Shown here: piece after piece, positions 1 to 64,000 of the stretch
Layout: each line of letters starts with the position of its first letter
Numbering within the stretch: position 1 is the first letter of the stretch
Assembly (NCBI GenBank): GCA_025060635.1
Contig: JANXBN010000001.1
Location: 753,284 to 817,283, forward strand
Direction: 5' to 3'
Origin: Candidatus Kryptonium sp.
GTDB lineage: Bacteria > Bacteroidota > Ignavibacteria > Kryptoniales > Kryptoniaceae
DNA length: 64,000 bases
Notes under the pieces: generated by a model
What the model was told of the DNA's origin: nothing
Databases searched by the model: none
Seen by the model: only the letters and a program-made list of their open reading frames with translations
Made by a program: the position numbers and the translations under genes

Positions 1-1
1 G

Positions 2-547
2 TTTCTTATAGCTTTATCATTCTCAAGTTTTGAGACATTCGCTGGTGTAAAGGAGGCTCTTAAATTCGCTCGTGAAGGGATTGACAAAGCTGTTGAGGTT
101 GCCCCGAAGGTCAAGAAAAGAAAATCCTTTGATAGCAGAAGTTATTATCCTGAAGAGCCTAAAATTTTATACAAAGTTTCAATGAAAAGAGATACAACTG
201 GCGAGATTATAGTAAAGTCAACAGGCTTCTCTGAAATTGATGAAGCAACTCTTGAGATAAGACTCTCAAAAATTGAAACGCTTGAAATACTTGAGAAAGC
301 AATTCTTACAGCATGGGATATGGTGAACAGAAAAAATTTTGTGAAATCCGATAAGAAAACAGACAGGATTGAGATGAAAATTCAAAATTACAATGTGAAA
401 ATAAATGTAAAGTTTGAGGGTTCGGAACAAGCAGACATCAAAATTGCAAAAATAAAAATCGTGGTTGAAAACCCAGATGAGGAATTTGAAAAAGGCACAA
501 TTCAGGCAATAAGGAGATATAGAGTTTCAGATGGTAGCTTCATTTAA
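2..547 (+). CDS. Secreted protein of unknown function, 5' end cut by the window
   Basis: The reading frame is open from the left edge of the window to the stop at 547. The first internal Met is at 182, but the same frame continues upstream without a stop, so the gene starts outside the window. The visible part begins with a hydrophobic stretch (FLIALSFSSFETFA) that could be the end of a signal peptide. A basic stretch (VKKRKSF) and then a soluble, lysine-rich beta-type domain follow. I do not recognise the family. The 3-hydroxyacyl-CoA dehydrogenase gene follows 20 nt later on the same strand, so the two may be co-transcribed. Confidence 0.7.
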   Translation, partial: FLIALSFSSFETFAGVKEALKFAREGIDKAVEVAPKVKKRKSFDSRSYYPEEPKILYKVSMKRDTTGEIIVKSTGFSEIDEATLEIRLSKIETLEILEKAILTAWDMVNRKNFVKSDKKTDRIEMKIQNYNVKINVKFEGSEQADIKIAKIKIVVENPDEEFEKGTIQAIRRYRVSDGSFI

Positions 548-567
548 AAACAAAAAAATAATAAAAA

Positions 568-1785
568 ATGAACACTGTTGGAGTCGTTGGAGCAGGAAGA
601 ATGGGGAGCGGGATCGCCCAAGTAATGGCGCAAGCTGGCTATGATGTGATACTTTTTGATATATCAAATGAAACTTTGCAAAACGCGCTTGAGAGAATTA
701 AAAGTCATCTTCAAAAAGCAATTGAAGTCGGAACTATTAAGAAAGAACAATTTCATAGCATTTTAACTAAAATTCATCCTACGACTAAGTTAAAACATTT
801 TATAAGTGCAGATATAGTCTTTGAGGCAGTGATTGAAGATATTGATGTCAAGCGGAAAATTTTTCAAGAACTGGATGATAGATGTCCGCCATCAACTATA
901 CTTGCAACAAATACTTCTTCAATGTCTGTTACTAAAATCGCCTCTGCAACTGAGAATCCATACAGAGTTATAGGTACTCATTTTTTCAATCCTCCATATG
1001 TTTTAAAACTTGTAGAGGTTGTAAAAGCTCAACATACTTCACATGAAGTAGTTGAAAAGACAGTCGCTTTCTTAAAGGAAATCGGACATTCACCAATAAT
1101 TGTGAAAGATTCGCCCGGTTTCATAGTTAACAGAATATCAAGACCCCTTTATCTTGAGCCGTTGCGCGCTTACGAAATTGGATTTGCTGGAATAGAAGAG
1201 ATTGATCAAGCGTTTAAACTTTTCGGTCTTGAACTCGGACCATTTGAAATAATTGATTATGTTGGACTTGATGTGAATTATGTCGTTTCAAAATCAATAT
1301 ACGAACGATTTAACTATGAGGAAAGGTTTAAGCCAGTTGCTTTCCTTGCGCGTCTTGTTGAGGCAGGTTTGCTCGGGCGAAAAACAAATGCTGGTTTTTA
1401 TTACTATGTTGGAAAAGAAAGGAAGATTCAGGAGTTCTTAAAGCGTGAAAAAATTAGTTATAAATTCAGTAAAAAGTTTCTAAACCTCGCTGATACGATA
1501 TGTAAAAAAATTTTGAGCCAAAAAGATGAATTGAATTTATCTCAAAAAGTTGTGCTTGCCTTGACGATCTCAATGATCGTGAATGAAGGATATTATTCTT
1601 TGATGGAAGATCTTGCAAGCGTTCAAGATATAAATCTTGCCTTTCGGCTTGTTAGATTTCCAGCTGGTCCGTTTGAGCTCGCAGAGCAGATCGGTTTGAA
1701 AAACATTGTTAATTTTTTGAATCTCGCCCGTGAAGAATTTATGTCGGAAAGATATAAACCAGCTTTGCTACTTGCTAAAGTTTAA
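568..1785 (+). CDS. 3-hydroxyacyl-CoA (3-hydroxybutyryl-CoA) dehydrogenase with duplicated C-terminal domain
   Basis: This enzyme oxidises 3-hydroxyacyl-CoA with NAD in beta-oxidation or in butyrate-type metabolism. The N-terminus holds the Rossmann motif GAGRMGSGIAQ (residues 8-18). The catalytic His lies in GTHFFNPP near residue 138, followed by VVKDSPGFIVNR. The protein has 405 residues against about 280 for single-domain HbdA. The extra C-terminal part (about 315-405) repeats the 3HCDH C-terminal fold, with PAGPFELAEQIG echoing ELGPFEIIDYVG. Only the first half carries the NAD domain. A zinc alcohol dehydrogenase follows directly on the same strand. The exact chain length of the substrate cannot be read from sequence. 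Confidence 0.9.
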   Translation: MNTVGVVGAGRMGSGIAQVMAQAGYDVILFDISNETLQNALERIKSHLQKAIEVGTIKKEQFHSILTKIHPTTKLKHFISADIVFEAVIEDIDVKRKIFQELDDRCPPSTILATNTSSMSVTKIASATENPYRVIGTHFFNPPYVLKLVEVVKAQHTSHEVVEKTVAFLKEIGHSPIIVKDSPGFIVNRISRPLYLEPLRAYEIGFAGIEEIDQAFKLFGLELGPFEIIDYVGLDVNYVVSKSIYERFNYEERFKPVAFLARLVEAGLLGRKTNAGFYYYVGKERKIQEFLKREKISYKFSKKFLNLADTICKKILSQKDELNLSQKVVLALTISMIVNEGYYSLMEDLASVQDINLAFRLVRFPAGPFELAEQIGLKNIVNFLNLAREEFMSERYKPALLLAKV

Positions 1786-1804
1786 ATAAATAAATTTGCC
1801 CAGT

Positions 1805-2830
1805 ATGTTAACCGCATTTCTAATTGACATTGGCAAGATAGAGATAAAACAGGTTGAGATTCCAAAACCAGCGGATGGTGAAATAGTAATACAAGTAAAA
1901 TCAGCTCTTACTTGTGGAACTGATTTGAAAATGTATCTTCGTGGATATCCGAAATTTAATTTCCCAATGCTCTTCGGGCATGAATGTTCTGGAATTGTTT
2001 ATAGAGTTGGTTCGGGAGTGAAAAATTTTAAAGAAGGTGACGAGGTGATGTTTGCAAATTCGGCTTCCTGTGGCGAATGTTATTATTGTAAACGAGGAGA
2101 TGAAAACCTGTGCATTAGTTTAGTCAACAACATCTTTCTCGGTGCATATTCAGAATTTGCCAAAGTTCCAGCAAAGATAGTTCAGAAAAATATGTTTATT
2201 AAGCCTAAGGAACTCTCATACACTCAATCAGCTTTTCTGGAACCAATTTCCTGTATTATGAACGGAATAAGAAATTTAAATTTGTTTGAAAAAGATACAA
2301 TTTTGATAATCGGTGATGGGGCGATCGGATTGATGTTTACGCTTGCGATAAAAAAATTTTTCAATGTAAACTTGATCGTTGCGGGTAAACATCCGGAACG
2401 ATTAGAGATTGCGAAAAGATTCGGCGCAGATGAAATTATAAATTCATCTGAAATTGATTTGACACAAAGATTGAATGAAATTACAAACGGTATTGGTGCA
2501 AATTCCGTCATTGAATGCACCGGAAAACCTGAGGTTTGGGAAAAAAGCCTTGACCTTGTCGCAAAAGGAGGTCAAATAATTTTATTTGGAGGTTGTCCAT
2601 CTGGAACAAAAGTAAAATTTGATGCAACGAGAATTCACTATGATCAGATCACAATAAAAGGAATCTTTCACTTCACATCAAAAGATGTTAAAAAGGCCTA
2701 TGAATTTCTATATGACAATTCAAACGAACTTCTTCAACTTGTTAGCGGTAGGTATAAGTTAACTGAAATTAATGAAGTATTTAATAAACTTGTAAACCGC
2801 AATGGTATCAAATATGAAATTGTGCCTTAA
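1805..2830 (+). CDS. Zinc-dependent medium-chain alcohol/polyol dehydrogenase
   Basis: This is an MDR-family NAD(P)-dependent alcohol dehydrogenase of the sorbitol/threonine dehydrogenase type. The catalytic zinc ligands are visible as TCGTD and GHECSG. The structural zinc cluster is CGECYYCKRGDENLC, and a Rossmann segment GDGAIGLMF follows. I start at ATG 1805 rather than at the in-frame TTG at 1796, because the ATG gives the usual family N-terminus. The end overlaps the convergent lycopene cyclase gene by 23 bp. A paralogous enzyme sits at 9283-10308, on the other side of the carotenoid cluster. The substrate is unknown. Confidence 0.88.
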   Translation: MLTAFLIDIGKIEIKQVEIPKPADGEIVIQVKSALTCGTDLKMYLRGYPKFNFPMLFGHECSGIVYRVGSGVKNFKEGDEVMFANSASCGECYYCKRGDENLCISLVNNIFLGAYSEFAKVPAKIVQKNMFIKPKELSYTQSAFLEPISCIMNGIRNLNLFEKDTILIIGDGAIGLMFTLAIKKFFNVNLIVAGKHPERLEIAKRFGADEIINSSEIDLTQRLNEITNGIGANSVIECTGKPEVWEKSLDLVAKGGQIILFGGCPSGTKVKFDATRIHYDQITIKGIFHFTSKDVKKAYEFLYDNSNELLQLVSGRYKLTEINEVFNKLVNRNGIKYEIVP

Positions 2831-3521
2831 GATTTTTATTCGCCTTTAACAAAAGATATGTTACGCCGATATTTAGAATGATCAACGAAAAAGTATATAA
2901 AAAGTCTTCCACAGGTATCCTTAAAAACCTATATCCAAGTATCTGACCATCATTATACCAGACAATAGGTTCGGGGGTATATGAGCCTGTGAGAGTTCCA
3001 TTGACGATCACGAATGGAACAAGAATAATAAAATACGAGATTATAAACTTTCGCATAAATTTAGCAAAATCTGAACGAAATAATATAAATGTTATAAATG
3101 TGCTTGCTAAAGTAAAGATTCCAATTACTTTTGTGTAGATCCCAGATTGAATTGAAAAAACAAGTGAGATTAGTAATATCAATCCAAGCGGGAGTAAATA
3201 TAGATCTGATTGTATATCCTTTTTAAATCTTTCCCAAATAACAAAGTGGGTGAAAATACAAGCAAACGGTATGCATATAAAGAAAAGATATTCTTCAATC
3301 GGCAAGTTAAAAATTTTATATCCCAAGATATATTTCTCGTTAAAGCCCCATATCCCAAGTTTCACAAATATGTGATCCCAAATTATGAACGGCATCATCA
3401 CAATTAAATTACTAAATAACATAAATGGAAAAATCTTGTATAAGTTAATTTTGGGGTGAAAGCCAGCTATAAGTGGAATTATAACCGATAATAAATCAAC
3501 TAATAGATACGCCGTTTTCAT
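2808..3521 (-). CDS. crtY: Two-domain (CrtYc/CrtYd-type) lycopene cyclase
   Basis: This integral membrane protein is predicted to cyclise the ends of lycopene to beta-ionone rings, giving beta-carotene. It has about seven hydrophobic segments in 237 residues. Two lycopene-cyclase-domain repeats are visible: PIEEYLFF at residues 74-81 and PVEDFLY at 203-209. Each is preceded by a G-Y-x-I/F-x-x-x-P context (LGYKIFNLP, LGYRFLRIP). In actinobacteria these domains are two separate subunits; here, as in fungi, some archaea and many Bacteroidota, they are fused. It is the last gene of the minus-strand carotenoid operon. Its start overlaps the crtZ stop by 4 nt. Confidence 0.9.
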   Translation of the reverse strand: MKTAYLLVDLLSVIIPLIAGFHPKINLYKIFPFMLFSNLIVMMPFIIWDHIFVKLGIWGFNEKYILGYKIFNLPIEEYLFFICIPFACIFTHFVIWERFKKDIQSDLYLLPLGLILLISLVFSIQSGIYTKVIGIFTLASTFITFILFRSDFAKFMRKFIISYFIILVPFVIVNGTLTGSYTPEPIVWYNDGQILGYRFLRIPVEDFLYTFSLIILNIGVTYLLLKANKNLKAQFHI

Positions 3522-3991
3522 ATTTTGTTTTTTCTATCTTTAAATGCCGATTTGTAGTATTTAATTGGAAATAAATATACAAAGCCAAAACATTCAGCGT
3601 TATCTTTTTCAAGATTTTTATGATGCTGTTTGTGTGCCCTGACTACCGCTAAAAAATATGGATTTTTTACCTTTTTGAAAAGTTTTATTCTTTGATGCGA
3701 TAAAACATCATGCATTAAGAAATACAATACTCCATAAGCAGTCATTCCAATTCCGATCCCTAAAGTTATCTGATTTTTGCCGATCACGCCAGAATATATA
3801 AAAGCTATGCTAACCAAAGCGAAGAATAAGACGAAAAGATCGTTTTTCTCAAGTCCCTTTTTAGGATACTTTTGATGATGGTCTTTGTGTAGAATCCATA
3901 AAAAACCGTGCATCACATATTTGTGTATCATCCAAACTATAGGCTCCATCAAGATAAGCGTTACCAATGATGTTATAAATGTTTGCGTCAT
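3518..3991 (-). CDS. crtZ: Beta-carotene hydroxylase CrtZ
   Basis: This is a non-heme di-iron membrane hydroxylase that would add 3-hydroxyl groups to beta-carotene, giving zeaxanthin. All four histidine boxes of the CrtZ / fatty-acid-hydroxylase superfamily are present in order: HKYVMH (23-28), HKDHH (35-39), HDVLSH (94-99) and HKQHH (120-124). At 157 residues it has the normal length for bacterial CrtZ. It lies between the glycosyltransferase and the lycopene cyclase and overlaps the latter by 4 nt, so it is translated within the same operon. Its presence makes a hydroxylated C40 carotenoid the expected product. Confidence 0.92.
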   Translation of the reverse strand: MTQTFITSLVTLILMEPIVWMIHKYVMHGFLWILHKDHHQKYPKKGLEKNDLFVLFFALVSIAFIYSGVIGKNQITLGIGIGMTAYGVLYFLMHDVLSHQRIKLFKKVKNPYFLAVVRAHKQHHKNLEKDNAECFGFVYLFPIKYYKSAFKDRKNKI

Positions 3992-3998
3992 GATCTCT

Positions 3999-5201
3999 TT
4001 AGTTGAATTTATTTTTGATGAATTCAGAAAGATAACTTTTGAATTTCGTTATTGATTTATTCACATCAAAAAGATCTGACATTTCTGTTAGCAATCCGCT
4101 TCGTCTTACGGCTATCCACTTTTCAAGTATATCTATAATGGATTTATCGTTTCTGTAGATCTCACCAAGACCAAATTTTTGAATTTGATATGAAAACCAG
4201 TATTGCTCAATATGGCTTGGGATCATTATTGACGGAACTCCACTTCTTAAAAAAGAATAAACAGTTCCGTTGCCACCGTGGCATATGACAACATCTATTG
4301 CGTTGGATATTTTACTTATGTTTACATATCTAAATTTTTGTGCTTGATCTATATTTAGGCGACAGGCTAAATCGCCAAGTAAAATAACATTAAATTTTTC
4401 ACTTAGATTTAGCTTTTCAATGAATAAAAATTTTTTCAAATCACCGCTACTTCCGAGTGTTATAGCAATGTTTGGTTTGCTATCACTAAATGTGGGGAGA
4501 TTGTCATTGTCTTGAACATTGAGGTCATAATAAACAGGACCGATAATTTTGACTTTGTGATTTTCTTCTATTGGGAAAATTTCCTTTGGGTCTAGTAGAA
4601 AGACCGTTTCTCCTTCATACTCTTCAAAAAGATGATCTTTGGTTGTTAGTTTAAGCTCTTTTCTTACGATATTAAAAGGTGAGTGGAATTTCTTCAAAAA
4701 GATGTTTTCCCCTGTTGAAAGTATGTAATTTCTTTTTTCTTCTGGAATTAGCTTAAATAGTATTTTGAGAAATACTTTAAGGGCGAAATTTAAATAAGAT
4801 AAATCCGTGTGTCTTTCGTTATAGTACCGTGTCATATATGTGTTGACAAGCGATATATGTGGTATATTAAGATATTCACAAGCCAACGAAGCGAAGATAT
4901 TTGAGTCGGAAACCACTATGTCTGGTTTGATTTTTTCCAAATTTTTTATCAATCTGGAAAAATTAAGTTTTATGTTTTCTTCGTCTATCCATGAGAAGTC
5001 AAATTGTTTGATCCTTTTCAGCAGATCTTCTTCATCATTTGAGTTAAGGTGATATGTAAAACCATGATTTTCAACAAATTTGGCATAATTTGGACTTACC
5101 AAAAAAACTATTTCTAATTCATTCCCCAGGGATTTTGCCAATGTTGTGCATCTTCCAACATGAGATAGCAGGTTAAATGGTATGAAGAGTAATCGTCTCA
5201 C
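3999..5201 (-). CDS. UGT/CrtX-like glycosyltransferase, probably carotenoid glycosylation
   Basis: This GT-B fold family 1 glycosyltransferase has 400 residues. The N-terminal acceptor domain starts MRRLLFIPFNLLSHVGRC, like macrolide and zeaxanthin glycosyltransferases. The C-terminal donor domain has NIAITLGSSGD and then the signature region VICHGGNGTVYSFLRSGVPSIMIP, where HGGNGT is the nucleotide-sugar binding motif. It sits between crtB and crtZ and overlaps crtB by 4 nt, which points to a xanthophyll acceptor as for CrtX. Sequence alone does not prove the acceptor or the sugar, so I leave the symbol empty. Confidence 0.85.
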   Translation of the reverse strand: MRRLLFIPFNLLSHVGRCTTLAKSLGNELEIVFLVSPNYAKFVENHGFTYHLNSNDEEDLLKRIKQFDFSWIDEENIKLNFSRLIKNLEKIKPDIVVSDSNIFASLACEYLNIPHISLVNTYMTRYYNERHTDLSYLNFALKVFLKILFKLIPEEKRNYILSTGENIFLKKFHSPFNIVRKELKLTTKDHLFEEYEGETVFLLDPKEIFPIEENHKVKIIGPVYYDLNVQDNDNLPTFSDSKPNIAITLGSSGDLKKFLFIEKLNLSEKFNVILLGDLACRLNIDQAQKFRYVNISKISNAIDVVICHGGNGTVYSFLRSGVPSIMIPSHIEQYWFSYQIQKFGLGEIYRNDKSIIDILEKWIAVRRSGLLTEMSDLFDVNKSITKFKSYLSEFIKNKFN

Positions 5202-6040
5202 ATCTTAAAAATTTTATTTTTAACGATAGCCATCAAAGCAATAGCAAGTTTTTTTAGATTTGAAATTCTTATTCTTTTCGTTTTAAATACTTCAATTGGC
5301 GTCTTTTTAATTTTGTTCAACAAAGATTTATAATAAAGATACGCAACGAAGACGCCTAATTTAGCACTTGATGGCAATCTTTTGATACCTTTTAGTGAAA
5401 AGTCTAATTCGTTTTTAATATCGTCTATTATCATTTGCATCTGGCTTTGCGAGATATTTTTTAGATCTAATCCGTTGAAATATCGCCTATTGAGGACAAT
5501 GTTATCGTATCTTAAATCTCGCAGAAAATTCACCTTCTGAAAAGCTGATCCAAGTTTGATTGCATAATCTTTGAGTTCCTCGTACAGTTTTTTATGTCCG
5601 TTTGTAAAAACAGCCAAGCACATGAGCCCAACTACTTCTGCCGATCCGTAAATATATTGCTTTAGTTCCTTATCGTTATATTCATTCATGTAAATATCCA
5701 TTTCCATGCTCTTGAAAAATGCTTCTATGAGATCTTGGTTTATTTTATACTTATTCACTGTCGCTTGAAAACTATGCAGTATTGGATTCAGGCTGAATCC
5801 ATCTGAGATCGCTTGGTATGTTTGCTTTTTAAATTCGTTTAGAAGTTTAACTTTATCTTTATCATGAAAAGTATCAACGATTTCATCAGCCAATCTTACG
5901 AATCCATAAATTGCGTATATATCTTGCCTTATCTTTTTATTTAGCAAATATATCCCTATTGAGAATGAAGTACTATACAAATTAGTAATTGTCTTACTAC
6001 AATTGTTGCAAAATCTATCGTAAATTTCACGATAGTTCAT
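5198..6040 (-). CDS. crtB: Phytoene synthase
   Basis: This enzyme condenses two geranylgeranyl diphosphates to phytoene, the first committed step of carotenoid synthesis. The two aspartate-rich metal-binding motifs of the squalene/phytoene synthase family are visible: DEIVD at residues 52-56 and DLRYD at 175-179, the latter within QKVNFLRDLRYD. AEVVGLMC (135-142) is the usual segment before the second motif. The length of 280 residues is normal. It overlaps crtI by 4 nt upstream and the glycosyltransferase by 4 nt downstream. No GGPP synthase gene lies in the window, so the precursor must come from elsewhere. Confidence 0.93.
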   Translation of the reverse strand: MNYREIYDRFCNNCSKTITNLYSTSFSIGIYLLNKKIRQDIYAIYGFVRLADEIVDTFHDKDKVKLLNEFKKQTYQAISDGFSLNPILHSFQATVNKYKINQDLIEAFFKSMEMDIYMNEYNDKELKQYIYGSAEVVGLMCLAVFTNGHKKLYEELKDYAIKLGSAFQKVNFLRDLRYDNIVLNRRYFNGLDLKNISQSQMQMIIDDIKNELDFSLKGIKRLPSSAKLGVFVAYLYYKSLLNKIKKTPIEVFKTKRIRISNLKKLAIALMAIVKNKIFKM

Positions 6041-7506
6041 ATTTGACCTTTATTTTTTATTATGAAATCAGAAACAATGGTTCCAGAAATTATGGCTGGT
6101 GGGACTCCAGGACCTGGGACTGTTAAGTGTCCAGCATAAAATAAATTTTTAAGTTTTCTATTTCTTATTTTGGGTTTCAAGATAGCTGTTTGTAAAAGTG
6201 TGTTTGCTAATCCATAGCAATTCCCCTTATAAGCGTTGTAATCTTTTACGAAATCGCTCGGTCCGTAGGAAATTACAAATTCAATAGAACTTTTTATTTT
6301 TTCACCAGTTAATTTCTCAAACTTTTCTATCGCATAATTAAGATAGTTTTCCTTAATTTCTTCATTTTCGTAAAGTCCTGATGGAACGGGTATGAAAATA
6401 TATAAACACTCTTTGTCTGGAGGTGCTAATTCTGGTTCGGTAATTGACGGTATATTGATATAGACCTGTGGCTTTTGCGGGAAAGCCTTTTCTTTGTAAA
6501 TGCTATCTATGTGTGCCTCAAATTCTTCATCAAAAAATAAAACATGATGTGGAAGATTTGATAGTTTTTTGCTTAATCCAATATAAAATAAAATCGCCGA
6601 CGGAGTAAATTTTCTACTCTCCCAATATCTCTCGGAATAATTTCTATACTCTGGTGGCAATAACTTTTCAGAGTGATAATAATCTGATGTCGCTATTATT
6701 ACATCAGCTTTTATTTTTTCACCTTCTACTATCACACCCTTTGCTTTTCCGTTGTCCACTATTATTTTTTCAATCGGTGAATTAAAATAAAACTCAACTC
6801 CATTTGAGAGAGCGAGATTATACATTGCCTCAACAACCTTTCTAAAACCGCCGATCGGATACCAAGTTCCCAATTTGATATCTGCGTAGTTCATAATAGA
6901 ATATAAAGCTGGCAGCTCATATGGATTGCCACCGAGAAAAATAAGAGGAAAGCGAAGAATGCTTATAATTTTTTCATTTTTGAAATTATTTCGGATATAT
7001 TTCCCGAACTTTTGGAAAAGGTTAAGTTTCGCGGCGTTTGATATGAATTCAAGGTTTAGATATTCCGACAATTTTAAGTTTGGATAGTAAATAAATTTTG
7101 AAGTGCTTAATTGGTATTTTTCTTCCGATTCATTAATGAATTCAACTAATTTCTGGCTTGAACCTGGTTCTAATTTTTCAAATAGTTGGATTATTCCTTC
7201 AAACTCAGCTGGTAAATCCACATAATCATTTTCAGCAAAGTAAACTCTATAAGATGGATTTAATCTAATTAATTTATAAAAATCAGATGTCGTTTTGCCG
7301 AACCTATTGAAAAATCTTTCAAACACATCTGGCATCCAATACCAAGTCGGACCCATATCAAAATTGAATCCATTGAAACTTAAATATCTTGACCTGCCTC
7401 CGGGTATAGAGTTTTTTTCAAAAACTTTTACTTTATATCCAGCGCTAGCTAAAATAGCTGAGGAGGCAAGTCCCGAGAAACCAGAACCAATAATTACTAT
7501 ATCCAT
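6037..7506 (-). CDS. crtI: Phytoene desaturase (CrtI family)
   Basis: This FAD enzyme introduces the conjugated double bonds that turn phytoene into lycopene. The N-terminal dinucleotide motif is IIGSGFSGLASSAILASAG, followed by the typical FEKNSIPGGRS and NFDMGPTWY. The C-terminal CrtI signature is LFYAGHLTVPGPGVPPAIISG. The length of 489 residues is normal. It is the first structural gene after the CarH-like regulator. The 71-bp gap in front holds a promoter and a perfect 12-bp inverted repeat, so this is the likely point of light control. Confidence 0.94.
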   Translation of the reverse strand: MDIVIIGSGFSGLASSAILASAGYKVKVFEKNSIPGGRSRYLSFNGFNFDMGPTWYWMPDVFERFFNRFGKTTSDFYKLIRLNPSYRVYFAENDYVDLPAEFEGIIQLFEKLEPGSSQKLVEFINESEEKYQLSTSKFIYYPNLKLSEYLNLEFISNAAKLNLFQKFGKYIRNNFKNEKIISILRFPLIFLGGNPYELPALYSIMNYADIKLGTWYPIGGFRKVVEAMYNLALSNGVEFYFNSPIEKIIVDNGKAKGVIVEGEKIKADVIIATSDYYHSEKLLPPEYRNYSERYWESRKFTPSAILFYIGLSKKLSNLPHHVLFFDEEFEAHIDSIYKEKAFPQKPQVYINIPSITEPELAPPDKECLYIFIPVPSGLYENEEIKENYLNYAIEKFEKLTGEKIKSSIEFVISYGPSDFVKDYNAYKGNCYGLANTLLQTAILKPKIRNRKLKNLFYAGHLTVPGPGVPPAIISGTIVSDFIIKNKGQI

Positions 7507-7525
7507 AGTGCAAAAGTAAATGCGA

Positions 7526-7568
7526 ATTTTGTTTAACTAAATATAAAACTTTGTTAAACAAAATACAA
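7526..7568 (-). promoter_or_regulatory. crtI promoter overlapped by a perfect 12-bp inverted repeat (candidate CarH operator)
   Basis: The two 12-bp arms ATTTTGTTTAAC (7526-7537) and GTTAAACAAAAT (7553-7564) are exact reverse complements, separated by 15 bp. On the minus strand a promoter reads TTGTAT (7563-7568), 17 bp, TATATT (7540-7545). One arm therefore lies in the spacer and next to the -35 box, and the other lies at the start site. A dimeric or tetrameric repressor bound here would block polymerase. The CarH-like gene next door is the obvious candidate. The binding itself is inference. Confidence 0.65.
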
Positions 7569-7577
7569 ATTGGGGTT

Positions 7578-8480
7578 TTATTTAAGGTTGGCGATAAAAT
7601 TTTTGAAGTCCGAGATGTCCACAAAGATATATAGATTAGGAAGTCCCTCTAATTTTAGATTTTTTGCTTGTTTCCCTATAACTATGATTGATTTCTTAGT
7701 TGAATTAAGCAAGCTTTTTATTTTCTTTTTGAGCAAGCATTGCTCCATTGGCGAAACGAAAGAGGTTAAAACATAATCTATTTCTGATATTTTTTGAGAT
7801 ATTAGAATTACATCCTTAATCGGGGTTGCTTGACCGAGGTATATTACTTTATGTCCATATGATTTTATTATAAATCTTGCAAATAACAGACCAATTTCGT
7901 GAAGTTCATCTTCCCATAAAAACAACAAAAATGTTCTTGGATTGTCCGCGGGGATGTTTTCTTTTTCAAGTTTTATAATTTTGTCTCGTATTATGTTTGA
8001 AAATAAGTGTTCTTGTCCAGCACATATTGTTTCTGATTGCCAAAACAATCCGATTTTTTCAAGCACCGGTATAAGAACTTTTTCAAAAGTGGTTTCAAAA
8101 CCGTAGATGTTTATTGTTTCATCAATTATTCTGTTAAGTTCGCTGATGTTTAGTTCAATGATGCTTGATATAATTTTTATTTTGGTGGTTTCTAAATTTT
8201 TCTGTATGTCAATCAGATCTTCTTTTGCTATTTCATCTATTTTTTGTTTCAATGGTTTTCTTGATAGTTGGGCTATCTTAGAAATTTTTAAACCTTGATG
8301 GTAGAGTGTCGCTATGTTTAAAAATTTCCTGAAATCATTGATGTTATAATATCTGATGTTTCGTTTCCCGCGCCTTGGATTAAGTAGTTTATATCTTTTT
8401 TCCCATATCCTTATGGTATGAGATTTTATGCCAGTTGCTATCTCAAGGTCAGTAATTGAAAATTTGTCTTTTATGAGCAT
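7578..8480 (-). CDS. carH: CarH/LitR-type MerR regulator with adenosylcobalamin-binding light-sensor domain
   Basis: The N-terminal MerR winged helix-turn-helix (about 8-75) carries TDLEIATGIKSHTIRIWEKRY. The C-terminal half is a B12-binding domain. The two CarH hallmarks are present: W147 followed after nine residues by E157-H158 (the Wx9EH motif that caps the adenosyl group), and E192-L-H194-E-I-G197, in which His194 would be the lower cobalt ligand. In the known CarH family, AdoCbl drives tetramer formation and repression in the dark, and light breaks the tetramer. The gene lies directly upstream of crtI on the same strand, so control of the crt genes and itself is likely. Assignment to the AdoCbl-dependent type rests on these motifs. 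Confidence 0.88.
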   Translation of the reverse strand: MLIKDKFSITDLEIATGIKSHTIRIWEKRYKLLNPRRGKRNIRYYNINDFRKFLNIATLYHQGLKISKIAQLSRKPLKQKIDEIAKEDLIDIQKNLETTKIKIISSIIELNISELNRIIDETINIYGFETTFEKVLIPVLEKIGLFWQSETICAGQEHLFSNIIRDKIIKLEKENIPADNPRTFLLFLWEDELHEIGLLFARFIIKSYGHKVIYLGQATPIKDVILISQKISEIDYVLTSFVSPMEQCLLKKKIKSLLNSTKKSIIVIGKQAKNLKLEGLPNLYIFVDISDFKNFIANLK

Positions 8481-8652
8481 ACGCAGATCGGCAAGTAAAT
8501 TTTAAACTCTGTTATTAATTTATGAAAAATTAAAAACTATTTTCTACACTTAACCTTGAATTCAGGTATCGTAAGGTAGTTGGGGAATTTGAAGCTCTTT
8601 GTGAGCAAGCTGAAAAATAGTAACTGGATTCTTAGTATTGCGGCGAATTTTG

Positions 8653-9189
8653 TTATCGGTTTAATTTTTGAATGATTCCGATAAGTTTTTCTGAATATTC
8701 TTCAAGGATCAAGCGAAACCAAGGTGTGTATAAGTTTGGATTTTGTTTTATATCAGAGAAAAGAAAATCAAGTTTTTCATGTTTTACATTTGCAACTTCA
8801 GTTAAATCTGGTTTTATCGGTCCATCGTAAAATCCGTAGAAAAGCGTGTTATACTCATGTTCAATTAAATCACCAACATTTAGTTTATATTTGATTATTC
8901 CAAATTTGTTGATTTCGCATTTTATTCCGAGTTCCTCTAATAATCTTCTCTTTGCTGCGGTTTTGAAGCTTTCGCCGGGTCTTGGATGCCCACAACAGGT
9001 ATTGCTCCACAGAAGGGGTGAATGATATTTGTTTTCCGCTCTTTGTTGTAAAATTAGATTGCCGTTTTTATCAAAAATAAAAATTGAAAAAGCGCGATGA
9101 AGCACACCTTCTTTGTGTGCTTTTAGTTTTTCCATTATTTTGAGCTTACGATTAAATTTATCAACCACAACAACATATTCTTTGCCCAT
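8653..9189 (-). CDS. idi: Isopentenyl-diphosphate delta-isomerase, type I
   Basis: This Nudix-fold enzyme interconverts IPP and DMAPP, supplying the isoprenoid precursors for the carotenoid genes downstream. The catalytic Cys lies in NTCCGHPRPGES (residues 63-74), the Nudix-like helix is AAKRRLLEELGI, and the second catalytic acid is in EHEYNTL (110-116). The length of 178 residues is typical. It is followed by a 172-nt gap before the CarH-like gene on the same strand, so the two may form separate transcripts. A 93-bp region separates it from the divergent dehydrogenase and contains its predicted promoter. Confidence 0.94.
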   Translation of the reverse strand: MGKEYVVVVDKFNRKLKIMEKLKAHKEGVLHRAFSIFIFDKNGNLILQQRAENKYHSPLLWSNTCCGHPRPGESFKTAAKRRLLEELGIKCEINKFGIIKYKLNVGDLIEHEYNTLFYGFYDGPIKPDLTEVANVKHEKLDFLFSDIKQNPNLYTPWFRLILEEYSEKLIGIIQKLNR

Positions 9190-9233
9190 CTTGTTGTTAT
9201 CTTTGTTATATAAATTTTGAATGTGGATTTTTC

Positions 9234-9284
9234 ATCGCTAAATTATTCAAAATTAAAATTTTAACAAAATTTGTATCGCTAAAT
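9234..9284 (-). promoter_or_regulatory. idi promoter within a pair of 10-bp direct repeats
   Basis: On the minus strand TTTG (9265-9268), 19 bp, TAATTTAG (9238-9245) fits the Bacteroidota housekeeping promoter TTTG-N19-TAnnTTTG at seven of eight positions of the -7 box. It would start transcription about 40 nt before idi. The sequence ATCGCTAAAT occurs twice on the plus strand, at 9234-9243 over the -7 box and at 9275-9284 over the start codon of the divergent dehydrogenase. The copies are 41 bp apart, close to four helical turns, so they could be a regulator site. Confidence 0.5.
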
Positions 9285-10308
9285 GAAAGTTGCAAAGTTG
9301 TATGATTTTGGTGATATAAGGATAGAAGATGTTCCTATACCTGAAATCGGGGAAGATGAGATGCTAATTAAAGTAAAGGCGTGTGGAATTTGCTCTGGTG
9401 ATGTGATGAAATGGTATATAAAAAGAAAAGCACCGCTTGTTATTGGGCATGAGTTTTCAGGTGTCGTTGTTGAAGTTGGAAAGAGAGTTTTAAATTTTAA
9501 GCCTGGTGATAGGGTCTTCGTTCATCATCATGCGCCATGTATGAACTGCAGATATTGTAAAAAGGGAAATTATGTAATGTGTGATGTGTGGAGAAACTCT
9601 AAAATAATTCCAGGTGGAGTATCTGAGTTTGTTAAAGTTCCTGCTGTTAATTTAAGAAATGATACTTTGAAATTACCTGATGATGTTTCATTTGAAGATG
9701 GTGCGCTTGTTGAGCCAGTGGCATGTTCTGTTAAGGCGTTTAAAAGGTCTGGGTTAAAAAGCGGAGATTATGTCGCAGTTCTTGGGCTTGGATTTATGGG
9801 GCAGGTAAATGTTAAACTTGCAAAATTTTACGGTGCTGAAATTGTAATAGGGATAGATAAAGTAAAATATCGGCTTGAGAAAGCAATTGAGAACGGTGCG
9901 GATTATGTATTTGACTTTACTTTTGAAAATGTGAAGGAAAAAGTTTTTGAGATCACAAATGGCTACGGAACGGATGTCGTTATAGTTGGTCCAGGAACAG
10001 TTGAAGCGATTTATTCAGGACTTGAGCTTGTCGCAAGGGGTGGGAAACTTGTTTTATTCACGCCAACGCCTGAGGATGCAAAAATTGAAATAAAACCACA
10101 TGATATTTATTTTAATGAAATTACAATAATTCCAAGTTATTCTGCTGGTCCAGATGATACGAGCGAGGCGCTGAATTTAATAAGCAAAGGAGTTATAAAA
10201 GCTGAAAACTTTGTAACTCATAGATTTAGCATAGAGAAAACATTAGATGCCTTCTTGCTAACTGCAAGTGCAGGTGAATCTTTAAAGTGTATGATAGTTT
10301 TTGATTAA
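9283..10308 (+). CDS. Zinc-dependent medium-chain dehydrogenase (sorbitol/threonine dehydrogenase type)
   Basis: This MDR-family dehydrogenase has 341 residues. The catalytic zinc site is in ACGICSGD and GHEFSGVVVEVG, the structural zinc cluster is CMNCRYCKKGNYVMC, and the NAD fold carries VLGLGFMGQ. It resembles the enzyme at 1805-2830 in length and motif order but is not a close copy. It is divergent from idi and convergent with the lipoprotein gene at 10305, with a 4-bp end overlap. It stands alone, so no pathway can be assigned. Sugar-alcohol, threonine or butanediol-type substrates are all possible. Confidence 0.87.
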   Translation: MKVAKLYDFGDIRIEDVPIPEIGEDEMLIKVKACGICSGDVMKWYIKRKAPLVIGHEFSGVVVEVGKRVLNFKPGDRVFVHHHAPCMNCRYCKKGNYVMCDVWRNSKIIPGGVSEFVKVPAVNLRNDTLKLPDDVSFEDGALVEPVACSVKAFKRSGLKSGDYVAVLGLGFMGQVNVKLAKFYGAEIVIGIDKVKYRLEKAIENGADYVFDFTFENVKEKVFEITNGYGTDVVIVGPGTVEAIYSGLELVARGGKLVLFTPTPEDAKIEIKPHDIYFNEITIIPSYSAGPDDTSEALNLISKGVIKAENFVTHRFSIEKTLDAFLLTASAGESLKCMIVFD

Positions 10309-11930
10309 AATTTTATGTTTATATTTTCAGTTGTCCATCTTGCTCTGACTTTTACGGTGTCTTGGTAAGTTGTAAATTTTTCAGGAGGTAGAAACGGGAA
10401 AACTTTTCCATAGTCATACTTACCGTTCCCATTTGAATCAATAAATGCCTCAATTAGATATTTACCTTGGGGAATCTGATCAATTGTGAATTTTGAGTTA
10501 CATTTTGCTTTTGTAGTAAAATTTTTTTTCCTTGAGGTTTCCGTTGCAATGATTATAATTTGTGAAACAGTATCTTCGCAAGCTACGCTTCCTTCTATTC
10601 CACCGAAGATTAATGGATCAACCGTTCTAAAAACCACTTTTAATGTATCTTTTTGAATATTGTTACTAATATCGCGAAGATTTGAAACGATGAGTGTGTA
10701 AAGCTCATTGGATTTTAGCTGGTTTTCAGGATAAATCGTGAGCTTGTTTAAATTTTTTTCAATTTTAATTTTGGTTTCGTTTCCTGATGAGTCAATAAGT
10801 TTAACATCAGGTGTGTTGTTTATAATGTCATCGTAGAATAGTTTTATTTCTGGCTTAAGAGTTACATCGTTTTCGTTTTGTGATGGTGATGAAAAAATCA
10901 AAGATGGTGGGGTTGTATCTGGAGGGAGGTTATTTGAAATTTCAATCGTGTATAAACTGATTTCATTCCCTGAAAGATCTTTGATTCCTGATATCAAAAG
11001 ATTGTATTTGTTTGTTGTGTTAATCTGTTCTTGCAAAATTAAGATCAATTTTGTGCTATCAGGGTAAATCTGCGGTATTAGTGAAAGCGTTTCTTGATTA
11101 TTTTTTAGAACTTTTATTATTGCTTTTTCTGGATTAATTTTTTCCGAAAATTTCAAAAGTATATGAAGATTGTCAACTACATTTGACGATGAAATAAAGG
11201 GTTGACTTGTGTCTTCAATCGTTGTCTTGAAAAGTATGTTTGAAGCAACTGGTCTTTGCTTACTGATTTCAATATCTTCCCAGAAAAGACCGTATTCATC
11301 TTCGCTTGGATCATAGAGTAGATTTTTTATTTTATCGTTTATTGCAAATAATCTATATTTTCCAAATTTTATAAATTGAAATCTGAAAGTCCCATCTTTT
11401 CCTGCTTGAGTTACATAATCTGGCTTTGTGCGAATTGGCGTAAGTGTGTCTGGATTTATATCGTTAATCCGATATGCGAAGACCATAAAATTTTCCTTCT
11501 GTGCGAAGATTTTGCCTTCAATTGATCCTGAATCAATTTCCGAACCAGTTGAAAACGCAAGTGTGAAAGATTCTTTCATTTTGTTTCCAGCATTTAAATC
11601 TCTAATCTCAGTTCCGAAAGTTACAACATAAGTTGTGTTATCTTTAAGTTTTCCGGGGAAATTGATCCTTAATTTTCTTCCAGACCATTTATATTGAACT
11701 TCACCAGTGATGTAAGGGGATATATAAATCGCTTCTTGAACGGAGCGTTTGTCAACATATTCGTTAAATTCAACTTCAATGTGATTGTCTCTGAAATTAA
11801 GAGCGCCATTCTGTGGATAAGTCTTAATTATCTTTGGTGGTTCTGTATCTGGTGGACCGCCAGAGGGTGGAATTTGCACAGCACATCCGAATAGAATCAG
11901 AGTGAAAAGTAAATGTAAAATGTTTCTCAT
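10305..11930 (-). CDS. Lipoprotein with Ig-like (SbsA/Big_5) domains
   Basis: A lipoprotein signal peptide ends in the lipobox LILFGC (Cys16), followed by the proline-rich linker QIPPSGGPPDTEPPKII that is common in Bacteroidota surface lipoproteins. The first Ig-like domain of the SbsA/Big_5 type (about 33-130) has VEFNEYVDKRSVQEAI and NTTYVVTFG. A second similar domain lies near 335-435 (PPSLIFSSPSQNENDVTL, ELYTLIVSNLRD). The end looks like a carboxypeptidase-regulatory-like beta fold (YLIEAFIDSNGNGKYDYG). It is probably an outer-membrane surface protein. It stands alone, with no functional context. Confidence 0.82.
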   Translation of the reverse strand: MRNILHLLFTLILFGCAVQIPPSGGPPDTEPPKIIKTYPQNGALNFRDNHIEVEFNEYVDKRSVQEAIYISPYITGEVQYKWSGRKLRINFPGKLKDNTTYVVTFGTEIRDLNAGNKMKESFTLAFSTGSEIDSGSIEGKIFAQKENFMVFAYRINDINPDTLTPIRTKPDYVTQAGKDGTFRFQFIKFGKYRLFAINDKIKNLLYDPSEDEYGLFWEDIEISKQRPVASNILFKTTIEDTSQPFISSSNVVDNLHILLKFSEKINPEKAIIKVLKNNQETLSLIPQIYPDSTKLILILQEQINTTNKYNLLISGIKDLSGNEISLYTIEISNNLPPDTTPPSLIFSSPSQNENDVTLKPEIKLFYDDIINNTPDVKLIDSSGNETKIKIEKNLNKLTIYPENQLKSNELYTLIVSNLRDISNNIQKDTLKVVFRTVDPLIFGGIEGSVACEDTVSQIIIIATETSRKKNFTTKAKCNSKFTIDQIPQGKYLIEAFIDSNGNGKYDYGKVFPFLPPEKFTTYQDTVKVRARWTTENINIKF

Positions 11931-12018
11931 TTTTCGTTGATTCAGGTTTTGGTTAGGTTTTTGAAAAATTTAAAAAATCTTTTTAAGATAGAAAAAACGA
12001 TAAATCAGCTGTCGGTAT

Positions 12019-12369
12019 ATGAAAATTCAATTGCTTTACTTTTCAGGTTGCCCAAATCTTGAACTTGCGCGAAAGAATTTATTTGAAGCTATAGAAAAGT
12101 CAAAGATAAAGCATTATCATATTGAGGAAATTGAGTTAAAAACGGAAGAGGAGGCATTGAAATATAAATTTCCTGGCTCACCGACGATAAGAATAAATGG
12201 TGTGGATGTTGATTCATCTTATATTGATAATGGGAATTATGGGCTTGTGTGTCGGCTATATAAAGTTGGTGAGAAGTTTTACAGCGCGCCAACCGTTGAC
12301 ATGATAAAGGAAGCAGTTGAAGATGCTAAATTTTATGAAGGAATAAAAGAAGCTGGTGGATGTTGTTGA
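12019..12369 (+). CDS. Small thioredoxin-fold protein with C-terminal Cys pair
   Basis: This 116-residue protein begins MKIQLLYFSGCP, the start of a thioredoxin/glutaredoxin-like fold with a single Cys in place of CxxC. The cis-proline region is FPGSPTIRINGVDVD (about 51-65), and the protein ends in GGCC. Proteins of this shape are often found near metal or mercury resistance genes, and the Cys residues suggest a redox or metal-binding role. No metal-resistance gene lies next to it here. A methyltransferase gene follows 36 nt later on the same strand. The function is not established. Confidence 0.75.
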   Translation: MKIQLLYFSGCPNLELARKNLFEAIEKSKIKHYHIEEIELKTEEEALKYKFPGSPTIRINGVDVDSSYIDNGNYGLVCRLYKVGEKFYSAPTVDMIKEAVEDAKFYEGIKEAGGCC

Positions 12370-12405
12370 AAAATTTTTTGAAACTAATCAATTGTTAATT
12401 AGAAA

Positions 12406-13239
12406 TTGGCAGAAAATGGGAAATTTGAGACATACGGGAAGGTTCAATCAATTACTGAATTTTACGATGAGCTTTCGGAAGATTATGGAGATATGATTGA
12501 ATTTTCGGAAAAGATAGAAAGTGAGATTGAAATTTTTTCAGCGATCGTTGAAGAATATAAAATTAAAAAATGTCTTGATGCGGGGTGTGGAATAGGACTT
12601 CATTCAATAATTCTTTCAAAACTTGGGGTTGATGTCGTTGGGATAGATGTTTCAATGTCAATGATTGAAAAGGCCAAGTCTTTTAGTCAAATGTTTGGCG
12701 TGCCATCAAAGTTTGAGGTTCTTGACTTTTCTACGATAAAAGATAAATACAGAGAGAATTTTGATCTTGTTTTGTGTCTCGGTAACACTTTACCACATCT
12801 TCTAAATGAGAGGGATTTGCTTGTTGCCTTGCGCAATTTTCACAATGCTTTAAAAGATAATGGGATTTTAATACTTCAAATCTTGAACTATGATAGGATC
12901 ATGGAAACTGAGGAAAGGATAATAAATATCCGTGAGACGCCGAAAAAAATTTTCGTGAGGTTCTACGATTTTGAGCCAACAATAATTGGTTCCCCGAGTT
13001 TGAAAGTTTTTGAGATAAGAAAAGATTTCTTGAAGTTCAATGTCTTGATAATTGATAAGACCAATAACTATTCGTATAAGCTCTTGACCACGAGAATAAG
13101 GCCAATTAAGAGTGAAGATCTTTGTAAGAAACTTAACATGGTTGGATTTAAGGAGGTTAAAGTTTTTGGGAATCTTTTGAAGGAGGAGTTTAATCCGAAG
13201 GAATCAAGAAATGTTGTTGCTATTGCGAGAAAGGTTTAA
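12406..13239 (+). CDS. Class I SAM-dependent methyltransferase
   Basis: The protein has 277 residues, with SAM motif I as CLDAGCGIGLHSIILSKLGVDVVGIDVS. Motif post-I lies around FEVLDFSTI, and the motif II region is FDLVLCLGNTLPHL. No ATG fits near the N-terminus. The frame opens at a TTG (12406), which keeps the FYDELSEDYGDMI helix that usually starts this family. It lies between the thioredoxin-fold gene and the YwiC-like gene, with short gaps on both sides, so a three-gene operon is likely. The substrate is unknown. Confidence 0.83.
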   Translation: MAENGKFETYGKVQSITEFYDELSEDYGDMIEFSEKIESEIEIFSAIVEEYKIKKCLDAGCGIGLHSIILSKLGVDVVGIDVSMSMIEKAKSFSQMFGVPSKFEVLDFSTIKDKYRENFDLVLCLGNTLPHLLNERDLLVALRNFHNALKDNGILILQILNYDRIMETEERIINIRETPKKIFVRFYDFEPTIIGSPSLKVFEIRKDFLKFNVLIIDKTNNYSYKLLTTRIRPIKSEDLCKKLNMVGFKEVKVFGNLLKEEFNPKESRNVVAIARKV

Positions 13240-13259
13240 AAAACTAATTAAGGGGAGCA

Positions 13260-14054
13260 ATGGTTATATTTCCAAAAGAACATGGTTCTTGGGCTATTTT
13301 GCTTATACCGTTTTTAATAGGTGCAAAAGTTGGAGGTAAGTTTGATATAAAAACAATTCTCTTTCTTGTCTCTGTTCTTTCTATTTTTCTTTCTTATCAA
13401 CCAGCGTTGATGCTTGCTAAGTCAAGATTGAAAATTTCCTCCGAAAATGTTAAGGATGCTATGAGTTCATTTTTGATTTTTATACCTTTTGCTGTGATAT
13501 CGTCGCTTATTTTGATTTTTTATTTCAATCTTTACGGTTTGCTTATCTTCGGTGGGATCGGTGTAGTGGCTTTTTTAATTCAGCTATATCTTGCTAAATT
13601 AAATCTTGACAAAACATATGGGGGACAGATTTTCGCAACAGGTGTTCTTGTTCTAACAGCGCCTTCGGCTTACTATGTTGGTGTTGGTCGGTTTGATCCC
13701 TTGATGTTTCATCTTTACTTTTTATGTTTAATGTTCTTTGGAAGCGGAATTATTTATGTGAGAATGAAAATATCTGCACTTGCAACAAAGAAGGAAAAAT
13801 TTACATTTGGCGAGAAAATTTTCATAGGGCGATATAACCTTGCTTATCATCTTGCGATTTTATTTCTTATTATTGTGCTTTTCATTCGTGGTTCAATAGG
13901 TTGGTTGACATTTGCTGGATTTCTACCTGTGATAATCCATTCAATCATGGGGACATTTATGTTGGAGCGTAAGGTGATTTTCAAGCGACTTGGATGGATT
14001 GAGACAATTTATTCAATTTTATTTGCCATCGTGATAATCATTGAATTTGGATGA
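13260..14054 (+). CDS. YwiC-like integral membrane protein
   Basis: This membrane protein of 264 residues has about eight hydrophobic segments. The N-terminus MVIFPKEHGSWAILLIPFLIG matches the conserved start of the YwiC-like family, in which PKEHGSWA is nearly invariant. The biochemical role of that family is not well established; in other bacteria it is often found near nitrate or respiratory genes. The last 36 bp overlap the 3' end of the convergent archaemetzincin gene. Confidence 0.83.
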   Translation: MVIFPKEHGSWAILLIPFLIGAKVGGKFDIKTILFLVSVLSIFLSYQPALMLAKSRLKISSENVKDAMSSFLIFIPFAVISSLILIFYFNLYGLLIFGGIGVVAFLIQLYLAKLNLDKTYGGQIFATGVLVLTAPSAYYVGVGRFDPLMFHLYFLCLMFFGSGIIYVRMKISALATKKEKFTFGEKIFIGRYNLAYHLAILFLIIVLFIRGSIGWLTFAGFLPVIIHSIMGTFMLERKVIFKRLGWIETIYSILFAIVIIIEFG

Positions 14055-14600
14055 AATTTGCCAAAATAATTTTTCGTAGCAATCATTGCAAAAGTAAGGT
14101 GATTTTATATCAACTTCTTCAACGGAAGTTGATGGGTGCATGACACATAGATAGTTTTCGCAATGTAAAAGTCCAAAGTTATGTCCAAGTTCGTGAACCG
14201 CTTCTTTTAAAAGTCGTTCTTCTGTCAGTTTCCTGTTCTCTTGGAAGCCATATGCAATTTCATTTAATCTAAAGGTTGAAACTACAGAAATTTTCCCTCC
14301 AAGTTGTGCTTCACCAAATACATAAGTTAAGACAGGAATGAATAAGTCAACTGAGATGACCCCTAAAACTTTTCCATTGAAGTTGTTAAATTTTTCAGAC
14401 AGGATTGAAATTATCTTTGTTGAATTGAATTGGTAACGAGAGCTGTCATAGGCGGAAGAAAGGTTCAAATGATTTGTATTGTCAAGAATAACATCGCATT
14501 TGAAAATTTCTCTGATTGATGGGACAAGGGTAAGCACGAGTGAAAAATCAACTGGATATATCGGAACGATAAGGATTTTGTTTAATTTCGGGGAAGTCAT
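14019..14600 (-). CDS. amzA: Archaemetzincin-type zinc metalloprotease
   Basis: The metzincin zinc site HELGHNFGLLH fits the HExxHxxGxxH consensus (about residues 136-146). It is followed by CENYLCVMHPS, which gives the Met-turn, and by CNDCYEKL. The four Cys (147, 152, and the CxxC pair near 172) match the extra zinc site of archaemetzincins (family M54). The length of 193 residues is typical. There is no signal peptide, so it should be cytoplasmic. It starts 6 nt after the stop of the sigma-54 response regulator and may be the last gene of that operon. It overlaps the convergent YwiC-like gene by 36 bp. Confidence 0.88.
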   Translation of the reverse strand: MTSPKLNKILIVPIYPVDFSLVLTLVPSIREIFKCDVILDNTNHLNLSSAYDSSRYQFNSTKIISILSEKFNNFNGKVLGVISVDLFIPVLTYVFGEAQLGGKISVVSTFRLNEIAYGFQENRKLTEERLLKEAVHELGHNFGLLHCENYLCVMHPSTSVEEVDIKSPYFCNDCYEKLFWQISSKFNDYHDGK

Positions 14601-14606
14601 TGATTT

Positions 14607-15956
14607 TCAAGTGTTTCTGTCTCTTCTCAGATTGTATTTTTCAATTTTATTATAAAGCGTGACTCTGTCTATGCCAAGTATTTTTGCAGCTTGTGTTATG
14701 TTCCAATTTGTTTTGTTTAAAATTTTAAGTATGTGTGCTTTTTCAACTGCTTCAAGCGTTTCATTTTCAGGTTGTTCTTCTTCAATTGGATGAATGGGCA
14801 GATCCTGAGGAAGAATTGCAGGCGGTTTTGCAAGAACCATTGCTCTTTCAATTGCATTTTTGAGTTCTCTTACATTTCCTGGCCAGTCGTATCTTATCAG
14901 CATATCCATTGCTTCTGGCGAAATTTCTGTTATCGGTTTATGCATCATTGTTGCATATTTTTTTAGGTAGTAATTTGCTATCAATGGTATATCGGATCTT
15001 CTTTCTCTCAATGGAGGGATGAAAATTGTAAATACATTAAGTCGGTAATATAGGTCTTCTCTAAATTTCCCCTCTTTCACGGCTTGCTCAAGGTTACAGT
15101 TTGTTGCGCAGATAACTCTGAAATCACTCGTTATCGTTTCATTACCTCCAATTCTTGTGAATTGTTTCGTTTCAAGGACTCGCAAGAGTTGAATTTGCAT
15201 TTTTAAGCTTATTGTTCCAATCTCATCTAAGAAAATTGTTCCGCCGTCTGCTATTTCAAACTTTCCTTTTCTTCTGTAGAGTGCATCTGTGAAGGCGCCT
15301 TTTTCATGTCCGAAAAGTTCGCTTTCAAGTAATGTATCGGGGACGGCTCCGCAATTTACTGAAACGAATGGGAAATATCTTCTTGGGCTGTGTGCGTGAA
15401 TTAATCGTGCAACAAGTTCTTTTCCTGTTCCGCTTTCTCCTCTTATCATTACAGTTGTATTTGTTGGAGCGACAGTTTTCGCAAGTTCAATTACTTTTTT
15501 AATTTGGGGGCTTTCTCCGATAAGTTCTTCCCCCATGATAAGTTCTGAAATATGCTCGCGCAGTTTTATATGCTCATCTGTTAGTTTTTTATGTTTGAGC
15601 ACATTCTTGACAAGATGCGAAAGATAGTCTGGGTCAATCGGCTTTGTAATGTAGTCATAAGCACCTTCTTTAAGTGCTTGAACAGCGGTGTCAACTGAAG
15701 CAAAGGCTGTAATTATAATGATTATTGCGTTTGGGTCAATTTCTTTTATTCTCTTTTGAAGTTCAAGGCCGTTCATTCCAGGCATTTTAATGTCAATAAA
15801 AATTATATCCCAAGGTCCTTCGTTCATCATTTTTAATGCTTGAGCTGCGTTTTCCGCTGTTCCGACTTTATAGCCATCTTGCATAAACCATTTGGAGAGG
15901 GAATCCCTAACTACGAATTCATCGTCAACGATTAAAATACTGAATTTCTGTGTCAT
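14607..15956 (-). CDS. NtrC-family sigma-54 response regulator
   Basis: This is a three-domain activator of 449 residues. The receiver domain (about 5-120) has the acidic pair DDE at 11-13, phosphorylation site D55 in FIDIKMPG, and Lys in YITKPID. The AAA+ domain has Walker A GESGTGKE, the sigma-54 contact loop as GAFTDA (consensus GAFTGA) and Walker B GGTIFLDEIG. The Fis-type helix-turn-helix is ILNKTNWNITQAAKILGIDRVTLYNKIEKYNL. It overlaps the upstream histidine kinase gene by 32 nt, so they form a cognate pair. Likely targets are the sigma-54 promoters at 17590-17605 and 21014-21029. Confidence 0.94.
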   Translation of the reverse strand: MTQKFSILIVDDEFVVRDSLSKWFMQDGYKVGTAENAAQALKMMNEGPWDIIFIDIKMPGMNGLELQKRIKEIDPNAIIIIITAFASVDTAVQALKEGAYDYITKPIDPDYLSHLVKNVLKHKKLTDEHIKLREHISELIMGEELIGESPQIKKVIELAKTVAPTNTTVMIRGESGTGKELVARLIHAHSPRRYFPFVSVNCGAVPDTLLESELFGHEKGAFTDALYRRKGKFEIADGGTIFLDEIGTISLKMQIQLLRVLETKQFTRIGGNETITSDFRVICATNCNLEQAVKEGKFREDLYYRLNVFTIFIPPLRERRSDIPLIANYYLKKYATMMHKPITEISPEAMDMLIRYDWPGNVRELKNAIERAMVLAKPPAILPQDLPIHPIEEEQPENETLEAVEKAHILKILNKTNWNITQAAKILGIDRVTLYNKIEKYNLRRDRNT

Positions 15957-17547
15957 GGCTTATGTTTGACTTTTTTGGTAATGTTATTGTAAATGTTGTT
16001 CCATGATTTACCTTTGATTCAACGGTTATTTTCCCGCCATGTCTTTCAACTATTCCATACACGACTGCAAGTCCAAGTCCTGTTCCTTTACCTTCTTTTT
16101 TCGTTGTGAAAAATGGTTCAAATATATGTGGTAAAATTTCATCAGGTATTCCAACGCCAGTATCAATTATCTTGATTTGAATTTCATTATCGTTAATTTC
16201 TTTAACTTTTATCCCGAGAGTTCCGCCGTTTGGCATCGCTTCAATTGAGTTTATCTCCATCGCAAGGAGCATTTGTTCAATTTGTTGGGAATCGCAGAAA
16301 ATGAAAAGTGGATTCTCAGGAAGATCAATCTCAAGTTTTATATTGTTCATTTGCAAATGGTGAGATATCAAAGCTATGCTTCTTTTTACTATATGACAAA
16401 TATCTTCGTTTTTAAATTCACCTACTTTTTGTTTTGAGAACAAAAGCAGATTTTTGACTATGTTACCGCATCTTGCTGTTTCATCAATTATTATTGAAAG
16501 TTCATTCAAAATTTCTTCTTTTTCGCTTTCGCCAATTTTGCCGTTTTCAAGTTTTCTTTTTAAAAGTTTCGCATAGGTAAGGATTCCTTCAAGTGGATTG
16601 TTAAGCTCGTGCGCAACTGTTGCAGAAAGTTTCCCAAGCGAAGCCATTTTCTCAATTTGTAGCATATATGCATGAGCTCTTTGGAGTTCGGCGGTTTTTT
16701 CGTTTACTTTTTGCTCAAGTGTTTTAGCCCAGCTTAAGAGTTCTTCGTGAGCTTGTTTGAGTTTTTGAGTCATTTCATTGAAGGATTTAGCAAGTAAACC
16801 AATCTCATCGTTGGAGTTAAGATCAAGTTTAAAATCAAGATTTCCGTTCATTATCTCGGTTGTCCCATATGTTAATTTTTTCAGTGGGACATTCACGAAT
16901 TTCCAAATGAAGATAAGCACGAAAATTGAGATCGTGAAAAACATTATGATTCCGCTTGTATATTGAATCTGTGCCAATCGTTTCGTATTTCTGTGAAGAT
17001 CCTTAAGCGAAATCATCACATCAAAAACACCGAGGATCGTTTGTTCCTTTGTATGTGCATGGCAGCTGGCGTTATAGCATGATTCCTCGTTTTTTATCGG
17101 ATTTATCGCTCCAAGTATTTTATGCCCATCTGGTGCATTAAATATACGGGTCAATTGAGATGCTTCCGCTGGGATGCTTATTTTTCCATCGTAGTGGCAT
17201 ATGTTGCAAGCTTCGCTTTCAACAGGTATAACTTTTCCAACTTCATCAGGTATGGTTGAAAATGTTATTTCGCCTCTTTTATTGTATATTCTTATTACTT
17301 CAATTCCAGGTTGCTGTCCGAGCATTTTTATTATTTGGTAAATATCTTCCCTGTGATTGCGCAACATGCTATAGTGTGTTGAACGCTTTATCAGATCGCT
17401 CATTTTTACGGCGTATTCCTTTGATATTTCTAAATATTGCCTCGTTTGCCATTCTATAATCAAGGTTGAAAAAACAATAGTAATTCCCAGGACGAGGAAG
17501 AAGATAAGAATAAAAAGCTTGAACGCAAGGCTCTTGAAGATTTTCAT
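15925..17547 (-). CDS. Membrane histidine kinase with periplasmic heme-c-type motifs
   Basis: The protein has 540 residues. TM1 is at about 10-32, the periplasmic domain at 33-197, TM2 at 198-217, and a HAMP linker to about 272 with a coiled coil. The HisKA His313 is in VAHELNNPLEG, and the HATPase has the DTGVGIP, FEPFFTTK and GTGLGLAVVYG boxes. The sensor domain contains CNICH (114-118), a standard CxxCH heme-c site, and CYNASCH (157-163), a CxxxxCH site. This suggests a mono- or di-heme redox or gas sensor. It is coupled to the downstream sigma-54 regulator and lies next to the Fe-S/NrfD redox module. Confidence 0.9.
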   Translation of the reverse strand: MKIFKSLAFKLFILIFFLVLGITIVFSTLIIEWQTRQYLEISKEYAVKMSDLIKRSTHYSMLRNHREDIYQIIKMLGQQPGIEVIRIYNKRGEITFSTIPDEVGKVIPVESEACNICHYDGKISIPAEASQLTRIFNAPDGHKILGAINPIKNEESCYNASCHAHTKEQTILGVFDVMISLKDLHRNTKRLAQIQYTSGIIMFFTISIFVLIFIWKFVNVPLKKLTYGTTEIMNGNLDFKLDLNSNDEIGLLAKSFNEMTQKLKQAHEELLSWAKTLEQKVNEKTAELQRAHAYMLQIEKMASLGKLSATVAHELNNPLEGILTYAKLLKRKLENGKIGESEKEEILNELSIIIDETARCGNIVKNLLLFSKQKVGEFKNEDICHIVKRSIALISHHLQMNNIKLEIDLPENPLFIFCDSQQIEQMLLAMEINSIEAMPNGGTLGIKVKEINDNEIQIKIIDTGVGIPDEILPHIFEPFFTTKKEGKGTGLGLAVVYGIVERHGGKITVESKVNHGTTFTITLPKKSNISHDTEIQYFNR

Positions 17548-17583
17548 TATAGTCTTAAGCCAATTATTTTATTTTCATTTCAC

Positions 17584-17632
17584 TCTAACTCAAAATTCGT
17601 GCCAGTTTTGAACTTGTTTCTTTTGAGTTAGA
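17584..17632 (-). promoter_or_regulatory. Predicted sigma-54 promoter of the kinase-regulator operon, bracketed by a perfect 12-bp inverted repeat
   Basis: Read on the minus strand, 17605-17590 is CTGGCACGAATTTTGA. It matches the sigma-54 consensus YTGGCACGRNNNTTGCW except for A in place of C in the -12 box. The start site would be near 17578, about 30 nt before the kinase start codon. The arms TCTAACTCAAAA (17584-17595) and TTTTGAGTTAGA (17621-17632) are exact reverse complements, 25 bp apart. One covers the -12 box and the other lies just upstream of the -24 box. Confidence 0.72.
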
Positions 17633-17706
17633 TTTTTCAAATGTTTCTGTTAAGTAGTTTTTTCTTTTCATTTTTGCCCCACAAGATGTTCAAAAAATAG
17701 ACAAGA

Positions 17707-18321
17707 TTAGCAGATCTTGAATACTTTATTTATGATGGAAAAATACCGCTTTGCCCCGAGCAGATCTTTAATTGTTTCAATAACTCTGCCTCCGTCTTGA
17801 AGCGTTGGAATTGAAACTTGATCAAAAGATTCGGTGATCGTTGAGAGAATTTCGTTCTTAAATTCTTTGATTTTGGAGTTATAATACTCTAAAAATTCCG
17901 AATAAGTTAGAAGTCCAGCGATTTTTTCGGTTGTTTTTATTTTAAAAAGCCATCCAGTATTATATGGGTCTTTGTTTGCGATATCGGGATGTTCTATTAA
18001 AGTTTTATTTATTTCAAAAAGCTCGCCTTGGATAGGCGAGCGAATTCTTAAAATTCCATCTCTATATATTGCCCACGCACAAGGGGTGTTTTGCTTAACC
18101 GATGATGGGGGAGCAAGAAATATGAACTCAATTATTGGGGCAAAGAGATAAATAATTGAAGAGCTAAGCCCAACGGTTATTAAATTCGGCTCTGGCTTTA
18201 TCCAGGTATGCGAGGCTGTATAGAATCTATCATCGGGAAACTCAACCTTTGAAAGAATCTCCATAAATCGCAAGGCGACATCAATCGCCGTTATTTGATT
18301 TATGTTTTTTCCGTTGGGCAT
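17707..18321 (-). CDS. Degenerate GcvH-like (lipoyl-domain) protein, soluble, without the lipoyl lysine
   Basis: Residues about 33-130 follow the glycine-cleavage H-protein fold: HTWIKPEPNLITVGLSS (38-54, as HEW...VGIT), RSPIQGELFEIN (94-105) and DPYNTGWLFKI (118-128). The position of the lipoylated Lys (ESVKAAS in GcvH) is occupied by YRDG, with Asp88 at the aligned position, so lipoylation is not expected. A helical C-terminal extension (130-204) ends in VSIPTLQDGGRVIETIKDLLG, which resembles the C-terminus of the second H-like protein at 20305-20967. It is the last gene of the redox operon, 9 nt after the NrfD gene. Its function is unknown. Confidence 0.75.
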   Translation of the reverse strand: MPNGKNINQITAIDVALRFMEILSKVEFPDDRFYTASHTWIKPEPNLITVGLSSSIIYLFAPIIEFIFLAPPSSVKQNTPCAWAIYRDGILRIRSPIQGELFEINKTLIEHPDIANKDPYNTGWLFKIKTTEKIAGLLTYSEFLEYYNSKIKEFKNEILSTITESFDQVSIPTLQDGGRVIETIKDLLGAKRYFSIINKVFKIC

Positions 18322-18329
18322 AGCTAATT

Positions 18330-19517
18330 TTAGGTTTGCTCTTTAAAGACTTCTTTTATTGAAATAACCTCAAAACCTTCGGTTAATAATTTTCTCTTCT
18401 CACTAACTTCAGGTGGAAATATAGGCAAATGTTTCGCTATAAATCTAAACAAAGCAAATCCAAGTGCGACCATGAAAAGAGTCACAGTTATTTCAGTCCA
18501 CTTCGGGAAATAATTAGCTTGCGTGTAATTTTCAAGCGCCGTAATGCTAACATTTAATCTATTGAGAATAAAGCCGAGGACTGTAATAAGCTGCGCAATA
18601 AATAATCCTTTTTTACTGCTTCTTATCCGTGAATTTGCAAGAAGTATTATTGGCAAGATTACTCCAAACGCAAACTCAATCCAAAACATTATCGCTTCAT
18701 AGTTCAGCGTGAAGATATAACTAAAGAGATTATACTTTATTATGTCTTGGATTTTTAAGACAAGATAAACCATCAATGCAACAGCGGTGACTTTTGCTAG
18801 CTTTGAGAGTATGTGAATTTCTATTTCTCTTTTAAAAGCTCTGGAACTTAAATATGATTCAATTGTGACCATTGCAGGACCAACAGCAACCGCTGAAAGG
18901 AAGAAGAGATATGGCAAGTTGCTTGAGTACCAGATCGGGTAAAGTTTTTCTGGAACGATTAAATATAATGAGCCCAATGAGGATTGGTGAAGTGTTGATA
19001 ATATAACACCTGCAACGACTAGGGGGATAGTTAAACTTTTTATTATCTTTTGTGGTTTTTCAAGTTTGAATTTCTGAAAAATGAACGGACTAAATTCAAG
19101 TGCAAGGACGGTTGTATAAAGCATAACACACCATGCTACCTCAAACATAACTGATTCTGGGTTCCACATTATTATGGGATGCCATATGTTCCATGGTTTT
19201 CCAAGATCAAAGAGAAGAGCAATGATAACGAGAAGATATCCGAGAAATGCGGTTAAAATTGCGGATGGAAGAATTGATTTATATTCTTCAAGGTTGAAAA
19301 TATAAACTGCAGCAGCTATGACAAATCCACCTGCTGCAAGTCCAACGCCACAAAGGACATCAAATCCAATCCATAAACCCCAGGGGAACTCGTCGCTTAA
19401 ATTTGTAACAGCGCCAAGTCCTTTCGTAAAGCGAAGTATAGTTGAATAAATACCAAGAGCGACTATTATCCAGAAAACCGAGCTCCAGAATGTAAGTTTA
19501 GGGATTTTTATTTTCAT
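18330..19517 (-). CDS. NrfD/HybB-like integral membrane quinone oxidoreductase subunit
   Basis: This polytopic membrane protein of 395 residues has about ten hydrophobic segments. The N-terminal part LSDEFPWGLWIGFDVLCGVGLAAGGFV is characteristic of HybB-type NrfD proteins. In that family the subunit passes electrons between a menaquinone pool and the partner Fe-S protein. The partner is encoded immediately upstream with a 4-nt overlap. No hydrogenase, molybdoenzyme or multiheme cytochrome gene lies in the operon, so the electron donor or acceptor on the other side is not encoded here. Confidence 0.9.
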   Translation of the reverse strand: MKIKIPKLTFWSSVFWIIVALGIYSTILRFTKGLGAVTNLSDEFPWGLWIGFDVLCGVGLAAGGFVIAAAVYIFNLEEYKSILPSAILTAFLGYLLVIIALLFDLGKPWNIWHPIIMWNPESVMFEVAWCVMLYTTVLALEFSPFIFQKFKLEKPQKIIKSLTIPLVVAGVILSTLHQSSLGSLYLIVPEKLYPIWYSSNLPYLFFLSAVAVGPAMVTIESYLSSRAFKREIEIHILSKLAKVTAVALMVYLVLKIQDIIKYNLFSYIFTLNYEAIMFWIEFAFGVILPIILLANSRIRSSKKGLFIAQLITVLGFILNRLNVSITALENYTQANYFPKWTEITVTLFMVALGFALFRFIAKHLPIFPPEVSEKRKLLTEGFEVISIKEVFKEQT

Positions 19518-20284
19518 TTTCCGTTCTCCTTTTTGTTGTTTTCTTCCATTTCTTTAAGTTTTCTTTGAAGTCGTTGGACTTCATCTCTACGCTTTGTTAT
19601 CCACCAGATTCCGAATAATAATGTTCCGCCCCAGAAAATGTAACCCGGGATCTTTGACATAATTTGTTCTGTAAATAGAGAAAGCGGAACTTCTGGAAGG
19701 TTAGCTTTGAAGCCAAGTTTCTGCATAGGTCTATCAGCTAGGTAAAGCACTGAAGTTCCTCCAGCTTCTTTCAGTCCAAAGATGTGCGGATAATATGTTT
19801 CTGGATTTTCATTGATTCTTCTTTTTGCTTCTTCAATTAGTTCATCTCTTTTCCCAAAGGTTCTTGCTTCGGCTGGACAAGCTTCAACACAAGCCGGGAC
19901 ATTGCCAGCTTTTATTCTTTCATAACACATATCACATTTTGTGACTTTTGGATTTAGCTTGTCCCATTGATACTTTGGTATATCAAATGGGCAAGCTTGC
20001 ATACAATATCTGCAACCGAGGCACTTTGATGGATCGTATATAACTGGACCAAGGCTGGTTTTTTGAAATGCTCCAACTGGGCAAGCAGAAGCACAGGTTG
20101 GTTTTTCACAATGCATGCAGAGTCGTGATACATAAACCCCATTGTAATCTATGACAGCGGTGTTTTGAATTGATGAAAGCTTATGAGCTTCTGTGATAGG
20201 GTTACCCCATCTTTGAGCACATGCTTCTTCACAAGCATAACAGCCTATGCATCTGGTTATGTCAATTAAAATTCCGTATTTCAT
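19514..20284 (-). CDS. Four-cluster [4Fe-4S] ferredoxin-type subunit with C-terminal membrane anchor (HybA/DmsB-like)
   Basis: Four Cys sets are visible, in order: RCIGCYACEEAC (11-22), LCMHCEKPTCASACP, KCLGCRYCMQACP and KCDMCYERIKAGNVPACVEACP. Together these would hold four [4Fe-4S] clusters, as in DmsB/HybA/NrfC. A single TM helix lies near 212-229 (IPGYIFWGGTLLFGIWWI), followed by a basic coiled-coil tail. There is no Tat signal: the protein starts directly before the first cluster, and an in-frame stop lies 30 nt upstream (20315-20317). It overlaps the NrfD gene by 4 nt. The basic tail after the TM suggests a cytoplasmic C-terminus, which conflicts with the missing export signal. Confidence 0.9.
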   Translation of the reverse strand: MKYGILIDITRCIGCYACEEACAQRWGNPITEAHKLSSIQNTAVIDYNGVYVSRLCMHCEKPTCASACPVGAFQKTSLGPVIYDPSKCLGCRYCMQACPFDIPKYQWDKLNPKVTKCDMCYERIKAGNVPACVEACPAEARTFGKRDELIEEAKRRINENPETYYPHIFGLKEAGGTSVLYLADRPMQKLGFKANLPEVPLSLFTEQIMSKIPGYIFWGGTLLFGIWWITKRRDEVQRLQRKLKEMEENNKKENGK

Positions 20285-20304
20285 TTTTAAACCAGATTTA
20301 ATTT

Positions 20305-20967
20305 TTAAATGCGTTTAATAAATTCTTTTTCAAATTTTTCCCAAGTTTTTTCATCAACATTTTGTAAAACTCCTTTTATCACGAGCCCACCGTCCACAAG
20401 CGTTGGCTCTGGTGAAAACTTCGGCGCTTCTATACTTATAAATTCTCTAAATCTTTTTATCTCATTTCTCAACCATTGCGAGGCTTCGTTTCCAATTAAG
20501 AGATTTTTTAGCTCCGATGATACATCTTCAGGTTCAATCATAACAATCCAACCATTGAAATATGGATCATTTAAAATTGTTTCTGGTGATTCAAGTATTG
20601 ATGGATTAATTTCCGTGATTTTTCCGTTAATCGGAGAGATAAAGGTAAGAGTTCGTTCACCTTGTTTAATTTTGAAAAGTGGATCTCCTTTTTTGATCTT
20701 CTCTCCTACGGGTAGAACTTCAATAGCATCAATTTTTCCTGTCACTTTTGAAATGAAATCATCAACTCCGACATAAACCTTACCAGAAAATAGAAGCTCA
20801 AGCCATGTGTGAGCTTTGCTGAAGAAATAGCCACGGGGTAAGACAAAACTTTCAGGACTTAACATAACTTGTGGTTGATAAATCTCCCGCTTTTTATGTG
20901 CCCTCTGGATTAGAAGGTCAATTGCTATGCAAGTTAGAATTGTTGCTATTACGAAAAGAGCTACCAT
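20305..20967 (-). CDS. Membrane-anchored degenerate GcvH-like protein, without the lipoyl lysine
   Basis: An N-terminal TM helix (2-20) is followed by QRAHKKR, which places the rest in the cytoplasm by the positive-inside rule. Residues 47-145 have the H-protein fold: KAHTWLELLFSGKVYVGVDDF, SPINGKITEIN and NDPYFNGWIVMI (133-144). The lipoyl-Lys position aligns with Glu104 in KQGERTLTF, so it should not carry lipoate. The C-terminal region has PTLVDGGLVIKGVL, similar to TLQDGGRVIETI in the other H-like protein. It is the first gene of the Fe-S/NrfD operon and has a predicted sigma-54 promoter 35 nt ahead. Confidence 0.77.
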   Translation of the reverse strand: MVALFVIATILTCIAIDLLIQRAHKKREIYQPQVMLSPESFVLPRGYFFSKAHTWLELLFSGKVYVGVDDFISKVTGKIDAIEVLPVGEKIKKGDPLFKIKQGERTLTFISPINGKITEINPSILESPETILNDPYFNGWIVMIEPEDVSSELKNLLIGNEASQWLRNEIKRFREFISIEAPKFSPEPTLVDGGLVIKGVLQNVDEKTWEKFEKEFIKRI

Positions 20968-21013
20968 GATATGTTCTCCAAATTTTTGTTTTTGTTTTCA
21001 CATTTATTATATC

Positions 21014-21029
21014 ACAAATAAAGTGCCAA
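21014..21029 (-). promoter_or_regulatory. Predicted sigma-54 promoter of the H-like/Fe-S/NrfD operon
   Basis: Read on the minus strand, 21029-21014 is TTGGCACTTTATTTGT. The -24 box TTGGCAC is perfect and the -12 box is TTTGT instead of TTTGC, with the correct GG-to-G spacing. The start site would be near 21002, 35 nt upstream of the first gene. Two identical palindromes lie about 100 and 190 bp further upstream, the usual distance for an activator's enhancer sites. Confidence 0.65.
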
Positions 21030-21103
21030 TGTTTGGCGAGAGATTTTTGTGCTTGAATTTCAATCTATATTCTCGTTGCGGAGCGAATGTGAAATTTGCA
21101 ACC

Positions 21104-21208
21104 GTTGAAATTTTCAATAGTCAATCTTGGTAGTGGTGTAAAATTTTTTGATTTATAGATTTTTGATGGTGTTGAAAAATTTATCAGTATATTGTTGAAA
21201 TTTTCAAT
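21104..21208. repeat. Two identical palindromic boxes, candidate activator enhancer sites
   Basis: GTTGAAATTTTCAAT occurs at 21104-21118 and again at 21194-21208, 90 bp apart. Its core TTGAAA-T-TTTCAA is a perfect palindrome around one base. Relative to the predicted sigma-54 start near 21002, the boxes sit at about -102 to -116 and -192 to -206. NtrC-type proteins normally bind dyads at such distances. The neighbouring regulator (14607-15956) is the natural candidate, but this is not shown. Confidence 0.5.
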
Positions 21209-21365
21209 TGTGTGGTTGTCGTTTTTATTGATTTTTGAAAGACGGATAATTCAAACCAGCGACAGCGGAAGTTGTTTTTTCTTATTGGTTATCAAAGATG
21301 GGAGCATAGTATGATGCTAAATTGATTTGAAATTTTTATTTTTGGCTTTTGCTACCGTTTTTGGC

Positions 21366-21394
21366 TTGCTTATAAGCGTTTTTTTGTTTATATT
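21366..21394 (+). promoter_or_regulatory. Housekeeping promoter of the yceD-rpmF-lipid operon
   Basis: TTGCTT (21366-21371), 17 bp, TATATT (21389-21394) places the start near 21401, about 20 nt ahead of yceD. The arrangement TTG-N20-TATATTT is shared with the promoters of crtI and tRNA-Cys in this window. Confidence 0.55.
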
Positions 21395-21421
21395 TCTACC
21401 AAAATTTTTAATAAAGAACGG

Positions 21422-21961
21422 ATGAATTCTTTAATGAAGATTAACATTTCAAAGCTGTCCGATGGGGAGCATTTTTATACATTTATAGTGAAACCATCGG
21501 ACTTAGAATTGGATGAAAAAAGATTCAACAAGCCCGTTTATGTTGATGCGACGCTTGAAAAATCAAAGCGACAGCTCTTTCTAAGAGCTAATGTTTACAC
21601 AGTTGGAAGGTTTCAATGTGATAGATGTATTGAAGATTTTGATATGGTTCTTGAAAACAGTTACAGGATGTATTATGTTTATAGCGAAGAAGAGTCAAAA
21701 AAATATGAACCTGAAGAAGTGGTCGTGATAACACCGGAGACAAACGAGATTGACATCTCGGATGATGTTAGACAGATGGTTTTACTTTCTGTTCCCATGA
21801 AGTTGCTTTGTTATGAAGATTGCCTTGGGCTTTGTCAAAGATGTGGGAAAAATTTAAACTTTGAAACATGCACCTGTAAAGTTGAGGCGATAGATCCACG
21901 CTGGGCTCCTCTTTTAAAACTTATGGAAAGAGAAAGTTTAGGAAATGAAACAGAAAATTAA
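21422..21961 (+). CDS. YceD/DUF177 family protein
   Basis: This 179-residue protein of the DUF177 (YceD) family is almost always found directly upstream of rpmF, as here, and is linked to 23S rRNA maturation in the literature. Residues FQCDRCIEDFDM carry a CxxC pair, and the C-terminal part carries CYEDCLGLCQRCGKNLNFETCTC, which looks like a zinc site. The family core EIDISDDVRQMVLLSVPMKLLC is clear. There are ATG codons at 21422 and at 21434; the second lies just before KINISKL and could also be the start. rpmF follows after 18 nt. Confidence 0.88.
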   Translation: MNSLMKINISKLSDGEHFYTFIVKPSDLELDEKRFNKPVYVDATLEKSKRQLFLRANVYTVGRFQCDRCIEDFDMVLENSYRMYYVYSEEESKKYEPEEVVVITPETNEIDISDDVRQMVLLSVPMKLLCYEDCLGLCQRCGKNLNFETCTCKVEAIDPRWAPLLKLMERESLGNETEN

Positions 21962-21979
21962 TCATGAGGTGATTTAACC

Positions 21980-22159
21980 ATGCCAAATCCAAAGCGAAGA
22001 CATTCAAGGTCGCGCAGAGATAAGAGAAGAGCAAATTACAAACCTACAGCGCCAAATTTGAGCGAATGTCCGCAATGCCACGAACCAAAGCTTCCACATC
22101 GTGCCTGTCCAAAATGCGGATACTACCATGGTAGAACCGTCATAGTTCCAAAGGAGTAA
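21980..22159 (+). CDS. rpmF: Ribosomal protein L32
   Basis: A 59-residue basic protein begins MPNPKRRHSRSRRDKRRANY, the standard L32 start. It has the zinc-ribbon Cys pairs CPQCHEPKLPHRACPKCGYY and ends HGRTVIVPKE. A good ribosome site (GAGGTG) precedes the ATG. The order yceD-rpmF-plsX-fabH is the classical bacterial arrangement that links ribosome and lipid synthesis. Confidence 0.97.
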   Translation: MPNPKRRHSRSRRDKRRANYKPTAPNLSECPQCHEPKLPHRACPKCGYYHGRTVIVPKE

Positions 22160-22187
22160 AGAAAAGTCAATTTTTTAACTTTTAAAA

Positions 22188-22227
22188 AGGTTGGGGTAAG
22201 ATAGATATTTTATCAAAGCCCCAGCCT
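22188..22227 (+). terminator. Hairpin between rpmF and plsX (attenuator or terminator)
   Basis: AGGTTGGGG (22188-22196) pairs with CCCCAGCCT (22219-22227) through nine positions, one of them G-T, around a 22-nt loop. An AT-rich stretch with a run of five T follows. It could reduce read-through from the ribosomal gene into plsX. The long loop makes it weaker than the other terminators in the window. Confidence 0.45.
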
Positions 22228-22265
22228 ATTTAGTATTTTTAATTTAAACCTAAAAATAATTGCGG

Positions 22266-23306
22266 ATGTCAGCCTCAAATTCTAAAAAGATTAAAATTGC
22301 AGTTGATGCTATGGGTGGAGATTACGCACCAGCGACTGTAATTGAAGGTGCGTTAAATGCTCTAAGAGAATCAAATAATAGATTTTCAATTGTTCTTGTT
22401 GGGGATGAAAAAAGAATAAAAGAAGAATTGAAAAAACATGATACAACTGGGCTTGATTTTTCAATTGTTGATGCACCTCAAGTAATTGAGATGGATGATA
22501 TTCCAACCATTGCGTTGAGGAAGAAGAAAAATTCATCAATTGTCGTGGGAATGAAGCTTCATAGTGATGGTGAGGTTGACGCATTTGCAAGTGCGGGAAA
22601 TACTGGCGCGGTCCTCACAGCTGCAACTTTTATTCTTGGTAGAATTGAGGGAATTTCAAGACCAACAATTGGTAGCGTATTTCCAACTGAATCGGGGACT
22701 AAAAGTATAATGTTGGATGTTGGTGCAAATGTTGATTGTAAACCGCATCATTTGTTTGAGTTCGCTATTATGGGAAGTATTTATTCAAACACGATATTGG
22801 AACAGAAAAATCCTAAAGTAGCTCTTTTAAACATCGGCGAGGAAAAAACAAAAGGTAGTGAAACTGTTTTACAAGCATATCAACTTCTTTCGGAGAGTAA
22901 ACTTAATTTCATAGGAAATGTTGAGGGTCGTGATATACTTCTTGGAAAGGCGGATGTCATAGTTTGTGATGGCTTTGTTGGAAATATAGTTTTAAAGTTT
23001 GCTGAAAGTGTCCTTGGGGTTTTGAAAAGAAGGTTAAGAAATTATGCGGTTAAAAACATTTTCAGAAAATTAACATTTGGATTTCTTGCGCGTGGATTGA
23101 GAAAAGCATTAAAAGAATTTGATTATCAAGAATATGGTGGTGTGCCTTTTCTCGGTGTCAATGGCGTTGCAATAATTGGTCATGGAAGTTCAAGCTCAAT
23201 TGCGATTAAAAATATGATTTACAGAGCGGAGGAGACAGTGCAGAAGAAGATCAATCAAAGGATAAAAGAAGCATTAAAGCATTACAAACATAAAATGGAG
23301 GTATGA
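22266..23306 (+). CDS. plsX: Phosphate acyltransferase PlsX
   Basis: This enzyme makes acyl-phosphate from acyl-ACP for phosphatidic acid synthesis. Family motifs include [12 protein letters not shown] at the N-terminus, [26 protein letters not shown] and the C-terminal [19 protein letters not shown] start at ATG 22266; a TTG six bases upstream is also in frame. It overlaps fabH by 4 nt. The length of about 346 residues is normal. Confidence 0.96.
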
Positions 23307-24409
23307 AATTGGGGCAACGGAGAGCAACCATTACTGCGGTCGGGCATTATGTCCCTGAAAAAGTTCTTTCAAATTTTGATCTTGAAAAAATGGTTGATAC
23401 AAGTGATGAGTGGATAAGAGCGAGAACTGGAATTCGCGAAAGAAGAATACTTGAAAAAGGAGCGACATCTGATCTTGCTGTTCAGGCAATCAAAAGATTA
23501 TTTGAAAATAGCGGGGTTTCCCCAGAAGAAATTGAAGTTTTAATCGTTGCAACTGTTACACCAGATATGTTTTTCCCTTCAACCGCAGCTGTAATTCAAG
23601 AGAAACTTGGCTTGAAAAGGGCATGGGGTTTTGATATCTCAGCAGCTTGTTCAGGATTTATTTATGCATTAATAACGGGTGTCCAATTTATAGAATCAGG
23701 TAGATATAAAAAGGTTCTTGTCGTTGGCGCCGATAAAATGAGCTCAATTGTGGATTATACGGATAGAAATACTTGTGTTTTGTTTGGTGATGGAGCTGGT
23801 GCGGTTTTGCTTGAGCCCACGGATGATCCTGAATATGGAATAATTGATCACATTTTTTATATGGATGGTTCAGGGGGAAAATATCTTTACATGCCCGGTG
23901 GGGGAAGTTTAAATCCACCGACCCATGAAACTGTTGATAAGAAAATGCATTATGTCTATCAAGATGGAAGAGCTGTCTTTAAAGTTGCTGTGATTGGAAT
24001 GGCAGATGTTTCCGCTGAAATAGTTCAAAGAAATGGTTTAACTGGTGATGATATTGATTGGCTTGTCCCACATCAAGCAAATCTTAGAATAATTGTTGCA
24101 ACTGCTGAAAGAATGGGGCTTGATCTTTCTAAAGTTATGATAAATATTGATAGATATGGAAACACTACAGCTGCAACAATTCCACTTTGCCTGTCTGAAT
24201 ATTGGGAATGCGGTAAACTGAAACCCGGACACAGGGTTGTTATGTCCGCATTTGGTGCAGGTTATACTTGGGGGGCTGTTCTAATGAGATGGTCGCTTCC
24301 AAACCCACCAAAACCGAGACCAGATGTAGCAAAATACTGTGAGGAGATGGATTCAAGAAGGTTTGAAATACCAGAAGAATTGAAAATAAAAAATGAATCT
24401 GCTAAATGA
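23303..24409 (+). CDS. fabH: 3-oxoacyl-ACP synthase III
   Basis: This enzyme starts fatty acid synthesis by condensing acetyl- (or branched acyl-) CoA with malonyl-ACP. The catalytic triad is visible as Cys in [12 protein letters not shown], His in VPHQANLRI and Asn in [12 protein letters not shown]. The start TRGIRERR region (TGIRERRI) is typical. The protein has 368 residues; the last 30 or so ([27 protein letters not shown]) extend beyond the usual end and are charged. It overlaps plsX and fabD by 4 nt each, so the genes are translationally coupled. Confidence 0.96.
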
Positions 24410-25320
24410 AAATCGCTTTCGTTTTTCCGGGGCAAGCTTCTCAATATGTCGGTATGGGAAAAGATTTGTATGAAAATAGCTCAATTGCCAAAGAGATTTT
24501 TGACAAAGCTGAAGAAATACTTGGATTTGAACTGAAACGGATATGTTTTGAAGGACCGGAAGAAGATCTAAAGCAAACAAAGGTCACTCAACCAGCGATC
24601 TTTGTTCATAGTTATATTGTTTCTACTCTCCTTGGAGAAAAAATAAAAGCTGATATGGCAGCTGGGCATTCGCTTGGTGAGTATTCAGCGCTTGTTTATG
24701 CTGGTGTCTTAAGTTTTGAAGATGCTTTGAAAATCGTAAAACTTCGTGGCGAGCTAATGCAGAGAGCAGGTGAGCAAAATCCCGGAACAATGGCCGCTAT
24801 TATCGGACTTGATGAGGAAAAAGTGAAGCAAGTGTGTGAGGAAGTTAAAGATGGAATAGTCCAACCAGCAAATTTTAACACACCTGAACAAATCGTTATC
24901 TCTGGTGAGGTTAATGCAGTTAGGAAAGCAATGCAACTTGCCAAGGAAGCTGGAGCGAAAATTGTAAAGGAGCTCGTTGTAAGTGGTGCTTTCCACTCCC
25001 CTCTTATGGAAAGCGCCAAAGATGAACTTAAAAATGCGCTTGATGAAGTAAAATTTAATAAACCCTCCATCCCAGTTTATTTCAATGTCACCGCAAAACC
25101 AACATTTGATCTAAATGAAATAAAAGATCTACTATATCGCCAAATAACGAGTCCCGTCCTTTGGACTCAAATTGTTATGAACATGGTTTCGGATGGAGCA
25201 GTTAAGTTTTATGAAATTGGACCTGGAAAAGTCCTTCAAGGTTTGATTAAAAAAATTGCACCAACTGCTGAAGTATCTGGATTTGATAAGTTTGATGATA
25301 TTAAAAACTTAGGGGAATGA
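24406..25320 (+). CDS. fabD: Malonyl-CoA:ACP transacylase
   Basis: This enzyme transfers malonyl groups from CoA to ACP. The active-site Ser is in [10 protein letters not shown], the oxyanion region is [14 protein letters not shown], and the catalytic His is in GAFHSPLME. The length of 304 residues is normal. It overlaps fabH and the DUF3109 gene by 4 nt each. Confidence 0.96.
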
Positions 25321-25961
25321 AATTTATGGATTCAGACTCCCCTAAGGTTGAGCGGGAAATAGTTGAAGTCAAAAACTTTAAGATAGATACAATTGTTTTC
25401 ACGGCAGGATTTGTCCCGTTTTGTAATGTGCCGGTATGTTATGGAAATTGTTGCTATTGGGGAGTTTATGTTGATCTCAATGAAAGAGAAAAGATACTTG
25501 AACATAAAGATTTGATTTTGAAATATATGGATGAAACTCAACCGCACGATGTTGAACTTTGGTTTGAAAAGGAAGAATGGGATGATCCAGATTTTCCATC
25601 AGGCAAATGTGTTGGGACAAATGTTTATAATGGTAAGTGTGCCTTTTTGACGAAGGAAGGATATTGTGTTTTGCAGATAACCGCAAAAGAAAATGGAATG
25701 CATAAATGGTCTTTGAAACCATTTTATTGCTGTATTTATCCGTTGACATTTTTTGAGGGAGTTTTGACTTACGATGATGGACACGCTGAAGATTTGCCAT
25801 ATTGTGGAACAAAAGCAACACATAATCATGCTGGGCCTGTGATTGAAGTTTGCAAAAATGAATTTATTTATATTTTAGGTGAGGACGGATATTCAGAATT
25901 GTTGAAGATTTACAAATCTTGGAAGCAAAAAGTTCAAATAAACAGTGAAATTCAAAAATGA
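25317..25961 (+). CDS. DUF3109 family cysteine-rich protein inside the fatty acid operon
   Basis: This 214-residue protein has many Cys: CNVPVCYGNCCYWG (about 37-50), GKCVG, GKCAFL, GYCVLQ, FYCCIYP and PYCGTK. The segment HKWSLKPFYCCIYPL matches the DUF3109 / YkgJ-like cysteine-cluster pattern, which is thought to bind metal or an Fe-S cluster. No function is established for the family. The start ATG overlaps the fabD stop, and the 3' end overlaps fabG by 4 nt, so it is an integral operon member. A second ATG lies 9 nt downstream. Confidence 0.8.
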   Translation: MKFMDSDSPKVEREIVEVKNFKIDTIVFTAGFVPFCNVPVCYGNCCYWGVYVDLNEREKILEHKDLILKYMDETQPHDVELWFEKEEWDDPDFPSGKCVGTNVYNGKCAFLTKEGYCVLQITAKENGMHKWSLKPFYCCIYPLTFFEGVLTYDDGHAEDLPYCGTKATHNHAGPVIEVCKNEFIYILGEDGYSELLKIYKSWKQKVQINSEIQK

Positions 25962-26701
25962 GCGATTTAAAAAACAAAGTTGCTATAGTCACAGGCGGTT
26001 CAAGAGGGATCGGCAGGGCTATTGCTAAGGTCCTTGCTTCATCTGGTTGTGATGTGGTGATAACTTATAAAAGTTCAGCTCAACAAGCGCAGGAGCTCGT
26101 GCAAGAGATTTCAAAAAACGCAAAAGCAATCGCAATTCAAGCTGATTCGGCGAAATTTGAAGATGCACAAAAAGTCGTTGAAGAAACCTTGAAAAATTTC
26201 GGCAAAATTGATATACTTATTAACAACGCAGGAATTACTAAAGATAACCTTTTGCTTAGAATGACCGAAGATGAATGGGATGATGTGATTGATACTAACT
26301 TGAAAGGAGTTTTTAACTTCACGAAGGCTGTTATCAAACATATGATAAGTCAAAGGTCAGGAAAGATAATTAACATCGCATCGGTCGTTGGGCTTATCGG
26401 AAACCCAGGACAGGCAAATTACGCTGCTTCAAAGGCAGGAATTATTGGTTTTACGAAAGCTCTTGCGAAAGAAGTTGCTTCAAGAAATATACAAGTTAAT
26501 GTCGTTGCCCCAGGTTATGTTGAAACGGAGATGACAGAGAAATTAAACGAAGAACAAAAAAAGCGTTTGTTTGAATTAATCCCTGCTAGAAGAATAGCAA
26601 AACCAGAAGAAATTGCCTATGTCGTTAAGTTTCTCGCTTCACCTGAATCTGACTATATCACAGGTCAAGTCATAGTTGTTGATGGTGGATTAACCTCATA
26701 A
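25958..26701 (+). CDS. fabG: 3-oxoacyl-ACP reductase
   Basis: This SDR enzyme performs the NADPH reduction step of fatty acid elongation. The cofactor motif is TGGSRGIGRAIA and NNAG is present. The catalytic residues are Ser in NIASVVGLIGN and Tyr/Lys in NYAASKAGIIGF, and the FabG C-terminus DYITGQVIVVDGGLTS is clear. The length of 247 residues is normal. It overlaps the DUF3109 gene by 4 nt; acpP follows after 39 nt. Confidence 0.96.
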   Translation: MSDLKNKVAIVTGGSRGIGRAIAKVLASSGCDVVITYKSSAQQAQELVQEISKNAKAIAIQADSAKFEDAQKVVEETLKNFGKIDILINNAGITKDNLLLRMTEDEWDDVIDTNLKGVFNFTKAVIKHMISQRSGKIINIASVVGLIGNPGQANYAASKAGIIGFTKALAKEVASRNIQVNVVAPGYVETEMTEKLNEEQKKRLFELIPARRIAKPEEIAYVVKFLASPESDYITGQVIVVDGGLTS

Positions 26702-26740
26702 ACAAAAACTAAAACAAAAAATAAAAGGGAGGAAAGCAAT

Positions 26741-26980
26741 ATGGACATTGAAGCAAAGGTAAAACAAATAATTGTAAACAAGCTTAATGTTAGCGAGGAT
26801 AAGGTAGTTCCAGAGGCGTCATTTATTAATGATCTTGGGGCTGATTCACTTGACACAGTTGAGCTTGTAATGGAATTTGAGAAGGAATTTGGTATTCAAG
26901 TCCCCGATGAAGATGCTGAAAAGATAAGAACAGTTGGAGATGCGATTAACTATCTAAAGCAAAAACTTGGACAAGCGTAA
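26741..26980 (+). CDS. acpP: Acyl carrier protein
   Basis: A 79-residue acidic four-helix carrier. The phosphopantetheine Ser is in [16 protein letters not shown] (about 33-48). A strong ribosome site (GGGAGG) precedes the ATG, and a strong terminator follows, which fits the need for high ACP levels. It sits between fabG and fabF. Confidence 0.97.
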
Positions 26981-26992
26981 AATTGAAAAAAT

Positions 26993-27025
26993 GGGAGAGC
27001 ATTTGTCTCTCCCTTTCTTTAATTT
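26993..27025 (+). terminator. Rho-independent terminator after acpP
   Basis: GGGAGAG (26993-26999) and CTCTCCC (27007-27013) form a perfect 7-bp stem with a 7-nt loop, followed by a T-rich tail. It separates acpP from fabF, so fabF-rnc may depend on read-through or on their own promoter. Confidence 0.8.
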
Positions 27026-27060
27026 TTTGTTCGTCATAAAAAACAAAAAATGCCGAAATT

Positions 27061-28314
27061 ATGTCCAACCGCAAAAGGGTTGTTGTAACAGGAATGGGTG
27101 TGATATCACCCGTTGGATTAACTATTGAAGAATATTGGAAAAGCCTTCTTGAAGGGAAAAGCGGTGTTGATTACATAACAAGGTTTGATACAACAAATTT
27201 TGCGACAAAGTTCGCTGCGGAGGTAAAGAATTTTGATCCAACAAATTATATGGACAAAAAGCTTGCTCAAAGAATGGATATATTTACTCAGTTTGCAATG
27301 GCCGCAACCGAAATGGCTATTCAAGACGCTGGGCTTAATTCTGATTCAAAATTGGACAAAGAAAGAGTTGCTGTTGTTTACTCTTCTGGGATCGGTGGAA
27401 TGTGGACATATCACACACAACATGAATTATTTTTCAAAACAGGGACACCAAGGCATATAAGCCCATTTACCGTGACTATGATGATTGTTGATATAGCAGC
27501 TGGTTATATTTCAATAAGGTATGGATATAAGGGACCAAATTATGCTACTATTTCTGCTTGTGCAAGTTCAGCTAATGCGATAACAGATGCTGTTATGTTA
27601 ATTGAGCGTGGGCTTGCGGATGTTGTCATAACTGGTGGAAGCGAAGCGGCTATATGTCCAATGGGAATTGGTTCGTTTAATGCAATGAGGGCACTTTCAA
27701 CGAGAAATGAAGAACCGCAAAAGGCGAGCAGACCTTTTGATGCTCAGCGTGATGGTTTTGTGATGGGGGAAGGTGCTGGGACTTTAGTCCTTGAATCACT
27801 TGAACATGCTTTGAACCGCGGAGCGAAAATTTATGCAGAGGTTGCAGGTTTCGGACTCACAGCAGATGCATATCATATAACCGCACCAGCTCCAAACGGC
27901 GAGGGCGCTGCAAGGTCAATGGCGCTTGCAATCAAAGATGCTGGACTTGTCCCAGAAGACATTGATTATATTAATGCTCATGGAACATCAACAAAAGAAA
28001 ACGATAGAAACGAAACACAAGCAATAAAAACTGTTTTTGGCGATCACGCCTATAAACTTGCGGTAAATTCAACGAAATCAATGATTGGACATCTGCTTGG
28101 TGCTGCTGGAGTGGTTGAGGCAATTGCAACGATTTTGTCAATAAATACTGGAAAAATTCATCCAACGATAAATTACGAGTATCCAGATCCAGAGTGCGAT
28201 CTTTTCTATGTTCCAAATCAAGCAATAGAACGCGAGGTTAAAGCAGCAATATCAAATTCTTTTGGTTTTGGAGGCCATAATGTTTCAATAGTTTTCAAAA
28301 AGTTTGAAGAATAA
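27061..28314 (+). CDS. fabF: 3-oxoacyl-ACP synthase II
   Basis: This elongation condensing enzyme has 417 residues. The catalytic Cys is in ISACASSANAI, the first His is in NAHGTSTKEND, and the second His with its Lys is in NSTKSMIGHLLGAAG. The N-terminus RVVVTGMGVISPVGLT is typical. rnc starts 4 nt after the stop, as in many bacteria. Confidence 0.96.
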   Translation: MSNRKRVVVTGMGVISPVGLTIEEYWKSLLEGKSGVDYITRFDTTNFATKFAAEVKNFDPTNYMDKKLAQRMDIFTQFAMAATEMAIQDAGLNSDSKLDKERVAVVYSSGIGGMWTYHTQHELFFKTGTPRHISPFTVTMMIVDIAAGYISIRYGYKGPNYATISACASSANAITDAVMLIERGLADVVITGGSEAAICPMGIGSFNAMRALSTRNEEPQKASRPFDAQRDGFVMGEGAGTLVLESLEHALNRGAKIYAEVAGFGLTADAYHITAPAPNGEGAARSMALAIKDAGLVPEDIDYINAHGTSTKENDRNETQAIKTVFGDHAYKLAVNSTKSMIGHLLGAAGVVEAIATILSINTGKIHPTINYEYPDPECDLFYVPNQAIEREVKAAISNSFGFGGHNVSIVFKKFEE

Positions 28315-28317
28315 GAT

Positions 28318-29103
28318 TTGTTTAGGATATTAAAAAAGATCCGCTCACTTTTTATTAAGTCGGATTCAACCTTAATAAGCAAGAAAAAGATTAAGGAACT
28401 TGAGGAAATCCTCGGTGTGAAAATTAAAGATAGGGATATTTTTATCCAAGCGCTAACGCATAGGTCTTTTGTCCCAGTTGCAAAGCAAAAATTTGGCATC
28501 AAAATAGAATCAAATGAGCGACTTGAATTTCTTGGCGATTCAATTCTGAATCTTGTCGCTGGTGAGCTTCTTTACAATGCTTATCCTTTCGCAACCGAAG
28601 GAAGATTGACTCGTTTAAGGTCACGAATTATAAACAAAGGAATTTTGATTAAATATGCTTACCTTTTGAAACTTGACGAATTTATCCTGTTAAGTCACTC
28701 TGCAAGGCGAGCTTTAATGCAAGGATATAACTCAATGCTTGCTGACGCATTTGAGGCAATCGTTGGAGCGATTTATCTTGATTCTGGTTTTGAAACGGCA
28801 AAAAAATTTTTGATTCGCGTTTTCAAAGAATTGATCGGGGAGTTTGATTCTAATTTTTACGAATCAACGAAAGAACATTATAAGAGTATACTTGTTGAGT
28901 ATTCGCATAAGGTGAATCTTGATGTAAGCTACAGGGTTGTCAAAGTTGAAGGACCTGAGCATGAAAGAACCTTCACTGTTGAGGTTTTGCTTGGGGATCA
29001 AGTTGTTGGGATTGGTCAAGGCAAGAGCAAAAAAGAGGCAGAAAAACTCGCAGCTTATGACGCTCTCCTGAAACTTGGCATAATTGATAAATCCGCAAGT
29101 TGA
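28318..29103 (+). CDS. rnc: Ribonuclease III
   Basis: This double-stranded RNA endonuclease processes rRNA and other RNAs. The catalytic signature is ERLEFLGDSILNLV with a second acidic site in ADAFEAIVGAIYLDSG. The C-terminal dsRNA-binding domain is at about 190-258 (YKSILVEYSHK ... SKKEAEKLAAYDALLKL). The frame opens at a TTG only 4 nt after the fabF stop. No ATG lies before the catalytic domain, so a TTG start and coupling to fabF are likely. Confidence 0.93.
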   Translation: MFRILKKIRSLFIKSDSTLISKKKIKELEEILGVKIKDRDIFIQALTHRSFVPVAKQKFGIKIESNERLEFLGDSILNLVAGELLYNAYPFATEGRLTRLRSRIINKGILIKYAYLLKLDEFILLSHSARRALMQGYNSMLADAFEAIVGAIYLDSGFETAKKFLIRVFKELIGEFDSNFYESTKEHYKSILVEYSHKVNLDVSYRVVKVEGPEHERTFTVEVLLGDQVVGIGQGKSKKEAEKLAAYDALLKLGIIDKSAS

Positions 29104-29159
29104 AGTTTTCTTGAAATTTTGCGATTTTATCTTTGGATTTAAAAATTAAATTTGTAAAG

Positions 29160-30518
29160 ATGATGTTAAAGAAATTTGCCTTGTTTGTCTTGTTCCTTTT
29201 GATTTTGAATTATTATGGGGCTTCGCAGAATATATGGTTTTCGGATGAGTTTAATTCTTCAAAAATTCGCAATTTGTGGACGCCGATCTCTGGAAGTATA
29301 GAACTTGCAGATGGAAAGCTTAAACTACGAGCAACGGATAAACCATCGCTTGTCGCGCTAAATTTACCAATCCCCCCAAAGTCAAGATACACAGTCAAAT
29401 TTAGTTTTTCAGGAAGCGAGATTTCGCTTTTGTTTAATATATATGATATTTACTCAATAAGAGTTGGAAATTATGTTAAGTTTTTTAACAACGCAATTTA
29501 TACTGGCGTGGTTGAAGCATCTGGCGAGGAGAAGATTGTAAAATTTGCTTCCTTGCCACAAGTTAAAAACAGATGGAAAACGCTCGCGGTTGAGGTCACA
29601 CCAGAAAGATATTCTGTTTATTTCAACGATAAAAAGGTCTTTGATGGAGAATTATACTTTAACTCTGGTTTTATTATCCTAAGCACAAAGCTTGGGGATG
29701 TAGAAATAGACTATTTTATTATCTCATCCAGAGAAAAATACAAGCGAATTGAAGAATTACGCAAAGAAAAAGAAGCGTTAATAATTGACCATGTAAATTC
29801 AATCGCATTGATTGATTCGTCAAAATTTGCAATTTCAAGCGATATTTACTCGCATGTCCAAGTGCTTGATACAATTGGTAATGTTTTAAACAGATTTACT
29901 TATTTGAGATGGGCTGGTGGAGTGATGCACTATAACGAGGGGCTTTATGTCTGCGATGCTGGCAGGATAATAGTTGTCTATCCCGATAAAACTGTTAATG
30001 TGGCGCAGTTTATGGTGAAATATCCGACTTATATTTCAAATGATGGAGAAAAATTTTATGTTATTGACGATGGCGCGATTAAAATTTTTGATCGCAGTTT
30101 TAAGATTGTTGCTTCCTTCGCTGATCCAGCGAATTTAAAATTTCCGACTGCTGTTGCGGCTGATAAATACAATCTTTATTGTGCCGATCCCGAGCTTGGT
30201 CAGATTTCAGTTTATTCAAAAAGAGATACGATAAGGTTCACGAGAAAGATAAAAGATGTTTTGATAAAACCAGTTGATATAAAGTACGATTCCACATTGA
30301 ACTGCTTCTTCGTTGCTGATATCGGTCTTAAGGGAGTTGCTAAATTAGTAAATGATAAAGTTGAAAGGGTATTTAGAGCTGAAAATCTCGGTGGTTTGAA
30401 GTTGCCGCGATCTATTGACTTAAAATCTGGTTTGATCTTTATCGCTGACGCTGATAAGATTGTTCGCGTTGATACAACTTTGTCAGAGTATTCAGCAAGG
30501 CTAATTTTAAGAAGATAG
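29160..30518 (+). CDS. Secreted beta-propeller (NHL-like) protein of unknown function
   Basis: A signal peptide (MMLKKFALFVLFLLILNYYGASQ) is followed by an N-terminal beta domain (about 20-190) of LamG/jelly-roll character (IWFSDEFNSSKIRNLWTPISG). The C-terminal half reads like NHL or six-bladed propeller repeats, for example HVQVLDTIGNVLNRF, GLYVCDAGRIIVVYPD and NLYCADPELGQISVYSK. I start at ATG 29160, because the upstream TTG at 29133 would bury the signal peptide. There is no T9SS sorting domain. The role is unknown. Confidence 0.75.
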   Translation: MMLKKFALFVLFLLILNYYGASQNIWFSDEFNSSKIRNLWTPISGSIELADGKLKLRATDKPSLVALNLPIPPKSRYTVKFSFSGSEISLLFNIYDIYSIRVGNYVKFFNNAIYTGVVEASGEEKIVKFASLPQVKNRWKTLAVEVTPERYSVYFNDKKVFDGELYFNSGFIILSTKLGDVEIDYFIISSREKYKRIEELRKEKEALIIDHVNSIALIDSSKFAISSDIYSHVQVLDTIGNVLNRFTYLRWAGGVMHYNEGLYVCDAGRIIVVYPDKTVNVAQFMVKYPTYISNDGEKFYVIDDGAIKIFDRSFKIVASFADPANLKFPTAVAADKYNLYCADPELGQISVYSKRDTIRFTRKIKDVLIKPVDIKYDSTLNCFFVADIGLKGVAKLVNDKVERVFRAENLGGLKLPRSIDLKSGLIFIADADKIVRVDTTLSEYSARLILRR

Positions 30519-30929
30519 TTAAGGTTTAAGTTCAAAGTTTTCCACATATCTTGAGCACCAACCTTCAGTAGCGGAGCAAAACAAATAGATGAACTTCCCA
30601 CTTAATGATTTTATTTCCTGTGTTTTGAGCTTTAACCTTACGATTATCGGCTTTCTTGTATCAATGTAGTTATCCCTTGTTTTGTCAAATTTTATGCTTA
30701 AAACTTCTGCGAATGCTTCATTAATTTTAATTTCAGGTTTCGGCTCCGCATTTATTTGAATTCCATCCTTTGGTTTCAAGGTAATTAAAAGTATAAACTC
30801 ATCTGGGTTGAATTTTTCAAGTTTAAAATAGGAAGAAACATATTTGTTCGTTTTCGGTTGAAGATTAAAAAGTGAGAAGAGCAAAAGTAAGGAGGCAATG
30901 TTCTTAATAGAGCCGAGCAAAGATAACAT
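30519..30929 (-). CDS. Secreted DsbD-alpha-like domain protein
   Basis: This 136-residue protein starts with a signal peptide or anchor (IASLLLLFSLFNLQP). The rest resembles the N-terminal periplasmic domain of DsbD, with the end GKFIYLFCSATEGWCSRYVENFEL in the place of the DsbD redox Cys pair (spacing Cx6C). In DsbD that pair passes electrons to periplasmic partners. No DsbD transmembrane or thioredoxin part is encoded nearby. Its 3' end lies right against the convergent propeller gene, and nagA lies upstream on the same strand 3 nt away. Confidence 0.6.
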   Translation of the reverse strand: MLSLLGSIKNIASLLLLFSLFNLQPKTNKYVSSYFKLEKFNPDEFILLITLKPKDGIQINAEPKPEIKINEAFAEVLSIKFDKTRDNYIDTRKPIIVRLKLKTQEIKSLSGKFIYLFCSATEGWCSRYVENFELKP

Positions 30930-30932
30930 TTT

Positions 30933-32099
30933 TCAATCTTTCTTGTATTTTATTTCGCCTTCATAAATTGTCATATGGACATTAAAGTTTTTATCAAGCA
31001 CCACTATATCTGCATCTTTACCAGTTGCGAGGATTCCTTTGCGATGTTCTTTTCCTAAGACGCGCGCTGGGTTTAGTGAAGCCATTCTCACAGCTGCTGT
31101 AAGTGGCACATCAACTAACTCTACCATCACTTTCACGGCTTGCTCCATTGTCAGTGTGCTTCCGGCAAGTGTCCCATCCTCAAGAAAAATCTTTTTATCA
31201 CGCATTATAACTTTTTGGTTTGCAAATTCATATTCCCCATCGGGTAGACCACACATCTTCATCGCATCGGTTATGAGTATTATACCTCCGGAGCCTTTTA
31301 TTTTGTATAAAAGTTTCATCACCATTGGATGCACATGAATTCCATCGGCGATTAGCTCTATTTTAAGTTCATCAAAGAGTAATGAGCCAGTTATCACTCC
31401 AGGGTCACGGTGATGAAACGGTTTCATCGCATTGAACATATGAGTTACATGGGCAGCTCCATTGTGTATAGCCATTTGAATTTCATCTATGTCGGCAACT
31501 GAATGTCCAATTGACAGTATGACTCCGTCAAGAGCTGCTTCGCGCATAACCTCGTAAGCACCGGGAAGTTCAGGGGCAATTGTCATAATTTTTATAAATC
31601 CTCTTCCAGCATCTCGCAGTGTATACCATGCATCAAGGGAAGGTTTAAGAAGGTAATCTGGGTTCATTGCACCGCGTTCTTCAGGATTTAAAAACGGACC
31701 TTCAAGATGTATTCCCCAGATATTTGAGTTGTTTTGTTCTATGAAATCAGCCAATCGTCTCAGTTCACGAATGAATTCTTTCTCAGGTTTTGGATAGAGC
31801 GTTGCCAAAAGTCCAGTGGTCCCGTGTTGAAAGAAAAATTCGCTTATTGTGTAAAGCGCTTCATCATCTTCATCTTCAAATCCATAACCAAGCCCACCGT
31901 GAACATGTAGGTCAACGAACCCAGGAACCACATACATTCCGTCAAAGTCAAAGAATTCGTATTCTTCATCAGGTTCAATGTTTAAATCTTCAAGTTTTCC
32001 TATCTCTGCTATTTTTTTGCCTTCTATTATTATCCCTGCTTTTTCAATTATCCTGAATGGAGTAACAGCGTTAACATTTCGCAAAACTATTTTTTTCAT
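30933..32099 (-). CDS. nagA: N-acetylglucosamine-6-phosphate deacetylase
   Basis: This amidohydrolase has 388 residues and removes acetate from GlcNAc-6-phosphate in amino sugar recycling. Visible motifs are the metal-binding VDLHVHGGLGYGFED, GIHLEGPFLNPEERGAM, GHSVADI, THMFNAMKPFHHRDPG and the catalytic Asp in LITDAMKMCG. It overlaps rpe by 4 nt. No nagB lies in the window. Confidence 0.93.
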   Translation of the reverse strand: MKKIVLRNVNAVTPFRIIEKAGIIIEGKKIAEIGKLEDLNIEPDEEYEFFDFDGMYVVPGFVDLHVHGGLGYGFEDEDDEALYTISEFFFQHGTTGLLATLYPKPEKEFIRELRRLADFIEQNNSNIWGIHLEGPFLNPEERGAMNPDYLLKPSLDAWYTLRDAGRGFIKIMTIAPELPGAYEVMREAALDGVILSIGHSVADIDEIQMAIHNGAAHVTHMFNAMKPFHHRDPGVITGSLLFDELKIELIADGIHVHPMVMKLLYKIKGSGGIILITDAMKMCGLPDGEYEFANQKVIMRDKKIFLEDGTLAGSTLTMEQAVKVMVELVDVPLTAAVRMASLNPARVLGKEHRKGILATGKDADIVVLDKNFNVHMTIYEGEIKYKKD

Positions 32100-32782
32100 A
32101 CTAACCTTGTTTTATTTTTGAATTCATAATCAAGAAATATGTTTTTGAACTTCTTCACTTTTTCGGTGATATTTTCCGATTTGAAAATTGCACTGCCAGC
32201 AACTATAATATCAGCACCGGCCTCAAGTAAAAGTTCAACATTATCAATGTCAATTCCACCGTCAACCTCAATTTCAACATCAAGGTTTCTTTCCATAATT
32301 AGTTTTTTCGCTTGCACAATTTTCCTCAAAGAAGTTTCAATAAATTCTTGTCCTCCAAACCCGGGATTGACAGACATTATCAAAAGTATGTCAATATAAT
32401 CAATAATTTCTTCAACTAAATGGACTGGAGTTGCAGGGTTTATTGCGACGCCAGCTTTGGCGCCACTTTGTTTTATTTTAGCTATTGTTCTGTGCAAATG
32501 GGGGCATGTCTCAAGATGAACTGTAATTATATCTGAACCTGCTTTTCTAAATTCATCTATATACATATCTGGATTTGAAATCATAAGATGTGAATCAAGG
32601 GGAAGTTTCGTTAATTTTCGTATTGCTTTGACTATCATCGGTCCAAATGTTAAGTTTGGAACAAAATGACCATCCATAACATCAAGATGAAAAAGATCCG
32701 CACCACCTTCCTCGGCTTTTTTTATTTCATTTTTTAAGTCGGAGAAATCAGCAGAAAGTAGAGAGGGAGCAAGTTTAAACAT
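32096..32782 (-). CDS. rpe: Ribulose-phosphate 3-epimerase
   Basis: This TIM-barrel epimerase of the pentose phosphate pathway has 228 residues. Motifs are LAPSLLSADF, HLDVMDGHFVPNLTFGP (metal His and catalytic Asp), LIMSVNPGFGGQEF and the second catalytic Asp in EVDGGID. It lies between the PASTA gene (8 nt) and nagA (4-nt overlap), so the three form an operon. The PASTA-rpe neighbourhood recalls the prkC-rsgA-rpe order of Gram-positive bacteria. Confidence 0.95.
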   Translation of the reverse strand: MFKLAPSLLSADFSDLKNEIKKAEEGGADLFHLDVMDGHFVPNLTFGPMIVKAIRKLTKLPLDSHLMISNPDMYIDEFRKAGSDIITVHLETCPHLHRTIAKIKQSGAKAGVAINPATPVHLVEEIIDYIDILLIMSVNPGFGGQEFIETSLRKIVQAKKLIMERNLDVEIEVDGGIDIDNVELLLEAGADIIVAGSAIFKSENITEKVKKFKNIFLDYEFKNKTRLV

Positions 32783-32789
32783 TTTGTTT

Positions 32790-33536
32790 TCAATAATTTT
32801 GTTTTTGTATTTCCGAAAGTTCTTTTGCTACAAAAATATCAACTGCTGAACCTCTTGCAACGAAAAAACCAGGTCTTGGAAATTGTTCAATCACAGTGTT
32901 AGGTAAAACAGTTACGCTCGGCTCATAAATAACCTTTCCTAATCGCAGGCCGTTTTCGCTCAAAACTTGCTCAACTTTTGATAGCGGAAGCCCAACTAAA
33001 TTCGGAACTTGAGTTTTACCTTCAGCACTTCCCAAGCTTACAGTCACTGATACAAGAGTTCCTGGGGAAACCTTTGTTTTTTCAGGAATAGATTGTGAAA
33101 ATATAGATCCTTCTGGAAAATCCTCTGAAAAATCATATTGAACATCGCCAAGTCGCAATCCAAATTTTTCAAGTGTTAATTTCGCATCACGCACAGATTT
33201 GCCTATTAGGGAAGGCACTTCAACTTTGGACTCTCCGGAGCTGACAACAAGATAAACCCTTCGCCCTTCTTTTATTTTCATTCCCGGTCTTGGGCTTTGT
33301 ATTATCACATATCCAGCTGGAAATCTCGCATCATGGCGTTCTGTTACATTTTCAAGTTTTAGATTTAAAGTTTCAATGATTCTTTTTGCATCTTCCAATT
33401 TTTTACCGGTTAGATTCGGCATTTCAATTGATTTAACAGAATTAGTATAAAATGGCATTACAACTTTATCCATTGCGAGAACTAAAATTATTAGCGCAAC
33501 TGCAATTATAATTAGTCTCTTAACATTTGGCTTCAT
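32790..33536 (-). CDS. Membrane-anchored protein with three PASTA domains
   Basis: From ATG 33536 the protein has 248 residues, with one TM helix (about 8-25) near the N-terminus and three extracytoplasmic PASTA repeats (about 37-103, 105-172 and 173-240). These show the VPNLVGLPLSKVEQVL and VIxQxPxPG patterns. In other phyla such repeats bind peptidoglycan and are fused to Ser/Thr kinases or PBPs; here they stand alone. A GTG start at 33596 would add 20 residues (rich in Lys and His) ahead of the TM and is less likely. It heads the operon with rpe and nagA. Confidence 0.86.
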   Translation of the reverse strand: MKPNVKRLIIIAVALIILVLAMDKVVMPFYTNSVKSIEMPNLTGKKLEDAKRIIETLNLKLENVTERHDARFPAGYVIIQSPRPGMKIKEGRRVYLVVSSGESKVEVPSLIGKSVRDAKLTLEKFGLRLGDVQYDFSEDFPEGSIFSQSIPEKTKVSPGTLVSVTVSLGSAEGKTQVPNLVGLPLSKVEQVLSENGLRLGKVIYEPSVTVLPNTVIEQFPRPGFFVARGSAVDIFVAKELSEIQKQNY

Positions 33537-33629
33537 AATGTGACGATGCTTTTTCTTTTTCGTGTGAGAAATATAAAAATAAAATTCTGAATTCACAATT
33601 TCACTACTATGATTAAAATTTCACATTAA

Positions 33630-33714
33630 AATGCCACTTTGGCATTCTCATGGCAAAATTTCAAAACTATGTTGTCAATTTGACCGCCGAAAATAATATA
33701 ATTCAAATTGAATT
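33630..33714. promoter_or_regulatory. Two palindromes upstream of the hsp20 sigma-54 promoter
   Basis: AATGCCA (33630-33636) and TGGCATT (33640-33646) form a perfect 7-bp inverted repeat with a 3-bp centre, at about -110 to -125 from the predicted start near 33755. A second palindrome, AATTCAA-A-TTGAATT, lies at 33700-33714, just upstream of the -24 box. The first is at normal enhancer distance for a sigma-54 activator; the second could be a local regulator site. The region is also the divergent promoter of the PASTA operon. Confidence 0.45.
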
Positions 33715-33727
33715 TCAATTTGTTTGT

Positions 33728-33743
33728 TTGGCACGAGCTTTGC
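33728..33743 (+). promoter_or_regulatory. Near-perfect sigma-54 promoter of the hsp20 genes
   Basis: TTGGCACGAGCTTTGC fits the sigma-54 consensus YTGGCACGRNNNTTGC at every defined base (only the following W position is G). The -24 GG is at 33730-33731 and the -12 GC at 33742-33743. Transcription would start near 33755, 45 nt before the first hsp20, whose ribosome site AAGGAGGTG lies at 33783-33791. Confidence 0.8.
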
Positions 33744-33799
33744 GATGGAATTTAAGTGAAACTACAAAAATAAAAACAAAAGCAAGGAGGTGATGAGCT

Positions 33800-34222
33800 A
33801 TGTTGATTAGATATTCACCATTCAAAGAAATTCAAATGCTTGAAAAAGAAATGAACAGACTCTTTAATGATTTCTTCAAAGACATTAATCTAAGAATAAA
33901 TGGATACCCACTCATAGATGTCATTGACACTAATGAAGAACTCGTTATATATGCTGAAATTCCTGGCGTAAGCAAGGAAGATGTTAAGGTTAAAATTCAG
34001 AATGATGTTTTGACTATATCAGGTACGAGAAAGGAACCTGCGATGCCAGAGAAAGCAAATTGCTTGATCAATGAAAGAGAATTCGGTGAGTTTATGAGAA
34101 GCATAAGATTACCATATCCAATTGATGTGGATAAAGTTAATGCTGAATACAAAGATGGAGTTTTGAAGATAACGCTTCCAAAGAGAGACGAAGTAAAAGC
34201 AAAAGAAATTCAAATTAATTAA
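33800..34222 (+). CDS. Small heat shock protein (Hsp20/alpha-crystallin), first copy
   Basis: A 140-residue chaperone with an alpha-crystallin domain at about 38-135. The conserved parts are PLIDVIDTNEELVIYAEIPGVSKEDVKVKI, LTISGTRK, GEFMRSIRLPYPIDVDKVNAEYKDGVLKITLPK and a final IQIN in place of the usual I-x-I/V motif. It would hold unfolding proteins for DnaK/Lon. A strong ribosome site (AAGGAGGTG) and a sigma-54 promoter precede it. The second hsp20 follows after 53 nt. Confidence 0.94.
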   Translation: MLIRYSPFKEIQMLEKEMNRLFNDFFKDINLRINGYPLIDVIDTNEELVIYAEIPGVSKEDVKVKIQNDVLTISGTRKEPAMPEKANCLINEREFGEFMRSIRLPYPIDVDKVNAEYKDGVLKITLPKRDEVKAKEIQIN

Positions 34223-34275
34223 ACTACTCCACTTGGTGATTTAAATAAATTAAAACGAAAAGGAGGTGAAGAACT

Positions 34276-34734
34276 ATGGCACTCATGAAGTGGAGTCCAA
34301 TAAGGGATTTGGCAACAGAGATATTTGACCTTCAAAGAGAAATCAACAAGATGTTTGACAGATTCTTCCGTGGATTTGAGGAGGAAGAGGAAATTAGAGT
34401 AATGAAGTGGAGTCCGAGAGTGGATATTTCCGAAACAGATGACGAATATATTGTTAGGGCTGAGATTCCAGGCGTAAATAAAGACGACATCAAAATAACA
34501 ATAAAAGAAAATATGCTTACAATTAGTGGTGAAAAGAAGCAAGAGAAAGAAACAAAAAATGAAAACTTCCATCGGATTGAAAGAGTGTATGGTTCTTTCA
34601 GCAGAAGCTTCACCTTACCCAGCGCTGTGAAAGTTGACAAGGTTGAGGCGAAGTTCAAAGATGGAGTGCTGACGATAAAGCTGCCGAAGGTTGAAGAAGC
34701 GAAGGCAAAAGAGATTGAGATCAAGGTTGGTTAA
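34276..34734 (+). CDS. Small heat shock protein (Hsp20/alpha-crystallin), second copy
   Basis: A 152-residue chaperone with the alpha-crystallin domain at about 48-148: PRVDISETDDEYIVRAEIPGVNKDDIKITI, LTISGEKK, RSFTLPSAVKVDKVEAKFKDGVLTIKLPK and the C-terminal IEIKV assembly motif. It is diverged from the first copy, so it is an old duplication. It has its own ribosome site (AAGGAGGTG). A strong terminator follows directly, so the two hsp20 genes form one transcript. Confidence 0.95.
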   Translation: MALMKWSPIRDLATEIFDLQREINKMFDRFFRGFEEEEEIRVMKWSPRVDISETDDEYIVRAEIPGVNKDDIKITIKENMLTISGEKKQEKETKNENFHRIERVYGSFSRSFTLPSAVKVDKVEAKFKDGVLTIKLPKVEEAKAKEIEIKVG

Positions 34735-34740
34735 TCTCTC

Positions 34741-34771
34741 AAATCCCGCCGTTTTTGGCGGGATTTTTTTT
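34741..34771 (+). terminator. Rho-independent terminator of the hsp20 pair
   Basis: AATCCCGCC (34742-34750) and GGCGGGATT (34757-34765) form a perfect 9-bp stem with a GTTTTT loop. The stem is followed by a run of T to 34771. Confidence 0.9.
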
Positions 34772-34832
34772 AAATTTATATAGAAGATAGTTCAAGGCTA
34801 ACAAAATTTTAAAACAAAAATTCGTATCTCAA

Positions 34833-35327
34833 ATGGAAATTGAAGTAAGAGAAAGGAAAAAGGGCATCATTGAGATTTTGAAAAATTTATTTTTACCCTA
34901 TCTTTCTGAAAAAGAGGAACTTTTAAGGATTTTAAACGAGAATTATTCAAAGGAAATAGCGATTGCGAAGATGATGGAGGAACATGCCGAGATGATACCT
35001 TTTGATTTTTTAAGGGAGAAATTGAAAAAGATCGCCGAAGATGAAAGAAAACACGCAGAAAAGTTAAAACAGAAGATATCCGAACTTGGTGGAACTGTAA
35101 ATCCATCTCCGAAAATTTATAATGTTAAGATAGCTTCAATTCATACCGAAAAAGGTTTTAGGAAACTTGTCGCAGACCTTGAATTTGATAAAGAAATTTA
35201 TGAAGATTACATTTCACAAATCAACAGAATAGAGAACGAGGATATTAAGAAATTGCTTCGTGAGATAGCTGATGAAGAGGCAAAGCATAAAGATGTTTTG
35301 ATGGATATTGTTATGAGGTTATGTTAG
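34833..35327 (+). CDS. Ferritin-like four-helix protein
   Basis: This 164-residue helical protein has the paired ExxH motifs of ferritin-like di-iron proteins, in EDERKHAEKL (about 70-79) and DEEAKHKDVL (about 149-158). Further Glu lie in the partner helices (NENYSKEIAIAKMMEEHAEM and DKEIYEDYI). It could be a rubrerythrin or bacterioferritin relative with a role in iron or peroxide handling. There is no rubredoxin domain. It lies between the hsp20 pair and lon. The exact subfamily is uncertain. Confidence 0.78.
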   Translation: MEIEVRERKKGIIEILKNLFLPYLSEKEELLRILNENYSKEIAIAKMMEEHAEMIPFDFLREKLKKIAEDERKHAEKLKQKISELGGTVNPSPKIYNVKIASIHTEKGFRKLVADLEFDKEIYEDYISQINRIENEDIKKLLREIADEEAKHKDVLMDIVMRLC

Positions 35328-35359
35328 TTCAAAATTTCAAAACTAAAAGATAGAAAGTC

Positions 35360-37732
35360 ATGGCAGAGGAAATCAAATTTACCGCAAGTCCGGAAAAACA
35401 TGTTCATATTCCTGAAGCGATGTCAATTTTACCGCTCAGGAACTCCGTCTTCTTCCCAAAGCAATTTATGCCTCTTTCAGTTGGGAGGGAAAGCACTATA
35501 AAATTGATTGAAGACGCAAATAAAACAGGTGAACTTATTTTAATTGTCGCTCAAAAGGAACCTCAAATAGAGAAACCAACTCCGGATGATATTTATCATT
35601 TCGGGACGGTTGCAAAGATACTAAAAGTATACAATCTTCCTGATGGTTCAAAGAGCGTATTTGTTCAGGGCTTACATCGTGCTAAAATTTTATCATTTAT
35701 ACAGCAGGAGCCATATTTGAGAGGAGTAATTCAACAAGTTGATGACGAAGGTGAAATTGATATTGAAGCAGAAGCTATAGCAGTTGCGATAAAAAATGTG
35801 TTTAAGAAGGTAGTGGATCTTTCACCTGATTTAACCCCTGAACAAGCGAATATGGTTAGCGGAACTGATGATGTAACTGCTCTTCCTGATATCGTTGGTT
35901 CAATTTTGAATGTTTCGGTTGCGGAGAAGCAAGAAATACTTGAACAGATCAATGTAAAAGAGAGATTGAAGAAATGTCATTTTATTTTAAACAGACACGC
36001 GCAACGGCTTGAGCTTGGAAACAAGATTCAAGCTGAGGTCCAGGATGAAATAACGAAGAACCAGCGAGAATATTTCCTCAGGGAGCAGTTGAAAGCAATA
36101 AAGAGAGAGCTTGGCGAGGACGAAGAGGGTGCAGAAATTAGAGAGTTAAGAGATAAAATTGAGAAGGCAAACATGCCCGAAGAAGCGCGCAAAGTTGCCT
36201 TAAAAGAGCTTGAGAGATTGTCAAGGATGCATCCATCCTCAGCTGAATATACAGTGGCAAGAACCTATCTTGATTGGTTGATTGAACTTCCTTGGAGCAT
36301 TTCAACGGAGGATAATCTTGATATAAAGAAAGCAGAAGAGATACTTGATAGAGATCATTATGGACTTGAGAAAGTTAAGAAAAGAATTTTAGAGTATCTT
36401 GCTGTTAGAAAATTGAAAAACGATATGCGCGGTCCGATACTTTGTTTTGTTGGACCACCCGGAGTTGGTAAAACATCGTTGGGTAGGTCAATTGCTGAAG
36501 CGCTTGGTAGAAAATTCGTAAGAATCTCGCTCGGTGGAGTTCACGACGAAGCTGAAATAAGAGGACATAGAAGAACTTATATAGGTGCTTTGCCAGGGCG
36601 AATAATTCAAGGGATAAGGAAAGCAGGTTCAAATAATCCAGTTTTCATGCTGGATGAAGTTGATAAAATCGGTGCGGATTTTCGTGGCGACCCAGCTGCA
36701 GCTTTGCTTGAAGTGCTTGATCCTGAACAAAATTATTCTTTTAGTGATCATTACATTGAAGTTCCTTTTGATCTTTCAAAGGTTATGTTTATAGCAACAG
36801 CGAATATGATTGAACCAATTCCTCCTGCTTTGAGAGATAGAATGGAGATAATTGAAATACCGAGCTATATAGAAGAAGAAAAACTAAACATAGCCAAATA
36901 CTTCCTCGTCCCGAAGCAGATAAAAGCTCACGGATTGATAGAGGATATGATAAAATTTGAAGATTCAGCAATTAGAAAAATAATTAACTCATATACTCGC
37001 GAAGCAGGTGTAAGAAATCTTGAAAGAAGAATTGCTGATGTATGTCGTGGCGTTGCAAAGGAAGTTGCTATGGGCAAAACCGAGCCAACCACGATAACAG
37101 AAGAAATGATTCCAAAGTATTTAGGACAACCTAAGTATTATCATGAAGCTGCGGAGAGAATCAATAAACCTGGCATAGCAATGGGACTTGCTTGGACACC
37201 TGTCGGTGGAGAAATTTTGTTCGTTGAAGCAACGAAAATGAAAGGAAAAGGTTCACTGCATCTTACTGGACAACTTGGCGACATAATGAAAGAATCGGCG
37301 CATATAGCTCTTAGCTATATCGCATCAAGGGCTGAAGATTTCGGCATTGAGCCAGATTTTAGAGATAAATACGATATTCATATCCATGTCCCAGCTGGTG
37401 CTATTCCGAAAGATGGGCCTTCTGCCGGAGTTACTATATTAACAGCTCTTTATTCTTTGCTTACTGGGAAGATTGTATGCAATGATGTTGCGATGACCGG
37501 AGAGATTACATTGCGAGGTGCTGTTCTGCCAGTTGGTGGGATAAAGGAGAAAGTTCTTGCTGCACATAGAGCGGGAATTAAAAAAGTTATATTGCCAGAG
37601 AAAAATAAAGGCGATGTTGAAGAAATACCTGAACAAGTTAGAAATGAGATGGAGTTTTACTTTGTGAAAGAAATGGACGAAGTTCTTGAGCTCGCTATCA
37701 GAAAAGAGGAAGTTGCCGAAGTAGTTGAATAG
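35360..37732 (+). CDS. lon: ATP-dependent protease Lon
   Basis: This 790-residue protein has the full Lon layout. The N-terminal substrate domain lies at about 15-210 (MSILPLRNSVFFPKQFMPL), the AAA+ module has Walker A GPPGVGKTS and Walker B PVFMLDEVDKI, and the C-terminal Ser-Lys protease has Ser in KDGPSAGVT and Lys in GGIKEKVLAAH. It degrades damaged and regulatory proteins. Its neighbours are hsp20, ferritin-like and dnaJ genes, so it is part of a stress cluster. A long hairpin follows the gene. Confidence 0.97.
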   Translation: MAEEIKFTASPEKHVHIPEAMSILPLRNSVFFPKQFMPLSVGRESTIKLIEDANKTGELILIVAQKEPQIEKPTPDDIYHFGTVAKILKVYNLPDGSKSVFVQGLHRAKILSFIQQEPYLRGVIQQVDDEGEIDIEAEAIAVAIKNVFKKVVDLSPDLTPEQANMVSGTDDVTALPDIVGSILNVSVAEKQEILEQINVKERLKKCHFILNRHAQRLELGNKIQAEVQDEITKNQREYFLREQLKAIKRELGEDEEGAEIRELRDKIEKANMPEEARKVALKELERLSRMHPSSAEYTVARTYLDWLIELPWSISTEDNLDIKKAEEILDRDHYGLEKVKKRILEYLAVRKLKNDMRGPILCFVGPPGVGKTSLGRSIAEALGRKFVRISLGGVHDEAEIRGHRRTYIGALPGRIIQGIRKAGSNNPVFMLDEVDKIGADFRGDPAAALLEVLDPEQNYSFSDHYIEVPFDLSKVMFIATANMIEPIPPALRDRMEIIEIPSYIEEEKLNIAKYFLVPKQIKAHGLIEDMIKFEDSAIRKIINSYTREAGVRNLERRIADVCRGVAKEVAMGKTEPTTITEEMIPKYLGQPKYYHEAAERINKPGIAMGLAWTPVGGEILFVEATKMKGKGSLHLTGQLGDIMKESAHIALSYIASRAEDFGIEPDFRDKYDIHIHVPAGAIPKDGPSAGVTILTALYSLLTGKIVCNDVAMTGEITLRGAVLPVGGIKEKVLAAHRAGIKKVILPEKNKGDVEEIPEQVRNEMEFYFVKEMDEVLELAIRKEEVAEVVE

Positions 37733-37766
37733 TTAAGGTAAGTTCAAGATCAAGCCAAAAAATCTT

Positions 37767-37816
37767 AGGCGAATTGTTCCGAATCAAAATTCGGAATGAT
37801 TCGCCTTATTGTTTAT
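37767..37816 (+). terminator. Long 18-bp hairpin between lon and dnaJ
   Basis: AGGCGAATTGTTCCGAAT (37767-37784) pairs with ATTCGGAATGATTCGCCT (37789-37806) over 18 positions, two of them G-T, around the loop CAAA. The next bases are TATTGTTTAT. It is longer than a normal terminator and ends 30 nt before the dnaJ start codon, so it may also be an RNA control element for dnaJ. Confidence 0.7.
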
Positions 37817-37835
37817 AAAATGGGAGGTGGTGAAA

Positions 37836-38951
37836 ATGATGAAGGATTACTATAAAATACTTGGTGTAAACGAAAACGCAACGCTTGAAGAGATAAAGCA
37901 GGCATACAAAAAACTCGCTATGAAGTATCACCCGGATAGAAACCCGGGTGATAAGCAAGCAGAGGAAAAATTTAAAGAAATCAACGAAGCATATAGCGTT
38001 CTTTCAGATCCCGAAAAAAGAAAACAATATGATCAACTTAGAAAATTTGGTGCTGGCTTTGGAGATAAAGGATTTTCAGGCGGATTTAACTTTGAGGATT
38101 TATTTGCTAACTTTAAAACTGGTTCTGGTGAAGGTTTTTGGTTCGGTGTTGGAAATTCCTTTATTGAGGATCTTTTAAATCAATTTTTTGATAGAGGTGA
38201 ATTCTTTAGAAGGAGTAGAAGAGGAGCAGCTAGAGGAGAAGATATAAACATTACGGTTGAGATACCTTTTTCAACAGCAATTCAAGGTGGCGAGATATAT
38301 ATTGATGTTCCAAGGAAAGAGGTATGTGAGGTTTGTAGAGGAACAGGTGCAAAACCAGGGGCGAAAGTAAGCACTTGTCAAGTTTGTAAAGGAACAGGAA
38401 CTGTTGCAGATATCCGTGGATTGTTTGCTTTTTCAAGACCATGTCAAAACTGTTATGGAAGAGGTAAGATCATTTCCGAAATTTGCTATAATTGTGGGGG
38501 AACAGGGCAAATTTCAACAGCAAGAAAAATTAAAGTTAAAATTCCACCAGGAGTTGATACTGGAACTATTTTGAGAATCAGAGGTGAAGGTGAGCCTGGA
38601 ATAAATGGTGGGGAAAATGGAGATCTTTTGGTGAATATAAAAGTTCAAGATGATAAATTTTTCAAACGCAAGGGAAACGACATCTTTGTTGAAATTCCAA
38701 TTAACATTGCCCAAGCAATTTTGGGAAGTAAAATGAGAATTAAAACGATTCATGGTAATAAAGTTGAATTGACTATCCCACCGGGAACTCAAAGTGGAAC
38801 TACATTTAGATTGCGTGGGCTCGGGATTAAAACAGATGGAAAGGTGGGAGATATGTATGTCACAGTTAAAGTTGAAATTCCTGATAAAATAAACGAAAGG
38901 CAACGAAAGTTAATTGAGGAATTTGCGAAGGAGGGAAATTTAAAGTATTAA
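37836..38951 (+). CDS. dnaJ: Co-chaperone DnaJ (type I)
   Basis: The J domain (1-68) carries the HPD motif in [10 protein letters not shown], followed by a Gly/Phe-rich region. The zinc-binding domain has all four CxxCxGxG repeats: [24 protein letters not shown] and CYNCGGTG. The C-terminal substrate domains follow ([20 protein letters not shown]). I start at ATG 37836, which follows the ribosome site GGGAGGTGG. The upstream in-frame codon at 37809 would begin at the foot of the hairpin. No dnaK or grpE lies in the window. Confidence 0.95.
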
Positions 38952-39203
38952 TGATTTGATCCATTTGTTTAGGCTTGTGTATTAACATTTTTAAGGTTTG
39001 GGAATAAATTTTGCAAGTTTGATGTTATTTCGGAGTTTAGTAAATTTCGGTAGAATTGAACGATCAAGATTTGTATATTTGTGAATAAGCAAAGTTTTTG
39101 AAAGTATTTGATGAAAAAGACATCAAAATATCGTGTTTTTGCGTCTGGAAATTCCAAAATTATCGGGGCAAAAAATTATTTAGAATAAAATAGAGACAGC
39201 AAA

Positions 39204-40529
39204 ATGCAATTTATTTTCGCCGTGTTGATGCTACTCCTTCTTAACATAAGCTCATGCGTTAGGGAAACACCATACCAAGCACCAAGAAAAATTAAACGCA
39301 TGCCGATGGAGAAATTTTTTGAGATTAAAAAATCTAAACTTGATAAGTTTGTTTTACCTGCGATGAAAAATGAAGGAATTGATATGTGGATCGTGTTAAC
39401 TCGTGAATATGTTGTGGATCCACTTGCAAAGGATTTGTCTGCTGATAAAGCAGTTGCAAAAACAGCGCTTATTTTTATTAATGAAGGAAACTATCTAAAA
39501 AAGGTCGCTATATGTGCAAGTTACGATGTTGATCCGTTGCATAAATCAGGAATTTATGATACAGTAATTTCTTACAAAAAGGAAGGGCTTGCACCACATT
39601 TGAAGAAAATTGTAGAAGCAAAAAATCCTTCTAAAATCGCTCTTAACATCTCGGAGGATTCGCCTATTGCGGATGGGCTTTCTGCTAGCATGTTTGAGTA
39701 TTTAAAGAATACGCTCGGTCCGAAATTTTCAAAAAGGTTTGTTTCGTCCGAGAATATCGTGATCGCGTACAGAAGCCAGCTTCTCCCCGAGGAAATTGAA
39801 ATTATGAAAGAGGCGGTGAAAATAACAGAGGAAATAATCTCAAAAGCTTTAAGCGTTGATGTTATAAAACCTGGGAAAACTACCGAAAAAGATATTGCAA
39901 ACTATATAAAAAAATTGATGCGTGATTACGGAGTTAGCCCGTCATGGGAGCCAGAAAGTTGTCCCAGTGTTAATGCAGGAATAACAAGAGGTCATTCAGA
40001 ACCATCTGATTATGTAATCCAGCGTGGGGATTTAATAACGATTGATTTTGGAATTAATTTAAGTGGATATCATACCGATATTCAAAGGACTGCTTATGTT
40101 TTAAAGGAAGATGAAACGCAACCCCCAGATTATATTTTAAAAATGTGGGAAACAAATGTTAGAGCAATTGAAGAAGCATTTAAAAAAATGAAGCCGGGGG
40201 CAATTGGCTTTGAGGTTGATAGTGTGGCAAGGTCTATAATTGTTTCAGCAGGATACGAAGAATATCCACACTCCGCTGGACATGTCATAGGTTATTCAAC
40301 GCATGAAATTGGTCCTATTCTTGGTCCCAATTGGAAAGATAGGTATGGTAAGAAACCTTTTTATAAACTATTGCCCGGGCAGGTTTTTGCACTTGAACCA
40401 TCGGTTTATCTTTACAGCAAAGAAAGAAATGGATATTTGAGGATTGGACTTGAGGAAGATGTTTTGATAACTGAGACAGGAGCTGAATTTTTAAGCACAC
40501 CGCAAAAGGAACTTATCTTAATAAAATGA
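39204..40529 (+). CDS. M24 family aminopeptidase (Xaa-Pro type), probable lipoprotein
   Basis: The N-terminus MQFIFAVLMLLLLNISSC is a lipoprotein signal with Cys18. The catalytic pita-bread domain (about 200-441) has the five metal ligands: Asp in ITIDFGINLSG, Asp in YHTDIQRTAY, His in HSAGHVIGYST, Glu in FALEPSVYL and Glu in RIGLEEDVLI. The N-terminal domain is of creatinase/prolidase type. It probably trims proline peptides in the periplasm or at the outer membrane. The methyltransferase gene overlaps its end by 4 nt. Confidence 0.88.
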   Translation: MQFIFAVLMLLLLNISSCVRETPYQAPRKIKRMPMEKFFEIKKSKLDKFVLPAMKNEGIDMWIVLTREYVVDPLAKDLSADKAVAKTALIFINEGNYLKKVAICASYDVDPLHKSGIYDTVISYKKEGLAPHLKKIVEAKNPSKIALNISEDSPIADGLSASMFEYLKNTLGPKFSKRFVSSENIVIAYRSQLLPEEIEIMKEAVKITEEIISKALSVDVIKPGKTTEKDIANYIKKLMRDYGVSPSWEPESCPSVNAGITRGHSEPSDYVIQRGDLITIDFGINLSGYHTDIQRTAYVLKEDETQPPDYILKMWETNVRAIEEAFKKMKPGAIGFEVDSVARSIIVSAGYEEYPHSAGHVIGYSTHEIGPILGPNWKDRYGKKPFYKLLPGQVFALEPSVYLYSKERNGYLRIGLEEDVLITETGAEFLSTPQKELILIK

Positions 40530-41269
40530 TATCAACCGAACCATACACAGTACTTGCCGAAATTTACGATTGCGTTATGAAGGATGTCCCATATAAAAAG
40601 TGGGCAAAGTATATAATAAAATTAATTCAAAGATTTCGTCCAGGCGCAAGACGAATTTTTGAATTTGCATGCGGAACTGGGACAATGCTCGCCTTATTGA
40701 GAAAATATGGGTTCATAATTGACGGGATGGATTTTTCAAAAATGATGATAAACAAAGCTAAGGAAAAAGTCAAGGACACGGATACAAAGTTATTCGTTGG
40801 TGACATGTCAAATTTTAAAATTGATGAAAAATACGAGGTTGCTTTGTGTTTATATGATAGCGTAAATTACCTTAACAATTTTGACAAGTTTAAAGGTTTG
40901 CTAACGAGCGCCGGGAATTTGCTAAACGATGATGGAATTTTCATATTTGATATCTCAACGGAATATAATTCAATTCAAAATGCAATTTTGATGAACATGA
41001 GTGGTCGGTGTTTTGATGTGAAGTATAAGAGAAAAAGTTATTATTTGAAAGACGAAAGGATTCACATAAACGAGTTTGAAATTGAGTTAAATGGCAAAGT
41101 TTATTTTGAAAAGCATGTTCAAAGAATTTATAAGATTTCTGAGATTGAAAACATCGTCAGAGAAAATGAAATTTTTGAAATTGCTGGTTGCTATAACGGA
41201 TTTTCTTTTAACTCTGGAAGTGAGTGGTCAGATAGGGTTCATTTTGTTTTAAAGAAAAGAGAAAATTGA
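40526..41269 (+). CDS. Class I SAM-dependent methyltransferase
   Basis: This 247-residue protein has motif I as RRIFEFACGTGTMLALLRKYGFIIDGMDFS and the post-I acid in FVGDMSNFKI, followed by VALCLYDSVNYL. The C-terminal half (KVYFEKHVQRIYKISEIENIV) is that of small-molecule methyltransferases of the Methyltransf_25 group. It lies between the M24 peptidase (4-nt overlap) and the ftsE-like gene (1 nt), so an operon is likely. The substrate is unknown. Confidence 0.84.
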   Translation: MISTEPYTVLAEIYDCVMKDVPYKKWAKYIIKLIQRFRPGARRIFEFACGTGTMLALLRKYGFIIDGMDFSKMMINKAKEKVKDTDTKLFVGDMSNFKIDEKYEVALCLYDSVNYLNNFDKFKGLLTSAGNLLNDDGIFIFDISTEYNSIQNAILMNMSGRCFDVKYKRKSYYLKDERIHINEFEIELNGKVYFEKHVQRIYKISEIENIVRENEIFEIAGCYNGFSFNSGSEWSDRVHFVLKKREN

Positions 41270-41270
41270 G

Positions 41271-41930
41271 ATGGTTGAACTTCAGAATGTATCTGTTTGG
41301 TTTGGGGATAATCTTGTTTTTAAGGATTTAAATCTAAAAATTGGTGATGGTGATTTTGTTTTTATCACCGGTCCAACTGGTTCAGGTAAGAGCACATTTT
41401 TAAGGTTAATTTATATGGACATTTTCCCGAATCGGGGTAAAGTTATAGTTGGAAGTTTTGATTCAAAAAGGATAAAGAAAAAACAAATACCTTATTTAAG
41501 GAGACAACTCGGGATAGTTTTTCAGGATTTCAAGCTTCTTGAAGATAGAAATGTCTTTGAGAATGTCGCATTCACACTTTATGTAACAGGCGCTAAGAAA
41601 AAAGAAATTAACAAAAAAGTTCTTACAGCATTAGCTGAGGTTGGTTTGAGCCATAAAAAGAATAGTTTACCTGAGGAATTATCAGGTGGAGAGCAACAGA
41701 GAGTTGCGATAGCAAGGGCGATAGTCAACGATCCATTCTTGATACTTGCTGATGAACCAACTGGAAACCTTGATCCTGATACATCTGCGGGTATAATTGA
41801 CTTGTTATTGAAAATTAACCTTCGTGGAACATCAGTTATAATGGCAACTCACAATTACTCAATCGTTGAAATGGTAAAGAACGCAAAAGTTTTTCAAATA
41901 TCAAATTATAATCTTGTTAGGATAAAATAA
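41271..41930 (+). CDS. ftsE: FtsE-like ABC transporter ATPase
   Basis: This 219-residue ATPase has Walker [10 protein letters not shown]-loop VFQDFKLL, signature [15 protein letters not shown] and Walker [12 protein letters not shown]. Its length and N-terminal start fit FtsE, which with FtsX controls peptidoglycan hydrolases at the division site. ftsX does not follow: the next gene is on the opposite strand. It could instead serve a MacB/LolD-type transporter, so the symbol is tentative. Confidence 0.8.
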
Positions 41931-41952
41931 AAAAGGGGAGCCTTAGCTCCCC
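41925..41952 (-). terminator. Terminator of the histidine kinase gene (minus strand)
   Basis: GGGGAGC (41935-41941) and GCTCCCC (41946-41952) form a perfect 7-bp stem with a four-base loop. In the minus direction it is followed by TTTTTTATTTTAT, so it terminates the kinase transcript. It also lies just past the ftsE stop and may serve both sides. Confidence 0.8.
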
Positions 41953-41983
41953 AATGTCCCCGAGCGCCAAAGTTTATAAACAT

Positions 41984-43282
41984 TCATTCAATGGGAATTG
42001 AAATAATAAATTCAGTTCCATTACCAGGTTCACTTATAACTTCAATCTTTCCATTGTGGTTTTCAATTATCTTTTTACATATCATCAAACCGTAGCCATG
42101 TCCACCTGGTTTTGTGGTTAAATTGATGTTGAAAAGCTTTTCACGAACTTCTGGCGGAATCCCTGGACCGTTGTCTGCAACTCTTATTTCAATCCTATTA
42201 AATTCTTTATCAAAGTATGTTCTTGTTATTATAGTTGCGTCTTTCCTTGCGTCGGTTGCATTCTTATAAAGATTGATTAATAGTTGTTGAAATTGGAATG
42301 GATCAATGTTAATTGTTGGGATGTCTGGATCAAGTTCCTCTATGAATTTTGCAATTGAGTATCTTGACAATGGTTGAACGAACTGTATCGTTTCTTTTAT
42401 AACATTGTTTATATTGGATGGTTGTTTGTTAGGTTTCATTTCAGCACTATCCAAAAGACCGCGAATGAAGTATTTCATTTTATTTATCCCAGAAAGCAGA
42501 GAAGAGAGGGAGTTGTTAAGTCTTTCATCTTGGGAAATTTTAGATATTTCTCTTGAAATAAGCTTCGCATTGATTGAGATAATTGTCAAATAATTTGAAA
42601 GTTCATGTCCAATTTCAGATGCGAGAGCCCCGCGCGTTGCCATTCTTTCTGCCTTTATCATCGCTTCATTTGCTGATTGCAGGTCAGCATATGCCTTTGA
42701 GAGTTTTTCGTATAATTTTGCGTTCCTTATTGCGATCGCTGCATGACCTGCGAGTATTTCAAAAAGCTGAAGTATCTCGCTTTTGTTAATTTCTGTGACG
42801 CGATTGCTATCAACATATACAACGCCTATTCTTTGCGTTTCAACTCTCAGAGGGACACAAATTATTGTTTTAAGATTAAGGGCAACAATGCTTTCTTTCT
42901 TCATGAAATCATCGTAATTAACAATGTCCTCAATAACTATCGGTTCTCCGCTTGAGTATACATCTTGAACTATACTTTTGCTATACGCAATCGTTTCTTC
43001 ATCAATTGTTTCACCTTTTGAGTTTCTTGCGAGCTCACATTTTAAGGTTTCATCCCCGTTTACGAGGAAGAGACAACCTTTGTCGGCTTTTGCAAGCGAA
43101 ATTAGGTTATCTAAAACGATTTTTAAAACTTCTTCAAGGATAAGTGATGAATTTATCGCTTTGACGACACTTAAAATGATCTCAAGGTTCCTGTGCTTTT
43201 CCCCCTCAAGTTCTTCAATTCTTTTTTTAACATCGGTAATTTTTTTCCTTACTTCTTCAAATATATCAAGATTTTCAAGCAT
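41984..43282 (-). CDS. Soluble GAF-domain histidine kinase
   Basis: A 432-residue cytoplasmic kinase without TM segments. An N-terminal coiled coil (about 8-35) is followed by a GAF domain at about 40-190 (SLAKADKGCLFLV ... VPLRVETQRIGVVYVDS). The His phosphorylation site is in ALASEIGHELSNYLTIISINAKLI. The HATPase has the N box NLYKNATDARKD, the G1 box DNGPGIP and the G2 box GHGYGLMICKKIIENH. I start at ATG 43282 rather than at TTG 43297. No response regulator is adjacent, so the sigma-54 activator at 45799-47214 could be a functional partner although its receiver is degenerate. Confidence 0.88.
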   Translation of the reverse strand: MLENLDIFEEVRKKITDVKKRIEELEGEKHRNLEIILSVVKAINSSLILEEVLKIVLDNLISLAKADKGCLFLVNGDETLKCELARNSKGETIDEETIAYSKSIVQDVYSSGEPIVIEDIVNYDDFMKKESIVALNLKTIICVPLRVETQRIGVVYVDSNRVTEINKSEILQLFEILAGHAAIAIRNAKLYEKLSKAYADLQSANEAMIKAERMATRGALASEIGHELSNYLTIISINAKLISREISKISQDERLNNSLSSLLSGINKMKYFIRGLLDSAEMKPNKQPSNINNVIKETIQFVQPLSRYSIAKFIEELDPDIPTINIDPFQFQQLLINLYKNATDARKDATIITRTYFDKEFNRIEIRVADNGPGIPPEVREKLFNINLTTKPGGHGYGLMICKKIIENHNGKIEVISEPGNGTEFIISIPIE

Positions 43283-43312
43283 TGTTTGATTAAACAAACT
43301 TTATTTTAAATA

Positions 43313-43339
43313 AAGCCGGCGGTTGAAACCGCCGGGCTT
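43313..43339 (-). terminator. GC-rich hairpin between the TPR gene and the kinase gene
   Basis: AAGCCGGCGGTT (43313-43324) pairs with AACCGCCGGGCTT (43327-43339) with one bulged base. In the minus direction the hairpin follows the TPR gene stop and is followed by TATTTAAAATAA. It probably lowers read-through into the kinase gene. Confidence 0.65.
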
Positions 43340-43352
43340 GATTAAATTAATT

Positions 43353-44600
43353 TTATCCCTTTAGCTCTGTCAATTCAGCTTGGATTCGCGCAATGTAGGA
43401 TTTAACCTTAATTTTCTTAAAGTATTTGAGTGATGAATTCAACGACTGCTTGGCTTTATCAATTTGTTCCTGTTTTTTGTAAAGTTGACTTAATTCATAA
43501 TAAGTTTCACCAAGGTTAAGCCAGTTTTTAAATTCAAGATTTAGATCAATTGCCGTCTTGAAGTAGCTCTCCGCAAGTTGAAGGTTGCCGTGTTCAGTCT
43601 GAATAAGTCCTAAGATCCTATAAGCATCCGCAATGCTTTGCCTATCTCCAAGTTTGTAGAATATATCAAGCGATCGTGTGACATATGCCGTCGCTAATGG
43701 TAGATCTTTGATTTTCACATAAGCCTCTGCTTTTCCGAGATAGGTAAGTGCAAGCATATAGGTATCCTCAAGCCTTTGTGCAAGCTCAATACTTTTATCA
43801 AATTCCTTTACCGCAGCGTCATATTCACCTTTATGAATCAATGTGATTCCGATGTTATGATATGTTTGTGCAAGCCGTAATGCATCGCCTCTTTTTTCAA
43901 GTCGTGGCAATGCCTGTTGAAAGTGTGAAATAGCTTTGTCCCAATTTCCGCGCATGCTCTCAATTATTCCGAGGTTTATATGCAATCTCGCGATCAATTC
44001 TTCATTTTTTGTCTTTTCAGCTCGTTTGAGTGCTTGGTTGAAATATACAGTTCCAAAATCATAACGACCGCTCTCATAAAATGCAATTCCAAGTCCATTC
44101 TCGCATAAAGCAATTCCATCGGTATTTCTCAACTTTTGATAAATTTTCAAACCTTGTTTTAATGCTGAAACCGCATCATTTAATTCGTTTTGCTTTGTTT
44201 TAACCTCACCTATCTTGACATATGCCTTTGCTCTTATCTCGTCAAATTCACGACCTTTCCCAGCTCTTTTTATAACAAGCAGAAAACAGTTTTCCGCTTT
44301 ATCAAATTCTCCGTATGTCAAACAAATATCACCTATATCAAAGCACATCTGTATGAACTTAAACTGATCAAGATATTCAACTGATAAACTTAACAAAGTA
44401 TCAAACTTAATTTCACTTATTATTTCTTCTTGAATCTCCGGCTCAACCGCAAGCCTGCTTTTAGCTTGATTTAAATCGGTGGCAAGGTTTTCCTCGCGCT
44501 CTTTCACTATTTGATTAAATTTTTTAAGGAAGTCGTCCCCGCAGTATCTGCGGGCGACGGCTATAACTTTATCAAGAAAACTTGATTTAACTCTTTTCAT
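43353..44600 (-). CDS. Cytoplasmic tetratricopeptide (TPR) repeat protein
   Basis: From ATG 44600 the protein has 415 residues. The N-terminal helical part is followed by about seven TPR units at about 85-405, for example ARLHINLGIIESMRGNWDKAISHFQQAL and AQTYHNIGITLIHKGEYDAAVKEFDKSI. No signal or catalytic domain is seen. An upstream ATG (44618) is in frame, but its codons coincide with the ribosome site AAGGAGG, which serves the 44600 start. TPR units of this type resemble those of the large kinase at 47207 and of Rap/LuxR-type sensors, so a protein-binding signalling role is likely. Confidence 0.85.
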   Translation of the reverse strand: MKRVKSSFLDKVIAVARRYCGDDFLKKFNQIVKEREENLATDLNQAKSRLAVEPEIQEEIISEIKFDTLLSLSVEYLDQFKFIQMCFDIGDICLTYGEFDKAENCFLLVIKRAGKGREFDEIRAKAYVKIGEVKTKQNELNDAVSALKQGLKIYQKLRNTDGIALCENGLGIAFYESGRYDFGTVYFNQALKRAEKTKNEELIARLHINLGIIESMRGNWDKAISHFQQALPRLEKRGDALRLAQTYHNIGITLIHKGEYDAAVKEFDKSIELAQRLEDTYMLALTYLGKAEAYVKIKDLPLATAYVTRSLDIFYKLGDRQSIADAYRILGLIQTEHGNLQLAESYFKTAIDLNLEFKNWLNLGETYYELSQLYKKQEQIDKAKQSLNSSLKYFKKIKVKSYIARIQAELTELKG

Positions 44601-44636
44601 AACATTTGCCTCCTTCATTATAAATGTTTAGAAAAA

Positions 44637-45194
44637 TTACCATGACCATCCATATCTTGAGAAGTGATTCGTCTGGAAGCTAATAGTTTGTTTGCTGGTG
44701 TTAACCGTTACTGGGCTATTGACATATTCCCAGTTCCCTGTTTCAGGGTTGTACCAAACTGGTTTTAAGTCGTAAGGTGATCTGCCACCAAGATCAACTC
44801 CAGCATATGAGAGCGTGATTGTGACATTCTTGTTGAATGTCATGCTTGGGTTGAATTCAACAGCTGCATAATCACCACCGAGAACTTCAACAGTGACATA
44901 AGTTGGTTTGCTAACTGCACCAGCAGGGATATAAACGGAATTATTATAAGTTTTCTTCCCACCAACTATCGCATCTTTAAACGGGAATACCCATTTACCA
45001 TCAAATCCTTTCTTCGCTAGAATTTCTTGTTTAAACTCATCGCTCCATTTCAAAAGATTAATTTGCCCATCTCTGTTAACAATTCTCGGCTTACCAGTTG
45101 AAACTCCAACTGGGTTGTCTGCGCAACCTGACAAGAAGAATGTGAAGCTGAGAATGAAAAGAATAACGCCAAGAGTTGAAATGAAGCGCCTCAT
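44637..45194 (-). CDS. Lipoprotein with ZU5-like beta domain
   Basis: A 185-residue lipoprotein whose signal ends in the lipobox FLSGC (Cys24), followed by ADNPVG. The segment SVYIPAGAVSKPTYVTVEVLGGDYAAVEFNPSMTFNKNVTITLSY (about 86-131) resembles ZU5-type domains found in surface proteins. The C-terminus ends with QTNHFSRYGWSW. A very strong ribosome site (AAGGAGG) precedes the ATG, so high expression is expected. It heads the unit lipoprotein-TPR-kinase. The function is unknown. Confidence 0.8.
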   Translation of the reverse strand: MRRFISTLGVILFILSFTFFLSGCADNPVGVSTGKPRIVNRDGQINLLKWSDEFKQEILAKKGFDGKWVFPFKDAIVGGKKTYNNSVYIPAGAVSKPTYVTVEVLGGDYAAVEFNPSMTFNKNVTITLSYAGVDLGGRSPYDLKPVWYNPETGNWEYVNSPVTVNTSKQTISFQTNHFSRYGWSW

Positions 45195-45640
45195 GGCATC
45201 CTCCTTAATTTTAGTTTGACATTTAGTTTAGTTGTTATTTTACAAACACAATTCAACAAAAAACTCATTCTTAAGATAACACCATAGATTTAACAGCAAA
45301 CAATGGTAATGCTAAAACCAAAAGACAAAGCAGCAAACACCATATGAACACTTTATCAATCTTAGCGAGGATAACAACACAAATCCAAAAATAATCAAAC
45401 TTTGAAAGTAAGGTCTTAAGTAAACAATGTCATATCATATTTTTCCACAAACCTCCAGAACACACTCTATACTTGTTTTCCTAACAGATTTGTAAAGAAC
45501 TAAAGATCACATTTTTTGAGATTTCGTTGCGATTAAGAATAATCGCTTTCTTTTCAAGGATAGAATCAACGCACGCTCCGAAATGTGGAATTTCACGATC
45601 ACTTTAAATATGTAAAGAACAAACTCTATAAAAAGATTTT

Positions 45641-45656
45641 TCAAAGATTATGCCAA
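45641..45656 (-). promoter_or_regulatory. Sigma-54-like promoter ahead of the lipoprotein/TPR/kinase unit
   Basis: Read on the minus strand, 45656-45641 is TTGGCATAATCTTTGA. The -24 box TTGGCA and the -12 TTG are at the right spacing; C to T in the -24 box and A instead of C in the -12 box are deviations. The predicted start is near 45629, leaving a leader of about 435 nt. The gene for a sigma-54 activator lies directly upstream. Confidence 0.5.
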
Positions 45657-45705
45657 ATTCTTTGGGGATTGTGGAATTTGCTGTAAATCAATTGTTTTTA
45701 GAGAT

Positions 45706-45795
45706 AAGTTAAACGGTTCAGTTAACTTTGTTTTCCATTTTTGTAAAGTCGTGTAATAAATTGTTGCAACGAAATGTTGCAGTGTGTAATAAATT
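45706..45795. repeat. Cluster of inverted and direct repeats at enhancer distance
   Basis: AAGTTAA (45706-45712) and TTAACTT (45722-45728) form an inverted repeat with 9 bp between. TGCAAC (45765-45770) and GTTGCA (45776-45781) form another. GTGTAATAAATT occurs at 45751-45762 and 45784-45795, 33 bp apart, about three helical turns. Relative to a start near 45629 these elements sit between about -77 and -166, as expected for enhancer sites of the adjacent activator. Confidence 0.5.
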
Positions 45796-45798
45796 ATT

Positions 45799-47214
45799 TC
45801 AGTTGATGGATATGCGATATTTCTTTATGAGGCGGTCAAGTCGTGGGCGAGAGATCCCAAGAATTCGTGAGGCGCGAGTTTTGTTCCAGGAAACTTTCGT
45901 AAGGACGGATTTTATTAGCTCTCTTTCAATATTTCTTAAGCTTGCGGATTCAAGAGGTAATGTTATTTGTATATTTGAGGAGGTTTCAGCTGAAAGTTGG
46001 ATTGAGGGCTCGCTCATTTTTTCAAGTAGAAATTTAAAATCATCTGTCGTCAGATATTCGTTGTCTGTTAAAATAACTGCTTTTTCTATAGCGTGTCTTA
46101 GTTCTCTTACATTTCCAGGCCAGGTATGTTTTTTTAATAAGGCCTTTGCCTCTGGGCTTAAACCTTTGACCTTTGGATGATTTTGACGATAAAGCTCGTT
46201 GAATTTGTTTATATAGTAATCCGCAATTAGAAATATATCATCTCCTCTTTCACGAAGTGGAGGTAAGTAGATCGGCAGAAGCATCAATCTATAATATAAA
46301 TCTCGTCTGAATTTATTTTCTTCAACAAGTTTTTCAAGATCCTTGTTTGTTGCAGCGATGATTCTTCCTTCAAATTTTAGCACTTCAACGCCACCGACCC
46401 TTCTGAAAGTTTTATCTTCAAGAACTTTTAAAATTTTCCCTTGTAAATTAAAATCAAGATCTCCTATTTCATCAAGGAAGATAGTTCCTCCATTTGCAAC
46501 CTCAAATAAACCAATTTTTCTGTCTTTTGCATCTGTGAAGGCTCCCTTTTCATGACCAAACAATTCCGATTCAAGAAGTGTCGCTGGTATTGAAGCGCAA
46601 TTTATTTCAACCATTGGTTTAATGTCTGGATATGTATTTTGATGAATTATGTGTGCAATCATATTTTTCCCTGTTCCAGTTTCTCCTATGATTAGAACGG
46701 TTAAATCTTTGTGTTCAATTGCTTTTCTCACGAGATTAAGAACTTCTTTCATCTTTTCAGAATTACCAATCAGGTTGCTGAAGTCAAATTGATCTTTTCT
46801 TATGCTTAGAAATTTTTCTTTATCACTTTCTGTTTTCCATTCGTTAGCTTTGCTTTTTATAAAATCAGAAAATGATGTGCTTTCCTCCGGCATTGAAAAG
46901 TATGATGAAACACCAAGTTTTATAAGTTTAACGGCTAAAGCGTATGATTTCATGTAGTCAACACAAGCTATGTTGCGCGAGTCAAGTTGTTCAACTGCTG
47001 TTTCAAGAAGCATTTCATCCCCTTTGTTGGATATAGCAATTATTGTAAGGTTCGGTCTTTGGAACAATGCCCTTTTTAAAGAATTATAGGATGATATCAA
47101 GTTGATCTCAAAATAGCCTTCTTCAATCGGAATAAATTTTTTTACATCTTCTAATGTTGCCCTACTTGTGCTTATGAGAAAAATTTTGAATTTGTCGTTC
47201 ACTTCTTCAAACAC
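45799..47214 (-). CDS. Sigma-54 activator with pseudo-receiver domain
   Basis: A 471-residue activator. The N-terminal 1-130 has the shape of a receiver domain (FKIFLISTSRATLEDV ... LTIIAISNKGDEMLL ... VSSYFSMPE) but lacks the acidic pair and the phospho-acceptor Asp, where AISNKG stands. The AAA+ part has Walker A GETGTGKN, the loop GAFTDA and Walker B GGTIFLDEIGDLD. The Fis-like helix-turn-helix is KVSWNKTRASRILGISRPRLDRLIKKYRI. It overlaps the kinase-ATPase-TPR gene by 8 nt, so control by that protein rather than by phosphorelay is likely. Confidence 0.92.
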   Translation of the reverse strand: MFEEVNDKFKIFLISTSRATLEDVKKFIPIEEGYFEINLISSYNSLKRALFQRPNLTIIAISNKGDEMLLETAVEQLDSRNIACVDYMKSYALAVKLIKLGVSSYFSMPEESTSFSDFIKSKANEWKTESDKEKFLSIRKDQFDFSNLIGNSEKMKEVLNLVRKAIEHKDLTVLIIGETGTGKNMIAHIIHQNTYPDIKPMVEINCASIPATLLESELFGHEKGAFTDAKDRKIGLFEVANGGTIFLDEIGDLDFNLQGKILKVLEDKTFRRVGGVEVLKFEGRIIAATNKDLEKLVEENKFRRDLYYRLMLLPIYLPPLRERGDDIFLIADYYINKFNELYRQNHPKVKGLSPEAKALLKKHTWPGNVRELRHAIEKAVILTDNEYLTTDDFKFLLEKMSEPSIQLSAETSSNIQITLPLESASLRNIERELIKSVLTKVSWNKTRASRILGISRPRLDRLIKKYRISIN

Positions 47215-50200
47215 TTAAATTTTGTAATGTTTTTACAAATCTTTCGTTTTCAACATCTCGGATGTAGGTTTTGACAAATTCTGGTGTTTTAATTCGGTGA
47301 AGCAACTCTTGAAATGTCGTCAGAGCCATTTCAAAATATTGTAAAAATTTAACTTCAATTCCTCTTTTTTTATAACTATGAGCAAGCGTGAGATAAATTT
47401 TCCATTTGGGTTCAAAAAATTCTTGCCCGAGAAATTCAACTGATTTATTAAGATATCTAAGAGCAAGTGGATTGTTCTTGTTTTCATATCCAAGAGAAAT
47501 GAGAAAGAATAAAAGCGCTTTTGAGTTCATATCTTCAATCTGGTCGGCGTAGCTTTCGGCAATTGAAATTATTGCATCAAAGCTTTTCAGTCCATTTGCC
47601 ACATAATTTAATTTGAGAAGATAAGTTAAAATTTTCAAGTAAAGTTCCGGAGTTTGTTTGACACTTTCATGGTTTAAAAGTTTAAGAAATGAAGATTCAG
47701 ATGTGTCAAAGTTTCTCTTCTTCATTTCAAGCACTGCTTTGTAAAAATCAATTAAAACGAGTGGAATTGATATACATTTTTGAATTGTTTCGTTTAAAAT
47801 CATCTCAGCGTTATTTATATCTCCAGCGTAGAGGTAAAGTGTGATAAGAAGCATATTCGTTTCGCATAAGCCGTCGGAATTATTTGTCTTTATATGTAAA
47901 TCCTGTGCCTCTTTTATGTTCTTATAAGCTTCTTCAAGCCTAAATTCATCAATCATTGCTTCTCCTATGTTCCCGAGGACATTTGCAATTCCTGGAATAT
48001 CGTTTATGGTTCTATATATCGTGAGCGCCTTTTGGTAGTTTTCAATCGCCTTATCGTAATTTTTTCTCTTGAAATGGCTTATTCCGATGTTGTTATAGAT
48101 GTGGGCGCTTTGAGTTATGTTTCCAGTTTTTTCGGAAATCTCAAGAGCTTTTTTCCAATATGATATCGCCTCATCATATCTTCCATTTATGCTATGAAAG
48201 TTTGCAATGTTGTTGTATCCAGCGATTATTTTAAGAGGATATTTCTTTTCAAGTCGGTATTTCAAACTTAACTCAAAATAAATTTTAGCTTTCTCTTCCT
48301 GGTCTTTTATTTGTGAGATTATTCCCAGTCCTGCGTAAAAGTCCCCTATGATTTCAGTTTTATCAATGAAACGAAGTATTTTTTCAAATTCCAGAGATTT
48401 TAACAACTCAAGTGCTGTATCAATTTTCCCAGTTGATGCGAATATTTGAGAAACTTTAATGATGACTCTTATTTTTTCATAAAGCGTCGCAACTCTTTTG
48501 AATTGTTTTTCTAAAATCTCCATTGCGATATCCGTGTTCCCAAGACGGAAATACGCTTCGGACATTAATTCAAAAGCTTGGATGTCATCAAGTCCTTCAA
48601 GTATGGAAATTGCGTCTTTGTAGTTTCCAATTTGAACATATAAATCAGCAAGTTTTAATCTGAATGATGGTTTTAAATAATTCGGTAAAAGTTCAAAAAT
48701 TTCCTTCAGGAGATTTGCTGCTTTTTTAAATTCACCTTTTGATATAAGATTTTCAATCCCTTTTTCAGCGAATTTGCTTATGCCTTCTTTATCGCCCGCC
48801 TTTGAAAAATGATATAAAACTTTGTCCGTATTTTTTTCACCTTCACTTTTTAAATAAGCCTGAGCATAAGCAATGTGAGATGTTTTTCTTGTTTGATCGT
48901 CAAGATGGTTTTCTATATGTTTTTTTAGAGCTTTATATGCGATTGAAGCTTTATCGTTTTCAATTTTGATAACACCAAAGCTCTGAAGCTGAAGAAGGTG
49001 TGAAAATATATCCGACTTGAAAATTTCAGATAAAATTTCAATTTCAACTGGTTCATCGGCCAAACTTAAAATGTTAAGAATTTCTCTTTGCTTATATGAA
49101 AATTGTTCTACTCTGTTTAGGATTTCGTCAAATTTCGCTTCCGCAATTTTGGAAATTTTTATCGTTTTCCCAGATTCTCTATCAGTGATGTAGTGTGAGA
49201 AAATTTCAATCACTGCTGATATGCCATCGGTATATTCAATCAACATTTCCGCAAGCTCTTCAATTTCCTGTGGCTCAAGATCAAAGTGAACAAAAAGGTA
49301 ATTTTTCAGTTCGTCAATCTTGAGTGGGCGAATGAAAATCCTTTCGGATTCCGGAACAATTGATGTAAGGGGTTCAGCGTCATCACAAGCTACGAAAATA
49401 GATATGTTTTTTCGCGTGAACTTTTCTGGTAAGAAAAAGGATTTGATGAAAATTTCGGATAATGGTTCGGATAAACTTATGTTATCAAACAATACGGCTA
49501 CTGGGAAAATAGAAGATGCGTTTAAAATCAACTCTTGTAGAAATCTTGAAAATTCTATGACAGTGTGAGAATTTACATTTTTTTCATCTTTGAGATTTTC
49601 AATTTTAAGTCGCAAATCTGGAGATAGGTTTGATATGAGCGGGGATTTGATGATGTAATCTAATGTTTTTTGAAAGTTTATCTCTGTTATCCATAATGTT
49701 TCAAATCCAATTATTTTCGCTTCGGTATTTATGTATCTCAAAAGCGATGTCTTTCCAAGACCATCTGCGCCAGAGATTATAGCTATTTTGCCAGTTGATT
49801 GAAGGGATGATTTAAGGATTTCACTTGCTTTTTTTAGTATCTCATCCTTGCCGAAAGGTTTCCTGACTTTGAAATTTTTAGGCTCTTTTATGTCAGGTGA
49901 TAGTTTTTTGAGTGTTTGTATAACTTGAAGTAGATTTTGGGGTCTTTGCGAAGGATAGGGAGCAAGCATTGAGTTAAGAAGTTTCTGAATCTCCTCTGGA
50001 AGATCGGGGGAATAAATCTGTTTTGTTGAAAAATGCCATTTGATGATCTTAACCGGATCGTCGCTTGTATCAAAGGGGAGTTTTTCGGTTAGTAAGTAAA
50101 AAAATAAAATTCCCAAGGAATAAATGTCTGCTCTATGATCAAATTTATCGCCACGCAAAATTTCAGGTGCTATGTATAGAAGTGTTCCAGCTGGTAAATT

Positions 50201-50689
50201 TTCTGGATCTATTTTTTCATATCCAATCGCAAGTCCGAGGTCTGTGATTTTAACTGTTTTGGTTGCTGAATCAATCAATAAGTTTTCTGGCTTTAGGTCT
50301 CTGTGTACAAAACCGGCCTTGTGAACTATGTGTAAGGCGTGACAAATTTGACAGATAAGTTGAATTTTATCTTTGAGAGTTTCGTTTGAGAAAAATTTCA
50401 CAACATCTTGTATGTCGCAGTATTCAAGGGCGAGAAATTTCCTTGACATAAAATTTGGATCGTCGCAGGTTCTCACAGTTCCGAAGTCGTAGACGGAGAT
50501 TATATTCGGGTGTTCAAATTGTGTTGTGATTTTATATTCATTGGCAATTTTTTCTTCTAAAATTGGATCTGGTTTTGCGATTTTTAATGCAACTATTTTT
50601 CCAGTTAGATTATCAAGAGATTTAAAAACCTCGGCGATTGCGCCTTGCCCTATTTTTGATATTATTTCGTACCTCTCGTTGATAAACAA
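47207..50689 (-). CDS. Large Ser/Thr kinase - AAA/NACHT-like ATPase - TPR signalling protein
   Basis: About 1160 residues. The N-terminal Hanks-type kinase has the Gly loop ISKIGQGAIAEVF, Lys in VALKIAK, catalytic HRDLKPENLL, DLG in place of DFG and the APE-region YIAPEIL. A P-loop ATPase domain follows (IAIISGADGLGKTSLLRYI, sensor region LFDNIS). A long C-terminal array of TPR units includes AHIYNNIGISHFKRKNYDKAIENYQKAL. The layout is that of STAND-type receptors fused to a kinase. The frame is open up to 50806, but its only early starts are TTG codons, and that position coincides with the buk start. I place the start at TTG 50689, just before FINERYEII. Confidence 0.85.
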   Translation of the reverse strand: MFINERYEIISKIGQGAIAEVFKSLDNLTGKIVALKIAKPDPILEEKIANEYKITTQFEHPNIISVYDFGTVRTCDDPNFMSRKFLALEYCDIQDVVKFFSNETLKDKIQLICQICHALHIVHKAGFVHRDLKPENLLIDSATKTVKITDLGLAIGYEKIDPENLPAGTLLYIAPEILRGDKFDHRADIYSLGILFFYLLTEKLPFDTSDDPVKIIKWHFSTKQIYSPDLPEEIQKLLNSMLAPYPSQRPQNLLQVIQTLKKLSPDIKEPKNFKVRKPFGKDEILKKASEILKSSLQSTGKIAIISGADGLGKTSLLRYINTEAKIIGFETLWITEINFQKTLDYIIKSPLISNLSPDLRLKIENLKDEKNVNSHTVIEFSRFLQELILNASSIFPVAVLFDNISLSEPLSEIFIKSFFLPEKFTRKNISIFVACDDAEPLTSIVPESERIFIRPLKIDELKNYLFVHFDLEPQEIEELAEMLIEYTDGISAVIEIFSHYITDRESGKTIKISKIAEAKFDEILNRVEQFSYKQREILNILSLADEPVEIEILSEIFKSDIFSHLLQLQSFGVIKIENDKASIAYKALKKHIENHLDDQTRKTSHIAYAQAYLKSEGEKNTDKVLYHFSKAGDKEGISKFAEKGIENLISKGEFKKAANLLKEIFELLPNYLKPSFRLKLADLYVQIGNYKDAISILEGLDDIQAFELMSEAYFRLGNTDIAMEILEKQFKRVATLYEKIRVIIKVSQIFASTGKIDTALELLKSLEFEKILRFIDKTEIIGDFYAGLGIISQIKDQEEKAKIYFELSLKYRLEKKYPLKIIAGYNNIANFHSINGRYDEAISYWKKALEISEKTGNITQSAHIYNNIGISHFKRKNYDKAIENYQKALTIYRTINDIPGIANVLGNIGEAMIDEFRLEEAYKNIKEAQDLHIKTNNSDGLCETNMLLITLYLYAGDINNAEMILNETIQKCISIPLVLIDFYKAVLEMKKRNFDTSESSFLKLLNHESVKQTPELYLKILTYLLKLNYVANGLKSFDAIISIAESYADQIEDMNSKALLFFLISLGYENKNNPLALRYLNKSVEFLGQEFFEPKWKIYLTLAHSYKKRGIEVKFLQYFEMALTTFQELLHRIKTPEFVKTYIRDVENERFVKTLQNLSV

Positions 50690-50711
50690 GGTTTGTGGGA
50701 ATTTGTTTTTA

Positions 50712-50743
50712 TTTGTTAAATTAGCAACGGATTTTAAATTTAG
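50712..50743 (+). promoter_or_regulatory. Predicted promoter of the butyrate kinase gene
   Basis: TTTG (50712-50715), 19 bp, TAAATTTAG (50735-50743) fits the Bacteroidota-type TTTG-N19-TAnnTTTG with one mismatch. It would start transcription near 50750, about 55 nt before buk. The same box shape is seen before idi. Confidence 0.45.
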
Positions 50744-50805
50744 CAAAAGTAGGCGATGGAAATGTAAAGCAACCAATGCTTTAAAAAAATAAATTCGTAA
50801 TTCCA

Positions 50806-51870
50806 ATGAAAATTCTTGTCATCAATCCTGGTTCAACCTCAACAAAGGTTGCAATTTTTGAAAACGATGTTCAAATTGATTTAAAAGTGTTAAGACATTC
50901 GCCGGACGAGATTTCAAAGTTTAAGAGATTGTGGGATCAGTTTGATTTTAGGTTGAATATTATACTTGAATTTTTGAACGAGAAAAATCTAAAACCATCT
51001 GACTTTTCAGCGGTAGTTGGAATTGGGGGGCTTTTAAGACCTGTGAAAGGGGGAACATATCGCGTAAATGAAAAAATGCTTGAAGATGCAAGGAATAATT
51101 TTCAAGGGGAGCATCCTTCAAATCTCGGGTGTGCACTTGCATATGAGATAGCGAAACTTGGTGGCGTTGAAGCATTTACGGTTGATCCGGTTTCAGTTGA
51201 CGAGTTTGAACCGCTCGCGAGATATTCTGGACATCCACTGATACAACGAAGGAGTTTATCTCATGCCCTTAATATCCACGCAACTGCACGACTCGCAAGT
51301 GAGAAGATCGGAAAAAGCTACGAAGAGGCAAACTTTGTCATAGCGCATTTAGGTGGTGGAATATCGGTTTGTCCTGTTAAAGGTGGCAAAATAATTGATG
51401 CAAACGATGCAAGTAGCGATGGACCTTTTTCCCCTGAGAGAACGGGTGGGCTTCCGCTTCAACCGTTTATAACGCTTTGCTTTTCGGGAAAGTACACAGA
51501 GCAGGAGGTAAGAAGAATGGTTATGGGTAAAGGTGGGCTTGTTGCTTATCTTGGCACAAATGACGCAAGCGAAGTTGAGAGGAGAATAAACTCCGGAGAT
51601 GAATATGCGAAAGAAGTTTATGAGGCAATGGCTTATCAAATTTCAAAGGAAATCGGTGCAATGGCGACCGTTTTAAAAGGAAAAATTGACGCTATTGTCT
51701 TAACCGGAGGACTTGCAAATTCAAAAATGCTTGTTGATTGGATTACGGAAAGAGTTTCTTTCATAGCACCTGTTTTAGTTTTTCCGAGCGAAGACGAAAT
51801 GAGAGCACTTGCTCTCGGGGCATTAAGAGTTTTGAAAGGAGAAGAAAAAGTAAGAGAATATCCTGAATAA
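50806..51870 (+). CDS. buk: Butyrate kinase
   Basis: This ASKHA-fold acyl kinase has 354 residues and interconverts butyryl-phosphate and butyrate with ATP/ADP (or acts on branched acids). It starts MKILVINPGSTSTKVAIF and has the family motifs VVGIGGLLRPVKGGTYRV, FVIAHLGGGISVCP, DGPFSPERTGGLP and IVLTGGLANS. Acetate kinases are longer and have NAGSSS at the start. No phosphotransbutyrylase gene lies next to it. Together with the hydroxyacyl-CoA dehydrogenase at 568 it hints at short-chain acyl metabolism. Confidence 0.93.
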   Translation: MKILVINPGSTSTKVAIFENDVQIDLKVLRHSPDEISKFKRLWDQFDFRLNIILEFLNEKNLKPSDFSAVVGIGGLLRPVKGGTYRVNEKMLEDARNNFQGEHPSNLGCALAYEIAKLGGVEAFTVDPVSVDEFEPLARYSGHPLIQRRSLSHALNIHATARLASEKIGKSYEEANFVIAHLGGGISVCPVKGGKIIDANDASSDGPFSPERTGGLPLQPFITLCFSGKYTEQEVRRMVMGKGGLVAYLGTNDASEVERRINSGDEYAKEVYEAMAYQISKEIGAMATVLKGKIDAIVLTGGLANSKMLVDWITERVSFIAPVLVFPSEDEMRALALGALRVLKGEEKVREYPE

Positions 51871-52015
51871 TTAGAATTTGAAAAAGGTTACGAAGAAGCC
51901 CCTTCAAAGTTAAAATAATTTTCCAAGCGATGTAATTTTCCCAATTCAATTCTTGTCTTTTTGAGCGATGTGCTTTATTTTACCTGTAGGTTTTTAAATA
52001 AAATTTTTTGCAAAA

Positions 52016-54505
52016 ATGCGCTTGCCTAAAATTATTCTTTTTATTTTGCTTATCTTCCCCTCCTTCTTGATCTATCCTCAAACCGACACAATTAAATCAA
52101 AATATGTTGGTCCTGGTGTAAAGCATACATTTATAAACTTTCCGAGCATTCCTTGGACTATAAATATTCTTGAAATTGACATCACAAATCCATTTATAAC
52201 GCTTGAGACTGTTAAAGCATCAAAGGGCGGACGCGAACAACTCAAAGCACTTGAGAAAACAAGCTCAATGGCAAATCGTAAAAATTATGCAGGACACACC
52301 GTAATTGGCGCAGTCAACGGTGATTTTTACAACACTACAACTGGAGAACCAATAAATGTTCAAGTAGAGAACGGAGAAATTTTAAAAAGACCTTATCCAA
52401 GATCTGTTTTCGGTACAACGATAAATAAGAAACCTTTCATTGAAATTTTTAACTTCTCTGGAAAATTAATCGTGAGAGATTCATCAAGGTCAATTGATGG
52501 GATCAACGAAGCAAGAGGAACTGATATGCTAATTCTTTATAACAGTTATTTTGGTGATTCAACGGGAACGAATCAGTGGGGAAGCGAGGTTCTGATAAGG
52601 GCGTTAAATCAGTGGGTTGTTAATGATACTGTTTTTTGTGTTGTTGATACAATTGTCAGTCAGGTTGGAAGCATGAGAATACCAGTTGGAAGAGCGGTTT
52701 TGTCGGGGCATGGTAGAGCTGGTGAGTTTTTGAGAAACAATTTGAGAATTAGAGATACTGTTAAAATTCTCTTGCAGCTTAATCCAAATGTTGGTAAAAT
52801 TTTCCAGGCAATTGGGGGGTTACCAAGGATAATAAGAAATGGTCAAAATGTCGTTGCACAAACATACCAGCAAGAAGGAGCAAGTTCAAGTTTCACATAC
52901 AGCAGACATCCAAGGACTGCGATAGGATTTTCAAGAGATAGCACAAAAATTTATTTCATCACCGTTGATGGAAGACAAGCCTCAAGCGTTGGGATGACAC
53001 TTGATGAACTGGCAAATTTTATGTTAACGCTTGGAATATGGCATGCTGTTAATCTTGACGGTGGTGGTTCAACAACTATGGTCGTGCGTGGTAAGGTTGT
53101 AAATTCACCATCAGATGCAACGGGTGAAAGATCCGTTTCAAACGCAATACTCGTTGTAAGCTCAGCTCCACAAGATACCTTAAGTAGAATTGAAATTGAA
53201 CCTAAGAGATTGAAAATTTTTCAAGGTGAACAATTTCAGTTTACGGTTTCAGGTTATGATAGATACTTCAATCCCATTCAAATTCCTTCAGGTCAAATTA
53301 TTTGGTCTTGTGATTCAAGGATCGGTAGCATAAGCACATCAGGAGTTTTCACCGCTGGGCGAAGAAGCGATAGTGGTTATGTTTATGTGCGTCATATAAA
53401 TGGATTGAAAGATTCGTGTTTTGTCGTTGTAGCAGGTATGAGAAACATTTTTATTTCCCCAAAGAACGCAGTAACAGACACAAGCAGAACAATCCAATTC
53501 TCAGTTAGAGGATTTGATAGCGATGGAAATTTACGACAAATTTCAGCTAGCGATATCAGATGGGAAGTTATAGGTGATGTTGGTATAATAAATCAACTTG
53601 GATTATTTCGTGGGGTCTCGCAAGGAAAAGGGAAGGTAGTTGCAAATCTTGATAATTTATCCGATACGGCAAATGTTGAGGTAATCATTGAGAAGGGGGA
53701 AAAATTCATTGAAGGATTTGAGATGATGAATTTTACATTAACAGGTGAAAATATAAACGAGTTAAGAATTTTTTCCGTTGATACAAGTTTTGTTTCCGCT
53801 CCGAGATCACTTGGATTTGAATATAAGTTTATCCACGAAACTGGAAAGCAACACTGGATTTATATAAACTGTGAAATTCCAATTTTCGGCGTTCCGGATT
53901 CAATCTATCTTTATGTGTATGGTGATGGTGGCTCTTATAGAGTTTATTACTTTGTTTCTGATGATAACGATGAAATTTTCGTCTTCACAGGTGGGGTTGT
54001 AAACTGGGCAAACGAATGGAGGAAGGTTGGGGCATCCACGAGATATCCAATTCAAACAAGAACTGGCACTTATTTTTGTTATCCTGTGAAAATTGTTAAA
54101 ATTGCTTTTTACTTTACGGGCGCATACTCAAACGGCGTTGAATACTCTGGAAAAATTTTGATTGATAATTTAAGCGTGACTTATCCTGTTAAGATTACTT
54201 CAGTTGAGCGTGTCCCAAGCCTCAACGAATTGGAATTCAAACTTTATCAAAACTATCCAAATCCTTTCAATCCGAAAACGAAGATCAGATTTTCAATACC
54301 TAAAGTGGGCATGACATCTATAAGTATTGAACTAAAAATTTATGATGTTCTTGGTAGAGAAGTTATGAAAATTTTTTCCGGGTATCTTGATGCAGGAGTT
54401 TACGAAATTGAGTTTGATTCAACGGGTCTTTCTGGTGGTGTTTATTTTTGTGTTCTATCTGCTGGAAAATTCCGAGACGCAATTAAAATGGTGTTGTTAA
54501 AATGA
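52016..54505 (+). CDS. Secreted phosphodiester glycosidase (NAGPA) with Ig-like domains and T9SS sorting domain
   Basis: An 829-residue protein with a signal peptide (1-21). The NAGPA/phosphodiester glycosidase domain lies at about 30-385 (GHTVIGAVNGDFYNTTTGEP ... HAVNLDGGGSTTMVVRGKVVN). Two Ig-like bacterial domains follow (about 395-560; IEPKRLKIFQGEQFQFTVSGYD and ISPKNAVTDTSRTIQF), then a beta domain. The C-terminal type IX sorting domain has YQNYPNPFNPKTKIRFSIP and ends GVYFCVLSAGKFRDAIKMVLLK. It should be exported across the outer membrane. The natural substrate is not known; related enzymes cleave sugar-phosphodiester links. Confidence 0.92.
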   Translation: MRLPKIILFILLIFPSFLIYPQTDTIKSKYVGPGVKHTFINFPSIPWTINILEIDITNPFITLETVKASKGGREQLKALEKTSSMANRKNYAGHTVIGAVNGDFYNTTTGEPINVQVENGEILKRPYPRSVFGTTINKKPFIEIFNFSGKLIVRDSSRSIDGINEARGTDMLILYNSYFGDSTGTNQWGSEVLIRALNQWVVNDTVFCVVDTIVSQVGSMRIPVGRAVLSGHGRAGEFLRNNLRIRDTVKILLQLNPNVGKIFQAIGGLPRIIRNGQNVVAQTYQQEGASSSFTYSRHPRTAIGFSRDSTKIYFITVDGRQASSVGMTLDELANFMLTLGIWHAVNLDGGGSTTMVVRGKVVNSPSDATGERSVSNAILVVSSAPQDTLSRIEIEPKRLKIFQGEQFQFTVSGYDRYFNPIQIPSGQIIWSCDSRIGSISTSGVFTAGRRSDSGYVYVRHINGLKDSCFVVVAGMRNIFISPKNAVTDTSRTIQFSVRGFDSDGNLRQISASDIRWEVIGDVGIINQLGLFRGVSQGKGKVVANLDNLSDTANVEVIIEKGEKFIEGFEMMNFTLTGENINELRIFSVDTSFVSAPRSLGFEYKFIHETGKQHWIYINCEIPIFGVPDSIYLYVYGDGGSYRVYYFVSDDNDEIFVFTGGVVNWANEWRKVGASTRYPIQTRTGTYFCYPVKIVKIAFYFTGAYSNGVEYSGKILIDNLSVTYPVKITSVERVPSLNELEFKLYQNYPNPFNPKTKIRFSIPKVGMTSISIELKIYDVLGREVMKIFSGYLDAGVYEIEFDSTGLSGGVYFCVLSAGKFRDAIKMVLLK

Positions 54506-54939
54506 ACAACGCACTTGAAATAATTGAAGCGGTTGATAAATTTTCTGGAAGAAGATTGAAAGAGAAAAAAGCGATTGAATTTCTACTTTCCGTTGCGATT
54601 GAAAAAGGTCTTTTAAATTTAATAGAAGATATCGCCTTTCATTCAAAGTTCCTATGGCGACTCCTTTCTTTTGTTAAAAGCGGTAGAAAATTTGATGAGA
54701 TTGACGAGGAAAGTTATAAAAGCAGAATAACTGAGCAAGTTAACGAATCAGTTGAGAAGATACGAAGTTTAATCTTCGAGATCTTGGAGAAATGTTCAGA
54801 TGTTGAAAGAAAAGATTTTTCCGACAAATTTTTGAAGATTGACTCAGCAAGCTTTGAAAATTTTTTAAACCTTGTTCATGATTTCTATTGGTTTAAGAAC
54901 TGGCAAATTGATGAAAATGAAGCAAATAAAGGCGCCTAA
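54502..54939 (+). CDS. Small helical protein of unknown function
   Basis: A 145-residue protein, predicted all-helical, charged and without signal peptide or Cys clusters (ALEIIEAVDKFSGRRLKEKKAIEF region). The start ATG overlaps the stop of the glycosidase gene by 4 nt, and its 3' end overlaps the next gene's N-terminus. I do not recognise the family. Tight overlaps on both sides argue that it is a real gene. Confidence 0.6.
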   Translation: MNNALEIIEAVDKFSGRRLKEKKAIEFLLSVAIEKGLLNLIEDIAFHSKFLWRLLSFVKSGRKFDEIDEESYKSRITEQVNESVEKIRSLIFEILEKCSDVERKDFSDKFLKIDSASFENFLNLVHDFYWFKNWQIDENEANKGA

Positions 54940-55855
54940 AATTGTTTTTGGAATTTTTGCGATTATTTTGTTTTTCAACTTTTCCTTCTCACAGAATAAA
55001 ATTGCATTCGTTCCGTTTGAGGATATTTCAGGATTTAAAGGAAAGTGGAATTTAAGGTTTGAAATCCCGCGATATCTTGGTGATTTTATTTTTAAACTTT
55101 ACGGGGTTAGCATTGTCCCGGTTGAGAGCGTCGCTGAAGTCGCAAGGGAAAAAAAGACAGGTTTTAAAGACGCGTTTTTATTTTCAGAGTTGAAAAACAG
55201 GTTCGGAATTGAGTATGTGGTTGGTGGGAAAATTTTAACTTTTAAGGTAAGCAGATTTATGACGGGATTTCCTTTAATGGCTGGATATGAATCTTATAAC
55301 GCAGAAATTGAGATTGAAATTGAAATATACAATCCCTTATCGGGCGAGAGAGAAGTTGTTTTTGGCATCGCTGGAGAGGTGAAAGAGCGAGGACTTGGTT
55401 TAACATTGCTTGGGAAACCGACGGAACGATATTCTGAATTTTATTCACTTGATCTTTTAAAATTTGGAAGCAGTGAATTTAACGAAACAATCGTTGGGGA
55501 AGCGATGAAAAAAGCTGGAATGGAGTTTGCCTTGCGATTGAAGAGATATTTCCCGGGATTGGGTGAATATGTGGAGAATTTAAATAATAATGTTTCGGGA
55601 ACAACTGAGCTGAAAGCGGTCGTAATTGAAGGTATGGTAATGCACATCGGGAAGCAAGATCTCATCTATGTTAATCTTGGAAGCAAGGATGGGATTATCT
55701 CTGGAATGATGCTGTATGTTTTTGATGGCGACGAAAAGATCGCAGATATAGAAGTTGTTGATGTGATTGATGAACATTTTTCAGCCTGTAAAGTTGTTAA
55801 TTCGTTAAAAGAGCTTAAAAAAGGAAATAAGGTTAAAGCGCGGATCATAAGATAG
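54911..55855 (+). CDS. Secreted CsgG/FlgT-like protein
   Basis: From ATG 54911 the protein has 314 residues, with a signal peptide ending near FNFSFSQ. The main domain (IAFVPFEDISGFKGKWNLRFEIPRYLGDFIF ... YVVGGKILTFKVSR) has the shape of CsgG/LpoB-type outer-membrane assembly proteins. The C-terminal part (VNLGSKDGIISGMMLYVFDGDEKIADIEVVDV) resembles the FlgT C-terminal domain. There is no lipobox Cys. The frame opens at 54872, but that start would place 13 residues ahead of the signal. It is the third gene of the glycosidase operon. Confidence 0.7.
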   Translation: MKMKQIKAPKIVFGIFAIILFFNFSFSQNKIAFVPFEDISGFKGKWNLRFEIPRYLGDFIFKLYGVSIVPVESVAEVAREKKTGFKDAFLFSELKNRFGIEYVVGGKILTFKVSRFMTGFPLMAGYESYNAEIEIEIEIYNPLSGEREVVFGIAGEVKERGLGLTLLGKPTERYSEFYSLDLLKFGSSEFNETIVGEAMKKAGMEFALRLKRYFPGLGEYVENLNNNVSGTTELKAVVIEGMVMHIGKQDLIYVNLGSKDGIISGMMLYVFDGDEKIADIEVVDVIDEHFSACKVVNSLKELKKGNKVKARIIR

Positions 55856-55919
55856 CGAATTGAGTTTAGAAAGTGTTTTTGCTTTTGATTACAACTTAAA
55901 AAACTAATAGAAACTCAAA

Positions 55920-57050
55920 ATGAGCGAAAAAAGTCATGAGATCTCCGGACGCTTAACATCTCTTGATGTTTTCAGAGGAGCAACGATTGCGGGGATGATA
56001 CTTGTAAATAATCCCGGGAGTTGGGCTTATGTTTATCCACAGTTAAGGCATGCAGATTGGCATGGGTGGACATTCACAGATTTAATTTTTCCTTTCTTTC
56101 TTTTTATCGTTGGTGTTGCGATCGTGTTCTCTTTTTCAAAAAGAGTTGAGATGGGTTATTCCAAAGTTAAATTGTTTTGGAGGATTGTTAGGAGAAGTTT
56201 AATTTTGTTTGGGCTCGGGCTTTTTCTCAATGGCTTTCCAAATTTTGATTTTTCAACTATAAGAATAATGGGGGTTTTACAAAGAATTGCTATATGTTAT
56301 TTCTTCGCTTCAATCATATTTTTGACCTCAAGCATAAGGTGGCAAGCGATATGGTCTTTTATTTTGCTTTTCGTCTATTGGGGATTGATGGAGTTTGTGC
56401 CTGTGCCGGGAATAGGTGCAGGGGTGTATGAGAAAGGGAAAAATTTCGCTGCATATATTGATAGTTTGATTTTATCTGGGCATATGTGGAGCGTGACGAA
56501 AACTTGGGATCCAGAAGGAATTATAAGTACGATTCCAGCAATTTCAACGACGCTCTTTGGGGTTTTGACAGGACATTGGCTTAGAACAAAAAGAGATGAA
56601 ACCGAGAAAACTTTGTGGCTTTTAATTATGGGAAATCTCGGGTTGTTGATTGGTGCTATATGGGACGCATGGCTTCCGATTAATAAAAATTTATGGACGA
56701 GTTCTTACTCCGTATTCACCGCTGGGTTTGCTTTAATAGTCCTCGGTTTTTGCTATTATTTCGTTGATGTGAAAGGTTATAAAAAATGGGCTTATCCATT
56801 TATCGTTTATGGAATGAATGCTATAACTGTTTTTGTCTTGTCAGGTATAATTGCAAGGTTAACTGTCTATTTTAAAATCACCTTGCCAGATGGAGGGACA
56901 ACGACGATTAAAAATTACATTTATCAAAACTTTTTCGCCTCGTGGCTCGGTCCGATGAACGGCTCGCTCGGTTATGCTATTGCTCATGTGCTTTTGATGT
57001 ATTTTTTGATGTGGATTCTTTACAAGAAGAAAATTTTTATAAAAATTTGA
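55920..57050 (+). CDS. HGSNAT-like (DUF5009) membrane acyltransferase
   Basis: A 376-residue membrane protein with about ten TM helices. The N-terminus RLTSLDVFRGATIAGMILVNNPGSW and DWHGWTFTDLIFPFFLFIVGVAI match the heparan-alpha-glucosaminide N-acetyltransferase / DUF5009 family. Such proteins may move acetyl groups across the membrane onto amino sugars. nagA at 30933-32099 also handles acetylated amino sugars but is far away. It stands alone between the CsgG-like gene and the convergent DUF255 gene. Confidence 0.86.
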   Translation: MSEKSHEISGRLTSLDVFRGATIAGMILVNNPGSWAYVYPQLRHADWHGWTFTDLIFPFFLFIVGVAIVFSFSKRVEMGYSKVKLFWRIVRRSLILFGLGLFLNGFPNFDFSTIRIMGVLQRIAICYFFASIIFLTSSIRWQAIWSFILLFVYWGLMEFVPVPGIGAGVYEKGKNFAAYIDSLILSGHMWSVTKTWDPEGIISTIPAISTTLFGVLTGHWLRTKRDETEKTLWLLIMGNLGLLIGAIWDAWLPINKNLWTSSYSVFTAGFALIVLGFCYYFVDVKGYKKWAYPFIVYGMNAITVFVLSGIIARLTVYFKITLPDGGTTTIKNYIYQNFFASWLGPMNGSLGYAIAHVLLMYFLMWILYKKKIFIKI

Positions 57051-57065
57051 TCCTCTAATTGTGTG

Positions 57066-59114
57066 CTAAAGTGTTTCAAGAAGTTCGGTTAGCTCATCAA
57101 TGCTGTTTACTGGTTTTAAACATTCGTAATTTGTGCAGATGTAAATTGTTGTTTTACCGTCAATCTCTTTGTATTGAGATATAAATGGTGAAAGCGTGGC
57201 TATTTCATCTTTCACATCGGATGGATTAAACAATATTATTTTGTTCGGCAGGAACTTTGAGTTTATAATTTTCAAAATCTCATTAAGATCCTCTCTTTTT
57301 CCAACGATGAAGATTTCAAGTGAGCGATCAAAAATGAAATAAAGATTTGACAAAAAGAAGGTATAAGCAGATGGATAGTTTTTCACAGTGTAAGCGAAAG
57401 AATCAATTGTTTTATGGATCAATTCTTTGAAATCTTCCCTCCCCGTTATTTTCTCAAGTTTAATTAAGTCAAGTAAAGCAACTGAGTTTCCAGATGGTAT
57501 TGCGCCGTCGTAGATTTCTTTTTCTCTGAAAATCACATCTTCGTTCCCTGGATCTGTGAAATAGAAGCCACCTTTTTCATCGTCCCAAAATAGTTTGATC
57601 ATTTTTTCTGTTAGCACGATTGCATGTTTAAGATATTTGGTTTCAAAGCTTGATTCATATAGTTCAATTAATCCCCAGATTAAAAAAGCGTAATCGTTGA
57701 GATAGGCGTTTATCTTTGCTTCGCCATCCCTGAATCTATGTAGCAATTTACCATCCCTCAAGAGGTTTTCTAAAATAAAGTCAGCACTTTTCTTTGCGAT
57801 GTTTAAATAAATTTCATTTCTTAACACAGAATATGCTCTTGCAAATGCACAAATCATAAGCCCATTCCAATCGGTTAGTATTTTATCATCTTTAAGTGGG
57901 TGGATTCTTTTCTCTCTGTGTTTAAAAAGTTTTTGTCTTATGGCTTCCCACTTTGCTATGTTTTCATCGCTGAGGTCTCGCGTAAGATAGAATATGTTCT
58001 TACCTGTCTTATTTTTCCTAACCTCGTCATAGTAGTTTCCATCTATTTGGATATTAAATTTCTCAACTACGAAATCAAACTCGTCTTGATTTAAAATTTC
58101 TTTTAGTTCGTTAAATTCCCACAGGTAAAATTTACCTTCTTCGCCTTCGCTGTCTGCATCCTCGGCGGAGAAAAATCCACCATTTGGATTTGTTAAGTTT
58201 CTTAGGACATATGAAGAAATTTCATCGCAAATTCGGGCGTATTTTTGATTTTGGGTTGCCTGGTATGTTTCAAGATATGCAATTAAAAGAAGGGCTTGAT
58301 CGTATAGCATTTTCTCAAAATGGGGCAAGATCCAATATCTATCTGTTGAATACCTGTGAAATCCAAAACCAATGTGATCGTATATTCCTCCAAGATACAT
58401 TGAGTTTAAAGTTTTCTCAATCATTTCAAGTGCTATTGGGTTCTTTGCTTTTCTCCAATATCTCAAAAGAAACATAAAGTTGTGCGGAATTGGGAATTTT
58501 GGAGCATTTCCGAAGCCACCATATTCTGGGTCAAATTGTGATTTGAGTTGATTGTATGCTAATGACAAAACAGATTCATCTATTGTGTCATTCTTTGTTG
58601 ATTGTGAAAATGCTTGTTTGAGATCGGTTGTTATTTCATCAGCGAGAGATAAAAGTTTTTCTTTGTTTTCTTTCCAGAGTTGAGAAACTCTTTGAAGAAG
58701 ATCAATTAAACCAATCCTTCCGTATCTTGAGTATTTTGGTATATAAGTTCCAGCGAAGAAAGGTTTTTTATCTGGTGTCATTATTATAGTCAATGGCCAT
58801 CCGCCGTGTCCTGTCATCGCTTGGCATACGCTCATGTAAACTGAATCAATGTCTGGTCGTTCTTCTCTATCAACTTTTATTGATATGAAATTTTCGTTTA
58901 GAATTTTTGCTACTTCTTCATCTTCAAAAGATTCTTTTTCCATCACATGACACCAATGGCAGGTTGAATATCCAATTGAAAGGAATATCGGTTTATCTTC
59001 AAATTTTGCTTTTTCAAATGCTTCTTCGCACCATGGATACCAATCAACTGGATTCTCAGCGTGTTGAAGTAAATATGGGCTTTTCTCGTTTATGAGGCGA
59101 TTATATTTTTTCAT
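57066..59114 (-). CDS. Thioredoxin-like DUF255 / YyaL family protein
   Basis: A 682-residue protein. The N-terminal thioredoxin-like domain (about 1-160) starts [24 protein letters not shown] and carries CxxC in [16 protein letters not shown] and [23 protein letters not shown]. An alpha/alpha-barrel of the six-hairpin glycosidase type follows (about 180-600), with [29 protein letters not shown] and [13 protein letters not shown]. The family is widespread and its function is unclear. The size is normal. It stands alone. Confidence 0.92.
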
Positions 59115-59215
59115 CTTTGATAAAAGTTTGCTTTTAAATTTTTTAACATTAGCGGATTTAATTTCGTTTCTTTATTTGAGGGTGAAGCGGAGTGTGAAAT
59201 TTGGTATAAGCAGGA

Positions 59216-59240
59216 GGGGCTCCAATTTTGTAGGAGCCCC
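59216..59240 (-). terminator. Hairpin after gcvPB
   Basis: GGGGCTCC (59216-59223) and GGAGCCCC (59233-59240) form a perfect 8-bp stem with a 9-nt loop, 12 nt past the gcvPB stop. No T run follows in the minus direction, so it may stabilise the 3' end rather than terminate by itself. Confidence 0.55.
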
Positions 59241-59251
59241 ATTGAGAGTTT

Positions 59252-60700
59252 TCATTCTTTGAAGCAGACATTTATATTTTTTGAAGCGTAGGCGTCGTCA
59301 AGTCGCTTGACCGGGGTTGTGTGTGGAGCTGTTAGAACTATCTCCGGGTTTATTTTTATTTCTTCAATGATTTTTATCAACGCGTCGGCGAAGGCATCAA
59401 GCGTTTCTTTAGTTTCTGTTTCAGTTGGTTCAATCATCAATGCTTCTGATACAATCAATGGGAAATAAACCGTTGGTGCATGAAATCCGTAATCAAGAAT
59501 TCGCTTTGCTATGTCAAGAGTTCTCACATTGTATTCAAATTTGTATCTACTGCCTGATACAACAAACTCGTGAAGTGGTTTTCCAAGGTAAGGTCTGTCA
59601 AAGTAATCTTTTATTCTGCTCAAGAGGTAATTTGAATTTATGATTGCGTTTTCGCTTACTTCTCTTAAGCCTTTGCTCCCAAGCATTCTAATGTAGGTAT
59701 AAGCTCTGATCATCATTCCGAAGTTCCCAAAGAAAGTGTGAATTTTACCGATTGAATCTGGATGATTATGATTTAAGACAAATTTCCCATCTCTTTTTTC
59801 AATTCTTGGTATGGGTAAAAATGGGACGAGTTTTTCACTTACTGCAACTGGACCTGAGCCTGGACCTCCACCACCGTGTGGTGTTGAAAATGTCTTATGA
59901 AGATTCAAGTGAACAACATCAAAGCCCATATCTCCAGGTCTTGTTATTCCGACAAGGGCGTTAAGATTCGCACCGTCCATATACATCAAAGCCCCAGCAT
60001 CATGTATAAGTTTTTCAACTTTAAGTATGTCTTTTTCAAAAATTCCAAGCGTATTTGGATTTGTAAGCATTATTCCAGCTACATCTTCATCAAGTTTGGA
60101 TTTTAAATCTTCAAGATCAATTGTTCCATATTCATTTGATTTAACGCTTACAGCGGTATAACCTGAAATTGTAACGCTTGCTGGATTTGTTCCGTGAGCA
60201 GAATCGGGAACAAGAATTTTTTTCCTTGGATTTCCAAGTTTTTCGTGATATGCTCTTATCATTAAAATTCCTGTCAGCTCACCGTGGGCACCTGCAGCTG
60301 GTTGTAGGGATACTGCTTTCATTCCGGTTATTTCAGCTAGCATTTCGGAAAGTTCATACATAATTTGAAGAGCGCCCTGGACGAGTTCGTCGTCCATATG
60401 TGGATGAATATCTTTGAAACCAGGTAATGAGGCAGTGACTTCGTTAATTTTGGGATTATATTTCATCGTGCATGATCCAAGCGGATAAAAACCTTTATCA
60501 ACATGATAATTCATCGTTGAAAGCCGAATGTAGTGTCTAACTACCTCGTTCTCGCTAATTTCGGGAAGATCTGGTGGAGATGAGCGCAAAAATTTTTGTG
60601 GAATTAAATCTTCAATGTGTTTTTCGGGTACATCGTTTTTAGGTAAGGAATATCCCTTTCTTCCGGGCCGGCTTAGTTCAAAAATTAACTTAGATGGCAT
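59252..60700 (-). CDS. gcvPB: Glycine dehydrogenase (decarboxylating) subunit 2
   Basis: This PLP-dependent P2 subunit of the split glycine cleavage P-protein has 482 residues. The PLP Lys is in [23 protein letters not shown]. Family landmarks include [35 protein letters not shown] and [16 protein letters not shown]. It works with GcvPA, GcvT and a lipoylated GcvH, none of which lie in the window. The two H-like proteins at 17707 and 20305 lack the lipoyl Lys and cannot serve. Confidence 0.95.
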
Positions 60701-60931
60701 TTTTAAATTTGAATTTTTTTGGTAATTGTGTGCTTTTTCAAGAGCAAAGTTAAAAAGAAAATGAAAATTTTACAAGTTTAGATGTCCAAATTGATTTAAA
60801 CGGGGTTTTGTTCCTCATAGATTTTTTCGCGTTAAAGTTTAAGGTCGTCGCTATTTAGAAAATTCAACGGGTTTTGTGAACGAATGAAAAAGTTGCGCTG
60901 GGAATTTTAAATAAGCGGTGATTCTAAAAGA

Positions 60932-60960
60932 TTGTTTTTTTCCGTTTAAATTTTTATATT
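60932..60960 (+). promoter_or_regulatory. Promoter of tRNA-Cys
   Basis: TTGTTT (60932-60937), 17 bp, TATATT (60955-60960) ends 14 nt before the mature tRNA start. The TTG-N20-TATATTT spacing is the same as before crtI and yceD. The rest of the 273-bp gap upstream (60701-60931) shows nothing I can name. Confidence 0.6.
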
Positions 60961-60973
60961 TATAACCGAAGAA

Positions 60974-61046
60974 GGCGACGTACCCAAGTGGCTAAGGGGG
61001 CGGTCTGCAAAACCGCTATTCCTGGGTTCGAATCCCAGCGTCGCCT
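60974..61046 (+). tRNA. tRNA-Cys (anticodon GCA)
   Basis: The acceptor arms GGCGACG (60974-60980) and CGTCGCC (61039-61045) pair fully. The anticodon stem GCGGT/ACCGC encloses CTGCAAA, with anticodon GCA. The T arm is CCTGG GTTCGAAT CCCAG with a standard TTCGAAT loop. The discriminator base is T, as expected for tRNA-Cys. CCA is not encoded. rpmB follows after 33 nt. Confidence 0.95.
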
Positions 61047-61079
61047 CTAAATTTTTGTTAAATAAAAAATGATTGACAT

Positions 61080-61271
61080 ATGGCAAACATTTGCGCGATC
61101 TGTGGTAAAAGACCGATTTCAGGACATAGCATAAGCCACGCTCATAACCTTTCAAAAAGAAGATGGCTTCCAAATCTTCAAAGAGTAAGAGCTGTCGTAA
61201 ACGGCGAAGTTAGAAGAATAAAAGTATGCGCTACCTGCATAAAACTTGGACGAGTCCAAAAACCAGCTTAA
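61080..61271 (+). CDS. rpmB: Ribosomal protein L28
   Basis: A 63-residue basic protein. It starts MANICAICGKRPISGHSISHAHNLSKRRW, with the first Cys pair of the zinc-binding L28 type, and has a second CATC pair near the end. The conserved RRWLPNLQRVRA and KVCATCIKLGRV are typical. A strong terminator follows at once. Confidence 0.96.
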   Translation: MANICAICGKRPISGHSISHAHNLSKRRWLPNLQRVRAVVNGEVRRIKVCATCIKLGRVQKPA

Positions 61272-61274
61272 TTT

Positions 61275-61310
61275 AAATCCCGGCGAACGCGTCGGGATTT
61301 TTTATTTTAT
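61275..61310 (+). terminator. Rho-independent terminator of rpmB
   Basis: AAATCCCG (61275-61282) and CGGGATTT (61293-61300) form the outer stem, with GCG/CGT pairs inside. A T-rich tail follows up to about 61310. The start codon of the VKOR-like gene is at 61315, immediately downstream. Confidence 0.88.
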
Positions 61311-61314
61311 TATC

Positions 61315-61728
61315 ATGGGAACAAAAATATCCTTGGTAATTTTATCCGCTATCGGATTTTATATCTCGCTTTACTTTACGCTTATTTATTTTCATTTGAT
61401 TTCCCCTTCAAAATTTCTTCTTCCAAATGTGTGTAAGCTGTCCGGCTCCGCTTGCGAGACCATAATTAACACAAAATATGCCAGAATTTTGGGATTTCCG
61501 AATTTTGTTTATGGACTTTTTTACTATTTGGTGATTTTTCTTTTTGCTATTTTTGACTTTAACAGTTATATTAAAATCACGATCGCGCTAATCTCGTGGA
61601 TCGTAGTTGTTTTAGGAGTTTATCTAATTTACGCTTTGCTGAAAGTTTTGAGGGTTAATTGCTTGCTTTGTTTTATAAGTCATGTTATAAATTTTTTGAT
61701 TGCAGTTTTGTTAAGTTTTCAAATTTAG
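61315..61728 (+). CDS. Vitamin K epoxide reductase (VKOR)-like disulfide-forming membrane protein
   Basis: From ATG 61315 the protein has 137 residues and four TM helices. The loop Cys pair is CKLSGSAC (about 39-46), followed by the family Ser/Asn region ILGFPNFVYGLFYY. The active-site CxxC is CLLC at the fourth helix (VNCLLCFISHV). Bacterial VKOR proteins oxidise DsbA-like partners and pass electrons to quinone. There is no fused thioredoxin domain. The frame is open upstream to 61246 within rpmB, but that start would lie before the terminator. Confidence 0.86.
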   Translation: MGTKISLVILSAIGFYISLYFTLIYFHLISPSKFLLPNVCKLSGSACETIINTKYARILGFPNFVYGLFYYLVIFLFAIFDFNSYIKITIALISWIVVVLGVYLIYALLKVLRVNCLLCFISHVINFLIAVLLSFQI

Positions 61729-61740
61729 TTTTCCGGCCAA

Positions 61741-62691
61741 ATGAAAAACATAGGCTTGATTTATCACGAGGATTACTTAAAGCACGATACAGGGGCTTGG
61801 CATCCGGAAAGGAAAGAAAGGTTAATAGCGATAGTTGAGCATTTGAGGAAATCTGAATTAAATGAAAAAATTGAATGGATCGCACCAACACGAAGAAACG
61901 ATGTTGAAAGATGGATTCTTAAAGTCCATACACCAAGACATTTTGAATTCGTCAAAAGTTCTATTTTATCTGGAGTGCGATTGCTTGATTTCGGAGATAC
62001 TTATGTGAGCAAAGATTCTTACGATGTTTCGCTACTTGCTGTTTCGGGGTTGCTTGAAGGTGTTGATAAAATTTTTAGTGGGGAAAATGATAAGATATTT
62101 TGTGCTGTTAGACCACCAGGACATCATGCGGAGAGTGAAAGGGTTATGGGATTTTGTCTTTTCAACAATGTTGCAATTGCTGCAAGATATGCACAGGAAA
62201 CTTACGGTGTTGGAAAAGTTGTAATAATTGATTGGGATGTTCATCACGGCAATGGGACGCAAGAGATATTTTATGAAGATCCGACTGTTCTTTACATAAG
62301 TTTACATCAGTATCCGTTTTACCCGGGAACAGGTTCAAGAGATGAGAAGGGAAGTGGGAAAGGATATGGTTTTACTTTAAACTTTCCGATGCCTGCTGGT
62401 TCAAATGACGAAGATTATTTGAAAATTTTCGGTAATGAAGTTGTTCCAGCTCTTGAAAAATTCCAACCTGAGTTTATCATCATTTCTGCTGGTTTTGATG
62501 CCCACCGAGATGATCCACTTGCGGGGATGAATCTTACGGAAAAATCCTTTGAGATAATGACTAAATTAACCTGTGAAGTCGCAAAAAAATTTTCAAACAA
62601 CAGGATTTTATCTGTTCTTGAAGGTGGGTATAATCTTAAAGCACTTGCGAGCTCGGTTGAAACTCATTTGAAGGTATTCGTTGAGGTGTGA
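61741..62691 (+). CDS. Histone-deacetylase-fold (AcuC/acetylpolyamine amidohydrolase-like) enzyme
   Basis: A 316-residue zinc deacetylase. The catalytic His pair is in VRPPGHHAESERVMGFCLFNNVAIAA, the zinc Asp/His in VIIDWDVHHGNGTQEIFY, the second zinc Asp in ISAGFDAHRDDPLAG and the end region in LEGGYNLKALASSV. YPFYPGTGS is the usual substrate-loop segment. Substrates in bacteria include acetylated proteins, polyamines or acetoin-linked enzymes; none can be chosen here. It lies 12 nt after the VKOR-like gene. Confidence 0.93.
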   Translation: MKNIGLIYHEDYLKHDTGAWHPERKERLIAIVEHLRKSELNEKIEWIAPTRRNDVERWILKVHTPRHFEFVKSSILSGVRLLDFGDTYVSKDSYDVSLLAVSGLLEGVDKIFSGENDKIFCAVRPPGHHAESERVMGFCLFNNVAIAARYAQETYGVGKVVIIDWDVHHGNGTQEIFYEDPTVLYISLHQYPFYPGTGSRDEKGSGKGYGFTLNFPMPAGSNDEDYLKIFGNEVVPALEKFQPEFIIISAGFDAHRDDPLAGMNLTEKSFEIMTKLTCEVAKKFSNNRILSVLEGGYNLKALASSVETHLKVFVEV

Positions 62692-62768
62692 TTTCAATCA
62701 CTTTGCATAATTAATAAATTTGTTTAACTTATAACTGGAAAACACAAAATAAACTCATTGGTGCAAAA

Positions 62769-64000
62769 ATGCGAAAAGCAATTTTTCTTTTGACATTTAT
62801 TTTTTTATATGGATGTTTTGAAAAGCCATCCGAACCTGTCATGCCAAGTTGGGATGTGAATTTAACAGTTCCGATTTTTGATAGAAGTTTCACTCTTGGC
62901 GAGTTGATTGAAAAAGATACATCATATCTGAAGGTAGGAGCAAACAATCAAATTTATTATGCGACAACAAATAACTTAGAGGCAACGAAGATCGGTGATA
63001 ACTTAAAAATTTCTGATGTCTCAACATCAGCACAAACTCGGCTTGGAAATTTTGAAATTAAAAATCCAGGGACCGCAAGCGCAAGAATTACAGCAAATCA
63101 AATCTTTCCAACCTTACCACCGAATCTTCCGCCAGGGAATTATGTTATTCCATCAAACTTCCCTGGTCAAACGATTTCAACAAATTTTACAGCTTTTGAA
63201 AACTTTCAAACTGTGACTTTTGATGCGGGAATTTTGAGAGTCACAATAAATAACGGGCTTCCAGTTCCATTGATACTTATTGGGGGTTTGAAAATTTATG
63301 CTCAAGGAGATCCATCTAATCCTATTATTACCTTGTTTAGAGACGACACGATAAGAGCAAATTCAAGCAAAACCTCAGAGGCAAACTTAGCGGGAAGAAG
63401 TTTGCCATCAAATCTTGGTCTAACCGCTACTGTTTTATCTCCTGGCAGTGGTGGGACACCTGTTTATTTTGATATAAATCAAATGGTTGTTACGGTTTCA
63501 GCTTCGCTTGAGAATTTGAGCATTGCATCCGCAACTGCACAAATCCCAGCTCAAACAGATCCAGTTGTGATTGATACTTCATTTATATTTGAACAAAATG
63601 AACCTCAACCAAATGTAATACAACAAGTTACATTCAAAAGTGGGCAACTGCGACTTAGAATTACGAATAACATTGACCTTGGCTTAAATGGAACGCTTAC
63701 GCTTTACAATTTCATAAGAAAATCTGATAACACTCCGCTTAGGATTCCGCTAAGTATAGGTCGGAAAAACTCTGCAAATAATGTCATCTTGCGAAGTGTG
63801 AACCTTGCTGATTATAGACTCGTTGGCGATCCTTCAAATCCTAATGCTCTTTCAAATAAAATATCTTACCGTGTTGAGGTTCGCACAGAAGACACAGGGA
63901 ATGAATTTAGAACGATAAATAAAAACGATGGGCTTTCAGCAGAAATAGCTTTGTCAAATCTTGTCATTGAATCGGTTTCAGGTAAAGTTAAACCAACTAG
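62769..64000 (+). CDS. Lipoprotein of unknown function, 3' end cut by the window
   Basis: The frame from ATG 62769 is open to the end of the window (410 codons). The N-terminus MRKAIFLLTFIFLYGC is a lipoprotein signal with Cys16, followed by FEKPSEPVMPSWDVNLTVPIFDRSF. The rest is Asn/Thr/Ser-rich with beta character and repeated segments such as FEIKNPGTASARI and LRLRITNNIDLGLNGTLTLYNF. It is probably a surface-exposed outer-membrane lipoprotein. I do not recognise a named family. Confidence 0.85.
   Translation, partial: MRKAIFLLTFIFLYGCFEKPSEPVMPSWDVNLTVPIFDRSFTLGELIEKDTSYLKVGANNQIYYATTNNLEATKIGDNLKISDVSTSAQTRLGNFEIKNPGTASARITANQIFPTLPPNLPPGNYVIPSNFPGQTISTNFTAFENFQTVTFDAGILRVTINNGLPVPLILIGGLKIYAQGDPSNPIITLFRDDTIRANSSKTSEANLAGRSLPSNLGLTATVLSPGSGGTPVYFDINQMVVTVSASLENLSIASATAQIPAQTDPVVIDTSFIFEQNEPQPNVIQQVTFKSGQLRLRITNNIDLGLNGTLTLYNFIRKSDNTPLRIPLSIGRKNSANNVILRSVNLADYRLVGDPSNPNALSNKISYRVEVRTEDTGNEFRTINKNDGLSAEIALSNLVIESVSGKVKPT

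Follow-up and report, generated by a model that had tools for sequence, protein, structure and literature searches.

In a 64,000-nucleotide stretch of Candidatus Kryptonium sp. DNA (the window), two GcvH-like proteins devoid of the lipoyl lysine flank a pair of membrane redox genes, which raises the question as to what an H fold can do there once its lipoyl arm has been lost. In glycine breakdown, GcvH uses this fold to dock onto its partner enzymes and to present its lipoyl arm. The genes encoding a membrane-anchored H-like protein, H1 (20305..20967), a Fe-S protein (19514..20284), an NrfD/HybB/HmcC-type membrane subunit (18330..19517), and a soluble H-like protein, H2 (17707..18321), lie head to tail on the minus strand at positions 17707-20967 in the ORF list, as the first-pass annotation had described them.

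H-like proteins

H1 and H2 both show the fold and motifs of GcvH (PF01597). The GCV_H matches (5.6e-21 for H1 and 2.4e-15 for H2) place the H fold far above chance, and the AlphaFold2 model of H1 (pLDDT 88.7) superposes on GcvH: PDB GcvH structures are its top structural match in Foldseek, the best hits giving a target TM of 0.93 and an rmsd of 1.3-1.6 A. The conservation of the fold previously proposed was thus borne out. H1 consists of an N-terminal membrane helix, an H domain predicted to be cytoplasmic, and a C-terminal DGG tail, while H2 is soluble and has the same fold and tail. They differ from GcvH in the absence of the lipoyl lysine, the presence of the tail, the gene context, and, in the case of H1, the additional membrane helix, and their scores of 63 and 52 bits fall well short of the TIGR00527 cut-off (116 bits). 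The DGG segment, which had been said to be foreign to GcvH, was found in 143 of the 216 H-domain ORFs surveyed vs 0/9 true GcvH sequences.

The position of the lipoyl lysine is occupied by Glu104 in H1 and Asp88 in H2, and neither protein has the E-[SA]-x-K hairpin lysine. This assignment was the same in phmmer comparisons with PDB GcvH and in pairwise alignments with the organism's own GcvH, a separate and normal protein with an EAVK motif (contig position 50489). Displacement of the lysine through misalignment was ruled out by the gap-free alignments around the site along with the structural match obtained for H1. That the lysine is replaced by an acidic residue holds for the two window proteins, but a conserved acidic replacement was rejected: among 212 H-like domains, counted after four lipoylated outsiders had been taken out, the position is unconstrained (Gly, Asp, Glu, Ser, Asn, and others, with no favoured replacement), and Lys is absent from 198 and present in 14, which is about the number expected from lysine frequency. 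Judging from these alignments, the acidic residue in H1 and H2 is incidental.

LbpA, an H-like protein which binds lipoate in sHdr sulfur oxidation and in which the lipoyl lysine is strictly kept (PMC6067878), also combines a GcvH-like character with an association to a redox enzyme, in its case an Hdr-like one; H1 and H2 differ from it in that they lack this lysine and no Hdr genes surround the window unit.

Fe-S/NrfD membrane pair

The Fe-S protein has 16 Cys residues in the HmcB/HybA pattern, with which four [4Fe-4S] clusters are expected, and a C-terminal membrane helix. It has no Tat signal, since the ORF opens directly with the first ferredoxin motif and has no start codon in frame upstream of it; in the alignment with Tat-bearing relatives, the signal is likewise missing from its close relatives and present in others. 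The NrfD-type protein (NrfD 1.3e-27), the product of the genome's only NrfD gene, would be an integral membrane, quinone-interacting subunit. Its topology is N-in, as in two other forms of the locus described below (variants B and C); an inverted topology suiting a cytoplasmic Fe-S protein was rejected, as the charge pattern is that of these variants.

A four-cluster Fe-S protein with a C-terminal tail helix next to a multi-helix NrfD-type protein is the pair found in the HybA/HybB and HmcB/HmcC quinone modules (reviewed in PMC8076601; for tail-anchored pairs, see PMC10924467), which also have the N-in NrfD topology. All the equivalog cut-offs were missed, however (HmcB 247/420, HmcC 357/550, HybA 191/263, and HybB 312/450 bits), and the window unit differs from these modules in its Tat-less Fe-S protein, in having no hydrogenase or cytochrome, and in the H-like and two-component genes attached to it. 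No conserved flanking genes are reported for FeS-quinol oxidase pairs in PMC10924467. In agreement with the first-pass annotation, no hydrogenase, molybdoenzyme, or multiheme cytochrome is encoded in the unit, where the sole relevant CxxCH is that of the kinase. The menaquinone reductase QrcABCD (PMC6303296, PMC13059093) also differs from the window unit, from which QrcA and QrcB are absent. Both are present in variant C relatives, which belong to the same class as the window organism: there, QrcA and QrcD score above the NCBIfam cut-offs, and two H-like proteins, a kinase, a regulator, and an archaemetzincin (M54) are attached.

Extent of the probable operon

The unit had been thought to comprise four genes only. 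It actually extends past 17707 as far as 14019 without a change of strand, with genes encoding a histidine kinase (15925..17547), a sigma-54 response regulator (14607..15956), and an archaemetzincin (14019..14600); the regulator and kinase genes overlap by 32 bp, and the gene order including these three genes was found again in relatives. The seven genes from 20967 to 14019 probably form a single redox-response operon. According to the Pfam matches, the kinase is a membrane histidine kinase with HAMP, HisKA, and HATPase domains, and it carries a periplasmic heme-c-type sensor motif (CNICH, residue 114); a CxxCH motif occurs at residues 112-125 in most of the kinases from NrfD-type clusters. 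The regulator consists of a receiver, an AAA+, and a Fis HTH domain, which together with the kinase corresponds to an NtrC-type two-component system, and the genome has one RpoN gene. In the window form, no receiver domain is present on H1 or H2.

A sigma-54-like -24/-12 promoter, TGGCACTTTATTTGTG (21013..21028, minus strand), lies 45 nt upstream of the H1 start codon. With a score of 12/15 and a shuffle p of about 0.01-0.025, the match is only suggestive taken by itself; better matches occur at similar upstream places in the operons of relatives. Sigma-54-like boxes precede 42/102 H-like operons at p<0.05, where 5 were expected. Sites scoring at least 13 were found in 23/77 operons with a sigma-54 regulator vs 0/13 variant B operons, but a rank test on promoter scores between these two groups was not significant (p 0.70), perhaps because the automatic operon starts are noisy.

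Bacterial archaemetzincins are proteases of little-known function. That of the window has the zinc motif HELGHNFGLLHC, which follows the pattern HEXXHXXGXXHC, and matches NF033823 above the cut-off (169.9 bits) as well as PF07998 (2.7e-24); its extended motif fits the description in PMC3427221, except for X16 in place of X17.

Partners and fusions among relatives

Frequent occurrence of the H-like genes away from an Fe-S/NrfD pair had been named in advance as evidence against the first interpretation. In the window's class the association holds, these genes occurring with FeS-NrfD, Hmc-like, or Qrc complexes in 25/27 loci, but outside it the contrary evidence was obtained: in Desulfobacterota, 27/39 H-like loci have no NrfD, several of them sitting with HdrA/HdrB or NuoF-like enzymes. 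In this phylum, 32/39 loci lie beside a kinase, regulator, or protease. A two-component gene, an M54 gene, or a receiver-H fusion was found nearby in 25/27, 36/41, and 32/39 loci; at some loci (L049, L181, and others), all three of kinase, regulator, and protease are missing from the surroundings. Since the kinase, the sigma-54 regulator, and the archaemetzincin usually stay with the H-like genes and NrfD often does not, a role restricted to a quinone-linked complex, as first suggested, is too narrow, while the Fe-S/NrfD pair and the idea of a new, non-lipoyl role are supported. The partners of the recurring module include FeS-NrfD, QrcABCD, Hmc-like, HdrA/B, and NuoF enzymes, and its hosts include Ignavibacteria-type Bacteroidota, Desulfobacterota, Acidobacteria, Gemmatimonadota, KSB1, Zixibacteria, Aminicenantes, and others.

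The type of kinase follows the partner enzyme: the heme motif is present in 58/60 kinases accompanying NrfD vs 6/27 of those without it (p 8e-13), and an M54 gene is present in 38/40 Desulfobacterota genomes having H-like genes (Fisher 4e-19), both p-values overstating independence, since the genomes surveyed are related. Some HdrA clusters have Rossmann/NAD-binding PAS kinases. Of the 15 M54 genes in the window's class, 13 lie close to H-like genes and one more accompanies the separated kinase and regulator.

In variant B, each of the two H-like proteins has a receiver domain joined to its H domain in a receiver-H fusion (PF00072 6.6e-32 and 1.2e-23, plus GCV_H); the neighbouring genes encode a kinase, the Fe-S and NrfD proteins, and a cytochrome with 13 hemes, and there is no sigma-54 regulator. 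The D-x2-MP motif is retained in 13/13 membrane-anchored receiver-H fusions. Fusions also occur on the enzyme side: Fer2-Fer4-GCV_H adjoins NuoF (L095, L203), and Fer4-FlpD-Molydop-GCV_H was found in another locus (L210). No account of H-like proteins associated with NrfD, with HdrA, with response regulators, or with bacterial archaemetzincin operons came up in the literature search, in which subscription papers were mostly outside the coverage.

Possible functions of the H folds

The reading we favour, with moderate confidence, is that H1 and H2 are lipoate-free H-fold adaptors through which redox complexes are tied to a two-component system responding to the redox state. It starts from the fold, the loss of the lysine, the gene order and its recurrence, the fusions, and the matching of the sensor type to the partner, which are established at the sequence level; the binding, the phosphotransfer, the quinone chemistry, and the role of the protease are what we infer from them. 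The Fe-S and NrfD proteins would form a membrane module exchanging electrons with quinone. The membrane-tethered H1 and the soluble H2, having retained the docking fold and lost the lipoyl arm, would bind the redox complex from the cytoplasm and connect it with the two-component system, in which the kinase, with its periplasmic heme motif, would sense the redox state and phosphorylate the sigma-54 regulator, which would then drive the operon; in the sister form, where the receiver is fused straight to the H domain, phosphorylation would act directly on the complex. The archaemetzincin probably trims or removes some component as part of the control. Pyruvate dehydrogenase kinase, a GHKL-fold enzyme docking on a lipoyl domain (PDB 1y8n, 3crk), provides a precedent for a kinase coupled to a lipoyl-type fold. 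This comparison, accompanied by weak Foldseek hits, is only an analogy and implies no common ancestry of the regulatory arrangement.

The main alternative, which we find less convincing yet worth keeping in view, is that H1 and H2 serve the redox complex as structural subunits only, by which its cytoplasmic face is stabilised or capped, and that the kinase, regulator, and protease do no more than control the expression of the operon. The fusion of H domains to NuoG-like and FlpD enzyme parts, the tight linkage to NrfD within operons of the window's class, and the membrane anchor of H1 are all in keeping with it, and the sigma-54 boxes would account for the link with the regulator through transcription alone. 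Weighing against the adaptor reading, co-regulation by itself can keep genes side by side, the window H1 and H2 have no receiver, and the kinase, regulator, and protease are missing around some H-like loci. However, the structural alternative leaves unexplained the receiver-H fusions having no DNA-binding output, and gives no reason why the same proteins should follow NrfD, HdrA, and NuoF complexes alike.

It seems improbable that H1 and H2 carry another cofactor, such as a metal or Fe-S centre in the N-terminal Cys motif of H2, and shuttle electrons or thiols. This motif (C-x-W-x3-G-x5-L-C-x5-C-x2-C) occurs in most H2 relatives, as counted with a survey query which targets it and therefore under-samples motif-less H2 proteins. 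It is near-invariant where present and sometimes doubled, and 81/86 ORFs bearing it also have an H domain, which speaks for such a carrier, but it has been lost from the window H2 and some relatives, the model is of low quality in this region (block pLDDT 44-64), and no conserved residue takes the place of the lysine at the arm site. An adaptor or regulatory role fits the evidence better than a carrier role. Lipoylation on a different lysine is very improbable: the fold recognised by lipoylating enzymes is retained, but the family alignments show no conserved lysine in the hairpin. That H1 and H2 are functionless, decayed GcvH paralogues kept by chance near respiratory genes can hardly be maintained, even given the lost lysine and the fast divergence of the family (about 20-49% identity), in view of the conservation of fold, DGG tail, and gene order over many phyla and the fusions and specific partners.

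Implications

Extending the adaptor reading beyond the window, we suggest more tentatively that lipoate-free H folds may be portable adaptors in a widespread regulatory module, acting towards the signalling side as output domains of receivers and towards the enzymes as docking domains: a single kit (kinase, sigma-54 regulator, archaemetzincin, and H-fold pair) may have been plugged onto quinone, heterodisulfide-reductase-like, and NADH complexes in many phyla, the sensor being swapped to match the enzyme. If this is true, the H-protein fold would gain a second job, as a signalling adaptor instead of a lipoyl carrier, and response regulators would gain an output domain of a new kind. This would explain how, in many anaerobes, energy-conserving complexes of very different types are adjusted to the redox state in their expression or activity, and would give bacterial archaemetzincins a pathway in which to be tested.

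Fold and Lipoyl Site of the H-like Proteins

The four genes described in the first-pass annotation were confirmed at their positions. H1 (20305-20967), the anchored GcvH-like protein, combines a membrane helix at its N terminus with a GCV_H domain (5.6e-21); H2 (17707-18321), the soluble one, also has a GCV_H domain (2.4e-15). In line with the fold attributed to both, the AlphaFold2 model of H1 (pLDDT 88.7) fits the best-matching GcvH crystal structures with a target TM of 0.93 at 1.3-1.6 Å; the H domain of a related H2, rather than the window's copy, likewise matches GcvH structurally. Glu104 in H1 and Asp88 in H2 occupy the position of the lipoyl lysine, as had been claimed, but the acidic residue is not kept among the relatives. 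Three surveys yielded 216 H-domain ORFs, four of which are lipoylated outsiders; in the remaining 212, this position is held by Gly, Asp, Glu, Ser, Asn and others, and by Lys in 14, which is near the background lysine frequency. Since the position varies in this way, the constraint on the lysine is gone and an acidic residue is no signature. The organism's genome encodes elsewhere a normal GcvH with an EAVK site. LbpA, the lipoate-binding H-like protein of sHdr sulfur oxidation, keeps the lipoyl lysine (PMC6067878), whereas H1 and H2 do not. The C-terminal DGG segment said to be foreign to GcvH proved to be so (143/216 H-domain ORFs versus 0/9 true GcvH). Most H2 relatives have an N-terminal C-x-W-x3-G-x5-L-C-x5-C-x2-C motif, which was lost in the window's copy. 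Loci L061 and L062, from other members of the phylum, encode H-like proteins with Lys at the lipoyl site (ESGK and EAAK) beside redox genes.

Redox Pair and Organization of the Operon

Between H1 and H2 lie a four-cluster type Fe-S protein (19514-20284) and an NrfD protein, which score best as HmcB/HmcC and HybA/HybB, under those curated cut-offs. The Fe-S protein shows no Tat signal and no in-frame upstream start; the signal is absent in Ignavibacteria-type, KSB1 and some Acidobacteria clusters and present in most of those of Desulfobacterota and Gemmatimonadota. The tail helix occurs in both forms, and that of the window, like the charge pattern of its NrfD, is that of the Tat-bearing relatives. 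The Fe-S domain may be cytoplasmic, or it may be exported together with some Tat partner; export of this kind has been suggested for a comparable protein encoded next to an FeFe hydrogenase (PMC10924467). Tail-anchored FeS/HybB-like pairs have been seen before, no conserved flanking genes being reported (PMC10924467).

The unit first delimited as four genes is longer: it is followed directly, on the same strand, by genes for a membrane histidine kinase whose periplasmic part has a CNICH motif, for a sigma-54 response regulator (this gene overlaps that of the kinase by 32 bp) and, 6 bp beyond, for an archaemetzincin (M54). Other families of the class, as well as named MAGs, show the same order, H1-FeS-NrfD-H2-kinase-regulator-M54. 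H1 is preceded, at a distance of 45 nt, by a sigma-54-like site (21013-21028); a single RpoN gene is present in the genome. Among relatives outside variant B, such sites were found at p<0.05 upstream of 42 of 102 H-like operons versus 5 expected, perfect TGGCAC-N5-TTGCT sites among them.

Variant B, another cluster form in the class, comprises a Tat Fe-S protein, NrfD, a 13-heme cytochrome, a heme kinase, a receiver-H fusion and a membrane-anchored receiver-H protein, without the sigma-54 regulator. None of 13 variant B operons has a site reaching score 13, a contrast that is suggestive only, since the promoter scores did not differ significantly from those of other H-like operons in a rank test. 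All the membrane-anchored receiver-H proteins keep the D-x2-MP receiver motif. The domain fused to a receiver in response regulators is normally the output domain, so in variant B that part would be played by the H domain. In variant C, also from this class, two H-like proteins, a kinase, M54 and a regulator accompany a Qrc complex whose QrcA and QrcD score above cut-off.

Elsewhere in the window (2808-9189), genes resembling those for phytoene synthase and desaturase, a cyclase, a hydroxylase and isopentenyl diphosphate isomerase form, on reading, an apparent carotenoid biosynthesis cluster.

Distribution and Partner Complexes

A GTDB genome scan with the Cys-motif H2 gave 48 loci in Ignavibacteria-type Bacteroidota, Deltaproteobacteria, Acidobacteria, Gemmatimonadota, KSB1, Zixibacteria, Planctomycetota, Aminicenantes, Neomarinimicrobia and Dehalococcoidia, the matches in the latter being to the Cys motif only. 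NrfD lies near the H-like genes at 25/27 loci in the class, 27/41 named loci and 12/39 Desulfobacterota loci; the proposed tie to the Fe-S/NrfD pair thus fails outside the class, 27 of the 39 Desulfobacterota loci having no NrfD. A kinase, sigma-54 regulator, M54 or receiver-H fusion is nearby at 25/27, 36/41 and 32/39, respectively. The partners identified at NrfD-less loci, which cover only part of these loci, are HdrA/HdrB (L090, L099, L201, L202 and others) and NuoF-like complexes (L094-L097, L100, L203). At L173 and L177, a motif-bearing H2, M54 and regulator adjoin an MFS transporter and a sirtuin-like gene, with no redox complex seen; L173 additionally has a Cache-sensor kinase.

Links with Signaling Genes and Enzyme Domains

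M54 is present in 38/40 Desulfobacterota genomes with H-like genes (Fisher 4e-19, relatedness of the genomes not being taken into account). Of the 15 M54 genes in the window's class, 13 are near H-like genes and another is found with the separated kinase and regulator. The remaining one, a second copy carried by the genome from which the window comes (L211, G000:C7:54482), belongs to what looks like a Suf/Fe-S assembly cluster, where no H-like genes are present. The kinase heme motif occurs at 58/60 NrfD loci versus 6/27 others (p 8e-13); kinases of several HdrA clusters have an NAD-binding Rossmann domain plus PAS, and others PAS or Cache sensors.

Fusion partners of H domains are receivers on the one hand and, on the other, enzyme parts of the Fer2-Fer4 or Fer4-FlpD-Molydop type. 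L210:9604-12522 (Desulfobacterota) encodes a 972-aa fusion of Fer4, FlpD, molybdopterin-binding and lipoate-free H domains. L095:17772-19607 (611 aa) and L100:18103-20397 (764 aa) combine the Cys motif with a C-terminal H domain, which is preceded by several hundred residues without any Pfam match. At L107, L108 and L109 (Dehalococcoidia and one Deltaproteobacterium), the H2 Cys motif is fused to a receiver, with no H domain detected, beside a kinase and/or sigma-54 regulator; the motif may therefore be a signaling domain in its own right.

Possible Role

No description of lipoate-free H-like pairs with a kinase, sigma-54 regulator and M54 was found in the literature searched; the parts belong to known families, and as far as we searched, their combination and proposed role are new. 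The main rival explanation, that H1 and H2 are plain structural subunits and that the kinase and regulator simply regulate the operon, strikes us as rather unlikely. Pyruvate dehydrogenase kinase docks on a lipoyl domain, which provides, by analogy only, a precedent for a kinase docking on such a fold. The pattern fits the idea, towards which we lean, that the H fold is a docking fold minus its cofactor, which would act as an adaptor linking a redox enzyme to its two-component system.

Follow-up and report, generated by a model that had tools for sequence, protein, structure and literature searches.

The window analysed here is a 64,000-nucleotide stretch of a Candidatus Kryptonium genome. It contains a gap of 454 bp (20968-21421) between a GcvH-like gene on the minus strand, starting at 20967, and yceD on the plus strand, starting at 21422 and followed by genes that by eye resemble fatty acid synthesis genes. 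The features of the gap and of the minus-strand operon are the following, listed in the sense of the operon.

21194-21208, minus strand: box A, distal box of the predicted enhancer, ATTGAAAATTTCAAC in operon sense; exact copy, with a counterpart in all four fetched operons of the same genus
21171-21185, minus strand: box B, degenerate, GATAAATTTTTCAAC in operon sense, 23 bp from A; 8 of 10 consensus positions
21104-21118, minus strand: box C, proximal box of the predicted enhancer, ATTGAAAATTTCAAC in operon sense; exact copy, in a gap block that is well conserved in the congeners
21053-21063, minus strand: element D, a shorter dyad, TTGAAATTCAA; mostly invariant columns in the window, G001, G003 and G004
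21013-21029, minus strand: P1, predicted sigma-54 (-24/-12) promoter TTGGCACTTTATTTGTG, 89 bp from the start of box C; 10 of 12 scored positions
20305-20967, minus strand: GcvH1, GcvH-like protein (PF01597) with a hydrophobic N-terminus (by eye), first gene
19514-20284, minus strand: 4Fe-4S protein, HmcB/HybA-like (PF13247; NF045715 HmcB below cut-off)
18330-19517, minus strand: NrfD-type membrane protein of a quinone module, HmcC-like (PF03916; NF045714 HmcC below cut-off)
17707-18321, minus strand: GcvH2, second GcvH-like protein (PF01597)
17589-17605, minus strand: P2, second sigma-54-like promoter CTGGCACGAATTTTGAG, before the kinase gene; 10 of 12 positions, with 1.7% of shuffles as good
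15925-17547, minus strand: sensor histidine kinase (HAMP, HisKA, HATPase_c) with the c-heme motifs CxxCH and CxxxxCH in its sensor part
14607-15956, minus strand: NtrC-type response regulator (PF00072, PF00158, PF02954), presumed binder of boxes A to C
14019-14600, minus strand: archaemetzincin-family metalloprotease (NF033823 above cut-off, PF07998), last gene of the conserved cluster

The regulator consists of a receiver domain, a sigma-54 AAA domain and a Fis-type helix-turn-helix, the domain composition of the NtrC family, and RpoN is encoded in the same genome (PF04552 at G000:C4, over the cut-off). Its sigma-54 contact loop reads GAFTDA, not GAFTGA, in all five genus members examined, and the exact GAFTGA loop is found in 65 of 85 regulator orthologs. 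GAFTDA is counted among the functional or active GAFTGA variants in the accessible text of Kazakov et al. (2015, PMC4641369), and its activity in VfmH is left open in that of a Dickeya study (PMC10714721). In the locus set described below, CxxCH and CxxxxCH occur together in 78 of 79 kinases. Genes for the FeS and NrfD proteins lie near the regulator in 62 of 85 regulator loci, and an archaemetzincin gene lies near it, closing the cluster, in 80 of the 85, which links a protease with a redox two-component system.

Boxes and promoters in the window

The first-pass annotation had pointed to two identical copies of a 15-mer, 90 bp apart, in the 454-bp gap, and this holds exactly: GTTGAAATTTTCAAT lies at 21104-21118 and at 21194-21208, and a search of the whole 2.5-Mb genome returned these two exact copies only. 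The element had been called a 15-bp palindrome. The perfect dyad is shorter, 13 bp (TTGAAA-T-TTTCAA, with an unpaired centre), since the terminal G and T are not complementary. The description of the boxes as a pair was right in that both copies, A and C, are real, but the count was too low, as the degenerate box B at 21171-21185 makes a third. That such a pair would be unlikely by chance was borne out by the rarity of the 15-mer in the genome and by 5000 dinucleotide shuffles of the gap, none of which contained a 15-mer that was both duplicated and built on a perfect 13-bp dyad; any duplicated 15-mer was seen in 1.5% of them. When three mismatches were allowed, GTTGAAATTTTCAAT was counted 34 times in the window against 19.2 expected, a count on which we do not rely.

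A match of the quality of P1 occurs in 1.65% of shuffles. If transcription starts about 12 bp past the -12 element, the distances of about -102 and -192 proposed earlier for the two copies are correct. A sigma-70-like TATAAT adjoins P1 (by eye). A scan of positions 17300-22300 against Rfam gave two sub-threshold snoRNA matches, taken as chance.

Conservation of the array in the genus and the class

The operon is present in four congeners, in which the GcvH1 gene has 68-84% identity. In three of them the boxes lie at -238 to -241 (A), -215 to -218 (B) and -148 to -152 (C) from the start codon, and the fourth carries a shorter array at -210, -189 and -122. In an alignment of four of the five genus members, the conserved islands of the gap include A, B, C, element D and the promoter. 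The counterparts of box B in the relatives are good matches to the consensus, scoring 9/10 in G001 and G006 and 8/10 in G003 and G004, as in the window. The congener sequence aligned with P1 has the form TTGGCAT...TTGCA: TTGGCATTGTAATTGCA, TTGGCATTATGATTGCA and CTGGCATTTCTTTTGAA in three congeners and GTGGCATATCTTTTGCA in the fourth. The -12 element has GT in the window and GC in G001 and G003.

In all four of these congeners, a divergent gene for a split-Soret-cytochrome-c-like protein lies on the other side of the array (L174:8057-9178, and the same place in L175-L177). Its product has a C-GCAxxG-C-C domain and a type IX secretion (T9SS) tail, the family match having been tested on the G001 protein. 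Each of these congeners has a sigma-54-like site on the divergent strand, 261-352 bp from GcvH1 and scoring 9 to 11 of 12. The window's genome has no divergent sigma-54-like site scoring at least 9, and searches for the split-Soret-like protein gave matches to the common tail domain and no full-length ortholog; with an assembly that is 97% complete, absence of the gene is likely, not certain. The enhancer may thus formerly have been two-sided and have become one-sided in the window's genome.

Among relatives the box has the 17-bp consensus TGTTGAANNNTTCAACA; the form used for scoring, GTTGA-N5-TCAAC, was derived from the genus and the families closest to it. In the DNA preceding 29 GcvH1 genes it was matched at 9/10 or better 43 times against 0.78 expected, in loci that themselves helped to define it. 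We searched for the regulator in 391 genomes of the class, 152 of which were positive at E<=1e-160, and collected loci from 60 of these, hand-picked to span the families. Adding the window, 10 named contigs and 15 regions taken from 14 genomes gave a set of 86 loci, 72 of which could be evaluated; the other 14 were dropped because their upstream DNA was too short. The three-box array was defined by an A-B spacing of 21-24 bp and a B-C spacing of 62-85 bp, and its significance was obtained by shuffling. The resulting p-values are descriptive, as we took the spacing ranges from the first loci and as loci within a class cannot count as independent.

Looking for the box upstream of orthologous operons had been the check proposed at first pass, and the boxes, their spacing and the sigma-54 promoter do recur: an array precedes the operon at p<=0.01 in 44 of the 72 loci and at p<=0.05 in 50. 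The upstream array is also the best-scoring site of the whole locus, or tied for it, in 50/72. Among eligible loci outside the motif definition the proportion at p<=0.01 is 29/50. Scores of at least 23/30 were reached in 6 of 1656 control windows (500 bp, same loci) against 39 of the 72 operon-upstream windows. The A-B spacing is 22 or 23 bp in 39 of the 44 array loci, and the B-C spacing falls into two clusters about one helical turn apart, 66-68 bp in 9 loci and 75-80 bp in 31. In 23 of these 44 loci the stretch from box C to the gene holds a sigma-54 match of at least 10/12, where 0.63 would be expected. Sites of that quality were found in the 300 bp preceding the kinase gene, the place of P2, in 19 of 79 loci. 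In 22 of the 72 loci no array was found at p<=0.05; several of these have a different gene order, and the first gene may be misassigned there.

Beyond the class, a contig of Acidobacteriota (L047) carries an excellent array before the kinase gene (28/30, spacings of 23 and 79 bp), and one of Planctomycetota (L049) a weaker array. Two Bacteroidota contigs (L044, L052) have single strong boxes upstream of a fused first gene; the array test was not significant in these two, where the first gene is possibly misplaced.

For a search across genomes, a sequence profile of the A-B pair was built from 30 loci and run on 61 relatives. In the window's genome the operon site ranked first (E 2.8e-5; next 0.07). 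In 14 genomes whose loci were outside the profile (G007, G008, G009, G010, G015, G016, G019, G020, G023, G030, G039, G042, G047 and G056) the best match lies just upstream of a GcvH1-type gene, the best pair in G020 being the one next to the start. Another place slightly outscores the operon in G013 and G040, and G014, G017, G021 and G031 have the regulator and no match to the profile. The strict pair TTGAN5TCAAC-N(5,9)-TTGAN5TCAA has matches in 13 of the 391 class genomes, from which the window's genome is absent because its box B is degenerate. The single box GTTGARNNNYTCAAC has matches in 53 of 61 genomes; a lone box says little, since the reversed control also matches in many. Family f6 (L035, L036, L040), with no boxes of at least 8/10 within 600 bp, had been taken as a natural negative control. 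It was withdrawn because, by the profile search, a box pair and a sigma-54-like site precede another f6 GcvH cluster (G023, L269) and a pair precedes one in G042.

Proposed control of the operon and alternative readings

Enhancers of the NtrC family act on sigma-54 promoters, as the activating sequences found in pairs upstream of glnA and comparable genes do. The arrangement described here resembles them in its dyad boxes 100-210 bp upstream, its -24/-12 promoter and the receiver-AAA-Fis regulator encoded in the operon. It differs in having three boxes, in a layout of two turns plus six to seven turns and in its own consensus, TGTTGAANNNTTCAACA. The NtrC-type layout put forward in the first-pass annotation is supported by the spaced dyad boxes, the -24/-12 promoter, the conserved spacing and RpoN, with three boxes, a 17-bp consensus and P2 added to it, and the regulator to which that annotation pointed is the likely one. 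Judged from sequence, the palindromes are very probably dimer sites of the regulator encoded at 14607-15956, within a three-box sigma-54 enhancer that drives the operon from P1; boxes A and C are two of three spaced boxes, most likely sites of the operon's own heme-linked regulator. Counting against this reading are the 22 of 72 loci without an array, the poor box B of this genome, the GAFTDA loop of the regulator, the GT at -12 of P1 and the TATAAT beside it.

In the working that we propose, two periplasmic c-type hemes, provided that both are loaded, would report a redox or ligand state to the kinase, which would phosphorylate the regulator. The phosphorylated regulator would form an oligomer on boxes A-B-C, with A and B two helical turns apart and C six to seven turns further on. 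DNA looping would then bring its AAA domain to sigma-54 RNA polymerase, which it would open at P1, presumably in the direction of activation, and the unit under P1 control would be GcvH1-FeS-NrfD-GcvH2-HK-RR-archaemetzincin. Through P2 the same signal could feed the kinase and regulator genes. In G040 these two genes share a contig with GcvH-FeS-NrfD at a distance of about 80 kb, and it is GcvH-FeS-NrfD that the boxes accompany.

The boxes also lie 228-318 bp upstream of yceD in the shared gap, so that they might be operators of the divergent yceD-plsX-fabH-fab operon, for instance of a lipid-synthesis repressor, their proximity to the redox operon being incidental. Five other genus members with yceD have no non-coding box within 400 bp upstream of it, which assigns the boxes to the redox operon; three single matches near yceD in congeners are inside neighbouring coding sequence. 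In G006, moreover, yceD is on another contig and the boxes stay with the redox operon, which the array follows through the class. We consider this reading very unlikely, and give slightly less credit still to the idea that the duplication has no function and arose by chance or from a repeat in A+T-rich DNA. The gap is indeed 70% A+T, and perfect 13-bp dyads arise at a mean of 0.31 per gap in the 5000 dinucleotide shuffles; against this stand the absence of duplicated dyads from the same shuffles, the conservation, the fixed spacing and the control windows.

Somewhat more weight, though still little, goes to binding by a different activator or by a regulator of the CRP/FNR type in place of the operon's own. 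Other NtrC-type proteins exist, with 43 candidates in the window's genome at first look, not all of them necessarily NtrC-type, and TTGA-N5-TCAA resembles FNR/CRP-type half-sites. The gap between FNR half-sites is N6, not the N5 of the boxes. The boxes lie at about 100-207 bp from the start and go with a sigma-54 promoter, a setting in which activators of the FNR type do not usually work. Measured against an FNR/CRP-type operator as generally understood (TTGA-N6-TCAA near -41), the boxes differ both in their gap and in their position beyond -100. The operon's own regulator is encoded within the cluster, and across loci that have boxes its recognition helix (DRVTLYNKI-like) hardly varies. The helix is about equally constant in loci without a found array, with no clear difference by box presence, so that its constancy does not single out the cluster regulator. 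Binding by the operon's own regulator remains the reading that we prefer.

Relation to known systems and further observations

Groups of activator motifs, with TGT and ACA 9, 11 or 12 bp apart, have been described in Desulfovibrio vulgaris, where co-localisation of regulator and sigma-54 promoter served as a guide (Kazakov et al. 2015, PMC4641369, accessible text). The box shares with these motifs the form TGT-N11-ACA with flanks, the co-localisation of the regulator with its target promoter and the small size of the regulons; it belongs to another lineage, and GTTGA/TCAAC is absent from the main text of that article, the part to which the comparison extends. The best-scoring families for the FeS and NrfD subunits are HmcB and HmcC of the Hmc complex of sulfate reducers, but at 247 of 420 bits (HmcB) and 357 of 550 (HmcC), both under the NCBIfam cut-offs, and the present cluster has two GcvH-like subunits, a terminal archaemetzincin and no large multiheme gene. 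AtoS-AtoC and ZraS-ZraR are among the best-matching named families for the kinase and the regulator, with scores far below the cut-offs, and the sensor here carries CxxCH and CxxxxCH.

A literature search of open-licence full texts found neither the regulon nor the box, nor an operon combining archaemetzincin, NrfD, GcvH-like and two-component genes. The type of switch is textbook knowledge; this conserved regulon appears to be undescribed. A broader proposal, to which we give an even chance, is that of an undescribed class-wide and partly cross-phylum heme-sensing regulon, in which a diheme kinase and its NtrC partner would control a quinone-linked FeS/NrfD module with GcvH-like subunits and archaemetzincin, and whose ancestral three-box enhancer would have had two divergent sigma-54 promoters, the other one driving the secreted split-Soret-like protein lost here. 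With the array described, an uncharacterised and widely kept electron-transfer cluster becomes a testable regulon with a named regulator, box and promoter type. The box also offers a probe for other target genes, and through these a way towards what the diheme kinase and the bacterial archaemetzincin do physiologically.

Two box pairs away from the operon are leads to possible further targets only, one before a multiheme cytochrome gene (G029, L270:354-390) and one before a gene for a propeller protein with CxxCH (G033, L266:1209-1250); no convincing sigma-54 promoter or box C was found at either. Matches before a MarR-type gene (L267, by eye) and inside a coding frame (L268) were taken as chance.

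Several families show variants of the layout. In f4 (L183:7189-7203; L198, L199) the sigma-54-like promoter before the kinase gene has a perfect box upstream, starting 26-34 bp from it. In f3 (L034, L037, L039, L042) the sigma-54-like promoter is closely followed by a second box pair, at about -45 and -68 from GcvH1 with a spacing of about 23 bp, a position that would suit repression or feedback. In most f2 loci (L020-L030) the sigma-54-like site precedes GcvH1 by 110-216 bp, and the long leader may hold a small open frame (by eye). In the Bacteroidota contigs L044 and L052 the first gene (L044:3496-5244, L052:3561-5258) encodes an N-terminal domain fused to the GcvH-like part, and this domain resembles, by eye, a phosphate-binding protein.
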